DNA of 38,163 nt. Source: a virus. Made by a program: the position numbers and the translations under genes. Position 1 is the first letter of the stretch; the number at the start of each line of letters is the position of its first letter. This document shows, piece after piece, positions 1-38,163 of the stretch. The stretch lies in IMG/VR virus record IMGVR_UViG_3300035698_012105, positions 1-38,163 of that record. The stretch is one strand, 5' to 3'. The notes under the pieces are model-generated. The model saw nothing but the letters and a program-made list of their open reading frames with translations. It did not search any database and had not been told where the DNA came from.

Positions 1-127
1 AACGGGGTTTTCAAAAACACCATATGCGGTCTATGCTAGCCAGCATGGATGCGGTAACAGGAAGGATGGTAAACATGGCAACACAATTAAATTCAACAGA
101 TGCTCAATGGAACGCTATCAGAACAGC
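1..127. repeat. Left copy of 127-bp terminal overlap
   Basis: These bases are identical to 38037-38163, so the contig closes into a 38,036-bp circle. The repeat length of exactly 127 equals a standard largest assembly k-mer, so it is more likely an assembly overlap of a circular or circularly permuted genome than a biological terminal repeat. The segment holds the end of a CCCC-AAAC-GGGG-TTTT hairpin (its left arm lies at 38032-38035) and the start of the first virion gene. Confidence 0.95.
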
Positions 128-1286
128 GGCTTTCGGAGCAATCACAACAAATTTCTTAAAAACAGGCACCTCGCTAGGAGCTGATGCAGCGGAAGCAGTA
201 GGGACCACTACACGAGTAGTGTCTAAAGCGCACGGAATGCTTTCTTTCTGGTTCATACTTTTCGGCACAGGCTTAGGGAAATCAGAGCCTAGAACAGCGG
301 CCTCAGTTACAACGGATACATTTACAGTAGCTACAGCCTACTCTGGGGCACCAGTAGCAGGAGATACTTTCTCAGCAGCCAAACCAAACGGGTTTGATGC
401 GGTTGAAAGTGGTACGACCGATACAATATTAGTCGCAACAGCCCACGCAGTATCTGTGGGGGACGCTGTATTTTTTCATACTGGGGCACAATTGGACAAT
501 GCTAAGATAGTGCTATCTACAGCTACAAACAGTATAACATTAGATTCGGCACTTGTAGGAGCACCTTCGGCCGGAGATGTTTTTTGTTACGCATCAGCAA
601 CTATCTTAAACGCAGTAGCTTCGGCAGGAACAACAGATACAATAGTCGCTGATGCCACAAACACAGCTATTATAGGTGATGTCTTTGTAATGACTTCCGG
701 TGATGAGTTAGATGAATTTAGAATAGTAATAGCAGCTTCAGCAGCAGCGTTCACCCTAAACGAAGCTCTTTCTGGAGCACCTTCAGCAGCAGAGACATAC
801 AATCTTTGGACGCCTACGGTATTAGGTACATCCGGAGAGAAAGAAACTACGACTAGGTTATTTGCTACAGCTCACGGGTTATCTGTTGACGACATCATAG
901 TAATGACCTCAGGCGGCGAAGACGGGGAATCGAGCAACGTTCTTTCCGCAGCAACGGATTACGTAGTCTTAGAGACTGCTCTTACAGGAGTACCAGCAGC
1001 CGGAGAAACTTTTGAAGCATTAAGCCCACAGCGTCAAAGCAATGAAGTAGGTGCAAAACTTCTTTCAATGTTCAACGCCACGGACCAAATAATTGACGTA
1101 TCTTATGACGGTGTTACTACCGCTCATAGTATTGCAGCTAGCGGAAACAGGGAGTTGGATCTAAAAAGCAACAACCTTCACCTTCAGAAAGGCAATGCAA
1201 ATGATGATACACGTGGTTGGATTTACATCAAAGCTAATTCAACACTACCATCGTCAGGATCGTTCACTATTGAAACAGCACAATAA
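75..1286 (+). CDS. Repeat-rich virion protein, decoration or fibre type
   Basis: This 403-residue protein is not one I recognise by name. After an N-terminal region it has about four degenerate beta-rich modules of roughly 70 residues. Each follows the pattern TTDTI-VA-AH, then SVGD-V, then SG with IVLSA, then ITLD-AL-GAPSAGDTF. A different C-terminal domain of about 75 residues follows. That architecture suits a capsid decoration or fibre protein exposed on the virion. I prefer the ATG at 75 over in-frame ATGs at 24 and 66, because a GGAAGG ribosome site lies about nine bases upstream. On the circle it follows the DUF115-like gene and a late-type promoter at 37996-38024, and it is followed 21 bases later by the small terminase gene. 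Confidence 0.75.
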   Translation: MATQLNSTDAQWNAIRTAAFGAITTNFLKTGTSLGADAAEAVGTTTRVVSKAHGMLSFWFILFGTGLGKSEPRTAASVTTDTFTVATAYSGAPVAGDTFSAAKPNGFDAVESGTTDTILVATAHAVSVGDAVFFHTGAQLDNAKIVLSTATNSITLDSALVGAPSAGDVFCYASATILNAVASAGTTDTIVADATNTAIIGDVFVMTSGDELDEFRIVIAASAAAFTLNEALSGAPSAAETYNLWTPTVLGTSGEKETTTRLFATAHGLSVDDIIVMTSGGEDGESSNVLSAATDYVVLETALTGVPAAGETFEALSPQRQSNEVGAKLLSMFNATDQIIDVSYDGVTTAHSIAASGNRELDLKSNNLHLQKGNANDDTRGWIYIKANSTLPSSGSFTIETAQ

Positions 1287-1307
1287 CCAACCAAGGAGGA
1301 AACTAGG

Positions 1308-1826
1308 ATGGATGATCTAATTATTTGGAAAGACGGTTGTAAAAATGCCGATGTATGTCACCACCAGAAAAAAGCCCTAGATTTATATCTAGGGTATAAC
1401 ACTTTAGCTGGAATAGTAGACCAGGTCCAAAGACCGATGGCTACTGTAAGAGATTGGATCTATTTAGGGCGTAACGGCATGCGCCCTTTCATTGACATAA
1501 GAAAAGAACTAGAATGTGAGCAACTAAAAGAACTAACGAAGAACAAAATGCCCTTGATGAAATCTATCATGGACAGCTCTTTGTATTCAATAAAAAACTC
1601 TTTAGAAGTAGTAAAGAAAAGCAAAACACCACTCACCATAGACGAGATGAAAAAAATCTCTGACATCATAGGCAACATGGACAAGATCTTGAAACTAGAC
1701 TCTGGTCTTGCCACAGACAACATAGCAATCGCTAGCGTAAACCCTATAAACACAGCCAAAGAAATCAAAGAGATATTATCAGACGTTGACGACTTCAATT
1801 TATTTGACCTAGAGGAAGACAAGTAA
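1308..1826 (+). CDS. Terminase small subunit (probable)
   Basis: The 172-residue product lies directly before the large terminase and overlaps it by one base (TAATG), the usual place for the DNA-recognition subunit of the packaging motor. Near residues 38-60 there is a helix-turn-helix-like segment (TLAGIVDQVQRPMATVRDWI), followed by charged helices expected to oligomerise, then an acidic C-terminus. A strong AAGGAGG site precedes the ATG. The assignment rests on position and the helix-turn-helix; small terminases are too divergent for more. Confidence 0.7.
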   Translation: MDDLIIWKDGCKNADVCHHQKKALDLYLGYNTLAGIVDQVQRPMATVRDWIYLGRNGMRPFIDIRKELECEQLKELTKNKMPLMKSIMDSSLYSIKNSLEVVKKSKTPLTIDEMKKISDIIGNMDKILKLDSGLATDNIAIASVNPINTAKEIKEILSDVDDFNLFDLEEDK

Positions 1827-3388
1827 TGGAGGAGAAACAAAAGAAGCAGATAAACGCCACCGCTCAGGTAATGCACGATCTCAAGCAGATATGGACACCC
1901 TTCAAGGGGCGTAGGATCCCAGAGGATCACATATTCATGAAGGACCTCAAATCTACGGAGTATTATCCAGAGGAGGGACAAGTAACCATAGGGAAAGCTT
2001 GCCTATCAGGGAACTACAGCTTAGTATTCATAGAACTAGGACGGCAAACTGGCAAGACGGAGCTAGTAAACGCTATTTCCTGGTACAAAGGCTTGCTAAC
2101 CCCTAGAGCATCAATATACTACTTTTGTCCAGTACAGAAACAGGCGAAAGAAATCGTTTGGGCGAAGAACAGAATTCAAACCATGAACGCGGCAACAGCC
2201 TTGGATCTAGACAAGCTGGACACTTTCCAGAACTATGGTAAGAAGTACATAAAGGGCAAACCGAACAACCAAGAGATGCGTCTATCCTGGATAAATGGAT
2301 CATTCATCAAGGTAGACGGATCGAACAACTATGATGAATATCGAGGTATCACCCCTGACTTAATAATCTTCGACGAGTACCGAGAGTTCCGGCCAGGGGC
2401 GTACGATGCTTTCAAAGCTTCCACTACAACGAAGAAAGCCACCATCATAGTTATCTCCACGCCAGCCCATGCCAAGGGATTCTATACAGACTTAAGGGAC
2501 TACGCCAGAAACCCCGACAACACCGACGCAATGTATTTCCAAGCCCCCACTTGGATGAATCCACACCAAGACTTAGATGAACTAATGAATATACGCAACT
2601 CCTATATACAAAAAGGAGAAATGGACGTATGGCTAAGAGAATACTGCGCTGAGTTCATAGTCGGTGGCTCAAGAGCTATCTTTCCTATGCTCAAGGGGGA
2701 CGAACAGGTACCACACTCCAAAGCAATGTTAGACGCATCCAGGGCTTTAGATTACTACTGCATTTGCGACCCTGGTTCAGCATCCAAGGGTTCAGCCTTC
2801 GCGGTATTATTCGCAGCAATCAACCCGCACACGAAACGCGTAGTATTAATGGATGAACTCTACTTAACCGCAGAGGGCGAAAAGACTGTAGGGGTAATCG
2901 AACCAATGATACGAGAGAAGCTTGCAGAGTTAGCCCCCCACCTAGCAAAACACGACTGGCAGTTCTATTATGATGAAGCAGCAGCCTGGTTCAAAAATGA
3001 GATGGTAGAAAGAGGCTACGCCTTTAACCCCACTAACAAGAAAGCCAAATCAAAGGACGACGGACTATCTACAATAAAGGACGCACTCATAGCCAAAAAG
3101 ATAACTTGGTCTTCTAGGTGCGAAAACCTCATGTGGGAGATGACTAACTACGTGAAGAACGAACAAGGTCAGGTACCTAAGAAGGATGACCACTTAATTG
3201 ATGCTTTCCGCTACCTAATCCAAGTATCACATTACCACATTAATTATCATGGTACAGGAATGGAACGAAAGAAGCTAGACGATGGCCGAACCCGTTGGAT
3301 TTCAATAGATCAGGACTTGGAAGCCATGGGAAACGAAAACCTATTAGACGACAATATAGATTGCGGTTTCTTAGGGGATTTCATGTAA
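1826..3388 (+). CDS. terL: Terminase large subunit
   Basis: This 520-residue ATPase-nuclease drives DNA into the procapsid and cuts it. The N-terminal half shows a Walker A-like GRQTGKT, Walker B LIIFDEYREF, and a coupling motif VISTPAHAKGFY. The nuclease half has an acidic core at ICDPGSASKGSAFAVL, a second acidic patch at YYDEAAAW, and the closing DDHLIDAFRYL typical of the RNase H-fold nuclease. Length is normal for the family. Its stop codon TAA (3386-3388) sits inside the -35 box of the late promoter at 3385. Confidence 0.95.
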   Translation: MEEKQKKQINATAQVMHDLKQIWTPFKGRRIPEDHIFMKDLKSTEYYPEEGQVTIGKACLSGNYSLVFIELGRQTGKTELVNAISWYKGLLTPRASIYYFCPVQKQAKEIVWAKNRIQTMNAATALDLDKLDTFQNYGKKYIKGKPNNQEMRLSWINGSFIKVDGSNNYDEYRGITPDLIIFDEYREFRPGAYDAFKASTTTKKATIIVISTPAHAKGFYTDLRDYARNPDNTDAMYFQAPTWMNPHQDLDELMNIRNSYIQKGEMDVWLREYCAEFIVGGSRAIFPMLKGDEQVPHSKAMLDASRALDYYCICDPGSASKGSAFAVLFAAINPHTKRVVLMDELYLTAEGEKTVGVIEPMIREKLAELAPHLAKHDWQFYYDEAAAWFKNEMVERGYAFNPTNKKAKSKDDGLSTIKDALIAKKITWSSRCENLMWEMTNYVKNEQGQVPKKDDHLIDAFRYLIQVSHYHINYHGTGMERKKLDDGRTRWISIDQDLEAMGNENLLDDNIDCGFLGDFM

Positions 3389-3413
3389 CGTATGAAGTAC
3401 CTAATGACATATA
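3385..3413 (+). promoter_or_regulatory. Late promoter copy F (GTAAC-N17-ACATATA)
   Basis: GTAAC is at 3385-3389 and ACATATA at 3407-3413, separated by exactly 17 bases. It belongs to the family with copies at 5850, 8731, 14718, 36686 and 37996. It lies 37 bases before the start of the 84-residue membrane protein gene and so would drive that gene and the portal. Recognition by the phage sigma factor is inference. Confidence 0.75.
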
Positions 3414-3449
3414 TAGAAGAGAATAACGCATCTCATTGAGAGGATTTTA

Positions 3450-3704
3450 ATGACAGCAATAACACTAGCAATTTCTTTGACGGCCCTATTTTTCTCAATA
3501 AGTGGGTTCGTTTTAGGTTTATTGGGTCTTATCCAAGCTAAAGCAACGGAAAAATCGACCCACACGATACAACTACAAGAAGCACCTCAGCAACAAGATT
3601 TGTCCGAACTATTTAATTTGGACGAAAAAATGACCGAGCCAGAGGAATCTTTCAGCGTATCAAATGACAAGCTAGAAGAAACACTATTAAGGGGTTTTGA
3701 ATAA
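3450..3704 (+). CDS. Small membrane protein between terminase and portal
   Basis: The 84-residue protein has one N-terminal hydrophobic helix (about residues 3-28, LAISLTALFFSISGFVLGLL) followed by a soluble, acidic, glutamine-containing tail of about 55 residues. Its stop overlaps the portal start (TAATG), so the two are translationally coupled. A GAGAGGA ribosome site precedes the ATG. Small membrane proteins in this slot occur in other podoviruses with no agreed function. A spanin, holin or ejection role cannot be separated from the sequence. Confidence 0.7.
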   Translation: MTAITLAISLTALFFSISGFVLGLLGLIQAKATEKSTHTIQLQEAPQQQDLSELFNLDEKMTEPEESFSVSNDKLEETLLRGFE

Positions 3705-5869
3705 TGGGTAATAATGACTTTCTAAACAAAGAGATTCCAAAGATAAAACCTTGGTGGTTACACGACTTAGACAAACCGAACAACAAGAAGCTACTAAAAG
3801 ACTTAGTATCAGCGCACAAAGACTTAGTAGAATACCAATCTGACTACAAAGAGCTATGTCTAAGTAACATAGCACTTTACCAAGGCTTCTCTATAGAGAA
3901 GAAGATAAATAAGGGCGGTCGTCTACACAGGGATTCAGAAGGACACGCAGGAACAACTAACTTCAAATACTTGATAGTAAATCACCTAAGAGACATCACA
4001 GATTCAGCAGTTTCCCGCATGGCCACTTTCAAGCCAGGGGTAGCAGTCTTGCCAAACCACGGCATAGAGTTCAATGACAAGGCAAAAGCAAAGGTTGTAA
4101 AATCTTGGTTAGAATCCTACATGTATGAACACAACATTGACGACGTGAGAAGACAAGTCCAAAGGGACGCCTACATATTTGGAGAATCTTTCCTATCAGT
4201 ATTATGGGACCCTAGCAAAGGGGACATTCACCCAGCAGCTAGAAAACTCAAGAAGACCGTACAGGTAGAAACAGACGAAGGCAAAGTTTCAGTAACTAAG
4301 GTAAAACGCATAGGGGACGTAGGACTTACAAGGGTACTTCCTTTCAGGGTCTTTCCAGAACCGATACCCACACACAATTTCGATGATGCCAGTTGGGTAA
4401 TGATAGAAGATTCTGAGTATATAGAAAAACTAAAGTTAGAGAATCCTAAGGTAGCCGACAAGATACGCCCCGAGGGTCAATCGGACGATACCGGACTATC
4501 TGACAACGACGCTCTCACATATGGCTTAAACAAAGAAGACGACACAGTTTTAGTTGTAACCCTTTTTCACAAGGCTACTGAGGAAGTTCCAGAAGGGCGC
4601 ATGGTAAAGTTCACCAAGGACACCATTCTTTCCAACGACCCATTGCCATACTCACATGGGAATCTTCCAATCGTGAGATTAAGTTCTATAGACGTCCCTG
4701 GGAACATGCGGGGGGTAAGTCCCTACGCTGACTTACGGACACTACAAAGCGCGATCAATACTCTCTACTCTATAATGCTCCGTGATCGATCTTTAGCCTC
4801 ACCTAAGCTATTCGTACCGGCGGGATCAGTTGACTCAACACAGCAAGCCACAAACAAGCCTGGAGTGATTCAGTACAAGGGTGGAGTCCCCCCAACCTGG
4901 TCAGTGCCTAACATGGTTAGCGGTGACCTTATGGCGATGATAGACAAGCTAGAAAACACATTCGAGAAGTTAAGCAATTCCCTAGGTACTCGCAGAGGGG
5001 AAGGGATCCCCAACGTAGAAGCCTTCAAAGCTTTCGGATTCTTCGAAGAACAAGCAACAAAAAGAGAATCAACAAGCATAGCAAAACATAGAGATTTCTT
5101 ACAGAATGTTTTCCTATTAATAACAATGACAGCGGCTGACTTCTATATCCAATCGGACGAAAGAATGATCAAGATGGTAGGAAGACACAATCAATACCTA
5201 CTTAAGCACTTCAACATTGAAGATCTACAACACTCCTATGATATCAGGATACAGAACACAAGTGCACTACCGGAATCAAAAGCAGCCAGGATACAAACAA
5301 TCATCCAGTTATCTCAAGCTTTCCCTGATATGTTCACCCAAGAGAAAATAACTGATATGCTGGATCTTTCCAGCCCTGACGCTTTCTTTGACTTAGCAAC
5401 GGCAGCAATCAACTCAGCGGAAGCGGAGAACGATTCTATAATGAGCGGTGAAGAAATAGCAGAACCTCAGCCATTTGAGGATTCTCTTCAGCATTGGGAA
5501 GCACATGTAACTCTTTTCAATAACCCTACTGTGAAAGCAACCTTACCCACTGACCCAGTGGAAACTAATGCAGCTCTAAACGCAGTAATTACGGGCAACA
5601 TAGAAGGCCCACTATCTCCAGCTCTTCTTCTAGCGAAGCATGTAAACATCACAGAAGGCTTAATGTTTCAACAGGCATTAATCAACCCAAAATTTGCAAT
5701 GAGGTTAGCGGACTTCGAAACATACCCAATCTTTTTCAAGCCTCCGCTAACACTATCAGAAGTGATACAGAGTCACGGCGCACCCGTTGAATCTATACCT
5801 CCAGAGACTGGTATAGACCAAGAGATTATTTTACCAGAAGCACAACAAAGTAACGATCAAATAGGTTAA
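3704..5869 (+). CDS. Portal protein
   Basis: This 721-residue protein follows the large terminase and precedes scaffold and capsid, the standard portal position. The length resembles P22-type portals rather than the shorter T7 type. The middle contains the portal-like stretch SSIDVPGNMRGVSPYADLRTL followed by long helices (LQSAINTLYSIMLRDRSLAS and onward) fitting stem and wing. The C-terminal 200 residues are less conserved and probably form an extended crown. As the dodecameric ring at one capsid vertex it would dock the terminase and then the adaptor encoded at 11151. Confidence 0.85.
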   Translation: MGNNDFLNKEIPKIKPWWLHDLDKPNNKKLLKDLVSAHKDLVEYQSDYKELCLSNIALYQGFSIEKKINKGGRLHRDSEGHAGTTNFKYLIVNHLRDITDSAVSRMATFKPGVAVLPNHGIEFNDKAKAKVVKSWLESYMYEHNIDDVRRQVQRDAYIFGESFLSVLWDPSKGDIHPAARKLKKTVQVETDEGKVSVTKVKRIGDVGLTRVLPFRVFPEPIPTHNFDDASWVMIEDSEYIEKLKLENPKVADKIRPEGQSDDTGLSDNDALTYGLNKEDDTVLVVTLFHKATEEVPEGRMVKFTKDTILSNDPLPYSHGNLPIVRLSSIDVPGNMRGVSPYADLRTLQSAINTLYSIMLRDRSLASPKLFVPAGSVDSTQQATNKPGVIQYKGGVPPTWSVPNMVSGDLMAMIDKLENTFEKLSNSLGTRRGEGIPNVEAFKAFGFFEEQATKRESTSIAKHRDFLQNVFLLITMTAADFYIQSDERMIKMVGRHNQYLLKHFNIEDLQHSYDIRIQNTSALPESKAARIQTIIQLSQAFPDMFTQEKITDMLDLSSPDAFFDLATAAINSAEAENDSIMSGEEIAEPQPFEDSLQHWEAHVTLFNNPTVKATLPTDPVETNAALNAVITGNIEGPLSPALLLAKHVNITEGLMFQQALINPKFAMRLADFETYPIFFKPPLTLSEVIQSHGAPVESIPPETGIDQEIILPEAQQSNDQIG

Positions 5870-5878
5870 AGACATTAA
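5850..5878 (+). promoter_or_regulatory. Late promoter copy A (GTAAC-N17-ACATTAA)
   Basis: GTAAC at 5850-5854 and ACATTAA at 5872-5878 have exactly 17 bases between them; the -10 side reads on as ACATTAATAA, as at 14740. It lies across the end of the portal gene, 27 bases before the scaffold start. Confidence 0.8.
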
Positions 5879-5904
5879 TAAGCAACCATTTAAGGAGGAA
5901 AATT

Positions 5905-7023
5905 ATGAGTGACGGAGAAGAAGAAGTAACCGAGCTAGCTAACCTAGCAGCAGAAGTAGCGGAAGACCTAATACCATTAAACGCAGCGCAAGAGGTAGAT
6001 AGTAATCCAGAAGAAGCCGAGGAACCTGAAGAGGATACAGAAGACCCCCAGGAAAAAGAAGAGAAAGACGAAGAAACACCCTCCGAAAAAGAAGAATTAG
6101 ATGAAGAAGAAATCGAAGTAGACTTGGACAAAGAGGAAACCGAAGTACCAGCCCCAGAAGTGGGAGATTCCCACATTGTGAAAATCGACGGGGAAGAGGT
6201 AGAGGTAACCTTACAAGAACTAAAAGACAACTTCTCTGGAAAACAGGGTTGGGATAAGAAATTCTCTGAGTTAAACACAGAGAAAGAATCCCACACCAAA
6301 GAAGTAGAACAATTTAAAGGAAACGCAAATCAATTTCAAGAACTCGTTACAGAGGGTAAAGCTCAGGAAGCATTGGATTTCTTACTCGAAACGGCAGGCC
6401 TTAACAGGAACCAATTCGTTGAAACCTATGTCTCGCAACTGGCTCCTACGATAGCTGAGTATTTGGAGTTGTCTCCTGAGGAACGTGAGCAACGCGCCCT
6501 CAAGCAGCAAGTCGAGTATTACAAGACTCAACAAGAGCAAGCAACTAAATCACAGACTGAACAGCGTGACGCCCAAGAGCTAACCACGAAGATCAATGCA
6601 GTGATGGAAAAGCACTCTATGAGTCCTGAAAAGTTCGAAGAGCTTCAAAAGGAGTTAATAGGGTTCGGAGTAGAAGACCTGACACCAGAGGTAATTGGCC
6701 AATACCATGTACTTGTTGCGCAACAAGATACAGCCCTCGAAGTATTAAAGGACCTAAACCCTGACCTAATGAAAGACAAATCCGCAGTGGATTATCTTTT
6801 ATCGTTGCAAGCAAACAACCCAGGGATAGCAAAAGAAGAATTGAAAGCACGAGCCGAAAAAGCGTTTGTTTATGCTCTTTCTGAACGTGTAAACAAAGAC
6901 TCTAAAGCAACGAAGCCTCGTAAAAAAGGGGCTGCCAAGACTACTTCAGAGGAAGTAGCTAAAGGCGTTTTAACTTTCGAAGACCTCGAAAACATCAACC
7001 CGCTCGATTTACTCGGCGAATAA
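5905..7023 (+). CDS. Scaffolding protein (probable)
   Basis: The 372-residue protein has a very acidic Glu/Asp-rich first 90 residues, then a motif VKIDGEEVEVTLQELKDNFS seen in podovirus scaffold-type proteins, then long charged helices with coiled-coil character, a basic patch (KATKPRKKGAAK) and a short hydrophobic end. Acidic, helical, and directly before the capsid gene, it fits an internal scaffold that shapes the procapsid and then leaves. The ATG follows AAGGAGG. Late promoter copy A is just upstream. Confidence 0.75.
   Translation: MSDGEEEVTELANLAAEVAEDLIPLNAAQEVDSNPEEAEEPEEDTEDPQEKEEKDEETPSEKEELDEEEIEVDLDKEETEVPAPEVGDSHIVKIDGEEVEVTLQELKDNFSGKQGWDKKFSELNTEKESHTKEVEQFKGNANQFQELVTEGKAQEALDFLLETAGLNRNQFVETYVSQLAPTIAEYLELSPEEREQRALKQQVEYYKTQQEQATKSQTEQRDAQELTTKINAVMEKHSMSPEKFEELQKELIGFGVEDLTPEVIGQYHVLVAQQDTALEVLKDLNPDLMKDKSAVDYLLSLQANNPGIAKEELKARAEKAFVYALSERVNKDSKATKPRKKGAAKTTSEEVAKGVLTFEDLENINPLDLLGE
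6970..6998 (+). promoter_or_regulatory. Probable late promoter before capsid gene (TTAAC-N17-ACATCAA)
   Basis: TTAAC at 6970-6974 and ACATCAA at 6992-6998 each differ by one base from the late consensus and keep the exact 17-base spacing. The site lies inside the end of the scaffold gene, 41 bases before the capsid start, the same placement as the clear copies. Because it is inside coding sequence the match could be chance. Confidence 0.5.
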
Positions 7024-7038
7024 CAGGAGAAACATAAA

Positions 7039-8241
7039 ATGACATCTTATAACCTATCATCCGTAAACCAGCTCTTTAAGACTGTATATGGCAAACTCTC
7101 AGAGAAGATTTACAACTCTGAAAACGTATTACTAGCCAGGATGAAGAAGGCACACGACTTCACTGGTACAAACATAAAAACAACGATGCCTAAAGGCTTT
7201 GGTGGTTCAGTAGGATCAGGTTCTTTACCGACTGCTAACTCGAAGACTTATCTACAAATGACAGTAACACCTAAAAAAGTCTACGCTAGAATGTTAATTG
7301 ATCGTGAATCAATGATGGCTTCCAAAGATGACAAAGGTGCATTTGTTCGTTTACTACAAGAATCTATCAAAAACACCGTAGAATCTTTCGCGAGAAATAT
7401 GGAACGTATTCTATTCGGCGATGGAACGGGGGCATTGGGAACAATGGACGGTACTAACACAGGGACAGGATCTACAGGAGACCCTTTCGTTTGCTTAATC
7501 TCTGACGCAACTTGGCTTGAAGCTAATTTCGAAGAAGATGATTACGTGAACATTGGTGCTGGCACTGCATTACTAGAAGTAACAGCGGTAGACCCTGATA
7601 ACAAGAGAGTTAGCCTAGTCACTATTTCCGGAACACCTGCAATTAGTGCTTCATCGGCTACTATCATATACATGCAAGGATCTAAGGACAATGATCCTCT
7701 AGGGCTTTCCGGAACCGTAGCAACTTCGACAGGTACTGTTTACGATATTAATCTAGCCACCGAACGTAGATGGAGATCTTACCGTGAAGATGCTGGTGAT
7801 GCTGAAATCAGTGCGGACCTCTTGAACAAGGTTGTGTTACAAGTACACCGCAAAGTAGGTAAATACCCTAACCTTTGCTTGACTTCTTACACTCAGTACA
7901 CTAAAATCCAAAACCAACTTGAAGATATCAAATACATTGATGTATCTCCAAGGGACAAAGAACTTGTTGGACGCATTGGCTACAAAGCTATTGACCTACA
8001 AGCTGGACCAGCAAGAATACCTCTACTAATTAGCAGGTTCTGCCCAGATGATCAACTATTCCTACTCAACGATAATTTCATGGAAATTATGCATCGTCCA
8101 GGGTTCGGATGGTTCGACGAAGACGGTACGGTAATACTACGCCAAGCAGACAGCGACGGCTATGAAGCTCGCTACGGCGGATACCTTCAGGTAGTTATTA
8201 AACCTGCGTTCCAAGCAAACATTTACAACTTGGCTACATAG
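7039..8241 (+). CDS. Major capsid protein
   Basis: This 400-residue protein follows the scaffold. The N-terminal part resembles HK97-fold podovirus capsids (VNQLFKTVYGKLSEKIYN, then MPKGFGGSVGSGSLPTA and an extended beta arm). Residues about 130-225 look like an inserted beta-rich domain (DDYVNIGAGTALLEVTAVDP, then VSLVTISGTPAIS). The C-terminal part returns to capsid-like sequence with GKYPNLCLTSYTQYTKI and GFGWFDEDGTVILRQADSDG. The ATG is preceded by CAGGAGA. A probable late promoter lies at 6970-6998. Confidence 0.88.
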   Translation: MTSYNLSSVNQLFKTVYGKLSEKIYNSENVLLARMKKAHDFTGTNIKTTMPKGFGGSVGSGSLPTANSKTYLQMTVTPKKVYARMLIDRESMMASKDDKGAFVRLLQESIKNTVESFARNMERILFGDGTGALGTMDGTNTGTGSTGDPFVCLISDATWLEANFEEDDYVNIGAGTALLEVTAVDPDNKRVSLVTISGTPAISASSATIIYMQGSKDNDPLGLSGTVATSTGTVYDINLATERRWRSYREDAGDAEISADLLNKVVLQVHRKVGKYPNLCLTSYTQYTKIQNQLEDIKYIDVSPRDKELVGRIGYKAIDLQAGPARIPLLISRFCPDDQLFLLNDNFMEIMHRPGFGWFDEDGTVILRQADSDGYEARYGGYLQVVIKPAFQANIYNLAT

Positions 8242-8269
8242 TCACAATTTAACCTTCGAGGGCTGCTAA
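8241..8269 (+). promoter_or_regulatory. Weak late-promoter-like site (GTCAC-N17-CTGCTAA)
   Basis: GTCAC at 8241-8245 is one base off the -35 box. After 17 bases comes CTGCTAATAA, which shares only its TAATAA part with the best -10 boxes. It lies 45 bases upstream of the next gene. The same gap holds a CGAGGG/CCCTCG inverted repeat with a long loop (about 8257-8289). It may be a weak member or chance. Confidence 0.25.
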
Positions 8270-8313
8270 TAATAGGCGTAAGTCCCTCGGTATAAACATA
8301 AGGAGTTTATAAC

Positions 8314-8661
8314 ATGGCATTTGGTAACAGAAGACAAGTAGAGATCGAAAGACGTAAGATACGTCTAGAAGCTTGTAACGTAGACGCATCAGTAGTAGTA
8401 AGCGCAGCAACAGCGGTAGCTACTGGTCTATCCAGCAACACACCCAATCTACTAGCTAGACGATCAGCAGCAGATATTATTTTTACATTCACTAAGGACT
8501 TCACAGAAGCACCAGTTGTTTGCCTAACACCAATAGGCGCTCAGGCAGTAGGACCAGCTCTTTCAGCTATACCTACAGCATCTGGGTTCACTGTTGAAAC
8601 TAGTACAGCTGGAGATGACTTTACAGTCTTAATTTTAGGATCTGAAAAACCATCAGTATAG
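8314..8661 (+). CDS. Small virion-type protein after the capsid gene
   Basis: The 115-residue product begins with a basic helix (NRRQVEIERRKIRLEA), continues through an Ala/Val/Ser-rich segment, and ends in a compact beta domain (FTKDFTEAPVVCLTPIGA, then FTVLILGSEKP) of the kind found in small virion proteins. I do not recognise the family. Placement directly after the capsid and before a terminator suggests a head decoration or accessory structural protein. An AAGGAGT ribosome site precedes the ATG. Confidence 0.65.
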   Translation: MAFGNRRQVEIERRKIRLEACNVDASVVVSAATAVATGLSSNTPNLLARRSAADIIFTFTKDFTEAPVVCLTPIGAQAVGPALSAIPTASGFTVETSTAGDDFTVLILGSEKPSV

Positions 8662-8694
8662 CCATCCTACCAGTAGGTAGCGAAGGCTGGTTTC

Positions 8695-8730
8695 CCACTG
8701 TACCCATCTATTAAAACAGTGGACTTTTTA
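8695..8730 (+). terminator. Intrinsic terminator after the head genes
   Basis: CCACTGT (8695-8701) pairs with ACAGTGG (8716-8722) around a 14-base loop and is followed by ACTTTTTA. It ends the capsid transcript, and late promoter copy C begins one base later at 8731, so the tail-fibre genes form a new unit. Confidence 0.6.
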
Positions 8731-8759
8731 GTAACTATTCCACCCTTTACCTACATTAA
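8731..8759 (+). promoter_or_regulatory. Late promoter copy C (GTAAC-N17-ACATTAA)
   Basis: GTAAC at 8731-8735 and ACATTAA at 8753-8759 are separated by exactly 17 bases. It is fully intergenic, directly after a terminator and 33 bases before the tail-fibre gene, which makes it the cleanest copy of the family. Confidence 0.85.
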
Positions 8760-8791
8760 CTGTGTAGGCAATTACAAAGGAGTCTAAGCAA

Positions 8792-10051
8792 ATGGCAGGA
8801 TTTACCACCACTACAGGCGGTCTAAATTTTCAGTACCCGAACAGAAGTACAGAGAATTGGGACACAGTAATGGCCAACACATTTAATTCACTCTCTGCAC
8901 ACTCCCACAACCGAGACTCATCCGACGTAGGCTTAGCCATCTCCGACAGAGCATTTTTAGCAGCCAACGCAGGGTGGTTACAAGCTACCGATTTTGCTGG
9001 CACTGGAACCATAAACCTAATCCGAGCTACCACAGCTGACGGGATAGAACTAGGGGCATCCCTAACAGTCTTAGACATAGCCGGCACTATATCAGCAGGT
9101 AGCACTCTATCCGTAGCCAGTGCAGCAAATTTCGACGATACCCTGACAGTCTCAGGGGTAACAACCTTATCAGCAGCAGCTAACTTAGAATCAACCTTAC
9201 AGGTCTCAGGGGTAACAACCTTATCAGCAGCCGCCAACTTAGAATCCACACTAAACGTTTCAGGAATTACAACCCTCTCTGCAGCAGCTAACTTAGAATC
9301 AACCTTACAAGTCTCAGGGATCACAACTCTTTCAGCAGCGACAACCATCGCAGGAGCTTTCACAGCAAGCGCCGCTTCTAATCTAGAGGGTCTAGTAACG
9401 CTAGGCGACGACTTAGACATTAAAGCAGGCGCAATAAAAACCACTACTTCAGGCGGCGACATACTCCTAAACACTAACGGCACTGGTAGAGTAAAACTAG
9501 GCGATAGCGGCGTATTCATTGAAAACGGAGTGGGTACCGCAGGACAAGCTTTAATCACCGATGGAGTCAGTTCAGCGACGTTTGTTTCTCAAGATTGGGA
9601 GTTACTAGACTCAACTTCTCCTTCAACCTCCCCTACAGCAATAGAATTCGATTTAACTTCTTATGATACAACTCATAGTGAGTATACGCTTTTTGTTGAA
9701 GAAATAGACCCAAGTGTAAGCACCAAGTTAGTATTTTATTTAGAGACCTCTGCTTCCTCTTCTATTTTAAACGCTTATGATGGATCAGACGCAATCTCTG
9801 GAGTGACCGCAACCGCCAATATCGAGATGGAGGGCAATTCTAATGCAGGTCCCAGATGGGGATTCCTTACGGTAAGAATTCCAGTAGGAACGTCAACCAA
9901 TAGATGCGCCTTCGAGGGGGGATTAGCAGTTGCTAACTTCATGACTAACGTAACAGGTTTCGCAAACGGTTTAGTAGGTCATATAGGAGTAAAAGTACTT
10001 GCAGGCACCATTACCAGCACAGGAACAATATACCTATACGGAAGGAATTAA
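8792..10051 (+). CDS. Tail fibre protein with 18-residue tandem repeats
   Basis: The 419-residue protein starts with a domain (TTTTGGLNFQYP, then NSLSAHSHN, then ATDFAGTGTINLIRA) shared with the 147-residue protein at 10419, likely the virion-anchoring part. Residues about 121-192 are four copies of an 18-residue unit, SGxTTLSAAANLESTLxV, the last one diverged, as expected for a trimeric fibre shaft. A repeat-poor region around GGDILLNTNGTGRVKLGDSG leads to a C-terminal beta-rich domain of about 150 residues (from DWELLDSTSPSTSP), a likely receptor-binding tip. An AAGGAGT site precedes the ATG. Confidence 0.8.
   Translation: MAGFTTTTGGLNFQYPNRSTENWDTVMANTFNSLSAHSHNRDSSDVGLAISDRAFLAANAGWLQATDFAGTGTINLIRATTADGIELGASLTVLDIAGTISAGSTLSVASAANFDDTLTVSGVTTLSAAANLESTLQVSGVTTLSAAANLESTLNVSGITTLSAAANLESTLQVSGITTLSAATTIAGAFTASAASNLEGLVTLGDDLDIKAGAIKTTTSGGDILLNTNGTGRVKLGDSGVFIENGVGTAGQALITDGVSSATFVSQDWELLDSTSPSTSPTAIEFDLTSYDTTHSEYTLFVEEIDPSVSTKLVFYLETSASSSILNAYDGSDAISGVTATANIEMEGNSNAGPRWGFLTVRIPVGTSTNRCAFEGGLAVANFMTNVTGFANGLVGHIGVKVLAGTITSTGTIYLYGRN
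9152..9367 (+). repeat. Four 54-bp tandem repeats inside the fibre gene
   Basis: In-frame 54-bp units start at 9152, 9206, 9260 and 9314. The first two are almost identical in DNA; the fourth diverges in its second half. Near identity implies recent duplication and a route to changing shaft length by recombination or slippage. Confidence 0.85.
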
Positions 10052-10055
10052 GACT

Positions 10056-10409
10056 ATGTTTCAGGTAACACCTCTAATACTAGGGCAAATAGCTGAGAGG
10101 CTAAAAACAAGAGACCAGCCTAAGCATTGGCGAAGACGTAGGTCAAGAGTAAAAAAAGGGAAAAACATGCATAAAATAGTAAACAACCAAATAGTAGAAT
10201 TCACTCAAGAAGAAGTAGCTTCTTATTTAGCAGCTCAAGCCATTGCCGCAGCAACAGAATACATCTCATTACGGAAAGTGGATTACAATCCCATTGGGGA
10301 CCAACTAGATACGCTTTTCCACGAGTTAGATGTATCAGGAACTCTTTCCAAAGACGGAGAGTGGGCGAACCACATCAGACAAGTAAAATTAGACCATCCA
10401 AAACCATAG
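10056..10409 (+). CDS. Tail-fibre-associated protein, possible fibre chaperone
   Basis: From the ATG at 10056 the product is 117 residues. The last 80 (from MHKIVNNQIVEFT) match a small protein type common beside phage fibre genes, with DYNPIGDQLDTLFHELDVSG and a closing VKLDHPKP; an assembly-chaperone role is plausible but unproven. The first 37 residues are basic (KHWRRRRSRVKKGKN) and atypical. A good GGAAGGA site supports 10056, while an internal ATG at 10168 would yield only the recognised part with a weak ribosome site. It lies between two fibre genes sharing an anchor domain. Confidence 0.6.
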   Translation: MFQVTPLILGQIAERLKTRDQPKHWRRRRSRVKKGKNMHKIVNNQIVEFTQEEVASYLAAQAIAAATEYISLRKVDYNPIGDQLDTLFHELDVSGTLSKDGEWANHIRQVKLDHPKP

Positions 10410-10418
10410 GTTTAAGTA

Positions 10419-10862
10419 ATGAGTGATACCAAGACTACAACAGGTGGATTAAACTTCACCTACCCGATCAAAGGCGCGGTCGACTTTACTGTAACCTTCG
10501 AACCTCTATGGGCTAGAATATCAGCCCACGATCATACAGGTAGTGATAAAGGGTTACCCTTAGACGCGGACGGTTTAGAATCATTAAGCGTCACCACGGC
10601 AAAGTTGAACATAATCAACGACACTTTCATCGATGCACTAGATTTCGCGACTACTGGCCGCGTAAACATGTTGAAAGTTAACGCTTCTGATCTAGTAGAG
10701 GCCGGTACCGCCGTAGTGATGCCCCATTTAATCCTAACAGACGGGGTAACAGCACCAACCTCAACATCAGGTCAGGCACAAATATACGTTGACACAGCCG
10801 ACGGAGATTTAAAAATAAGATTCGGTGATGGATTCACCGCAACCATTCAAACGGACAGTTAA
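10419..10862 (+). CDS. Short fibre paralogue (anchor domain plus short tip)
   Basis: The 147-residue protein repeats the N-terminal plan of the 419-residue fibre: TTTGGLNFTYP, then WARISAHDHTG, then DALDFATTGRVNMLKV. It lacks the shaft repeats and ends in a short domain with TSTSGQAQIYVDTADGDLKI, a motif common in phage fibre and baseplate proteins. It may be a second, stubby fibre or a cap using the same attachment site. The ribosome site is weak, so translation may depend on the gene 9 bases upstream. Confidence 0.7.
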   Translation: MSDTKTTTGGLNFTYPIKGAVDFTVTFEPLWARISAHDHTGSDKGLPLDADGLESLSVTTAKLNIINDTFIDALDFATTGRVNMLKVNASDLVEAGTAVVMPHLILTDGVTAPTSTSGQAQIYVDTADGDLKIRFGDGFTATIQTDS

Positions 10863-10866
10863 CATT

Positions 10867-11151
10867 ATGAGAATAGCACCAACCTTTTTCACCGCAGCAG
10901 GGGTAGCAGCAGCCGGCGGAGTTTTGGCAAATCTAGGATCAGCATTTTTAGGCAGATCTAAAGACAACGCAGCAGCTCAGAAACAGAGACAAGATAGAGA
11001 AATCGCAGCACGTCAGCAAGAGCAAGCAGCCGGCAGAGTACAGCAAGCAGGTCAACAACAACTTAGCACGCAAGAGAGTACATCTAGACAACGCGTCGAA
11101 GCATTAGATAGAATCATTGGAGCATTCCGACAAAACCTAAGGATAAAGTAA
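10867..11151 (+). CDS. Small hydrophobic/coiled-coil virion protein
   Basis: The 94-residue product has a Gly/Ala-rich hydrophobic segment at about residues 7-28 (FFTAAGVAAAGGVLANLGSA), then a Gln/Arg-rich helix likely to form a coiled coil. This resembles the small internal virion protein of podoviruses (T7 gp14-like), but similarity is only architectural. I chose ATG 10867 over an in-frame ATG at 10825, which would run back into the fibre gene. The stop overlaps the adaptor start (TAATG). Confidence 0.6.
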   Translation: MRIAPTFFTAAGVAAAGGVLANLGSAFLGRSKDNAAAQKQRQDREIAARQQEQAAGRVQQAGQQQLSTQESTSRQRVEALDRIIGAFRQNLRIK

Positions 11152-12116
11152 TGAGAAGGGTTGAGAGGCTTATAAAGCAAGTTCGTCGCGCTACAGACAA
11201 CGAGGAATTCAACAACGATCAAGTTGACCCTCTAGGAATAACTACGCAGGAGATATCTGAGTTTTTAAACGAAGCACAAGATAACATCAAAGCACGTATC
11301 AGCGAAGTACACCCAAAGATCTTTATAAAGACTTCTACAATGGATCTAGTGGCTGGACAAGAGTTATATAATCTACCTTCGGATCTGTACTTAAACGGAC
11401 GCATATTAAATATTGAAGCTAAGTTCTCTAACCAAACATCGGACTACACGAACCTAAGGCATAAGTCTATAAAATCAAGGTTGCCTAATGTAACTTCGGA
11501 AATACCTAGTTTTTACATAAAGATAGGGGACCAAATAGCTATACAACCCACACCTTCCAGGGCGTGGACTGACGGAATTAGACTAACGTATCAAAAGAAA
11601 TTACCTTCTCTAGGTTTCCGCATAGGCCAAGTTTCCAGTGTTACAACCAGTGGAACAGATACAACTATAATTAGTTTAAATGCGTCACCTACAAAAACTC
11701 AGGATGCAGGTTTACCAGCTCTAGCAGAAGACTACATTACTCAATTTGACGAACTAACGGTAGTCAACAAGAAAGGCGTAATACAAGCGGCCGGATTACC
11801 TGTTAGCACTTACGACAGTGTAAATCAACAGGTAACCCTTGAAGAAGAACACGCTCTTTCTGCTTCCGAATCTATTACCGCAGGAGATTACTTGGTAGGA
11901 GGCTCTCAAGCTACTACTGTTGCTGATCTACCCGACACATGCGAAAGATATTTAATTGCATATGCGGCGTGGAAAGTACTCAAAACCGACTCAATGGTTG
12001 ACTCTAAAGACCAGGAGCGAGAACTTGCGGCGATGTTATCTGAGATAGTAGCGGCTTTCAAAGAGGTAACAGAAGATCCCATCGAATTACTTATTGATCA
12101 AGATTGGGTTATATAA
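11151..12116 (+). CDS. Head-tail adaptor (tail tubular A-like)
   Basis: This 321-residue protein starts with a helical region (VERLIKQVRRATDN, then ITTQEISEFLNEAQDNIKAR) characteristic of portal-docking adaptors, followed by AGQELYNLPSDLYLNGRI and a domain with QIAIQPTPSRAWTDGIRLTY. Residues about 155-255 look like an inserted beta module (TTIISLNASPTK, then YDSVNQQVTLEEEHALSA). It would form the ring between portal and tail nozzle. The next gene, encoding the nozzle, starts inside its stop codon (TAATG at 12114-12118). Confidence 0.75.
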   Translation: MRRVERLIKQVRRATDNEEFNNDQVDPLGITTQEISEFLNEAQDNIKARISEVHPKIFIKTSTMDLVAGQELYNLPSDLYLNGRILNIEAKFSNQTSDYTNLRHKSIKSRLPNVTSEIPSFYIKIGDQIAIQPTPSRAWTDGIRLTYQKKLPSLGFRIGQVSSVTTSGTDTTIISLNASPTKTQDAGLPALAEDYITQFDELTVVNKKGVIQAAGLPVSTYDSVNQQVTLEEEHALSASESITAGDYLVGGSQATTVADLPDTCERYLIAYAAWKVLKTDSMVDSKDQERELAAMLSEIVAAFKEVTEDPIELLIDQDWVI

Positions 12117-14737
12117 TGGCAGTAACACACGGCATAAAAAAGCAGTACTCTTCATTCCTAGGTTTGAACGAGATAGTAGATGACATCTCTAGGGATGTGC
12201 GTTTTGCTACCGAGGCTAACAATGTCCACTTTATGGACGATGGTTCTTTAGCCAAGAGAAGAGGGTACAAGATATTTGATAAAGACGTAGGTGGTTACGG
12301 CATAGAGGGTTTTGACAACATAGACCCCGACACAGGCGCAGTCACCAAAGAAATATTGATCATATCGGACACCATAAGCAGAATGAAAACCGCCGTGCTG
12401 ACTTTAACAAATAACTCTCTCCAAGATGTATCTATAGCCGTGTTCGGTGTAAATACTCAGAACGAATCTACATTAGGTTGGGGACAAGTAGGTTGGGGAG
12501 GCTTCCCATGGGGAGACCCTCTATCCAGAGGATACCATCTTACAGTAGAAGCAATTCCTCTTTACGACAGTGGAGGCGACTTAACAGCATCGGGAGCAAC
12601 AACGGATTATTATCTAGCGGACGAAGTGGAATTAACAGGACCCACCATCGCAACACTTATAACACAATTAGCCTCGAATGCTTATATCTCTGCTGCTGCC
12701 ACTGACGAAACCACGACACCAGCCCCCTTCTTAGAGCTACTATCCGGTGAAACTATGTTAGCTGGCGAGACTTTGGAATTAACTTATTACTATGCAGAAG
12801 AGGTAAATGGTGACTCTGCTTCAGGGTTTTCACTAGGTTTCGCAGATTTCAAAACAAGCCAAGACGCTTTCCATATAGACACAGCCCGTTTCAACAGATC
12901 TATTTATTTCACCACTGGGTTGGATCCTTTACAACAGTATGACGGCAATTCACTCTTTCGTGCAGGCATGGAAGCAGGGACAAAACCTACAGTAACCTCA
13001 GCGGGTGCAGGAGTTCTAGCAGGGGATTACCTTTATAAAGTACAACCATGGTTTAAAGACCGCAACGGACAAACTCATTACGGAGCGATAGGAAGCGCAA
13101 GTACATCTATTTCCGTAGCATCTAAGCAGAACATCATAACTATAACAAACGTGGAGGAAGGCAATGGATTCGACGCAAGAGGGGGCCACGCTGACGGTGC
13201 TCAAAGTGCCGCTTCTGTTAGCGGAGCTGTTACTTTGGTTATAGACGATGGGGGAAGCGGAAACCACACAATAGAAGCAGATGACAAGATAAGACTATTC
13301 AATAGTGACGCGGCTACCAATGCTTACGCAGAGTATAGAGTTACGGCAACAACTACTTCAACGGTGACCGTAACGTCTAGCGTTACCATAGGGTTAGTTA
13401 ACGGAGTAAGAATCTCAACGGGTATATCTCTAGACCTCTACAGGACTATATCCAGCGGTACCACTTATTCATTAGTAGCACAAATAAACAATGATCCTTT
13501 TAATGCTACCCAAACTTACACCGACAATACAGCAGACGCAAGCCTAGGAGCTAGATTTCTTGAGCCATTAAGGACACCAGCCGAACCGCCAACAACGAAG
13601 TTCATCACAACCTTCGATAATTACCTACTACTAGGGAACAAGGTATCGGATCCCAACATAGCTTATTATAGTGAACCAGATGCCCCCACAAACTTCCCAG
13701 CTTTAAACAGTTTCTCTGTTGAATCGGACGACGGTGGTGTCATAACAGCCTTAGCCCAATCTAGCGACTCCCTCATAATATTCAGGGAAAAAAGTGTATA
13801 CCTAATGGTAGGAGACTTAGCGAGAGATACAATAAGCGTAACCCAGATAAGCAGTGGCGGCATAGGATGTAAATCCCACAAAACCGTAGTGCCTATTAAT
13901 GGCGTACTTTTCTTTTTAGGCGACCGTGGAGTTTATACCATGGTAGGGGCGGGGATACCTAAACTTATTTCAGGCCCTGTAACTAAGTCATTGACTACAA
14001 AGAGAATCATAGACGAAGAAATCCTAAGATTCACCAGAGCAGTAGCAATTCACCACGTACAAGACAAACAGTACATTCTCTATATACCAGCGGAGGAAAC
14101 CTTAAGTGGAGAACTCTACGCCAACAGTTCATCCCTGAATCTAGTATACAGCTATGATCGTGATTCATGGGCAAAGTGGACTGGTGTGAATGCTTCTACT
14201 GGGTTAGCTTATGCCGACGACAAACTATGGTTTAGTTCTAGGGAAGTAAGATCAGATGATTTAGCAGTCAACCTAAGAGTATGGAGACAGCACAACGACG
14301 GCGAGGTTCACGACTACGCTGACCAGCTAGACACTGTAGATTTCGAGTATGGTACAGGTTGGGAATCAGCAGGTAGCCCAGTGACAGCAAAGAAATTTCT
14401 AAGATTGAAACTCTACTCATTAGCAGATATAGACACACTACCACCATTAAAAGCATTCGTTGCAACAACTACTACTGAGATAGACTACAAAGAACACGCA
14501 ACACATAGCTCATTATCTTTCAGCTTCCCTAGCAAGGGAGCCTCCTGGGACTCTAAATCTTGGGACTCATTTCCATGGGGAGGGGAACACAAATCTTCCT
14601 TTAAGTCTAAGTTACGTCGAGGCCAAGCGCGCTCTTTACGAGTAGTTCTTGCCAACGAAGAGTACAACACCAATGTATTATTTACAGGGTATGAACTCGA
14701 ATACGCAGCCCCTCAGGGTAACACAATAAAAGGCTGA
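12116..14737 (+). CDS. Tail nozzle protein (tail tubular B-like)
   Basis: At 873 residues this is the largest virion protein. The N-terminal EANNVHFMDDGSLAKRRGYK and the central stretch from TTFDNYLLLGNKVSD through SLIIFREKSVYLMVGD and LFFLGDRGVYTMVGAG are typical of podovirus nozzle or stabilisation proteins, a beta-propeller-like core. Two unusual Trp/Gly patches (GWGQVGWGGFPWGD near residue 120; SWDSKSWDSFPWGGEH near the C-terminus) look related. Residues about 370-440 may be an inserted beta module. The start is ATG 12116, coupled to the adaptor stop, rather than an ATG at 12104. Late promoter copy B lies in its 3' end. Confidence 0.75.
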   Translation: MAVTHGIKKQYSSFLGLNEIVDDISRDVRFATEANNVHFMDDGSLAKRRGYKIFDKDVGGYGIEGFDNIDPDTGAVTKEILIISDTISRMKTAVLTLTNNSLQDVSIAVFGVNTQNESTLGWGQVGWGGFPWGDPLSRGYHLTVEAIPLYDSGGDLTASGATTDYYLADEVELTGPTIATLITQLASNAYISAAATDETTTPAPFLELLSGETMLAGETLELTYYYAEEVNGDSASGFSLGFADFKTSQDAFHIDTARFNRSIYFTTGLDPLQQYDGNSLFRAGMEAGTKPTVTSAGAGVLAGDYLYKVQPWFKDRNGQTHYGAIGSASTSISVASKQNIITITNVEEGNGFDARGGHADGAQSAASVSGAVTLVIDDGGSGNHTIEADDKIRLFNSDAATNAYAEYRVTATTTSTVTVTSSVTIGLVNGVRISTGISLDLYRTISSGTTYSLVAQINNDPFNATQTYTDNTADASLGARFLEPLRTPAEPPTTKFITTFDNYLLLGNKVSDPNIAYYSEPDAPTNFPALNSFSVESDDGGVITALAQSSDSLIIFREKSVYLMVGDLARDTISVTQISSGGIGCKSHKTVVPINGVLFFLGDRGVYTMVGAGIPKLISGPVTKSLTTKRIIDEEILRFTRAVAIHHVQDKQYILYIPAEETLSGELYANSSSLNLVYSYDRDSWAKWTGVNASTGLAYADDKLWFSSREVRSDDLAVNLRVWRQHNDGEVHDYADQLDTVDFEYGTGWESAGSPVTAKKFLRLKLYSLADIDTLPPLKAFVATTTTEIDYKEHATHSSLSFSFPSKGASWDSKSWDSFPWGGEHKSSFKSKLRRGQARSLRVVLANEEYNTNVLFTGYELEYAAPQGNTIKG

Positions 14738-14746
14738 ACACATTAA
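14718..14746 (+). promoter_or_regulatory. Late promoter copy B (GTAAC-N17-ACATTAA)
   Basis: GTAAC at 14718-14722 and ACATTAA at 14740-14746 are exactly 17 bases apart; the extended -10, ACATTAATAA, equals that of copy A. It lies across the end of the nozzle gene, 30 bases before the next start, and would drive the ejection-protein genes to 19626. Confidence 0.8.
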
Positions 14747-14775
14747 TAAAGAAGAAAAAGTACGAAGGTAAACAA

Positions 14776-15114
14776 ATGAAATTCAGAGAGATAAAGCCAT
14801 TTAATGAAGGCCAATCCCTTACGGGTTACATAACTCAATCCTTGTTCTATGATTTAAAAAATCTAGTGGATGGACTCTTTCGTATTGATCTCGAAGAAAA
14901 TATGGAGTCTTTCACTTATGAAGGAACAATTAGCGCGGGCACAGAAGCCGAAATTAGAAACCCTCTCTCGAACACTCCTGGCGGTAGACTGGTCGTTAAA
15001 CACACTGGTGACCCTGGAATTGTTGATGGCGATACAGAGTGGACTAATAATTTTGTCTACCTAAAGAACGTAGGTTCTTCAGCAGCAACAGTAAAAGTAA
15101 TATATTTCAAATGA
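14776..15114 (+). CDS. Small beta-rich virion protein
   Basis: The 112-residue product begins MKFREIKPFNEGQSLTG and ends in a beta domain (GGRLVVKHTGDPGIVDGD, then NNFVYLKNVGSSAATVKVIYFK in part) like those of small phage structural proteins. I cannot name it. Late promoter copy B is directly upstream, making it first in the ejection-protein unit. Confidence 0.65.
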   Translation: MKFREIKPFNEGQSLTGYITQSLFYDLKNLVDGLFRIDLEENMESFTYEGTISAGTEAEIRNPLSNTPGGRLVVKHTGDPGIVDGDTEWTNNFVYLKNVGSSAATVKVIYFK

Positions 15115-15138
15115 GTTCACCAAGAGGAAACAACAACA

Positions 15139-16308
15139 ATGTCATCACCAGATAACCTATTCCCAACAGATGCGGAATTACAGAAAGCAGCAGATAAAAG
15201 GTTTGCCGACATACGTCGACAACAAGACTTAGACAGGCTAGCCGCTCAACCCCAAGCTCAAGAAGTATTCGGAGAAGGAACACTAGGTAGAGTAGAAGAA
15301 GGCCGTTCCAAAGAAATAGCTGACCTCCTAGAAGCAAGAAACGCCCAGCTACAAGCAGGGGCACAAGACTTCGATGCATCCATCGCCAGACGACAAGCAA
15401 CTATAGACACAGGCGGCAAAGACCCTGCCTTTCAACAAATCGAAGAAGCTGCACGTCGCGCCCAGGATGTACAAACTCAAACCTCTCTCCGTCAACTACG
15501 AGGGGACTTAGGTTCTCAAGGCGTACGCGGAGGAATCAATATACAAAATCAACTTAGAACTCTAGGCGGAGCAAACCTCGCAGAATCTCAACTACAAGGT
15601 CAACTAGCTCAAGCGAGATTATCCAGAGTAACCGGAGCAGAGAGCGCACTTGAGGGATTACAGGGCGACCGCGTAACTAGACAATCACAAGCTTTAAGCG
15701 CAAAGGAGAACACTCTTCTATCAGCCAGGGCCGACGAAGCATCAAGAGCAGATACAAACACCCAAAGAGCTTTACAAGAACGCCTAGGGCGATTACAGAT
15801 CACAGAAGCTAGAGCGCAACAAGGGACGATCGATCAAGCAGCAGCAGGGCAAGAAGTCTTCGCAACGGCTCAGTTTAGAGCACAACTCGCGCAACAAGCC
15901 GAAGCCAACGAGATTTCTCGAGCCGAAGCAAACAAACCAGCACCAAGTTCAGGCAAGGTATTATGTACAGAGCTACACCGACAAGGTCTAATCTCCGACG
16001 AGATACTAAAGGGAGATCTAATCTATGCAAGAACCGTGCCAATTGAAACAAAGATCGGTTACTGGGTATGGGCGAAACCTCTAGCGAACAAATGTAAAAC
16101 CTCAAAGTTATTAGCTTACCTAGCCTTGCCTTTTGTGAAAGCTTGGGCAACTGAAATGTCCTACAAGGTAGGTGTTTCTAAGAGAGGCTCTTTCCTCGGA
16201 AAACTAATGGTGAAGGTATTCGAACCCGCCTGTAACCTACTAGGGAAAACCCTCCTGAAATTAAATTTAGTGGAGCAAGTTGCTTCTCCTAAGACATTAA
16301 CTAACTAA
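15139..16308 (+). CDS. Internal virion / ejection-type protein
   Basis: The 389-residue protein has about 275 residues of Gln/Ala/Arg-rich helix, predicted coiled coil and lacking hydrophobic core. Its C-terminal domain of about 110 residues begins CTELHRQGLISDEILKGD and continues with KIGYWVWAKPLANKC and VKAWATEMSYKVG, a module that recurs at the end of phage and prophage virion proteins. With the next two genes it fits the ejection-protein set that lines the head channel and enters the cell with DNA. The ATG follows AAGAGGAAA. Confidence 0.65.
   Translation: MSSPDNLFPTDAELQKAADKRFADIRRQQDLDRLAAQPQAQEVFGEGTLGRVEEGRSKEIADLLEARNAQLQAGAQDFDASIARRQATIDTGGKDPAFQQIEEAARRAQDVQTQTSLRQLRGDLGSQGVRGGINIQNQLRTLGGANLAESQLQGQLAQARLSRVTGAESALEGLQGDRVTRQSQALSAKENTLLSARADEASRADTNTQRALQERLGRLQITEARAQQGTIDQAAAGQEVFATAQFRAQLAQQAEANEISRAEANKPAPSSGKVLCTELHRQGLISDEILKGDLIYARTVPIETKIGYWVWAKPLANKCKTSKLLAYLALPFVKAWATEMSYKVGVSKRGSFLGKLMVKVFEPACNLLGKTLLKLNLVEQVASPKTLTN
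16272..16300 (+). promoter_or_regulatory. Weak late-promoter-like site (GGAGC-N17-ACATTAA)
   Basis: A perfect ACATTAA at 16294-16300 lies 25 bases before the next start, but the base run 17 upstream is GGAGC, poor for the -35 box. It is inside coding sequence; possibly a degenerate member, possibly chance. Confidence 0.25.
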
Positions 16309-16324
16309 TAAGGAGCAGCTTTTT

Positions 16325-17875
16325 ATGAATACGCCTTTTTTCGGGGATGGCAATGAAAGCCTACTAAGTAAGATAGAACAAGAGAAAAACCTTTCGAAGC
16401 AGCGTCGACAACGTCAAGCGAATCAAGCCCTTCCTCCGGCTGAAGTTCAAACTAATGCAGACGCTGCCCTTTTAGCAGTAAAAAATCTCACAGATCAAAA
16501 CCTCGTTAAGAACTCCAAGAGAGAACAAGAATCACAAGAAGCCCTTCAATCAGTAGATGAAGCAGACAGGTTTGAACAGAACGCCCAGATAGCAAAGCAA
16601 GCAGCAGATGAATCAAGTCAACTAGCTCAATCGCAGAGACAAGAAGCGGACCAACTAACTCAATTACACCAACAAGAAGAAGCCCAAGACGCTCAAGACT
16701 TAGACCAAGCCACCACTACAGCACAAGTAGCTGACTTAGCTAGAATAGGCCAAGACCCTGAAGTTTTAAAACAGATCCTACCTGACGTAGCAAAAACCTT
16801 AGGTGTAAATGTCAAGGCAATAAACGCAGACGTAGAAAGAGACTTCAAAGACGTACAAGACATTTTCGCTGGTCAGATAGACAGGAACAACGCACGTCAA
16901 TTAAAATTACAAGAGAAGATAGTTGCAGGAAAGGGATTCTCTAAAGGCGAAAAAATCGCCTTAGGGATGGCAGCGATATTGCCTATAATTATAGGAGCTG
17001 CAAGAGGTGACCTAGGCAGAGGCTTGGCCGCGGCTGGGAAGGCAGTAGAAACTATTTCCAATCAGCAACTATCAAGGCAATCAGAAAACAAAGCAGAGTT
17101 GGAAAACCTAGAGGCACGAGGCATAGACCTAGCCAAGGATAAACTAGCAATAAGGACCCAATTCCTAAACCAGAAAGGCAAGGTCTCAAGTATTGAATTA
17201 GCCCAAGAGGCAGCGAGAGAATCTTCTTTACAAAATGAATTAAGAAACAAGGGGTTAAAATTATCCAACGTATCAGCCATAGAAAAAGCCAAACAACAAA
17301 AAATCATTACTAAAGACGCTATACTTAAATTCGATGAGAAGGTAAGAGCCATAGCAGAAGGTAAATCACCAGAAGCCAAGAACCTAAAAATCTCAGGCGA
17401 CCAAAGGAAAGCAGCAACCTTTTCCGTTAGAATGGCAGGGTCCGAAGACATCTTCGGTGTACTAGAAAAAGAAGGGTTCAGCCCCATAGAAGGAGAAGGC
17501 TTCTTAATCAACCGCCTAAAGACCGAGCAGAGACAATCATATGAGCAAGCGCAACGTAACTTCATCAACGCTTTACTACGTAGGGAATCAGGAGCAGCCA
17601 TCTCAGACACAGAATTCGAAAGCGGTGGACAGCAATACTTTCCTCAACCAGGTGATACACCATTAGTTGTAGCTCAGAAGAAAGCTAACAGAGCGGTAGC
17701 AATAGCAGGTTTACAGGCAGAGGCTGGGAAACAAGCAATACAAGACATTCATGACTTACTAGGAGAGCAAGCACCAGTAACGAGAGTAGAACAAGAGGAG
17801 ACTACTACAGCACCAACGGTGGATTTCTCCGAAATGAGTGACGAAGAACTTAAAAGAATCGTAGAGGGGGAGTAA
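16325..17875 (+). CDS. Coiled-coil internal virion protein with hydrophobic segment
   Basis: The 516-residue protein is dominated by Gln/Glu/Ala/Lys-rich helices. Around residues 215-230 it has a hydrophobic stretch (IALGMAAILPIIIGAA) able to enter a membrane. The C-terminal quarter contains FINALLRRESGAAISDTEFE and QQYFPQPGDTPLVVAQKK, a signature I associate with podovirus internal or DNA-transfer proteins. It ends with an acidic tail (DFSEMSDEELKRIVEGE). The AAGGAGC site is good and the stop overlaps the next start (TAATG). Confidence 0.65.
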   Translation: MNTPFFGDGNESLLSKIEQEKNLSKQRRQRQANQALPPAEVQTNADAALLAVKNLTDQNLVKNSKREQESQEALQSVDEADRFEQNAQIAKQAADESSQLAQSQRQEADQLTQLHQQEEAQDAQDLDQATTTAQVADLARIGQDPEVLKQILPDVAKTLGVNVKAINADVERDFKDVQDIFAGQIDRNNARQLKLQEKIVAGKGFSKGEKIALGMAAILPIIIGAARGDLGRGLAAAGKAVETISNQQLSRQSENKAELENLEARGIDLAKDKLAIRTQFLNQKGKVSSIELAQEAARESSLQNELRNKGLKLSNVSAIEKAKQQKIITKDAILKFDEKVRAIAEGKSPEAKNLKISGDQRKAATFSVRMAGSEDIFGVLEKEGFSPIEGEGFLINRLKTEQRQSYEQAQRNFINALLRRESGAAISDTEFESGGQQYFPQPGDTPLVVAQKKANRAVAIAGLQAEAGKQAIQDIHDLLGEQAPVTRVEQEETTTAPTVDFSEMSDEELKRIVEGE

Positions 17876-19626
17876 TGGCAACACCACAACAGCAAGCAAA
17901 CAAAGAATTAGCACGCAGAGAATTAGCACGCAGAGAGGCAGCAAAACCCTCTCAGTTAGAAGCGGCTGGCAGGGGTTTAGTTCAAGGAGCTTCTTTTGGT
18001 TTCGCTGACGAACTATCCGCCGGAGCAGGAGCATCAATATCATCTCTTTCCGATACAGTATCTAACTTCGTTAACGGTGACCTGGAATTCGGTAACTTCA
18101 TAGGTGAGTACAGAGACAGAGTAGAGAAAGCCAGGGCAGCCGATGCGGCAGCATCCGAAGCATTCCCCAAGACTTTCTTAGCTGGCCAAGCAGGTGGAGC
18201 CATAGCATCAGGGGCATTAACCGGCGGAGCAGGTCTGGCAGGCAAAGGATTCGCAGGAGCGGTAAAACTAGGAGCAGGCCTTGGAGGGCTAGCAGCAGCA
18301 GGATCATCTGAAGCAGACCTCACCAAGGGCGACGTTGGTGGATTAGCTCAAGATGTTATTCTAGGTAGTGCCATAGGTGGAGCAACAGGCGTCGGTGGTG
18401 AAGCAATATCAAGAGGACTAGGAGCAGCAGGCGGAGCCATAGGTAGAACCAGACTAGGCGGAAAACTCAAAGACATAGCATCAAACATCATACGCCCAAA
18501 GGCGGTAGCGGCAGACTTAAGAAACGCAGCAAAGGCGAGCACAAAGAAAGCATTCGATCCAAGGCTAAACAAAAACCTAGAGAGAGGCGTTGAAGGCTTA
18601 CAGAAACGAGGTGTAATAACAACGGACCGCAAAGCTTTTCAGAACATGGACAAGAGAGACCTCTTTGAAGTAGTCGGACAAGAGGCGGACACCTTAGGTA
18701 AATCTATTAGCAACGTAACAAAACTAGCAGACGAAGCAGGAGTCGACTTTGGTTCTGATACCGTGGGCCTACAGATATTACGTAAAACCGCAAAGGATAT
18801 ACGCAAGGGTTCTACATCGGATGAGTTTATTACTTCGATCGACAATGTAACAGACTTGTTAAAGAATAGACATTTAAAGGCCACTGACCTACAAGGAATC
18901 AAGCAAGAGCTAGACGGACTAATCAAGACCGGACAAAACCTAAAATCAATAAAGAAAGCCCAGATGAAAACCTTGATGGGAGTTCGCACCAAGATAAAAG
19001 TAGCCTTAGAAGACAAGATAGACGACGCAGCAACAAGGTCACCTCAACTAAGAGCAGAACTAGAAAGCCATGATGTAAAGAACTTCGCAGAACTAAACGA
19101 TGCATTCGGTGACACTGCAGTAGTAAAGAACACCTTAGGCGATGCAGCAGCCTTAGCAAATTTCGAAGAGGGAGCATTCCAAGCATCACCTCTTTCCGAA
19201 CAGCTATCAGGGGTATTCGAACAAGAGGGTGTATTAGGAGCAATAACAAAAGGTGCAGCTAAGATAGCAGGTGGTACAGCCGAAGCAGGTGTAAAAGGAG
19301 CCGCGGCGGTAACTCGTACAGTGGGGCCAGTAGCTAGGAAGGCTGCTCAACTACAAAGAGATTCCGCCCTAGTAGCACGCCAGTTATACCAATCCATAGA
19401 CGAAGACAATATAGTTAGCGACGAGCAAGAACGAAAAGCGCACGCCGGTAGAGTGATGAACAATTCCGCACTTAGCCACGCTCAGAAGTTTAACGAAGTA
19501 AATAAATTAACGACCACGGGTGAGATAGACCCAAATCTAATTCCCAAGAGGGATGTACAACAGATTTTAAAAGAGATTGATAAACAAAATAAAGAATTAC
19601 GGGCTGAGGTATTACGGGAGCTGTAG
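17875..19626 (+). CDS. Gly/Ala-rich ejection protein
   Basis: This 583-residue protein has an N-terminal charged helix, then a long Gly/Ala-rich, weakly hydrophobic region at about residues 30-190 (GRGLVQGASFGFADELSAG, then AGQAGGAIASGALTGGAGLA and LGSAIGGATGVGGEA). Such segments in phage ejection proteins are thought to cross or open membranes during genome delivery. The rest is helical, with coiled-coil stretches and no catalytic motif I recognise. It is the last virion gene; 60 bases after its stop lies the two-way terminator. Confidence 0.65.
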   Translation: MATPQQQANKELARRELARREAAKPSQLEAAGRGLVQGASFGFADELSAGAGASISSLSDTVSNFVNGDLEFGNFIGEYRDRVEKARAADAAASEAFPKTFLAGQAGGAIASGALTGGAGLAGKGFAGAVKLGAGLGGLAAAGSSEADLTKGDVGGLAQDVILGSAIGGATGVGGEAISRGLGAAGGAIGRTRLGGKLKDIASNIIRPKAVAADLRNAAKASTKKAFDPRLNKNLERGVEGLQKRGVITTDRKAFQNMDKRDLFEVVGQEADTLGKSISNVTKLADEAGVDFGSDTVGLQILRKTAKDIRKGSTSDEFITSIDNVTDLLKNRHLKATDLQGIKQELDGLIKTGQNLKSIKKAQMKTLMGVRTKIKVALEDKIDDAATRSPQLRAELESHDVKNFAELNDAFGDTAVVKNTLGDAAALANFEEGAFQASPLSEQLSGVFEQEGVLGAITKGAAKIAGGTAEAGVKGAAAVTRTVGPVARKAAQLQRDSALVARQLYQSIDEDNIVSDEQERKAHAGRVMNNSALSHAQKFNEVNKLTTTGEIDPNLIPKRDVQQILKEIDKQNKELRAEVLREL

Positions 19627-19685
19627 CAGCGGTGGGAAGAGTTGAAAGAATTTTAAAGAAGGCGGCAATATTTTGCTTACTAAAA

Positions 19686-19731
19686 TGGGCAATCTCAGAG
19701 TCTGAGACTACCCACGGCATACTTATATTTT
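19686..19731. terminator. Two-way terminator between the converging arms
   Basis: TGGG (19686-19689) and TCTCAG (19693-19698) pair with CTGAGA (19702-19707) and CCCA (19711-19714), with a three-by-three internal loop and a three-base apical loop. On the + strand TATTTTTAC follows; on the - strand the reverse reading gives ATTTTAG. It separates the end of the virion genes (19626) from the end of the kinase-sigma gene (19743). Confidence 0.75.
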
Positions 19732-19742
19732 TACTTAGCGTA

Positions 19743-20789
19743 CTAGATGAGATCTAAATATAGGTCTTTCAGTATACGACGAAGTTTCCTATTAATCCCA
19801 AAGAATCTTTTTCGGGAATAGTTATCGGTAATTCCTAAGAGCTTACCAATTTCTTTATGCTTATATCCTGCGTGTCTGAGTTTGAACAATCTACGATCAA
19901 GAGCGGATACAGTACCCAATGCTTCATCGATATACTTACCCAGCATCTTAGCCTTGGGCGGTTTACGGTTTATATCCTCTAGATCATTAGTACCCTCTTC
20001 AGAGAAATAGAATGTTCTAGCGAAAGTCTCGCTTCTACGTCTAAAATTCATGACGTTATAATAGATACACTTATAGGCAAAGGTCCACAAGCTACTAGTA
20101 AAATCAAATCTCTCTTCCAACAAAGCAAGCACATTCAACAAAGCGTCTTGAGTTGCATCGAAGAGATCCGACGAGTTTCTAACGTGCTTTCTACAAAGGT
20201 TTCTAGCTTTAGGCCTTAGCTCCAAGTAGACACTTTCAACAGCACTCTCCTCGCGCATAACGGCCCCTAGTAGTCTAGCCTTCTCTTTCAAAGCTTCTAA
20301 GGTAGAATTGTTATTAATTATAGAACCGAAATCCATGTCATCTAGTGCACACTCAGATTCATGGTTAGATTCTAAACTAGTTCTTCCTTCAATCCGCACT
20401 GTTCGTATATTACTTCCTTCGAAGGCTTCCTTGATAGTAACGCACTCGTTAGGGAACCTCCAATCTGTTATCACAAAATATTCCTTATTAGATTTATGGA
20501 TCTTATCTATAACCATATTAACCCAATAATCTTCGTCTAAGTCTCTACGCTCCTTGCCTATAGTTAGTAGTAGATCCCTAGGTGTTTGATGTTTACCACA
20601 GATAAGTAGAACAGCGTCCTTCAAACCAACGGCGTGAAAGGACTCTATATCAAGGCCGGACTCCTCAGCAGCAACCTCCTTGAGGGAATCAGCGATTGCA
20701 ATCCTTTCCCAATTAGGACCCATCAAATTACAAAAAGTATCTTTACCAGACCCTGCTTTTCCTGAAAGAATAACGATTGTCTTGTGCAT
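19743..20789 (-). CDS. Fused dNMP kinase - ECF-type sigma factor
   Basis: One unbroken 348-codon frame holds two domains. Residues 1-170 are a T4 gp1-like deoxynucleoside monophosphate kinase: P-loop GKAGSGKDT at 10-18, ITDWRFPNE at 107-115, and the closing HESECALDDMDFGSIINNN. Residues about 183-255 match sigma region 2 (SSDLFDATQDALLNVL, then FTSSLWTFAYKCIYYNVMNF with RRR), and 287-341 match region 4 (ALDRRLFKLRHAGYKHKEIG then KLLGITDNYSRKR). About 30 linker residues join regions 2 and 4, as in ECF sigmas. The kinase would make dNDPs; the sigma would redirect host RNA polymerase. It is last in the - arm, which suits a late-gene switch. I know no such fusion. Confidence 0.85.
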   Translation of the reverse strand: MHKTIVILSGKAGSGKDTFCNLMGPNWERIAIADSLKEVAAEESGLDIESFHAVGLKDAVLLICGKHQTPRDLLLTIGKERRDLDEDYWVNMVIDKIHKSNKEYFVITDWRFPNECVTIKEAFEGSNIRTVRIEGRTSLESNHESECALDDMDFGSIINNNSTLEALKEKARLLGAVMREESAVESVYLELRPKARNLCRKHVRNSSDLFDATQDALLNVLALLEERFDFTSSLWTFAYKCIYYNVMNFRRRSETFARTFYFSEEGTNDLEDINRKPPKAKMLGKYIDEALGTVSALDRRLFKLRHAGYKHKEIGKLLGITDNYSRKRFFGINRKLRRILKDLYLDLI

Positions 20790-20806
20790 ATAAATCCCTT
20801 AGAAAC

Positions 20807-20826
20807 GGCCCCCTTTGCAGAGGGCC
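20807..20826 (-). terminator. GC-rich hairpin before the kinase-sigma gene
   Basis: Read on the - strand the RNA folds as GGCCCUCU-GCAA-AGGGGGCC, eight pairs with one G-U and a GNRA-type tetraloop, followed by GUUUCU. It lies between the upstream gene's stop (20833) and the kinase-sigma start, 17 bases from the start codon. It could be an attenuator, an RNA-end stabiliser, or a structure that affects initiation. A similar hairpin lies at 25106-25125. Confidence 0.5.
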
Positions 20827-20832
20827 AAGTTG

Positions 20833-21039
20833 TTACTTCTTGTTAATACGAGCTTTAAGATACTTAGCTATCCTTGCGATAAGGGTAATTTTGTTAGCTT
20901 CTATCTGGACGATAAGCCCATCATCAATTTTGTTAGCTGTCTTTGCTGCTAACATCTTGAGTACAAGTAACGCCCCCGCAAAGCCTAAACCTGCTATAAG
21001 TAAAATATTGTCTGATAAAATTATCAATAGATCTTCCAT
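20833..21039 (-). CDS. Small one-helix membrane protein (holin candidate)
   Basis: The 68-residue protein has a hydrophobic helix at about residues 3-30 (ILLIAGLGFAGALLVLKMLA) followed by a polar, lysine-rich tail (KTANKIDDGLIVQIEANK). It could be a holin or another small membrane effector; one helix with a basic tail is not diagnostic. I chose ATG 21039 (MEDLL) because its AGGAG site, which lies in the last codons of the preceding gene, is about seven bases upstream; an ATG two codons earlier sits too close to that site. Confidence 0.6.
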   Translation of the reverse strand: MEDLLIILSDNILLIAGLGFAGALLVLKMLAAKTANKIDDGLIVQIEANKITLIARIAKYLKARINKK

Positions 21040-21041
21040 GA

Positions 21042-21455
21042 TCATTCTCCTGGGTTGTTGTTAATTCCTAGCAATTCCACTAGGACTTCTAATTTATCTT
21101 TGAACCAACTCCTTGGTTGGGCTTCCTCATGTAGTAGGAAAGATGTACCACTGAATTTTGTTTTACATTCTAAACAAGAAGGGACGTAAAGGCATTGACC
21201 TCCAGCCATTAGAAGAACTTCGTTGAGTCCTCTACGTTTATGACAAAGGGCACAAGGTTTTATATCAGCCAAGGTATTTGAAACCTTGGGGCACGTACCT
21301 CGCGGTTGCAGATTACTAGCCGCAATAGAAATAGACGAACCGTTAAACTTTACCTTACACTTGGAACAAATAGAGAGGTGTAGATTCTTACCGCTATCCA
21401 CAATAATAATGCTAGTGATGTTCTTCTTGCTATTACATAAAAGACATTTGTCCAT
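21042..21455 (-). CDS. Double zinc-ribbon protein
   Basis: This 137-residue protein carries two copies of CxxC-x22-CxxC (Cys 4, 7, 30, 33 and Cys 68, 71, 94, 97), an internal duplication with identical spacing. Each would bind one zinc. The C-terminal tail (RSWFKDKLEVLVELLG, then INNNPGE) resembles that of the next upstream gene product. Function is unknown; the position in the replication arm allows a nucleic-acid or host-protein binding role. Confidence 0.65.
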   Translation of the reverse strand: MDKCLLCNSKKNITSIIIVDSGKNLHLSICSKCKVKFNGSSISIAASNLQPRGTCPKVSNTLADIKPCALCHKRRGLNEVLLMAGGQCLYVPSCLECKTKFSGTSFLLHEEAQPRSWFKDKLEVLVELLGINNNPGE

Positions 21456-21457
21456 GC

Positions 21458-21661
21458 TTATTCTCCTTTATTGTTGTTATCAATGTTTAACCATCCGGCC
21501 AGAATATTAGAAAATTTATAAAACCAATTTAGGGGTTCGGGATCTTTGACAGCACTACCATAGAAATGATCCTCACATACAGGTAGTTCCAGTATTTCCC
21601 CGTCAACTTTTACCATCCTTTTTCTTGTGCTTGGTAGTTTACAAAAGGTGCATTTACTCAT
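21458..21661 (-). CDS. Single zinc-ribbon protein, paralogue of its neighbour
   Basis: The 67-residue protein has CxxC-x21-CxxH (Cys 4, 7, 29, His 32) and a C-terminal tail NWFYKFSNILAGWLNIDNNN matching the tail of the 137-residue neighbour. The two genes thus form a small paralogous family of three zinc modules. I start at ATG 21661, which overlaps the resolvase stop (ATGA) and has an AGGAGA site, rather than an upstream start that would extend into that gene. Confidence 0.65.
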   Translation of the reverse strand: MSKCTFCKLPSTRKRMVKVDGEILELPVCEDHFYGSAVKDPEPLNWFYKFSNILAGWLNIDNNNKGE

Positions 21662-22200
21662 TGTTCTTCTCCTTCCTTTGTTTGATCGTACATCCATAAA
21701 GCCATTCCTACCGCATCGATAGCATGCTCATAATTACTAGCCGTGGTCTTTGTTATCCATGGCCAGTCACAGGGATCTTTATTCTCAAGTCTCTCGAAGA
21801 TCCTTGGGTGGTTCTGCTCCTTACTACGGGATTGGGTCCAAGTCTTAGGTAGAACAAAGAGTTTTTCTTCTGCATCTACCATGGCGTAGAAAGCTCCGCT
21901 GACTTTACCCATCCTTATAAGTACGTTGGCATTAGCTCCTGGTTTACCTGCTCTTCTCGGGTAACTCTCTTGTGCCTCTACAATCAGTTTACCACCTTTG
22001 AACATTAAGGGGAAGTCTTTTTTGCATTGTTCTAAACCACCTATCATAGCGTGTACCTTATCCAAGGATTTAGCTACTGCTTGCCATGCTGGTTTAACAA
22101 CTCCGACGTGCTCAACAAAGATACCATCTTCGTAGAAATCCACGACAGCTATACCCACCTTTAACAGTCCTGGGTCAAATGCAATAATTCTACTTTCCAC
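21658..22200 (-). CDS. RuvC-like Holliday-junction resolvase
   Basis: This 180-residue RNase H-fold nuclease would cut branched DNA left by replication and recombination before packaging. Visible motifs are FDPGLLKVGIAVVD (catalytic Asp 9), LIVEAQESYPRR (Glu 75 and 78), GKVSGAF, and the closing YEHAIDAVGMALW (His 159, Asp 162). I prefer the GTG at 22200, with AGGGGG seven bases upstream, to a TTG at 22221. It overlaps the end of the polymerase gene by 11 bases. Confidence 0.8.
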   Translation of the reverse strand: MESRIIAFDPGLLKVGIAVVDFYEDGIFVEHVGVVKPAWQAVAKSLDKVHAMIGGLEQCKKDFPLMFKGGKLIVEAQESYPRRAGKPGANANVLIRMGKVSGAFYAMVDAEEKLFVLPKTWTQSRSKEQNHPRIFERLENKDPCDWPWITKTTASNYEHAIDAVGMALWMYDQTKEGEEQ

Positions 22201-24100
22201 GACACAACCCCCTAGGCTCAATAGATTTACTCATCTCTAGTAAGAAGGGGCCATCTTTAGTCCAGTTACTCATAACACTAGCTTCTAAGGATATCTTAAC
22301 ATCAGGTAGAATCTCAGCCATGCCCTGTAACATCTCGGTCATAGCAATGTCAATTCTTTCCTCTAACTTTGCATCATTAGGGATTTCTAAGATGTATTCA
22401 TCATGGCAAAACCCCAAGAGTTTACATCCCTTCAAGGAACCAAGTTTACAAGCTTTGGCTAATCTGATACCTGCCACCTTAGCTCCATCCGCACTACGAG
22501 ATTGTAGGCCTAACCCATTCAATCCACTACAGTAACCACACTTAGCTCTCCATCTTCCAGAGCTAGAGTAAGACCACCCATCAGATTCTTCCTGCATAGT
22601 ATACCAGCAAAAGAGTTCTTTAACTTCTGGGTAGGTATGTAAGAACACCTCCCTAAGCTCCCTAGCTTTTTCTAAAGTCATATCCTTAATTCCATAAGAT
22701 ACCTTAGCATACTGTACCATTCTAGCAGCCCCTAAACCTCCAGGAAACCCGAAGTTAGCAGCCTTTGCATTCTGTCGATTTTGTTTATATTTTTTGTCGC
22801 TTCCTTTTAACCCCTCGATGAATTCTTGGTATGACAAAGACCCACCTTCTTTCAGGTTCAACAACTGTACACCCATTTGACTGTGTGGATCTTGTCCAGC
22901 ATTGATAGCATCTCGCATCTTACTATAACCGAATAGCTCATACGTTACTTGAGCAAGGCAATCAAGTTCAATATGACTATAATCTATACTTACCAAAACG
23001 TTACCAGGTCTAGCAATATGAGCTTCCCGAATACCCCCTATCTTAGGTAGATTCTGGATATTCTCGGAAGGTCTGCGGTTAGGTCTATCCTTAACACGGT
23101 GACCGTGGCCACTGGTACGACCGGACTCCACCAGTACGTTAAACCCTGGATGTATTACAGGCCCAAGAAGTAGATTAGGCACATAAGTAGATAGCAATTT
23201 AGCACAACTCTTGTACTCCTTCAAAGCATCTAACACTATGTCAGAGGGGAACTCTTGTAAAGACTCAGAGGCTAAGCTAACTTGACCCTCGGGGAAAGTC
23301 TTGCTAGGTTCCGAGTACGTTATTAAGGAAGGGTATGTACTACTAAGGTACTCCTTGAGAGACTTCTCAGCAACCGACACTTTCCCTTTCTTATTCACAG
23401 TAGCAAAACCACCCTTGATTAGAGCAGCAAGAGGTTCTTCCATCCTACTTTGTAGTTCCACCCTAAGGTTTTTTACAAAGTCGGTATCTATCAAGAAACC
23501 AGTATCAGTCATAAGAGAACAAACAAAATCATAATAAGTTTGTAAGTCCTCTGTACCTATGGAACAATACCCATCGGTATTAGCCAGGGCTTCTTGTCGA
23601 TAATATATATCGCTTCCGTGCTTAGTATCAGACAAGGCATACTCAGAGGCAGCCTCTGGCCACTCCTCCAAGGGTACACCAATCAACTCACCATACTTTA
23701 ACCTCCATGCATTTTCATCAGTCTTGCTTTCACTGATATCTACCTCGAAGTAACGCATTACACAAGCTGCCAGGGATTTAGAGTTTCTTAAGTGTCCGAC
23801 AACTGAGAGGTGCAACAAAGATTCTCTAATCAGTGTACACCTTATTCTTCCCTTGTCATAAGCCTCGAAGATCAAAGCCCTGAGTTTAGGAAAGTGTTTG
23901 TATAATACAGCCATGTCGAAGGCAGCATTGTGCCACACTAAAGTGTCACCAGCCAGGAAGTGTTTTTTCATCTCCTGCTCAATGTTAAGACTTAGATAAT
24001 GTTCACCTTCCCCGTATGTAGACAAAACCACAGGGGGAGGGTAATCGTCAAGAGTGCTAAATAACTCAGTCTCTAAATCCAACGTGTATATCTTACTCAT
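22190..24100 (-). CDS. Family A DNA polymerase with 3'-5' exonuclease
   Basis: This 636-residue polymerase copies the phage genome. The exonuclease domain has TLDLETE (Asp 8, Glu 10), VWHNAAFD (Asn 58, Asp 62) and YALSD (Tyr 154, Asp 158). Palm and fingers show motif A SIDYSHIELD (Asp 373), the O-helix RQNAKAANFGFPGG (Arg 442, Lys 446, Phe 450) and motif C CHDEY (566-568). The residue matching E. coli Pol I Phe762 is Phe; the position of Tyr766 is Gly. No 5' nuclease domain is present. GGAGG precedes the ATG, and the start overlaps the upstream stop (ATGA). Confidence 0.95.
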   Translation of the reverse strand: MSKIYTLDLETELFSTLDDYPPPVVLSTYGEGEHYLSLNIEQEMKKHFLAGDTLVWHNAAFDMAVLYKHFPKLRALIFEAYDKGRIRCTLIRESLLHLSVVGHLRNSKSLAACVMRYFEVDISESKTDENAWRLKYGELIGVPLEEWPEAASEYALSDTKHGSDIYYRQEALANTDGYCSIGTEDLQTYYDFVCSLMTDTGFLIDTDFVKNLRVELQSRMEEPLAALIKGGFATVNKKGKVSVAEKSLKEYLSSTYPSLITYSEPSKTFPEGQVSLASESLQEFPSDIVLDALKEYKSCAKLLSTYVPNLLLGPVIHPGFNVLVESGRTSGHGHRVKDRPNRRPSENIQNLPKIGGIREAHIARPGNVLVSIDYSHIELDCLAQVTYELFGYSKMRDAINAGQDPHSQMGVQLLNLKEGGSLSYQEFIEGLKGSDKKYKQNRQNAKAANFGFPGGLGAARMVQYAKVSYGIKDMTLEKARELREVFLHTYPEVKELFCWYTMQEESDGWSYSSSGRWRAKCGYCSGLNGLGLQSRSADGAKVAGIRLAKACKLGSLKGCKLLGFCHDEYILEIPNDAKLEERIDIAMTEMLQGMAEILPDVKISLEASVMSNWTKDGPFLLEMSKSIEPRGLCRGK

Positions 24101-24912
24101 TTAATACCTCCGTAAAGTTTACCATTAAAGGAGAACTGACCTCCAGTAATACGAGGTGTGTACACTGTTGACGTACCATCGTATCTAAACTCAACCATGG
24201 CCAAACCCGCTACCCAGTTAGAAGGTCTACCGTTCATGAAAGAACAAGCCTTCTCATCTCTCTGGGTACCTATGCTAATGCCTTGGGTAACACCCCTAGC
24301 AGTAATAGAGGTATGTAGCTGTTGACTCTCAAGGTGTCCGTAGATAACATTCTTTCCCACAACCTCAGCATGTTTTTTGGCGTGATGTGCACCGGCATAG
24401 ATACCATGTGTAAAAATAGTATCTCCGATCTCTAATCCGTCATTGTATTCAAAGACATCGTAACCCGCCTCAGTGAGACCGGATACATTACCAAAGTGCA
24501 TATCCATACCGGATTGTTTAAGGAACTTCCTTAACCCAGGCGCTTGCTTAGATATTAATCTCTTGTACCATAACTCGTGGTTACCTAATGTAATAGCCTT
24601 GAACACTAGGTTCTTCCCACATGCTCTAGCTAGGTCGTTAAGTAGATCAACCCCACCATCTAGTTCCTGGCGAAGTAACTCAAAGTTAGCGTTACCTTCC
24701 CAATGACTCATAGCTCCCATTTCGAACCAATCTCCAATAGATATAAGCCCATGAGGTTTATAAGCCTTAGCGAACTCCATAGTAGCTTCATGAGTATCCT
24801 TGCAGTAATTAGGATAGTGCTTATCTGGTATGATAAGAAACTTTGCAACTTGGTTTTTTTTCAACCTGGCCGCACGAAAAACTTCTTTCAAATTAAGATC
24901 GAATATTTCCAC
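24097..24912 (-). CDS. Calcineurin-like metallophosphoesterase
   Basis: The 271-residue enzyme shows the ordered metal motifs of the superfamily: PDKH (Asp 30, His 32), SIGDWFE (Asp 61), GNHEL (110-114), THG (His 169) and YGHLES (His 193). The substrate cannot be read from sequence; phage members act on nucleic acids or cyclic nucleotides. It lies in the replication arm just before the polymerase, with overlapping stop and start. The start is GTG 24912 with AGGAG seven bases upstream, inside the end of the 56-residue gene. Confidence 0.85.
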   Translation of the reverse strand: MEIFDLNLKEVFRAARLKKNQVAKFLIIPDKHYPNYCKDTHEATMEFAKAYKPHGLISIGDWFEMGAMSHWEGNANFELLRQELDGGVDLLNDLARACGKNLVFKAITLGNHELWYKRLISKQAPGLRKFLKQSGMDMHFGNVSGLTEAGYDVFEYNDGLEIGDTIFTHGIYAGAHHAKKHAEVVGKNVIYGHLESQQLHTSITARGVTQGISIGTQRDEKACSFMNGRPSNWVAGLAMVEFRYDGTSTVYTPRITGGQFSFNGKLYGGIK

Positions 24913-24916
24913 TAGA

Positions 24917-25087
24917 CTACTCCTCTATTTTTGTATTAGAGATCATCATGACTAATCTAGCAATTATTCCTTTGGTTGTTCCTAGAGCTTCATCACTATT
25001 CAAAGCCGAGATAGTGTTAGGATCTTCTAGGATTTGGAAAGTGGTAAGTAGGTTATCCACCAATTCTTTTTTTGTATCTGCGTTCAT
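24917..25087 (-). CDS. Short helical protein of unknown function
   Basis: A 56-codon frame begins at an ATG with AGGAG five bases upstream and ends four bases before the phosphoesterase start, whose ribosome site it contains. The product (MNADTKKELVDNLLTTFQIL at the N-terminus, LVMMISNTKIEE at the end) is amphipathic and acidic at both ends. I do not recognise it. Tight spacing and a good ribosome site support it as a real gene. Confidence 0.65.
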   Translation of the reverse strand: MNADTKKELVDNLLTTFQILEDPNTISALNSDEALGTTKGIIARLVMMISNTKIEE

Positions 25088-25105
25088 GCCTTCTCCTTAG
25101 AATAA

Positions 25106-25125
25106 GCCCCCTTGAAGCAGGGGGC
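25106..25125 (-). terminator. GC-rich hairpin after the SSB gene
   Basis: GCCCCCT (25106-25112) pairs with AGGGGGC (25119-25125) around six bases. On the - strand UUAUUCU follows, then the ribosome site of the 56-residue gene. It may partly end or trim the abundant SSB transcript. It resembles the hairpin at 20807-20826 in stem and downstream sequence (TCTAAGG). Confidence 0.5.
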
Positions 25126-25138
25126 CTAGGTTTATAAA

Positions 25139-25654
25139 CTATTTATTAAAAATATCCTTAGCGCTCTTCTTCCCTTTACTACTAGGTTTCTTCTCTTCTT
25201 TGGCTTCTTCTCTAGGAGCAGGCTCTACCAAATCATGGATAGTGACACCTGTCATAGCAAAGGTAACACCACCCTCATACTTGTAAGAAGTGAAAGATAC
25301 ACTCCCAGTAGTACCGCCCCAAATAAGTCCAGGGGCTTTCTCGATCTCCTCACTACTTTTTTCTCCAGTAGGAACGAAGAATCTAGGTGGACCAAAGGCG
25401 GCCTTCCTTTTTACGACTAACTCAATTTGACCTTCCTCGTTTATTTTAATTGGTTTGTAATCAGTTTTCTTCATATCTTTGAATACGTGGCTATCTAGTT
25501 TGTCCATGAATTCGATGACCGCATCATCTTCAGGGTCTAAGACTACTGTAGTTTTAAAGAAACTATTTCCCTTAAACTCATCAGGCTTGTTCAAGCGTGG
25601 GAATTTAAATGTGCCTACAGGTGAGTAATTAACGAATTTCTTTTGGTCTGACAT
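25139..25654 (-). CDS. Single-stranded DNA-binding protein (gp2.5-like)
   Basis: The 171-residue protein starts with a pattern seen in phage gp2.5/DUF2815-type SSBs: YSPVGTFKFPRLNKPDEF, then FFKTTVVLDPEDD. An OB-fold-like middle (IELVVKRKAAFGPPRFFV, then GSVSFTSYKYEGG) follows, with a charged tail of Glu/Lys/Ser and a terminal DIFNK. It would coat single strands and contact the polymerase or helicase through the tail. AAGGAGG precedes the ATG. It lies 18 bases after the nuclease gene. Confidence 0.75.
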   Translation of the reverse strand: MSDQKKFVNYSPVGTFKFPRLNKPDEFKGNSFFKTTVVLDPEDDAVIEFMDKLDSHVFKDMKKTDYKPIKINEEGQIELVVKRKAAFGPPRFFVPTGEKSSEEIEKAPGLIWGGTTGSVSFTSYKYEGGVTFAMTGVTIHDLVEPAPREEAKEEKKPSSKGKKSAKDIFNK

Positions 25655-25672
25655 AACGTCCTCCTTGAGGGT

Positions 25673-26740
25673 TTAGATAATTTTCTTAAAAGTGACGATA
25701 CCTTTCTCGGCTATCTGATTAAGCAATTGATTATAAATCAAGCTGTTGCATTCCCCATCTCTGATAAAAACAGACTTAACCTCTTTGTCTGTTAGTCGAT
25801 TCATAACGGCAGCGACTACTTCATCTGCCAGGTCGAATTTAGTCAACCCTTCCTTAATAAAGTAATCCCGAGCAGTGCCAACAAGCTCATGTAGATTTAC
25901 AGGCATGCCCTCTTCTCCTATAGTAGCAACAAGTATATTTCCTTGTCTATGTTTTTTTAAACAATCTTGGTGAAATCCCCAATGAGGGCATCCACCAAAG
26001 TCCCATCTAGTGTCTTGGTACTCCTTATCAACAGCATGAGCAAAACCCTCTATACCTAGCTCGTCATACTGCTCCAGTATCTTGATAGCTTCTAGGCCAT
26101 CGGATACGATACCTTTGACGGCTTTCTTTACATCAGACGGAGTCACATCTACCGATAAGACATTGACTGGTTTCCTTTTGATCTTCTTAAACAATTGGTT
26201 ATGTTGTAATCTAATAATTTTTTCATCTTTTAACATTGCATAGGCGTAAAGATTAAGTTGAGGATCCTTACTTAAATCCTCAGGGGTTGCAGGTGCAAAC
26301 TTCTTGTTACCTATGGTTTTGTGATCCTGCACATTAAGCATATCACCGTCTCTAATAACAACGTCGATCATACCTCGGACAGGCGGTAACCTCGAATCTA
26401 GTTCAATGGTGAACTCACATTCTAAGTCTTCTTCCTTAGGCCACTCAGGCGACTGCTCTTTAAAATCCTTCCAGAACTTGAGCGCCTTCTCGTCCCATGT
26501 ATCAACATGGAACGGCTCAACTAGAGGGGAAATATACACCTCAGTAGGCACATCGATTTTCCCTATAGACCAACGTTCAAAGTTCTCATGAACAAAGGTA
26601 CCAAAGGCAGTAGCCTCTGTTGAAGGACTGACTCTACCTAGCACCTTCTCGCAAATCCAAACGAATGGACTTCTTTTGATGGTTTTAATCTGGCTAATGG
26701 AAAGATGAGTCAATCCATATTTCTCAAACAAAGGGTGCAT
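25673..26740 (-). CDS. RecB/Cas4-like PD-(D/E)XK nuclease
   Basis: This 355-residue protein shows LSISQIKTI near the start, FGTFVHENFERW (His 51, Glu 52), GMIDVVIRDGD (Asp 126), VQDHKT (Asp 139, Lys 141) and QLNLYAYAML, the ordered motifs of the RecB-family nuclease domain. Phage members act as recombination exonucleases paired with SSB or annealing proteins. A late CPHWGFHQDC could bind metal, though the spacing does not match the usual Fe-S signature. It starts inside the upstream stop (TAATG). Confidence 0.85.
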   Translation of the reverse strand: MHPLFEKYGLTHLSISQIKTIKRSPFVWICEKVLGRVSPSTEATAFGTFVHENFERWSIGKIDVPTEVYISPLVEPFHVDTWDEKALKFWKDFKEQSPEWPKEEDLECEFTIELDSRLPPVRGMIDVVIRDGDMLNVQDHKTIGNKKFAPATPEDLSKDPQLNLYAYAMLKDEKIIRLQHNQLFKKIKRKPVNVLSVDVTPSDVKKAVKGIVSDGLEAIKILEQYDELGIEGFAHAVDKEYQDTRWDFGGCPHWGFHQDCLKKHRQGNILVATIGEEGMPVNLHELVGTARDYFIKEGLTKFDLADEVVAAVMNRLTDKEVKSVFIRDGECNSLIYNQLLNQIAEKGIVTFKKII

Positions 26741-26979
26741 TACTCTATATCCTCTAGGTTCTTCAGCTCTTCCTCTTTTATATTTAACTCAGCATCCATA
26801 GATAACATCATAAACACAATAGACAATTGTTCTAGGTCCTCCTTTAAATCTAGGATTTCGCTAGAAGTTAGTGTCTCGCCTATAGCGTTTACTGTATCAC
26901 AAATTTTACAGAGTGACATTCTAGCATCTGTAACAACATCGACCATCATGGGTTGGATCTTCTTCTCTTCCTCTTTCAT
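26740..26979 (-). CDS. Small acidic helical protein
   Basis: The 79-residue product is helical and Glu-rich (SSEILDLKEDLEQLSIVFMM, then ELNIKEEELKNLEDIE) with likely coiled-coil heptads. I recognise no family. AAGGAG lies upstream of the ATG, and the stop overlaps the nuclease start, suggesting the products are made together. Confidence 0.6.
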   Translation of the reverse strand: MKEEEKKIQPMMVDVVTDARMSLCKICDTVNAIGETLTSSEILDLKEDLEQLSIVFMMLSMDAELNIKEEELKNLEDIE

Positions 26980-26991
26980 GATAACTACTCC

Positions 26992-27228
26992 TTATTTTTT
27001 AGTAGTGTTTTTGGAACCTTGCTTTGTTCTTATACCCCTTATGATACCAGTATCGGCTTTTTTGGTCAAGGGTTTAGCAATCTTTTTTTCCTCGTACAAA
27101 ATGGTTACTCGTAAACCCGTATCACTTAAGGACATAACATCAGCATTTTTTAATTGGTCCAAGAAGTTTTGAATCTTCTTTTCTGCCTCAGTTATAGATT
27201 TTCCAGTGTTTATAATCTTAACTTTCAT
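26992..27228 (-). CDS. Small basic protein of unknown function
   Basis: The 78-residue product is lysine-rich, with an N-terminal MKVKIINTGKSITEAEKKIQ and a basic end (GIRTKQGSKNTTKK). It has no motif I can name. AAGGAGA precedes the ATG. Its start overlaps the end of the upstream gene by 11 bases, so translation is probably coupled. Confidence 0.55.
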   Translation of the reverse strand: MKVKIINTGKSITEAEKKIQNFLDQLKNADVMSLSDTGLRVTILYEEKKIAKPLTKKADTGIIRGIRTKQGSKNTTKK

Positions 27229-27400
27229 TTTTCATCTCCTTGTCAAATTTACTTCGTCCACCATAGAATATCCCTTTATGGAGAGAGATACGTTCTTTAT
27301 CCTTACCCATCAAGGCTAGTAGCTTAAGGGGTACATAATCAAGGAGTTCCCACCCTGATTCTTCTAACCATTTTATGTCTCTATCTAAGTTTCTTTCCAT
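27218..27400 (-). CDS. Small protein of unknown function
   Basis: The 60-residue product begins MERNLDRDIKWLEESGWELL and contains a basic second half. The start is ATG 27400, with GAGGAG seven bases upstream, rather than a TTG two codons earlier. It lies 11 bases after the primase gene. Confidence 0.55.
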   Translation of the reverse strand: MERNLDRDIKWLEESGWELLDYVPLKLLALMGKDKERISLHKGIFYGGRSKFDKEMKNES

Positions 27401-27411
27401 GATCAAACTCC

Positions 27412-28260
27412 TCAGTTATTCTTGTTTTTTAATCTCGGCGGGCATTGGTAGGCATCGACGACAGCTCTTTCCTTAAGTTCCACCTCGTCCAATTTACCTT
27501 GCTCTTCATAGATTTCTTGTATCCTCTTAAGTAATAAAAACTTAGCTTCCTCTAAAGTATAATAACAATCCCTAAGGTTACAGGCAGCAATGTAAATATT
27601 CCTATGCCGGTAACCAGTACGGCCCCCCGTTTTACAAAACTCCTTTGTGGCTCTATGCATCTCAGATCTATACCCTGTGGCTTGAATGGCAAGAAAATCC
27701 TCATCCGCCATTTGTTTTTCTTCATTGATATTCACCACAGGTTCTTCGCACTGAGAGCTTAACCATTCAAGGAGTTCCGCTTTTGTACACCTTTTTGGTA
27801 TACCGAAGTAACGTTGTACTTCCTTGTTGCTATGTGTCCCATTACCTAACCTTGTAAACCTGGAGGGGTTCTTACAAGCTCGGTCAGCCAGAGGGACGGC
27901 GGCGTAAATCCATCTAACCAATCTATTATACTCTTCTCTACTCTCGGTTGGTTGAGCCAAGGATATAACAAAGTGGTAGGACTTATTTCCTGAAAACACC
28001 CTCGTAGTATAAGGTAAGTTGGCATTGGCTACAATGTCTAGTTGTTTCTTTAGTGGTACATGATCGAACTCCACCAAGAAATTACGAAACTCACTTACAT
28101 TCTCATCGAGGCGAGACGTACCCTCCTTCAAGGGGTTTAGTGTTACGTAGGAGTGCTTAGACTCACCATCCTTTAGATCACTAAGGGTCGTATTAAATGG
28201 GCCCTCAGAGAAGCACACCTTCTCACCTTCGTTGAATATATGATTCAAAAAATCTAACAT
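27412..28260 (-). CDS. Archaeo-eukaryotic-type (AEP) primase
   Basis: The 282-residue protein carries the three motif regions of AEP primases: FLVEFDHVPL (acidic motif, 61-70), FSGNKSYHFVIS (His motif, 89-100) and DRACKNPSRFTRL (126-138). This pattern is shared with phage and plasmid RepB/PrimPol-like primases. The C-terminal half is helical and may contact the helicase. It would prime replication together with the SF3-type helicase encoded two genes upstream. No zinc-ribbon DnaG-type primase is present, which supports the role. AAGGAGG precedes the ATG. Confidence 0.75.
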   Translation of the reverse strand: MLDFLNHIFNEGEKVCFSEGPFNTTLSDLKDGESKHSYVTLNPLKEGTSRLDENVSEFRNFLVEFDHVPLKKQLDIVANANLPYTTRVFSGNKSYHFVISLAQPTESREEYNRLVRWIYAAVPLADRACKNPSRFTRLGNGTHSNKEVQRYFGIPKRCTKAELLEWLSSQCEEPVVNINEEKQMADEDFLAIQATGYRSEMHRATKEFCKTGGRTGYRHRNIYIAACNLRDCYYTLEEAKFLLLKRIQEIYEEQGKLDEVELKERAVVDAYQCPPRLKNKNN

Positions 28261-28281
28261 CTTGCTTCCTCCTTCGATGCG

Positions 28282-29529
28282 TTAAAATCCTAGTTTATTA
28301 ACCTTTGATTGATTAGCTGTATCTTGCAGATCGAAGACTTTATCTACGTCAGCAATAGTAACTCTAACTTTGGAGATAGAAGAACCTATCTCATCCATTA
28401 GATCGATTTGTACATCAGGGGCATTTCTACCTTGGATATCTTTACTCAGTTTTAAGATGTGTTCCAGTACCTTAACAGAATATTTCACACCGTGGTAGTC
28501 TTCGTATAGATGTTTTATCCCTGTGAGGATATCTAGAATCTCCCGATCCTTTAGCGTATCAAGTACCACGGGTTGAAATCTACGTCCTAAAGCGGCATCT
28601 CTTTTTATAATGCCATACTCTGAGTTTGTAGTCGCTCCGATTACTTGTAGCTTACCTCTAGCTAACGCAGGTTTAAGCATGTTGGCAGCATCTTGGCCCC
28701 CCTCGCACGATCCAGCCTGAACAATCATATGCACTTCATCAATAAAAGCGATAGCGTTAGGATCATCCTCTAGCTCTTTAACAACACCTGTTAACCTCTC
28801 CTCGAACATACCCCTATATTGCGTACCAGCTACAAGGAGATTCATATCAAGAATATAGATCCTCTTGTCGTGTAGTTTAGTACAGTGCACTTCTTTGTTG
28901 TGGATAGAAAGAGCTAAACCCTCCACCAGTGCGGATTTCCCCACCCCTGCTTCTCCTAAGATAACAGGGTTGTTCTTTCGTCGTCTGCTGAGTACCTGAG
29001 TAACTCGCTCTATTTCTCGTTTTCTGCCAATTAGTAGGTCTAGCTTTCCTTCTGTAGCCATGGCGGATAGGTCAACACAAAACTTATCCATGTTAGGAGT
29101 TTTATTTTTTTCTTCTTTTCCGGTATGGAGTTGGATATTTAGGCGACTTATGTCCATTATAAGTTTTTCGACTTCAACGCCGATATCTAGTAACATTTTC
29201 CTTATCTTTGTAGGCCGTTTGAGTAAGCTAGCCACAAAAGTAGTTAACGATTGCATTGGGAAAGTACTGCCTAAAAGACCATCTAACTCAGCGTGGGGAG
29301 TTTCACACAAAAGAGAAAATATACTCCTATTACTCCTCGTGCTTAGATTATTAAGAGTGGTTATAGTATCTAAATCTATTTTATGGGTAGCTAGTACCTT
29401 GATAATTTTGAAGTTAGGGGAGCCTAACAGGGCCATCATTACATGGACACTTGTGTAACGCTCTTCGTTATAGAAGGCGGCTAGTCTCTTTGCGTGCGCT
29501 ATAACCTCGACGATTGAATCTCTGGACAT
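28282..29529 (-). CDS. Single-ring ClpA/ClpC-like AAA+ protein
   Basis: The 415-residue protein has a Clp N-terminal-type helical domain (about 1-135) and one AAA+ module matching D1 of ClpA/B/C: GKLDLLIGRKREIERV, Walker A GEAGVGKS (192-199), pore loop QYRGMFEERL (Tyr 238), Walker B AIAFIDEVH, a sensor in GATTNSEYG, and arginines at GRRF (316-317). D2 and its ClpP-docking loop are absent; the protein stops about 75 residues after the D1 core. It may remodel replication or host proteins, or act as a helicase loader. It sits 11 bases from the helicase gene, with an AAGGAG site. Confidence 0.85.
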   Translation of the reverse strand: MSRDSIVEVIAHAKRLAAFYNEERYTSVHVMMALLGSPNFKIIKVLATHKIDLDTITTLNNLSTRSNRSIFSLLCETPHAELDGLLGSTFPMQSLTTFVASLLKRPTKIRKMLLDIGVEVEKLIMDISRLNIQLHTGKEEKNKTPNMDKFCVDLSAMATEGKLDLLIGRKREIERVTQVLSRRRKNNPVILGEAGVGKSALVEGLALSIHNKEVHCTKLHDKRIYILDMNLLVAGTQYRGMFEERLTGVVKELEDDPNAIAFIDEVHMIVQAGSCEGGQDAANMLKPALARGKLQVIGATTNSEYGIIKRDAALGRRFQPVVLDTLKDREILDILTGIKHLYEDYHGVKYSVKVLEHILKLSKDIQGRNAPDVQIDLMDEIGSSISKVRVTIADVDKVFDLQDTANQSKVNKLGF

Positions 29530-29540
29530 TGTCTAACTCC

Positions 29541-30860
29541 TTACTGGGTCTTTAGCCCTGATATATCTTTGTTTAGATTCAGCATTGTAACTTTCTTTTT
29601 CCCACTTGAAGAAGTGGACACGTCATTAAATCCTAGTGATTTAAGTTCTTTGATGAATTTACCAACCATGCCAGGTTGTTTTCGTTGTGTCTCCATCCAA
29701 TCCCTGTAGTGGTTGAACAGTACCTGAGAGTTATTCGGCACTTTGCCGATACCAAGTTCAAATTCTTCAACCCACTGCTCCACTGTTGTCTGAGTTCTTA
29801 GTTCCTCTTGGTGTTCATCTAGCTCCTCTTTTATTGATAGAATAGGGTTCAGAGTATGTTCTGGAACACTACGCCACACGTCTAGGAAGTTTATAGGGTT
29901 CTTAATTTTAATTCTATTACCATTAATCCACCGCTCCCCAGTGATAACCTCTAGGTCAGCCTTTGTCTCAAGTTCTAACTCTGCAAATCTACGCATCCCA
30001 GTGTTATCAAAGATGAGATCTGCCAAGGGTCTATTTGTAGTTCCTACAAAGGTGCAGTTTTGTTTTATGGTATCAACATCTTGGGTTCTCATACCCCTAG
30101 CACTAAGGTCCTCCGCAGTGATAATGTTTTTCATTGACTCTATATCTGTACGCCCAGCTCCTTGAAGTTCATCAAAGATAACTACGAAGTTCTCACTAAA
30201 GGCTTTACGAAAGAAGCTATCACGGAATACATCAAGTTGAAGATGTAATACGAATTCCTTCAAGGGTTTTATAAGCTCGCCCATAGAAACGCTCTTTCCG
30301 GTACCGTGCTTCTTACTATATAACACAGTCATTATATGGTGTTCGACAGGTAGGCCGGCGATCTTTCTCTTTACCTGCCAAATGAAACATCTAATGACCG
30401 CTTCCGCAAACCTCAGTTTACTTTTAGTGGCAATAGGAAAGAGGGCTTTTACGAACCTAGTAAGTTCAGCACCATCATTGTCCTCATTGTAGCGCAAGGC
30501 GTTCTCTAATCTGAGTTGCTTATCTGCTCGGTTATCATAAAGAAGCTCCTTTAATTGATTGATTAAGTCATTCCTATTCAACCTATTAGGACTTGCTATC
30601 TTGTACTTTGCAGTAAATACACGGTATTCTTGTTGTACTTTAGTGATAAAGACTTCCCTACTGATACCAGGGTTAATTCTCCAGTCTATAGATCCGTCGA
30701 AGCGGATGTTGATTTTATTCTTTCTAACAAATTTCTCTACGTAGGAGTTCTGGCTTTCAATAAGTATAAGTTTATCATCCTGGACGCAGGAACCTGATTC
30801 AATCTCCGAAAGTAATTGTTTTTTCTGGTCATCAGATAGACCCTCGAATCCTTTTCCCAT
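29541..30860 (-). CDS. SF3/VirE-type replicative helicase
   Basis: The 439-residue ATPase has Walker A YSKKHGTGKS (181-190), Walker B NFVVIFDELQGAG (Asp 230, Glu 231), and a sensor segment CTFVGTTNRP followed by DNTGMRRFAEL (Arg 290-291). This order is typical of the phage D5/VirE-like superfamily 3 helicases that work with AEP primases. The first 120 residues are helical with no primase motif, so priming is presumably supplied by the separate AEP gene. GAGGAG precedes the ATG. Confidence 0.85.
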   Translation of the reverse strand: MGKGFEGLSDDQKKQLLSEIESGSCVQDDKLILIESQNSYVEKFVRKNKINIRFDGSIDWRINPGISREVFITKVQQEYRVFTAKYKIASPNRLNRNDLINQLKELLYDNRADKQLRLENALRYNEDNDGAELTRFVKALFPIATKSKLRFAEAVIRCFIWQVKRKIAGLPVEHHIMTVLYSKKHGTGKSVSMGELIKPLKEFVLHLQLDVFRDSFFRKAFSENFVVIFDELQGAGRTDIESMKNIITAEDLSARGMRTQDVDTIKQNCTFVGTTNRPLADLIFDNTGMRRFAELELETKADLEVITGERWINGNRIKIKNPINFLDVWRSVPEHTLNPILSIKEELDEHQEELRTQTTVEQWVEEFELGIGKVPNNSQVLFNHYRDWMETQRKQPGMVGKFIKELKSLGFNDVSTSSSGKKKVTMLNLNKDISGLKTQ

Positions 30861-30931
30861 GTGATTTTCTCCTCTGAGTTACTAATCATATTAATGTTGT
30901 TGTGGAGGCTATTCGCTCCTAAAAAACCTCT

Positions 30932-31279
30932 TTAGTCAACATCTTTCCCCTCTCCATCAGAAAACAAGTAACCCTCATCTCTAAAATCCTTAATGAAGTC
31001 CTCCCAAGATTTCCCAGCATGAAGAAACTCTTCTTCTGTAAGGGTGTACTTCACAGTAACGAAGTAGTATTCACCTGCGTGTTCAAGTTCCGTAGTTATG
31101 TTCTCATACCTACCATAGTAACAATCAATAGCATATGATAATTTATAAGCTTCCTCATTTGAAGGAAACATGCCAACGAGTACGTCACTAGTACCTATTT
31201 CAGGGAAGAGAAGCGCAGTCTCTTGGCATTCTTGAACCATGTCTTCTAGATCGTCTAAGCTATTTATAAAGTAAGTCAT
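30932..31279 (-). CDS. Acidic protein of unknown function
   Basis: The 115-residue product is strongly acidic with aromatic residues (INSLDDLEDMVQECQETALL, then YFVTVKYTLTEEEFLHAGKS). Small acidic early proteins of phages often inhibit host enzymes or mimic DNA, but nothing specific identifies this one. AGGAGA precedes the ATG. Confidence 0.6.
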   Translation of the reverse strand: MTYFINSLDDLEDMVQECQETALLFPEIGTSDVLVGMFPSNEEAYKLSYAIDCYYGRYENITTELEHAGEYYFVTVKYTLTEEEFLHAGKSWEDFIKDFRDEGYLFSDGEGKDVD

Positions 31280-31290
31280 GATAATATCTC

Positions 31291-31464
31291 CTATAGATAA
31301 GTTTCGAAGATTTCGCCTTCGGATTTAAAAAAGTACTCGGTGTCTAACTCTGATAAGTCTTGAATCTCTATGAGGAGATCTAATTCTCCTGGGTACTCTA
31401 GGGACAGTCTTACACGTCTCCTAGCCTCAATGATATCACTCGGATCAGCTAAAAAAATTAACAT
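31291..31464 (-). CDS. Short protein of unknown function
   Basis: A 57-codon frame starts at an ATG with AAGGAG eight bases upstream and overlaps the end of the zinc-peptidase-like gene by seven bases. The product is charged (DPSDIIEARRRVRLSLEYPG) with an acidic second half. I recognise no family. Codon pattern, ribosome site and tight packing support a real gene. Confidence 0.6.
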   Translation of the reverse strand: MLIFLADPSDIIEARRRVRLSLEYPGELDLLIEIQDLSELDTEYFFKSEGEIFETYL

Positions 31465-31904
31465 TCTACAACTCCTTGTAAATGGGGCGCTAGGTAGTCT
31501 AGTATCCTAACGACCTCAGGTAAAACATCAAGTTCCCACTCGATACCTTCTTCGAGACAAGCTTCAGTCAAGGTCTTTAGTGGACCAGGATCGACTTCTT
31601 CGACGTAAGGGAACAGTAACACATTAGTAGCAGCTTCGGCTATGGTCTCCTCTACAAGCCTGTAAATTTCACGTTCACCGTAATGAACTAAGGTAAATCT
31701 ATTAAGGATTGTCTCTTTACCTACGTAGTGAGCCAATTCATGAAGCAGCACGTGAATCTTCTGGTATTCAGGGAGAGAGCCACGGACAAGAATCTTGTCT
31801 TTCCAGTAGAGACAAAGCCCCTCCCATTGGGAGTTTTCATCGCTACTTTCCTCTACCCTTACCCCTAGTAGGCTGGCGACTTTCTTTAGCTGATGGTAGT
31901 TCAT
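31458..31904 (-). CDS. ImmA/IrrE-like zinc metalloprotein (cytoplasmic)
   Basis: The 148-residue protein has HELAH at 55-59 (VLLHELAHYVG) and a downstream acidic helix (LVEETIAEAATNVLLFPY) in the place of the third zinc ligand, as in ImmA/IrrE-type peptidases (DUF955). No helix-turn-helix and no signal peptide is seen. Such proteins cleave repressors or other regulators, but the target here is unknown. It has its own sigma-70-like promoter at 31933-31962. It resembles its neighbour around the active site (HELxHYxG). Confidence 0.7.
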   Translation of the reverse strand: MNYHQLKKVASLLGVRVEESSDENSQWEGLCLYWKDKILVRGSLPEYQKIHVLLHELAHYVGKETILNRFTLVHYGEREIYRLVEETIAEAATNVLLFPYVEEVDPGPLKTLTEACLEEGIEWELDVLPEVVRILDYLAPHLQGVVEC

Positions 31905-31930
31905 GGTGTCTCTCCTTTTGCTTTATATTT

Positions 31931-32473
31931 TTATTGTAGCATAAGCCGATTTTCAATGTCAAGTTTTTTTATTTGGTGGATTAAATAATTGTAAGCCTCT
32001 CTAATGTAGTAGTATGACTCCAACTTTTCCCTCTCTGTAAGTTCGTGCCATTTGCTGTGACCTAAAAGGTACGTGATCATCTCTTGTTTCGGATAAGCGT
32101 GCTCACCCTTATACAATACCTTAGAAAGAAGGACTGTGGTATACTCAGCAATGAATTCTTCGTTTATAACGTCTATGTAAGGGGGACGAAAAACTCTATC
32201 CTTCCTCGAGCCAGTGTAATGAACCAATTCATGGATGACGGTAGCTAAGTAGTGGGCATCTGTTTCATCCTTTTCTTGTGCAGAGATGCGAATCTTATCT
32301 TCTCTAACATAGTAGGCAGCCACCATACCCCTAGCTCCTTCCTTGACTTGGTTGTCTTCTACTGAGTAATCTACTCCTAGGATATCATAAATTTCTAGGG
32401 GGTTTATGTCTCCAGCTACTAAGCTACCGACACTAAGAATAGTGACTAGTGAGAAAGCTTTAAATATATTCAT
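31931..32473 (-). CDS. Exported HExxH zinc metalloprotein
   Basis: The 180-residue protein begins with a likely signal peptide (MNIFKAFSLVTILSVGSLVA, cleavage near Ala 20). It then shows HELVH at 81-85 (VIHELVHYTGSRKDR) and an acidic helix INEEFIAEYTTVLLSKVLY. The HELVHYTG context resembles the zincin domain of ArdC-type proteins, but export argues against ordinary antirestriction. An envelope role (lysis, exclusion, or wall opening) is possible. It overlaps the upstream gene's stop by four bases; a promoter for the next gene overlaps its 3' end. Confidence 0.65.
   Translation of the reverse strand: MNIFKAFSLVTILSVGSLVAGDINPLEIYDILGVDYSVEDNQVKEGARGMVAAYYVREDKIRISAQEKDETDAHYLATVIHELVHYTGSRKDRVFRPPYIDVINEEFIAEYTTVLLSKVLYKGEHAYPKQEMITYLLGHSKWHELTEREKLESYYYIREAYNYLIHQIKKLDIENRLMLQ
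31933..31962 (-). promoter_or_regulatory. Sigma-70-like promoter for the ImmA-like gene
   Basis: On the - strand TTGACA (31957-31962) and TACAAT (31933-31938) are separated by 18 bases, with an A-rich run just upstream of the -35. Predicted start is near 31926, about 20 bases before the ATG of the 148-residue gene. Confidence 0.75.
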
Positions 32474-32775
32474 TGTCCAACCTCTTTGTTTTGTATTTGT
32501 TTAATCTTGTCAATAACTTTATCGGCTGTGTCTCTCACTGGAGGACAGCAGACGAGGGCTACTGTAGCCCATAACCTATCAAAGTCGTGGCAGTACTTGA
32601 CATCATTGATATTGTATTCCCAGTGTTTCGGTCTAACAGTCCTAAGAAAGTTATCGTAAGCACTGGCGCAAGCCTCTTGGGAATCATCAGTATATATAAT
32701 GACAGTGGCTCCCCCACTATTAGTATAGGTGTACCAGCCACCCCCTCTAAACTCTTTGACTCCTTTGAACTTCAT
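32470..32775 (-). CDS. First leftward early protein, unknown function
   Basis: The 101-residue product begins MKFKGVKEFRGGGWYTYTNS and has a later Cys/His cluster (YCHDFDRLWATVALVCCPP). No family is recognised. I start at ATG 32775, with AGGAGA about seven bases upstream, instead of a TTG at 32802 that lies in the -10 region of the promoter. It is the first gene read from the leftward early promoter. Confidence 0.6.
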   Translation of the reverse strand: MKFKGVKEFRGGGWYTYTNSGGATVIIYTDDSQEACASAYDNFLRTVRPKHWEYNINDVKYCHDFDRLWATVALVCCPPVRDTADKVIDKIKQIQNKEVGQ

Positions 32776-32800
32776 GATGATCTCTCCTGCTCTTTCTTTC

Positions 32801-32829
32801 AATATACAATATCTATCGGATTATGTCAA
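32801..32829 (-). promoter_or_regulatory. Leftward early sigma-70-like promoter
   Basis: On the - strand TTGACA (32824-32829) and TATATT (32801-32806) are 17 bases apart. The upstream flank through the -35 (CTCTAAAGTTTTCTTGAC, 32825-32842) is identical to that of the rightward promoter at 33744. It would start the whole - arm. Confidence 0.85.
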
Positions 32830-32954
32830 GAAAACTTTAGAGTTTATTTTCATCTCGTACAATATCAGCACCTAAGTAACGGTACACTAGTAGGTTACCT
32901 TATCCCACCGGACAAAAGTAACGCTCCCCCGTTTTCCACGTTTGGTCCAACTTT

Positions 32955-32971
32955 ACTAGGTAGTACCTAGT
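32955..32971. promoter_or_regulatory. 17-bp dyad, operator-like
   Basis: ACTAGGTA-G-TACCTAGT is a perfect inverted repeat around one base. Its right part continues into the 14-base element GTAGTACCTAGTTG (32960-32973), found inverted at 33140-33153. Confidence 0.5.
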
Positions 32972-33022
32972 TGATTTTGTAGGTAGAAATAGTAGTGTAT
33001 GTAGTGGTAATATGACTACGTG

Positions 33023-33139
33023 ATGACAAACTACTTAGAACTCAGCAAGTTACAACCAAACACGAAAAAGCGGGGATTCATCTCAAGCCGGGTGGAAAGA
33101 AGTAAAGACCCTAGGTTCAAAGACTTAGAAATAAAATAA
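33023..33139 (+). CDS. Possible 38-residue basic peptide
   Basis: An open frame MTNYLELSKLQPNTKKRGFI... of 38 codons ends just before the second inverted-repeat element. The peptide is basic and hydrophilic. No ribosome site is visible and no good promoter is close, so this may be chance within the control region. Confidence 0.2.
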   Translation: MTNYLELSKLQPNTKKRGFISSRVERSKDPRFKDLEIK

Positions 33140-33153
33140 CAACTAGGTACTAC
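33140..33153. repeat. Inverted copy of the 32960 element
   Basis: CAACTAGGTACTAC is the exact reverse complement of 32960-32973, 166 bases away. The pair could bind a protein that loops the region, or form a long-range stem. Confidence 0.5.
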
Positions 33154-33180
33154 TTTTACAAACCCGGTTCGCGCCGGAGA

Positions 33181-33195
33181 GACTAAGGCTTAGTC
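33181..33195. promoter_or_regulatory. 15-bp dyad just upstream of the rightward promoter
   Basis: GACTAAG-G-CTTAGTC is a perfect inverted repeat around one base, about 27 bases before the -35 box at 33222. This is a plausible activator or repressor site. Confidence 0.45.
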
Positions 33196-33221
33196 ACTTA
33201 GATACCTAGGATAAAAACCCT

Positions 33222-33250
33222 TTGGAATAATGCGCCCATCATGATACAAT
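33222..33250 (+). promoter_or_regulatory. Rightward early sigma-70-like promoter
   Basis: TTGGAA (33222-33227) and TACAAT (33245-33250) are 17 bases apart, 28 bases before the first rightward gene. It is weaker in the -35 than the other early promoters. Confidence 0.65.
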
Positions 33251-33277
33251 ATAGGCATAACCCAAAGGAGGGAAACC

Positions 33278-33736
33278 ATGAAGAAAATAGACCGACTAAG
33301 AAAAGAAATCCAATTCATGATGGAGAACGTTGATGAATTAGACTACGTTGCAAATAACCTCAATGATGACAATTATGACACACTCCTACGACCATTGTTA
33401 CATATTCGTGCATTGATGGAGAACAACGTCAACCTCAAGGTACACGAGTGGGCCGCCTTGAATGGTATCACCTCCGGCCCTCACCCCGTGTGTTTACTAG
33501 AACTCATATCAATATACACAAGTGAAACCGGGGTAGAAGTCTCCTCAAGGGGAGTGTTCTCCAAGAGATTATCCAGGGCGGGCCTCGGATCTACCGCAAT
33601 GAAGTACAAAAACAACCAAAGGTATAGAGTAATTTATCTAAACAAAGAATTAGGAACAAAGAAATTTTCCGTGCAGAAACCTAAGAGCCTCAAGAGGATA
33701 AGAGATGTAAACACAGAAAAAGAAAATAATCTCTAA
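33278..33736 (+). CDS. Early protein with winged-helix-like C-terminus
   Basis: The 152-residue protein has a helical, acidic N-terminal half and a C-terminal segment (SSRGVFSKRLSRAGLGSTAM, then KNNQRYRVIYLNKELG) resembling the small winged-helix domain at the end of phage D5-type primase-helicases. It could bind DNA as a regulator or replication accessory factor; a standalone domain of this sort is only suggestive. AAGGAGG precedes the ATG. Its stop lies within the conserved upstream element of the next promoter. Confidence 0.6.
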   Translation: MKKIDRLRKEIQFMMENVDELDYVANNLNDDNYDTLLRPLLHIRALMENNVNLKVHEWAALNGITSGPHPVCLLELISIYTSETGVEVSSRGVFSKRLSRAGLGSTAMKYKNNQRYRVIYLNKELGTKKFSVQKPKSLKRIRDVNTEKENNL

Positions 33737-33743
33737 AGTTTTC

Positions 33744-33772
33744 TTGACGTAACCCGACAACTAGAGTATAAT
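33744..33772 (+). promoter_or_regulatory. Strong rightward early promoter
   Basis: TTGACG (33744-33749) and a perfect TATAAT (33767-33772) are 17 bases apart. The preceding CTCTAAAGTTTTCTTGAC (33731-33748) is identical to the leftward promoter flank. It drives the small-gene train. Confidence 0.9.
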
Positions 33773-33799
33773 TAAGGAAAAGCCACCAAGGAGGCAATC

Positions 33800-34078
33800 A
33801 TGTTCTACCAGACAAACGACGAAGTAGCAAAGATAACCAACCAAAGAAAAGCAATCAATGCAGCCGCAGACCACACCATGAGGGGTTTGCCAAGGGATTC
33901 AGACATTGATCATTCTTTCCTCTTACAACTAGGGTACACTCAACAAGGGAAGTGTGCGGTAACTGGGAAGGAATTCGATACATCAAACCCATACAGTATA
34001 ATACTTGGACTCATCAACCCAACCAAAGGGTACACCAAGTCTAATGTTCGTTGGGAATCAACTTCATGGAGGGTATAA
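33800..34078 (+). CDS. HNH-like protein lacking catalytic residues
   Basis: The 92-residue protein ends with a pattern of phage HNH nucleases: GKCAVTGKEFD, then IILGLINPTKGYTKSNVRWE. In active relatives the middle reads like S-DRID, whereas here it is LGLIN, and no catalytic His pair or second Cys pair is visible. It may be a degenerate homing-nuclease remnant or an HNH fold reused for binding. It is first after the strong promoter, with an AAGGAGG site, which argues that it is expressed and kept. Confidence 0.55.
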   Translation: MFYQTNDEVAKITNQRKAINAAADHTMRGLPRDSDIDHSFLLQLGYTQQGKCAVTGKEFDTSNPYSIILGLINPTKGYTKSNVRWESTSWRV

Positions 34079-34080
34079 CA

Positions 34081-34245
34081 ATGCGTATCACTCCAGTATC
34101 ACCAGTATATCAAGCTAACACCAAGTACACCAAACGACCAAGGTGCCCCAAGTGCAACAAGGTAATACTCACCGCTTGGCGCGGCACTTGCTCTAACTGC
34201 GGTGTACCCAATCAATCACCGAAAAACCAAGGTAACCAAAAATGA
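34081..34245 (+). CDS. Small zinc-ribbon protein
   Basis: The 54-residue basic protein has CPKCNK and CSNCG separated by 13 residues, a typical zinc ribbon, and a polar tail. The ATG at 34081 has GGAGG seven bases upstream, inside the end of the previous gene; a start at 34051 would overlap that gene and lacks such a site. Function is unknown. The next gene overlaps its stop (ATGA). Confidence 0.65.
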   Translation: MRITPVSPVYQANTKYTKRPRCPKCNKVILTAWRGTCSNCGVPNQSPKNQGNQK

Positions 34246-34472
34246 GTACTTTATCAATAGTAATCATGGTAGCATTAGCATCAATCATCTTCGCACCTAA
34301 GAGGCTAGCAGCCTACATTGAGAACAAAATCGACAAGGCAATAGAGGCCTCAGTGCTATTCTTACTCAAGGTCATGACCGTAGCCGTCAACACTGCTCTA
34401 CTAGTATTAGGTCTATGGATCCTATACAAGGTAGCGAGCATTGGCATACTTATCTTAACCACCATAATCTAA
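34242..34472 (+). CDS. Two-helix membrane protein
   Basis: The 76-residue protein has hydrophobic stretches at about residues 3-18 (TLSIVIMVALASIIFA) and 38-76 (ASVLFLLKVMTVAVNTALLV onward), with a charged turn ENKIDKAIE between. It starts a run of five small membrane proteins. It overlaps the zinc-ribbon gene by four bases. Function is unknown. Confidence 0.6.
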   Translation: MSTLSIVIMVALASIIFAPKRLAAYIENKIDKAIEASVLFLLKVMTVAVNTALLVLGLWILYKVASIGILILTTII

Positions 34473-34482
34473 GGAGAAAACC

Positions 34483-34629
34483 ATGAGCACAAAAGCAATC
34501 ATAATCATAGCCATCGTAGGATTTATCCTCGGCACCATCGTCGCCGCAGCACCAATGTACGTACTATACTACTCTTTCAACTCTGGCCTCGATGCAATAT
34601 CAACAAGTTTAAATGTATTAACCAACTAA
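34483..34629 (+). CDS. 48-residue membrane peptide
   Basis: The frame has an AAGGAG site six bases before its ATG. One helix (IIIIAIVGFILGTIVAAAPM) is followed by a short polar end. No family recognised; it belongs to the run of tiny membrane proteins. Confidence 0.6.
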   Translation: MSTKAIIIIAIVGFILGTIVAAAPMYVLYYSFNSGLDAISTSLNVLTN

Positions 34630-34646
34630 CCTAAGGAGACAACACC

Positions 34647-34784
34647 ATGTTAAAGAAAGACCTACTCACATTATTGACCAACATAGGAACCTTGGCACTA
34701 GTAGCCATCGGCCTAGCAGTCAGCTTAGTAGCTGTATCAGTACCATTTTACGCCCTATATTGGGCACTAGGAGCATCATTATGA
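34647..34784 (+). CDS. 45-residue membrane peptide
   Basis: AAGGAGA lies ahead of the ATG. After a short charged start (MLKKDLLTLL) comes a long hydrophobic helix (LALVAIGLAVSLVAVSVPFY). Its end overlaps the next start (ATGA). Function is unknown. Confidence 0.6.
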   Translation: MLKKDLLTLLTNIGTLALVAIGLAVSLVAVSVPFYALYWALGASL

Positions 34785-34885
34785 AGAGAAAGCAACCAGA
34801 ACCCACCAAAGAATTAGTACAGTTAATTATCTCAATAACAATCTACCTAAGTATTTTGCTAACAGTAATCATATACCTAGGCTAA
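34781..34885 (+). CDS. 34-residue membrane peptide
   Basis: A charged N-terminus (MKRKQPEPTKE) precedes a helix (LIISITIYLSILLTVIIYLG) reaching the end, as in small inner-membrane peptides. Translation is probably coupled to the previous gene. Confidence 0.55.
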   Translation: MKRKQPEPTKELVQLIISITIYLSILLTVIIYLG

Positions 34886-34905
34886 CCCCAAGGAGGGAAC
34901 AAAAC

Positions 34906-35319
34906 ATGTCAATACCTTTCAAGTTCAAAGTAGCAGATCAAGAGTTCGAAGTATCAAGGGACGGTACACACAACTCAGTAAACAGTTACAGGATACACAA
35001 CACGGACACTAATGACGGCTTCTGGATCGGCCTTGTAAAAAGAGTAGACGAACCCATGACCGAACTCAAGCAAAGACTAGTAGTCACAGCAACAAAGCGT
35101 ATACTCAGATCCACTAGAGTAACCACAACCAGGCAAGAAATTCCCCTAAGTGTAATAAAGAAGCACGTAGGGGACTCTCTCCAAGTCCTCAAATATCTAA
35201 ACGGAGTAAGCGTTACAGCCTGTGAAGATAAAGATTTCCCGCAGTTACACAGAGTAAACCGCAAGATGGCAGAGCACATTGATACCTTAATACATCTAAC
35301 TAAAGGAGACACCCAATGA
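34906..35319 (+). CDS. Early soluble protein of unknown function
   Basis: The 137-residue protein has an N-terminal beta-like part (FKFKVADQEFEVSRDGTHNS, then DGFWIGLVKRV) and a basic helical second half (LKQRLVVTATKRILRSTRVT). No family is recognised. AAGGAGG precedes the ATG, and the stop overlaps the next start (ATGA). Confidence 0.65.
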   Translation: MSIPFKFKVADQEFEVSRDGTHNSVNSYRIHNTDTNDGFWIGLVKRVDEPMTELKQRLVVTATKRILRSTRVTTTRQEIPLSVIKKHVGDSLQVLKYLNGVSVTACEDKDFPQLHRVNRKMAEHIDTLIHLTKGDTQ

Positions 35320-35405
35320 CCGAGGTAACTGTGATACTATACCCAGGGGTCACCGCTAGGGTACCTGGCAACGCAAGCATAACAATAAAACCAGGAGAAC
35401 TATAA
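35316..35405 (+). CDS. 29-residue peptide
   Basis: An AAAGGAG site precedes the ATG. The peptide (MTEVTVILYPGVTARVPGNA...) is not hydrophobic enough for a membrane helix. It is joined by overlaps to both neighbours (ATGA before, TAATG after), which supports translation. Confidence 0.5.
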   Translation: MTEVTVILYPGVTARVPGNASITIKPGEL

Positions 35406-35572
35406 TGCCATACCAAGAAATACAATTCAAAGTAGCAAGATTGCTAGGCGAATCACCTCCACAGAGGTGTCTCAGCAGCTATTTCCTAGACCTACTAGGT
35501 ATAAAAAGATCACCATCCTGTGGCCCTTGGACTCCACCACCCACCACCACAGAAGGAGGCTTACCACTATGA
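35405..35572 (+). CDS. 55-residue protein of unknown function
   Basis: The frame starts within the previous stop (TAATG) and has AGGAG upstream. The product (MPYQEIQFKVARLLGESPPQ...) ends in a Pro/Thr-rich tail. Another frame reads through its second half, so the end is less certain. Confidence 0.5.
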   Translation: MPYQEIQFKVARLLGESPPQRCLSSYFLDLLGIKRSPSCGPWTPPPTTTEGGLPL

Positions 35573-35658
35573 AGGACCTAACCACATTGGTACTATCAAT
35601 TCAATTAACATCAATAATCATGGTAGGCTTAATCATCTTAGTCTATTCAAACCTCTAG
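35569..35658 (+). CDS. 29-residue membrane peptide
   Basis: AAGGAGG lies nine bases before ATG 35569. The product (MKDLTTLVLSIQLTSIIMVG...) is one hydrophobic helix. A longer frame from 35467 in the same phase is less likely, since it would overlap the previous gene over 100 bases and its first part is basic and low in complexity. Confidence 0.55.
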   Translation: MKDLTTLVLSIQLTSIIMVGLIILVYSNL

Positions 35659-35671
35659 GAGGAACCATATC

Positions 35672-35983
35672 ATGCCATCAATAAGAAACACCCCAGCAGC
35701 CAACTACCTAGAACGAGCACTAGCGGAGTCGTACAGAGAGTTAAAAGCAGCAACCTTCGAGTGTGACGACCTAGACCAATGCTTTGCATCTGGGTTAATC
35801 AACATCTACGAGAGTTACCTAACCTACTTAGACGTAGACCCTCGCAGGTGTATAACTACTCACATGATGATCAAGCAACGCGCTGAGTCTCAATCATTGC
35901 TCCGCCTCGCCGAAGTATGGGCCACTGCGTTGGGAGAAATCCAAGCGTGTGACAACATCCTAGCACTAATCGAGGAGGGCTAA
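35672..35983 (+). CDS. Early helical protein of unknown function
   Basis: The 103-residue protein is helical, with four Cys (at FECDDLDQC, RRCITTH and QACDN) and no clear metal pattern. It begins MPSIRNTPAANYLERALAES. AGGAGG precedes the ATG. It is the last well-supported gene of the early train. Confidence 0.65.
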   Translation: MPSIRNTPAANYLERALAESYRELKAATFECDDLDQCFASGLINIYESYLTYLDVDPRRCITTHMMIKQRAESQSLLRLAEVWATALGEIQACDNILALIEEG

Positions 35984-35987
35984 CATC

Positions 35988-36017
35988 ATGGAAACAGAAG
36001 ACGAAAACTATGTATAA
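35988..36017 (+). CDS. Nine-codon mini-frame
   Basis: METEDENYV follows a GGAGG site and ends inside the start of the 53-residue frame at 36010. It may act as a short leader feeding ribosomes to that frame. Confidence 0.3.
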   Translation: METEDENYV

Positions 36018-36171
36018 GCACCGTGGTAACTACCTACTCTCTCCTCTCAACACTGGCGATCTCACTCTGAGGTCGCCTTTCTATGTCGTGTACACATTCA
36101 AGGGAATAATGTACATGAGCGATCATCACCAGCTATTTCCTAGAATGGCTGTGGAATCAACAAGAAGGTAA
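36010..36171 (+). CDS. Possible 53-residue basic protein
   Basis: The frame MYKHRGNYLLSPLNTGDLTL... ends ESTRR. It has no ribosome site of its own and would rely on coupling to the mini-frame upstream. Aromatic and basic residues are plausible for a small folded protein. No family recognised. Confidence 0.4.
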   Translation: MYKHRGNYLLSPLNTGDLTLRSPFYVVYTFKGIMYMSDHHQLFPRMAVESTRR

Positions 36172-36234
36172 CTGTGCAATCACAGACTCATCCATGGTAC
36201 AGTTCACAGACCAGGTCACCTTGCTTCACTACAA

Positions 36235-36261
36235 CCTAGTACACCTAGTACACCTAGTACA
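36235..36261 (+). repeat. Three 9-bp direct repeats
   Basis: CCTAGTACA occurs three times in tandem at 36235, 36244 and 36253. The CCTAGT core also occurs in the dyad at 32955-32971. An iteron-like protein site is possible. Confidence 0.7.
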
Positions 36262-36347
36262 CCACCCACCAAGAGTTAGCTCAACACAGGGCTTACTACA
36301 TCAGGGCTTCTAACAACACAGAGGCCCCCTCCCCTTGAAACGCAATA

Positions 36348-36397
36348 ACCCCTCACTAACAAGGGGTCACTTCATTGAGGGGGTACACTTAGCCCCC
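36348..36397 (+). terminator. Paired G/C hairpins ending early transcription (possible)
   Basis: ACCCCT (36348-36353) pairs with AGGGGT (36362-36367), and GGGGG (36379-36383) with CCCCC (36393-36397). Neither is followed by a strong T run, so factor-independent termination is uncertain. Confidence 0.35.
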
Positions 36398-36509
36398 AAA
36401 GTTACCAGAACAGGGTCTGATAACTCCTATTATGTTGTGTTGATCTGTCCATACAAAGTGTAAGTCACTCAGTATCAACGCCCCTGCCGAAAAGTCCTTC
36501 TCAGAAAAA

Positions 36510-36528
36510 CCCCCTTGGGGGGAGGGGG
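36510..36528 (+). other. Competing C-run/G-run hairpin
   Basis: CCCCC (36510-36514) can pair with either of two G runs (36517-36522 or 36524-36528). The alternatives could form a switch, or the G runs could form other structures. Confidence 0.35.
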
Positions 36529-36685
36529 TGAAATCTACACAGTCCCCAGGGATAATTTCCAAGTTTCAAAGCACCCCCCGCCCAACCTCCTTAGATGCCC
36601 CACAATGCTTCTTTCCCCTCCAGGCCCGCACTATTCCGCCATATTTTTCACTCTTTCCATCTCCCTGGCCTCCATACAATACTCC

Positions 36686-36714
36686 GTAACGTTATGGCTT
36701 GGAAGTGACATTAA
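36686..36714 (+). promoter_or_regulatory. Late promoter copy D (GTAAC-N17-ACATTAA)
   Basis: GTAAC at 36686-36690 and ACATTAA at 36708-36714 are exactly 17 bases apart. It is intergenic, 41 bases before the DUF115-like gene. A second ACATTAA at 36730-36736 has no partner box. Confidence 0.85.
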
Positions 36715-36754
36715 AACATAGACCTTTTAACATTAAGCGGAGGAACTTAAAGCT

Positions 36755-37999
36755 ATGGAAGTCAGAATAAAACCAATCCATATCAAATTAAAAGCCTTGA
36801 AAAACGACGTTGTTTCTGCAGAAACTCAGTTTGGCAAAGTAGATGTACCCATGTCCAACTTTGCTTTCATCACGCAGGGTTTAGCCTACCAACAGAGACC
36901 ATTCAAAGTAACAGCTTCACCCAAGTTAACGGAGGCTTTCTATAACTCACTTAACAGCCAAGTTTGTCTAAGTCATCTAGCCAGGGACATATCTCCCTTT
37001 CTGAGTAACTACCTAACAAACAAGTGTTCCTCGAATATATCAACCTATGAATCTTTTTTCGAGCATCTCAAACCGACCAAGCGAATTCTGTTCTGCGGTG
37101 CTGGGCCGTCATTGTACGAGTCTTGGGAGTTTGTCGAATGGTGTTTAAAAACCGGCTACGCTACTGTGATCGCGGGTGGTTCGGCAATTAAAGCCTTTGA
37201 GTTGCAAGGGTTAATCCCTGATATCTGTCTAGCCTGTGATCCGCACCCCGCTGTGTTAAATCGAGGCTGTGTATCCGAAGAGTTTGCCAAATCCACAGTC
37301 TTATTAGCTGGCTCAGGCGTCTACCCAGAGTTTCTAACTGCTTGGCCTGGCCCAAAGGTGTTAACTAACGGCATGTCAGCCCTCCCAATGGGTAAGTACT
37401 TTGAACCTACCAAGGAAATGCTCAGCGAAGGCGGCATTGGTGTATCTACGTTCTCTATGGGCTTAGCTTCCGCTCTCCCCGACGTAGAAGAACTATTCTT
37501 ATTAGGCGTTGACCTATGCCCTACCTCTGACAAACAAGTTTACCCCGACCACCTAGGATTTAAAACCGAAATTGACCCCTCAAGGGAACACTTATGGACT
37601 TGCGAAGCGAACTACCTTGGATTATTAGCCAAGAAGACCTCTTACAGGGTCATTAATCTATCCATTAAAGGCAGACAAATACCAGGATCTACCAAAGTAC
37701 CCACTAACAGGGTACTAGACTGGGAACTTAAGCCTATAAACAGGGTACTACCTACCCTGACTGGATACAATAGAGAAGAATTTATCTCAAAGTGTGTTTT
37801 CTTCTCCTCTGAGTTAATTAATCTCGACCTTAACGACATCACAAGAAGCCCAGTCTACAAGGCTTTCATAGAGATCTATCACAACGTGTATTTATCAAGA
37901 ACTCTTTACACTGGTGAATACTCAAGGGAACCAATGTTACTAAAGATAGAGTGTCTGAAATCATTCCTAAGAGAATTACTAGAATCAATAAAGAGGTAA
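36755..37999 (+). CDS. DUF115/MAF-like protein, possible glycosyltransferase
   Basis: The 414-residue protein has a Rossmann-like core of the DUF115 / motility accessory factor family: ILFCGAGPSLYESWEF (about 111-126), TVIAGGSAIKAFELQGLIPD and ICLACDPHP, then LFLLGVDLCPTSDK. Cellular MAF proteins attach nonulosonic acids to flagellin, and related DUF115 proteins act in pterin or sugar metabolism. Here it is the first gene after a late promoter and leads into the virion genes, so modification of virion or host-surface proteins is plausible. GGAGG lies 11 bases before the ATG. Its stop TAA lies inside the next late promoter. Confidence 0.75.
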   Translation: MEVRIKPIHIKLKALKNDVVSAETQFGKVDVPMSNFAFITQGLAYQQRPFKVTASPKLTEAFYNSLNSQVCLSHLARDISPFLSNYLTNKCSSNISTYESFFEHLKPTKRILFCGAGPSLYESWEFVEWCLKTGYATVIAGGSAIKAFELQGLIPDICLACDPHPAVLNRGCVSEEFAKSTVLLAGSGVYPEFLTAWPGPKVLTNGMSALPMGKYFEPTKEMLSEGGIGVSTFSMGLASALPDVEELFLLGVDLCPTSDKQVYPDHLGFKTEIDPSREHLWTCEANYLGLLAKKTSYRVINLSIKGRQIPGSTKVPTNRVLDWELKPINRVLPTLTGYNREEFISKCVFFSSELINLDLNDITRSPVYKAFIEIYHNVYLSRTLYTGEYSREPMLLKIECLKSFLRELLESIKR

Positions 38000-38024
38000 C
38001 AAACAAGACTCCCAAGCACATAAA
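37996..38024 (+). promoter_or_regulatory. Late promoter copy E (GTAAC-N17-ACATAAA)
   Basis: GTAAC at 37996-38000 contains the stop codon of the DUF115-like gene; ACATAAA at 38018-38024 follows after exactly 17 bases. On the circle it lies 87 bases before the first virion gene (75). The predicted transcript would begin near the hairpin at 38031. Confidence 0.75.
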
Positions 38025-38030
38025 ATAATA

Positions 38031-38047
38031 GCCCCAAACGGGGTTTT
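38031..38047 (+). other. Short hairpin at the predicted late RNA start
   Basis: CCCC (38032-38035) pairs with GGGG (38040-38043) around AAAC, and TTTT follows. It could end readthrough from the DUF115-like gene. Because it lies just where promoter E should start, it could instead cap and protect the 5' end of the late RNA. Confidence 0.5.
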
Positions 38048-38163
38048 CAAAAACACCATATGCGGTCTATGCTAGCCAGCATGGATGCGGTAACAGGAAG
38101 GATGGTAAACATGGCAACACAATTAAATTCAACAGATGCTCAATGGAACGCTATCAGAACAGC
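38037..38163. repeat. Right copy of 127-bp terminal overlap
   Basis: This copy is identical to 1-127 and includes the first codons of the virion gene at 75. It should be counted once when the genome is closed. Confidence 0.95.

Follow-up and report, generated by a model that had tools for sequence, protein, structure and literature searches.

An Apparently Undescribed Phage Fusion of a dNMP Kinase to an ECF-Type Sigma Factor and a Predicted Class of Late Promoters

Results and Discussion

A Single Open Frame at the End of the Replication Operon

The DNA analyzed here, referred to as the window, is a whole IMG/VR virus record of 38,163 nucleotides (IMGVR_UViG_3300035698_012105). The first 127 bases recur at its end, consistent with a complete unit of 38,036 bases. 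The gene of interest lies on the minus strand at 19743-20789, where 348 codons run from ATG to stop without interruption. An original prediction, made from the letters of the DNA, had placed one uninterrupted frame at exactly these coordinates without giving the strand. The features of the gene and of its surroundings are collected in Table 1.

Table 1. Coordinates of the fusion gene, its domains and the associated features of the window
Feature	Position	Strand	Details
dNMP kinase-ECF-type sigma fusion gene	19743..20789	-	348 aa; final gene in the replication operon of the minus strand
Kinase domain, residues 1-170	20280..20789	-	P-loop GKAGSGKD, R71, D109/R111/E115, SECALD
Sigma region 2, residues 183-255	20025..20243	-	Sigma70_r2 in all members; helical in model
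Variable inter-region linker, residues 256-282	19944..20024	-	Disordered at 266-278
Sigma region 4 with helix-turn-helix, residues 283-348	19746..19943	-	Sigma70_r4_2 in all members
Leader hairpin	20807..20826	-	Immediately precedes the fusion gene's ribosome-binding site
Family A DNA polymerase	22190..24100	-	phrog_17, 1.3e-70; upstream of the fusion in the same operon
Host-type (sigma-70-like) promoter TTGACA-N17-TATATT	32801..32829	-	Head of the minus-strand operon; 11/12 consensus positions, consensus match only
Predicted late promoter GTAAC-N17-ACATA	3385..3411	+	After the terminase gene; equivalents in G010 (19448) and G008 (1506)
Predicted late promoter GTAAC-N17-ACATT	5850..5876	+	55 nt before gene at 5905; equivalent in G010 (21961)
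Terminator-like hairpin CCCACTG...CAGTGG, then ACTTTTT	8694..8722	+	Directly before the promoter at 8731
Predicted late promoter GTAAC-N17-ACATT	8731..8757	+	61 nt before gene at 8792; equivalents in G010 (24853) and G008 (6905)
Predicted late promoter GTAACAC-N15-ACATT	14718..14744	+	58 nt before gene at 14776
Predicted late promoter GTAAC-N17-ACATT	36686..36712	+	69 nt before gene at 36755
Predicted late promoter GTAAC-N17-ACATA	37996..38022	+	Head of the structural cluster; continues to position 24 of the circular unit

The gene order common to the phages with the fusion is polymerase, a RuvC-like protein, a small membrane-type protein and the fusion, which is convergent with the end of the late operon. 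The putative RuvC-like protein was read from an AFDPG motif and has no family match. Directly preceding the fusion gene in four of four phages is a 70-aa protein with a hydrophobic N-terminal segment (20833-21045 in the window). The window also encodes two small related CxxC-type (zinc-ribbon-like) proteins at 21042-21697, with no counterpart between the same neighbors in the relatives, and no kin were found for the gene at 21658-22221. No anti-sigma gene was recognized; the small neighbors at 20833-21697 match no family. A co-transcribed anti-sigma gene is not universal among ECF sigma factors.

The leader hairpin occupies the same place before the genes of all four relatives, with diverged sequence. 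In the window it is stable and is followed by a short U-rich stretch, and it may be a partial terminator or a leader element.

The best host-type promoters of the window (11 of 12 consensus positions) are all early-region sites: two are on the minus strand, at 32829 and 31962, and one is on the plus strand, at 33744. The late region holds no host-type promoter of this quality, and total counts equal those of shuffles. PHROG scans of the ORFs longer than 250 aa returned no phage RNA polymerase; a search for a T7-type RNA polymerase also gave no match, but it was run without a working positive control, so that the PHROG scans are the better evidence. A single sigma region 2 was found in the window. 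Taken together, the early-region promoters, the single sigma region 2 and the lack of a recognizable phage polymerase suggest that transcription of the minus-strand operon probably falls to the host holoenzyme.

Several further genes of the window are worth recording. An AAA ATPase whose annotation is that of a family of ATP-dependent proteases (28282-29529; phrog_4871, 3e-84) is present in the window and in one relative (G008), while its counterpart was not found in another (G010). Near the head of the minus-strand operon, 31458-32473 encodes two adjacent small proteins that match zincin-type metallopeptidases (PF06114, weak, and PF18818), the second of which also matches an anti-restriction family. 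An MptE-like protein (36755-37999; PF01973, 2.2e-21), which is unusual for a phage late region, is encoded beside the late genes, preceded by a predicted late promoter of its own. The window contains no tRNA and no Rfam RNA.

The N-Terminal Half Has the Hallmarks of a dNMP Kinase

Residues 1-190 match the dNMP kinase family phrog_139 at 1.3e-37, and the Pfam family DNMK (PF21448) exceeds its curated cut-off, with 37 bits against 27.1. Both the P-loop and the D-x-R-x3-E block are present, and G10, G15, K16, R71, D109, R111 and E115 are invariant across 38 kinases, including all four fused proteins. Searches by PDB sequence and by fold returned the T4 dNMP kinase (1dek) and phosphomevalonate kinase, to which the P-loop fold is common. 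Between members, the kinase half is 46-58% identical. One relative (L044) reads DCRYPDE where DWRFPNE stands otherwise, and substrate preference may therefore vary. We infer from these sequence features that the N-terminal half works as a dNMP kinase.

The C-Terminal Half Has the Layout of an ECF Sigma Factor

The RNA polymerase sigma factor family phrog_1740 matches residues 146-341 at 1.2e-16, and its scores in the four fused proteins are 1.2e-16, 3.6e-21, 6.3e-20 and 3.2e-13, although this family is broad, and a cellular ECF also falls within it. By Pfam, the window copy reaches 6e-5 for Sigma70_r2 and 0.001 for Sigma70_r4_2, each slightly below the whole-protein cut-off. Region 2 is above the cut-off in fused relatives, and both domains are matched by five of five alignment members (best E values 2.8e-7 and 3.5e-7). 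A profile built from four sigma halves matches the ECF sigma factor SigW along both regions at 5.8e-7, followed by SigL, AlgU and sigmaE.

ECF sigma factors consist of two regions separated by a linker of fewer than 50 residues (PMC8103513). The fusion contains region 2 (188-253) and region 4 (from about 283), joined by a linker of about 30 residues, with no region 1.1 or region 3. Region 4 is 50-67% identical between members; region 2, at 27-51%, is the least conserved part, and the inter-region linker falls to 7-20%. An AlphaFold model (mean pLDDT 87.8, pTM 0.71) places the kinase, a three-residue junction, a helical region 2, a disordered stretch at 266-278 (pLDDT < 50) and region 4 in that order, and a Foldseek search with this model returned both kinases and ECF sigma factors. 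The best viral fold match, A0A811AA94, has 368 aa and aligns over 241 columns, which exceeds the kinase alone; it may be another kinase fusion.

The original prediction had read the frame as a full kinase followed by sigma regions 2 and 4 with ECF-like spacing, and the Pfam, PHROG, PDB-sequence and fold searches all agree with this reading. Residues 183-341 do match sigma-70 regions 2 and 4. The accompanying view that both halves keep their key motifs and that the gene is not a broken one is upheld by the profiles and by the intact relatives described below.

The Fusion Is Conserved Within a Narrow Clade

When viral contigs were scanned with the single sequence of the fusion protein or of the DNA polymerase, no relatives emerged; a scan with the capsid protein did find relatives. 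Capsid relatives were fetched from IMG/VR, and their contigs were searched with the whole fusion protein and then with a profile. Two of these contigs encode residues 3-348 of the fusion, at 45% and 42% identity, with no stop. The profile search added two more: a distinct sequence (L048) and a contig (L051) whose fusion has the sequence of the second relative. Thus, besides the window, the full-length fusion is present at the same locus in three distinct sequences (49, 45 and 42% identical) from four contigs, and the order of kinase then sigma is kept in every copy. The original prediction had proposed a search for other genomes with the fusion; these independent contigs carry it, and contain neither a stop nor a frameshift between the domains. 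An internal start yielding a free sigma factor was considered and rejected, because the methionine is missing in L048 and the weak Shine-Dalgarno sequence is present in the window alone.

No match among 50,697 phage records spans 80% of the fused protein, and the fusion is absent from the phage isolates of that collection. In a collection of bacterial and archaeal genomes, no match runs beyond residue 184. A sigma-half profile run over other viral kinase loci revealed no second kind of fusion, and near-complete capsid relatives at ≤52% identity lack both halves. Within the scope of these collections, only a narrow clade, a small group of bacterial viruses that are uncultured, carries the fusion.

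A number of candidates were discarded. Relatives of the AAA protein were phages without the fusion; H61 seems to be an ordinary ECF gene of cellular type on a contig classed as phage; phiFN37 has a protein with region 4 only; the long match of L073 was only apparent, with a kinase only; and L176 encodes a free-standing sigma-like protein in a contig where no kinase was found. A separate arrangement was seen in L068 (9980-12214), where the dNMP kinase is unfused and a small protein that has only sigma region 4 is encoded about 1.2 kb downstream of it.

Full-text searches of the open-licence literature found no paper on a dNMP kinase-sigma fusion. The kinase-sigma fusion is thus real, conserved and apparently undescribed. 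The original prediction had held that no described protein was known to join deoxynucleotide synthesis to promoter choice: this stands for the physical fusion, but both families are near neighbors, unfused, in phage phiEco32. With the same two families one gene apart there, their functional association is not wholly unprecedented, whereas their physical fusion is.

A Two-Box Motif Precedes the Late Genes

Late-gene junctions of the window and of two relatives (G010, the contig of L014, and G008, the contig of L012) were read side by side. They share a recurring box of ACATA type and, at a constant distance upstream of it, a second box, GTAAC. Sites of the form [GA]TAAC-N17-ACAT[AT] on the plus and minus strands numbered 7 and 0 in the window, 5 and 0 in G010, and 4 and 1 in G008, counts which carry the caveat that the motif was noticed in the same genomes. 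In 200 shuffles, the plus-strand means were 0.28, 0.22 and 0.18 and the maxima 3, 2 and 2, respectively. Other spacings mostly gave 0 or 1 sites, and the maximum was 3, for spacing 20 in the window. When a weight matrix was trained on the two relatives, it was over-fitted to G010 and ranked only some window sites above shuffles.

Six of the seven strict GTAAC-N17-ACAT sites in the window are intergenic and lie 55-69 nt upstream of plus-strand late-gene starts; the seventh, at 9395, falls within a gene. Over 14 sites, most of the spacer between the boxes carries little information, and an extra A two bases past the second box, which was not part of the search pattern, is invariant (14/14). At the junction before the gene at 8792, the terminator-like hairpin is followed directly by the promoter in the window, G010 and G008 alike, with diverged sequence between the boxes. 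The site at 14718, where the first box and the end of the preceding coding region overlap, has equivalents in G010 (30631), G008 (12901) and L048 (8502, minus strand). L048 reads GTAACAC-N15-ACATC at its one comparable junction. In eight capsid relatives without the fusion, some of them partial, spacing 17 gave 0 or 1 site per genome over both strands, with no peak.

An AAC in the -35 box is a hallmark of ECF promoters (PMC8103513, PMC8791391), and it is present in the -35-type box (GTAAC) of all predicted sites, consistent with recognition by the sigma half. The second box, ACATW, does not contain the CGT usual in the -10 box of ECF promoters, a departure shared by other ECF groups (PMC8791391). 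Positive autoregulation, an ECF trait, was not seen, as GTAAC-N17-ACAT sites are absent from the minus strand of the window. A phage-specific promoter motif repeated before structural genes is also a feature of phiEco32-type phage sigma systems.

A Proposed Two-Part Regulator and Its Alternatives

We think it probable that the fused protein is a two-part phage regulator, in which an active dNMP kinase is joined to an ECF-type sigma factor that directs host core RNA polymerase to GTAAC-N17-ACATW late promoters. Host RNA polymerase with the main host sigma factor would transcribe the minus-strand replication operon, which ends in the kinase-sigma gene. The kinase half, with its retained active-site residues, would feed DNA precursors to the DNA polymerase of the same operon. 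The sigma half would bind host core RNA polymerase and direct it to the motif sites, which precede packaging, capsid and tail genes on the opposite strand. At a minimum, the gain from fusion would be the one-to-one accumulation of both activities, so that late-transcription capacity would rise in step with DNA-synthesis capacity.

Other explanations differ in how much of this they would overturn. The window is a metagenomic contig, and an assembly chimera or a frameshift could in principle have joined two genes; the same uninterrupted fusion, with its neighbors kept, in four distinct sequences from five contigs refutes this, and its probability is negligible. It is very unlikely that the kinase half has no enzymatic role and is a mere tether or inhibitor of the sigma half, similar to fused anti-sigma domains. 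Fused regulatory domains of such a type are known on bacterial ECF sigma factors (PMC8999054), but here every invariant kinase residue is retained, and conservation of the kinase half equals that of region 4 and exceeds that of region 2, unlike what a decayed enzyme would show. The motif, for its part, might not be the target of this sigma factor: it could be a host sigma site or an RNA or translation signal at gene junctions, with the sigma half acting otherwise. The sites do fall just after stop codons and before ribosome-binding sites, where other signals occur too. We nevertheless find this improbable in view of the fixed spacing of the two boxes, the uninformative spacer, the strand specificity, the lack of a peak in relatives without the fusion and the dissimilarity of the box to the strong sigma-70-type promoters of the early region.

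A further possibility concerns how, rather than whether, the two halves act together. Sensing of nucleotide supply, gating of the sigma factor and simple co-delivery had been offered as alternatives in the original prediction; to these, the present analysis adds a likely target, a class of late promoters. The sigma factor may be nucleotide-gated, with the kinase domain sensing the deoxynucleotide state and thereby setting when host RNA polymerase starts the late genes; we regard this as unlikely, though still a live alternative, and the same tentative standing applies to its possible mode, in which binding of dNMP or ATP would move the kinase relative to region 2 and so release or block core binding. 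In the structural model, only three residues separate kinase helix 164-177 from the sigma helix that comes first (181-200), so that a movement could be passed on. The constant order of kinase then sigma fits gating, as does the lack of a recognized anti-sigma gene, given that ECF sigma factors without one often bear a regulatory extension (PMC8103513, PMC8999054). Against this, fusion alone does not imply allostery. If true, gating would be a direct molecular link from DNA precursor supply to promoter choice.

With or without gating, the two-part regulator we propose bears on a question of timing. The timing of the phage switch from replication to late transcription has been explained for few systems. 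Phage T4 times it via its sliding clamp (PMC2988020). In the phages described here, a single molecule appears to combine the supply of DNA precursors with the switch to late genes. With a DNA-precursor enzyme and a presumed late sigma factor in one polypeptide, and with presumed target promoters readable from the sequence, the coupling is open to a minimal assay that needs only the purified protein, core polymerase and short templates. The protein would also be a phage example of an ECF sigma factor extended by an enzyme at its N terminus; for sigma factors of this class, a 2021 review states that there is no mechanistic information (PMC8103513). Phage ECF-type late sigma factors are already known; the new elements would be the fusion itself and the predicted cognate class of late promoters in the fused-protein phages, and fusion and motif together are a new candidate orthogonal sigma-promoter pair.

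Comparison With Known Systems

The fusion shares its profile, fold and active-site residues with phage dNMP kinases (T4 gene 1 product, phrog_139, PF21448), which are kinases only. With bacterial ECF sigma factors such as SigW, sigmaE, SigL and AlgU, it shares the possession of regions 2 and 4 only, the short linker, the fold and the AAC in the -35-type box; it differs from them in having an N-terminal enzyme domain, in being phage-borne, in having no recognized anti-sigma partner and in lacking a site of its own motif upstream of its gene. Bacterial ECFs with fused regulatory extensions are known, and most of these extensions are C-terminal (PMC8103513, PMC8999054). In ECF41, SigJ with SnoaL, ECF36 and the Planctomycetes N-terminal groups, a second domain replaces the anti-sigma factor, as may be the case in the fusion, but their extensions are mostly C-terminal, or N-terminal of membrane or unknown type, and no nucleotide kinase is named among them (PMC8103513, PMC8999054).

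The best-studied phage with an ECF sigma factor is phiEco32 (Kuravirus, NC_010324). Its ECF-type sigma factor gp36 belongs to phrog_1740 (1.9e-45) and its dNMP kinase gp34 to phrog_139 (3e-56); the sigma factors of the two systems are distantly alike, and the kinases align well (E 1.6e-14). In genes 34-36 (L167, 32887-34810), kinase and sigma are unfused on one strand with gp35 between them, and the sigma gene lies upstream of the kinase gene, whereas the kinase comes first in the fusion. As in the window, the sigma/kinase strand is near replication genes and the structural genes are on the other strand. The phiEco32 sigma factor serves structural-gene promoters on that other strand, and the same is predicted for phage 7-11 (PMC4331800). 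The promoter motif of phiEco32 is TAATGTATA (PMC4331800), as against GTAAC-N17-ACATW in the fused-protein phages. By analogy, the fusion system would work like that of phiEco32, except that kinase and sigma factor are fused and stand in the opposite order.

Follow-up and report, generated by a model that had tools for sequence, protein, structure and literature searches.

A phage-encoded one-ring Clp protein of D1 descent with a putative ClpP-docking tripeptide at its C-terminus

A gene located between the helicase and primase genes of a 38,163-nucleotide phage genome (the whole stretch of DNA analysed, referred to below as the window) encodes a Clp protein that is reduced to an N domain and a single D1 module and ends with the tripeptide LGF. 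The product is probably a D1-derived one-ring unfoldase that docks via this C-terminal tail on ClpP, which would be the host ClpP in the case of the window phage. On a wider proposal we are evenly divided, namely that the D1 ring was turned by phages, perhaps on two occasions, into a one-ring cap for ClpP through loss of D2 and transfer of the docking tripeptide to the C-terminus, and that this cap works with the ClpP of the host in the window phage but with phage ClpP in others. The docking reading is favoured because the D1 motor is intact, D2 is absent, the tail tripeptide is conserved, and clpP is linked with the one-ring gene in another phage (G035). The features of the locus are:

29541..30860, minus strand: VapE-like/DUF5906 helicase gene, upstream of the one-ring clp in the same operon
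28282..29529, minus strand: predicted one-ring Clp (N + D1) AAA+ unfoldase of 415 aa, from domain, fold and motif matches
29107..29529, minus strand: degenerate Clp-type N domain, aa 1-141, from profile match and AF2 model
28360..29094, minus strand: D1 AAA+ large domain and lid, aa 146-390, with Walker A at 192-199, pore Y238, Walker B at 260-265 and RR at 316-317
28285..28293, minus strand: C-terminal LGF, putative ClpP-docking tripeptide, aa 413-415, followed by the stop codon at 28282-28284
27412..28260, minus strand: AEP-like primase gene, downstream of the one-ring clp in the same operon (phrog_2597, 7e-18)

The open reading frame starts with ATG, is preceded by an RBS-like AAGGAG, and is a genuine gene. 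The VapE-like gene, a spacer of 11 bp, the one-ring clp, a spacer of 21 bp and the AEP-like primase gene follow one another on a single strand, confirming the position between helicase and primase genes that an earlier note on this DNA had assigned. The VapE-type helicase and the AEP-like primase are here two separate frames with the one-ring clp between them, in contrast to fused primase-helicases. The 38-kb genome contains terminase, portal and major head genes, and carries a 127-bp direct terminal repeat (1-127 and 38037-38163); it is therefore likely to represent a complete phage genome, and the absence of a gene from this record carries weight accordingly.

By search against NCBIfam, the D1 models of ClpA, ClpB and ClpV matched the window protein with E values of 3e-86 to 4e-76 (213-290 bits). 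Both Pfam AAA and AAA_lid_9 scored above cut-off, and the best PDB sequence match was D1 of ClpC (5e-69, residues 136-386). Walker A (GEAGVGKS), Walker B (IAFIDE), sensor 1 (GATT), the pore motif YRG and the RR fingers were all identified, and the four non-redundant one-ring proteins (see below) retain every one of these elements. Fold comparison of the AF2 model with Bacillus subtilis ClpC aligned 248 residues with a Z score of about 29, an r.m.s. fit of 2.1 Angstrom and 50% identity, and ClpC D1 was also the best match by Foldseek. These observations support the earlier assignment as a ClpA/C-type D1 with Walker motifs, pore tyrosine and arginine fingers. The best sequence and fold matches are thus to class I D1, closer than DnaC or Rubisco activase types; the class II (ClpX/HslU) lineage was not supported, and DnaC/IstB-type AAA+ was not among the Pfam matches of the window protein. 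The lack of D2 was also borne out, as the protein contains a single Walker A and the D2 small domain (ClpB_D2-small, PF10431) is absent across the whole window genome.

The N domain proved weaker than had been implied. A Clp N-domain profile matched the N region (hhalign E 3e-9; hmmsearch 1e-10 in a set of four sequences), so that the claim of a Clp N domain stands; the domain is degenerate, and Pfam Clp_N gave no match at E 0.1. The AF2 model (pLDDT 82) aligns to ClpC starting at residue 4, its N-domain fold being partly borrowed because the 27-row input alignment, built without rows from annotated phage records, includes real Clp N domains. Between the window protein and its homologue in phages G001 and G002, identity was 26.5% in the N domain and 66.5% in D1. 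The N domain thus appears to be changing much faster than D1, a pattern that would suit substrates or adaptors varying from host to host.

Besides the window protein, only three non-redundant one-ring relatives were found among about 55 homologues: the G001/G002 protein, which shares 50% identity with the window protein and occupies the same operon position, and those of loci L057 (phage G034) and L060 (phage G035). In the tree, the window, G001 and L057 proteins formed one clade (100/100), and L060 stood apart on a long branch; the one-ring set of four sequences therefore has three members from one clade. The one-ring form may have arisen twice, and the tail tripeptide may be convergent because L060 lies apart on its long branch. 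Since the pattern YRGMF aided the finding of L057 and L060, sharing of M241 is in part a product of the search; the tail was in no search pattern. Viral scans with L057 and L060 as queries returned only the query itself, a viral scan with the window primase returned no relatives, and tblastn against plasmids and phages gave nothing at 60% identity or higher. Two bacterial Clp-like frames of 703-714 aa (L094 4566-5807 onward and L095 331-1584 onward; Lysobacterales, Hyphomicrobiales), which carry GTQYRGMFEERL and whose N region is short and unusual, form a separate long branch in the tree.

Two further observations concern other genes. A deoxynucleoside monophosphate kinase joined to a sigma-70-like factor is encoded on the minus strand at 19743-20789 of the window and at L053 1989-3029 (348 and 346 aa), an unusual fusion conserved in two phages, as judged from Pfam and PHROGs matches in the window and by eye for the G001 copy. 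Neighbouring zincin-like metallopeptidases, M78-like and MPTase-PolyVal, are encoded on the minus strand of the window at 31458-31904 and 31931-32473. The M78-like peptidase is found also in G001 and both kinds in phage G004; near the one-ring clp, an MPTase-PolyVal gene is located in L057 and a SprT-like gene in L060. These zincin-like metallopeptidases are diverging rapidly.

The earlier note had taken ClpP docking to be absent. The D2 loop is indeed missing, and to this extent the claim holds; the C-terminus, on the other hand, carries a candidate for the same function, and the phages of two relatives encode ClpP. The window protein ends with KVNKLGF, and the tails of the relatives are KRVGFGS (G001/G002), KQVGFNKK (L057) and KGFGFVLSK (L060), the last with FGF, which falls outside the strict (L/I/V)GF. 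G414 and F415 are invariant across the one-ring proteins, and the rest of the tail is poorly conserved (36% identity between window and G001). LGF is the sole [LIVFM]G[FL] within the window protein. Among 633 phage C-termini, [LIVFM]GF occurred within the last 12 residues in nine, four of which are the one-ring Clps, against a background of 5 in about 629 other phage proteins. ClpP-binding loops carry the tripeptide (L/I/V)-G-(F/L) (PMC8745299), and its docking in the H-site of ClpP has been described (PMC9035409). Many of the two-ring relatives examined have the tripeptide in the D2 loop (LGF, VGY and IGF, as in SKLGFNKHE and QKVLGFGAD; FGF in Chloroflexota); this loop with its tripeptide is missing from ClpB-like two-ring relatives. 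The AF2 model predicts a helix rather than a flexible loop for the tail beyond the lid (pLDDT about 71-77, falling to about 53 at LGF), a point against the docking reading. The terminal position of GF is not strict, as would suit a tripeptide on a tether more than a signal that depends on a free carboxylate. Mimicry of the SSB tip by a terminal -GF was also considered and rejected, since the neighbouring residues are basic and the G001, L057 and L060 proteins extend past GF.

ClpP genes were absent from the window, G001 and G002 records; this absence, the FGF of L060 and the small set of four sequences, mostly from a single clade, weigh against the docking reading. In phage G035, which carries L060, a true ClpP (E 6e-60) is encoded three genes downstream of the one-ring clp; the genes of this stretch share one strand, are spaced by about 12-18 bp and form an apparent operon. 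The early region of phage G034, which carries L057, includes a gene for a ClpP-like protein of 170 aa, flanked by phosphoesterase and nuclease-like genes; PDB ClpPs match it at 3e-12, and a Ser/His/Asp triad is recognisable by eye. ClpP-family genes occur in 8 of the 48 comparison phage records, so that co-occurrence by itself is weak evidence. Some of the phages that have a related head protein encode a ClpP-like protease, with PF00574 matches in G008, G017, G028 and G031. That of G018 (L113 4422-5135), the single one of the comparison set to be read throughout, is encoded between terS and terL and has a signal-peptide-like start, and no Clp ATPase was found with it.

Among other readings, the one that survives best, though we consider it unlikely, is that the protein is a non-proteolytic remodeller which threads or disassembles complexes of VapE-helicase, primase or other replication proteins, with the C-terminal GF making another contact. 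ClpX acting on MuA and ClpB acting on aggregates are models for such remodelling. The location of the gene between helicase and primase genes in both window and G001, the intact motor residues and the lack of a phage ClpP in the window and G001/G002 genomes are in agreement with this reading. Against it, phage G004 (VapE 70% and primase 55% identical to those of the window) has the same operon, but there the primase gene comes immediately after vapE, indicating that the Clp gene is optional in the vapE-primase operon. Moreover, the gene in the phage of L057 adjoins a TOPRIM/DnaB-type helicase instead of VapE, the L060 copy is near clpP and not adjacent to recognised replication genes, and conservation of the tail tripeptide also speaks against this reading.

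It is still less probable that the protein poisons or decoys host Clp, either by forming mixed hexamers with ClpA/ClpC, by titrating the ClpS/MecA adaptors with its N domain, or by blocking ClpP pockets with its tails, so that host proteolysis fails. A D1 closest to host-type ClpC and the missing D2 would suit such a role, and phage proteins that deregulate ClpC via its N domain have been reported, as cited in PMC10030653. Yet Walker A and B, the pore tyrosine and both arginines, superfluous for a decoy, are kept in four of four proteins, and the N domain is widely divergent between phages. A dedicated DnaC-like loader of the VapE-type helicase is highly improbable: gene adjacency speaks for it, but the lineage is that of Clp D1 and not DnaC, and the lack of the gene in G004, together with the different helicase beside L057, argues against an obligatory or VapE-specific loader and weakens the helicase loading suggested earlier.

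With ClpC and ClpA, class I Hsp100 proteins and partners of ClpP, the window protein shares the N domain, D1 fold, motor residues and docking tripeptide, but it is without D2 and middle domain, and the tripeptide is at the C-terminus and not on a D2 loop. With the class II proteins ClpX and HslU it shares the one-ring layout and the expected work with a peptidase, whereas its AAA module is of D1 lineage, the ClpX zinc domain is lacking, and the docking element is terminal, in contrast to the internal loop of ClpX. The two-ring ClpA/ClpB known from jumbo phages and others (PHROG 4871; PA5oct, RaK2-like) are likewise phage-borne and have a homologous D1, but those examined contain two AAA modules against one and measure about 730-880 aa. 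Mycobacterial ClpC2, a partial ClpC homologue, is also a shortened Clp; it matches only the N domain of ClpC1 (PMC10030653), whereas the window protein retains the D1 motor. In the literature we found neither a D1-only ClpP-docking Clp nor a natural D1-only ring working with ClpP, and a D1-only Clp with a C-terminal ClpP-docking tripeptide, as read from the sequence, would be an architecture not found there.

Under the docking reading, the protein would be a one-ring ATP-dependent unfoldase/translocase, presumably hexameric, that descends from the D1 ring found in Hsp100 proteins of the ClpC/ClpA type. The fast-changing N domain may select substrates or adaptors, and the tyrosine pore loops, of which the residues are kept, would thread the substrate. 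The (L/V)GF is predicted to be carried on a short tail at the D2-facing end of D1, and six such tails would fill the hydrophobic pockets of ClpP in place of the D2 loop that two-ring Clps use, leading to degradation of the substrate. ClpP would be supplied by the host in the window phage and by the phage itself in G034 and G035. Early in infection, the phage would probably use the protein to direct the degradation of host proteins or replication proteins; a meeting of phage replication with ClpP-linked machines is known from the removal of lambda O protein by ClpXP, as cited in PMC6102473. If the docking reading is true, a D1 ring alone would be able to drive the ClpP protease, and the minimal ClpP-linked motor would be D1 plus a tail. 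It would then become possible to ask whether a tethered tripeptide suffices for docking, and the one-ring Clp would give a phage of only 38 kb a compact means of redirecting the ClpP of its host.
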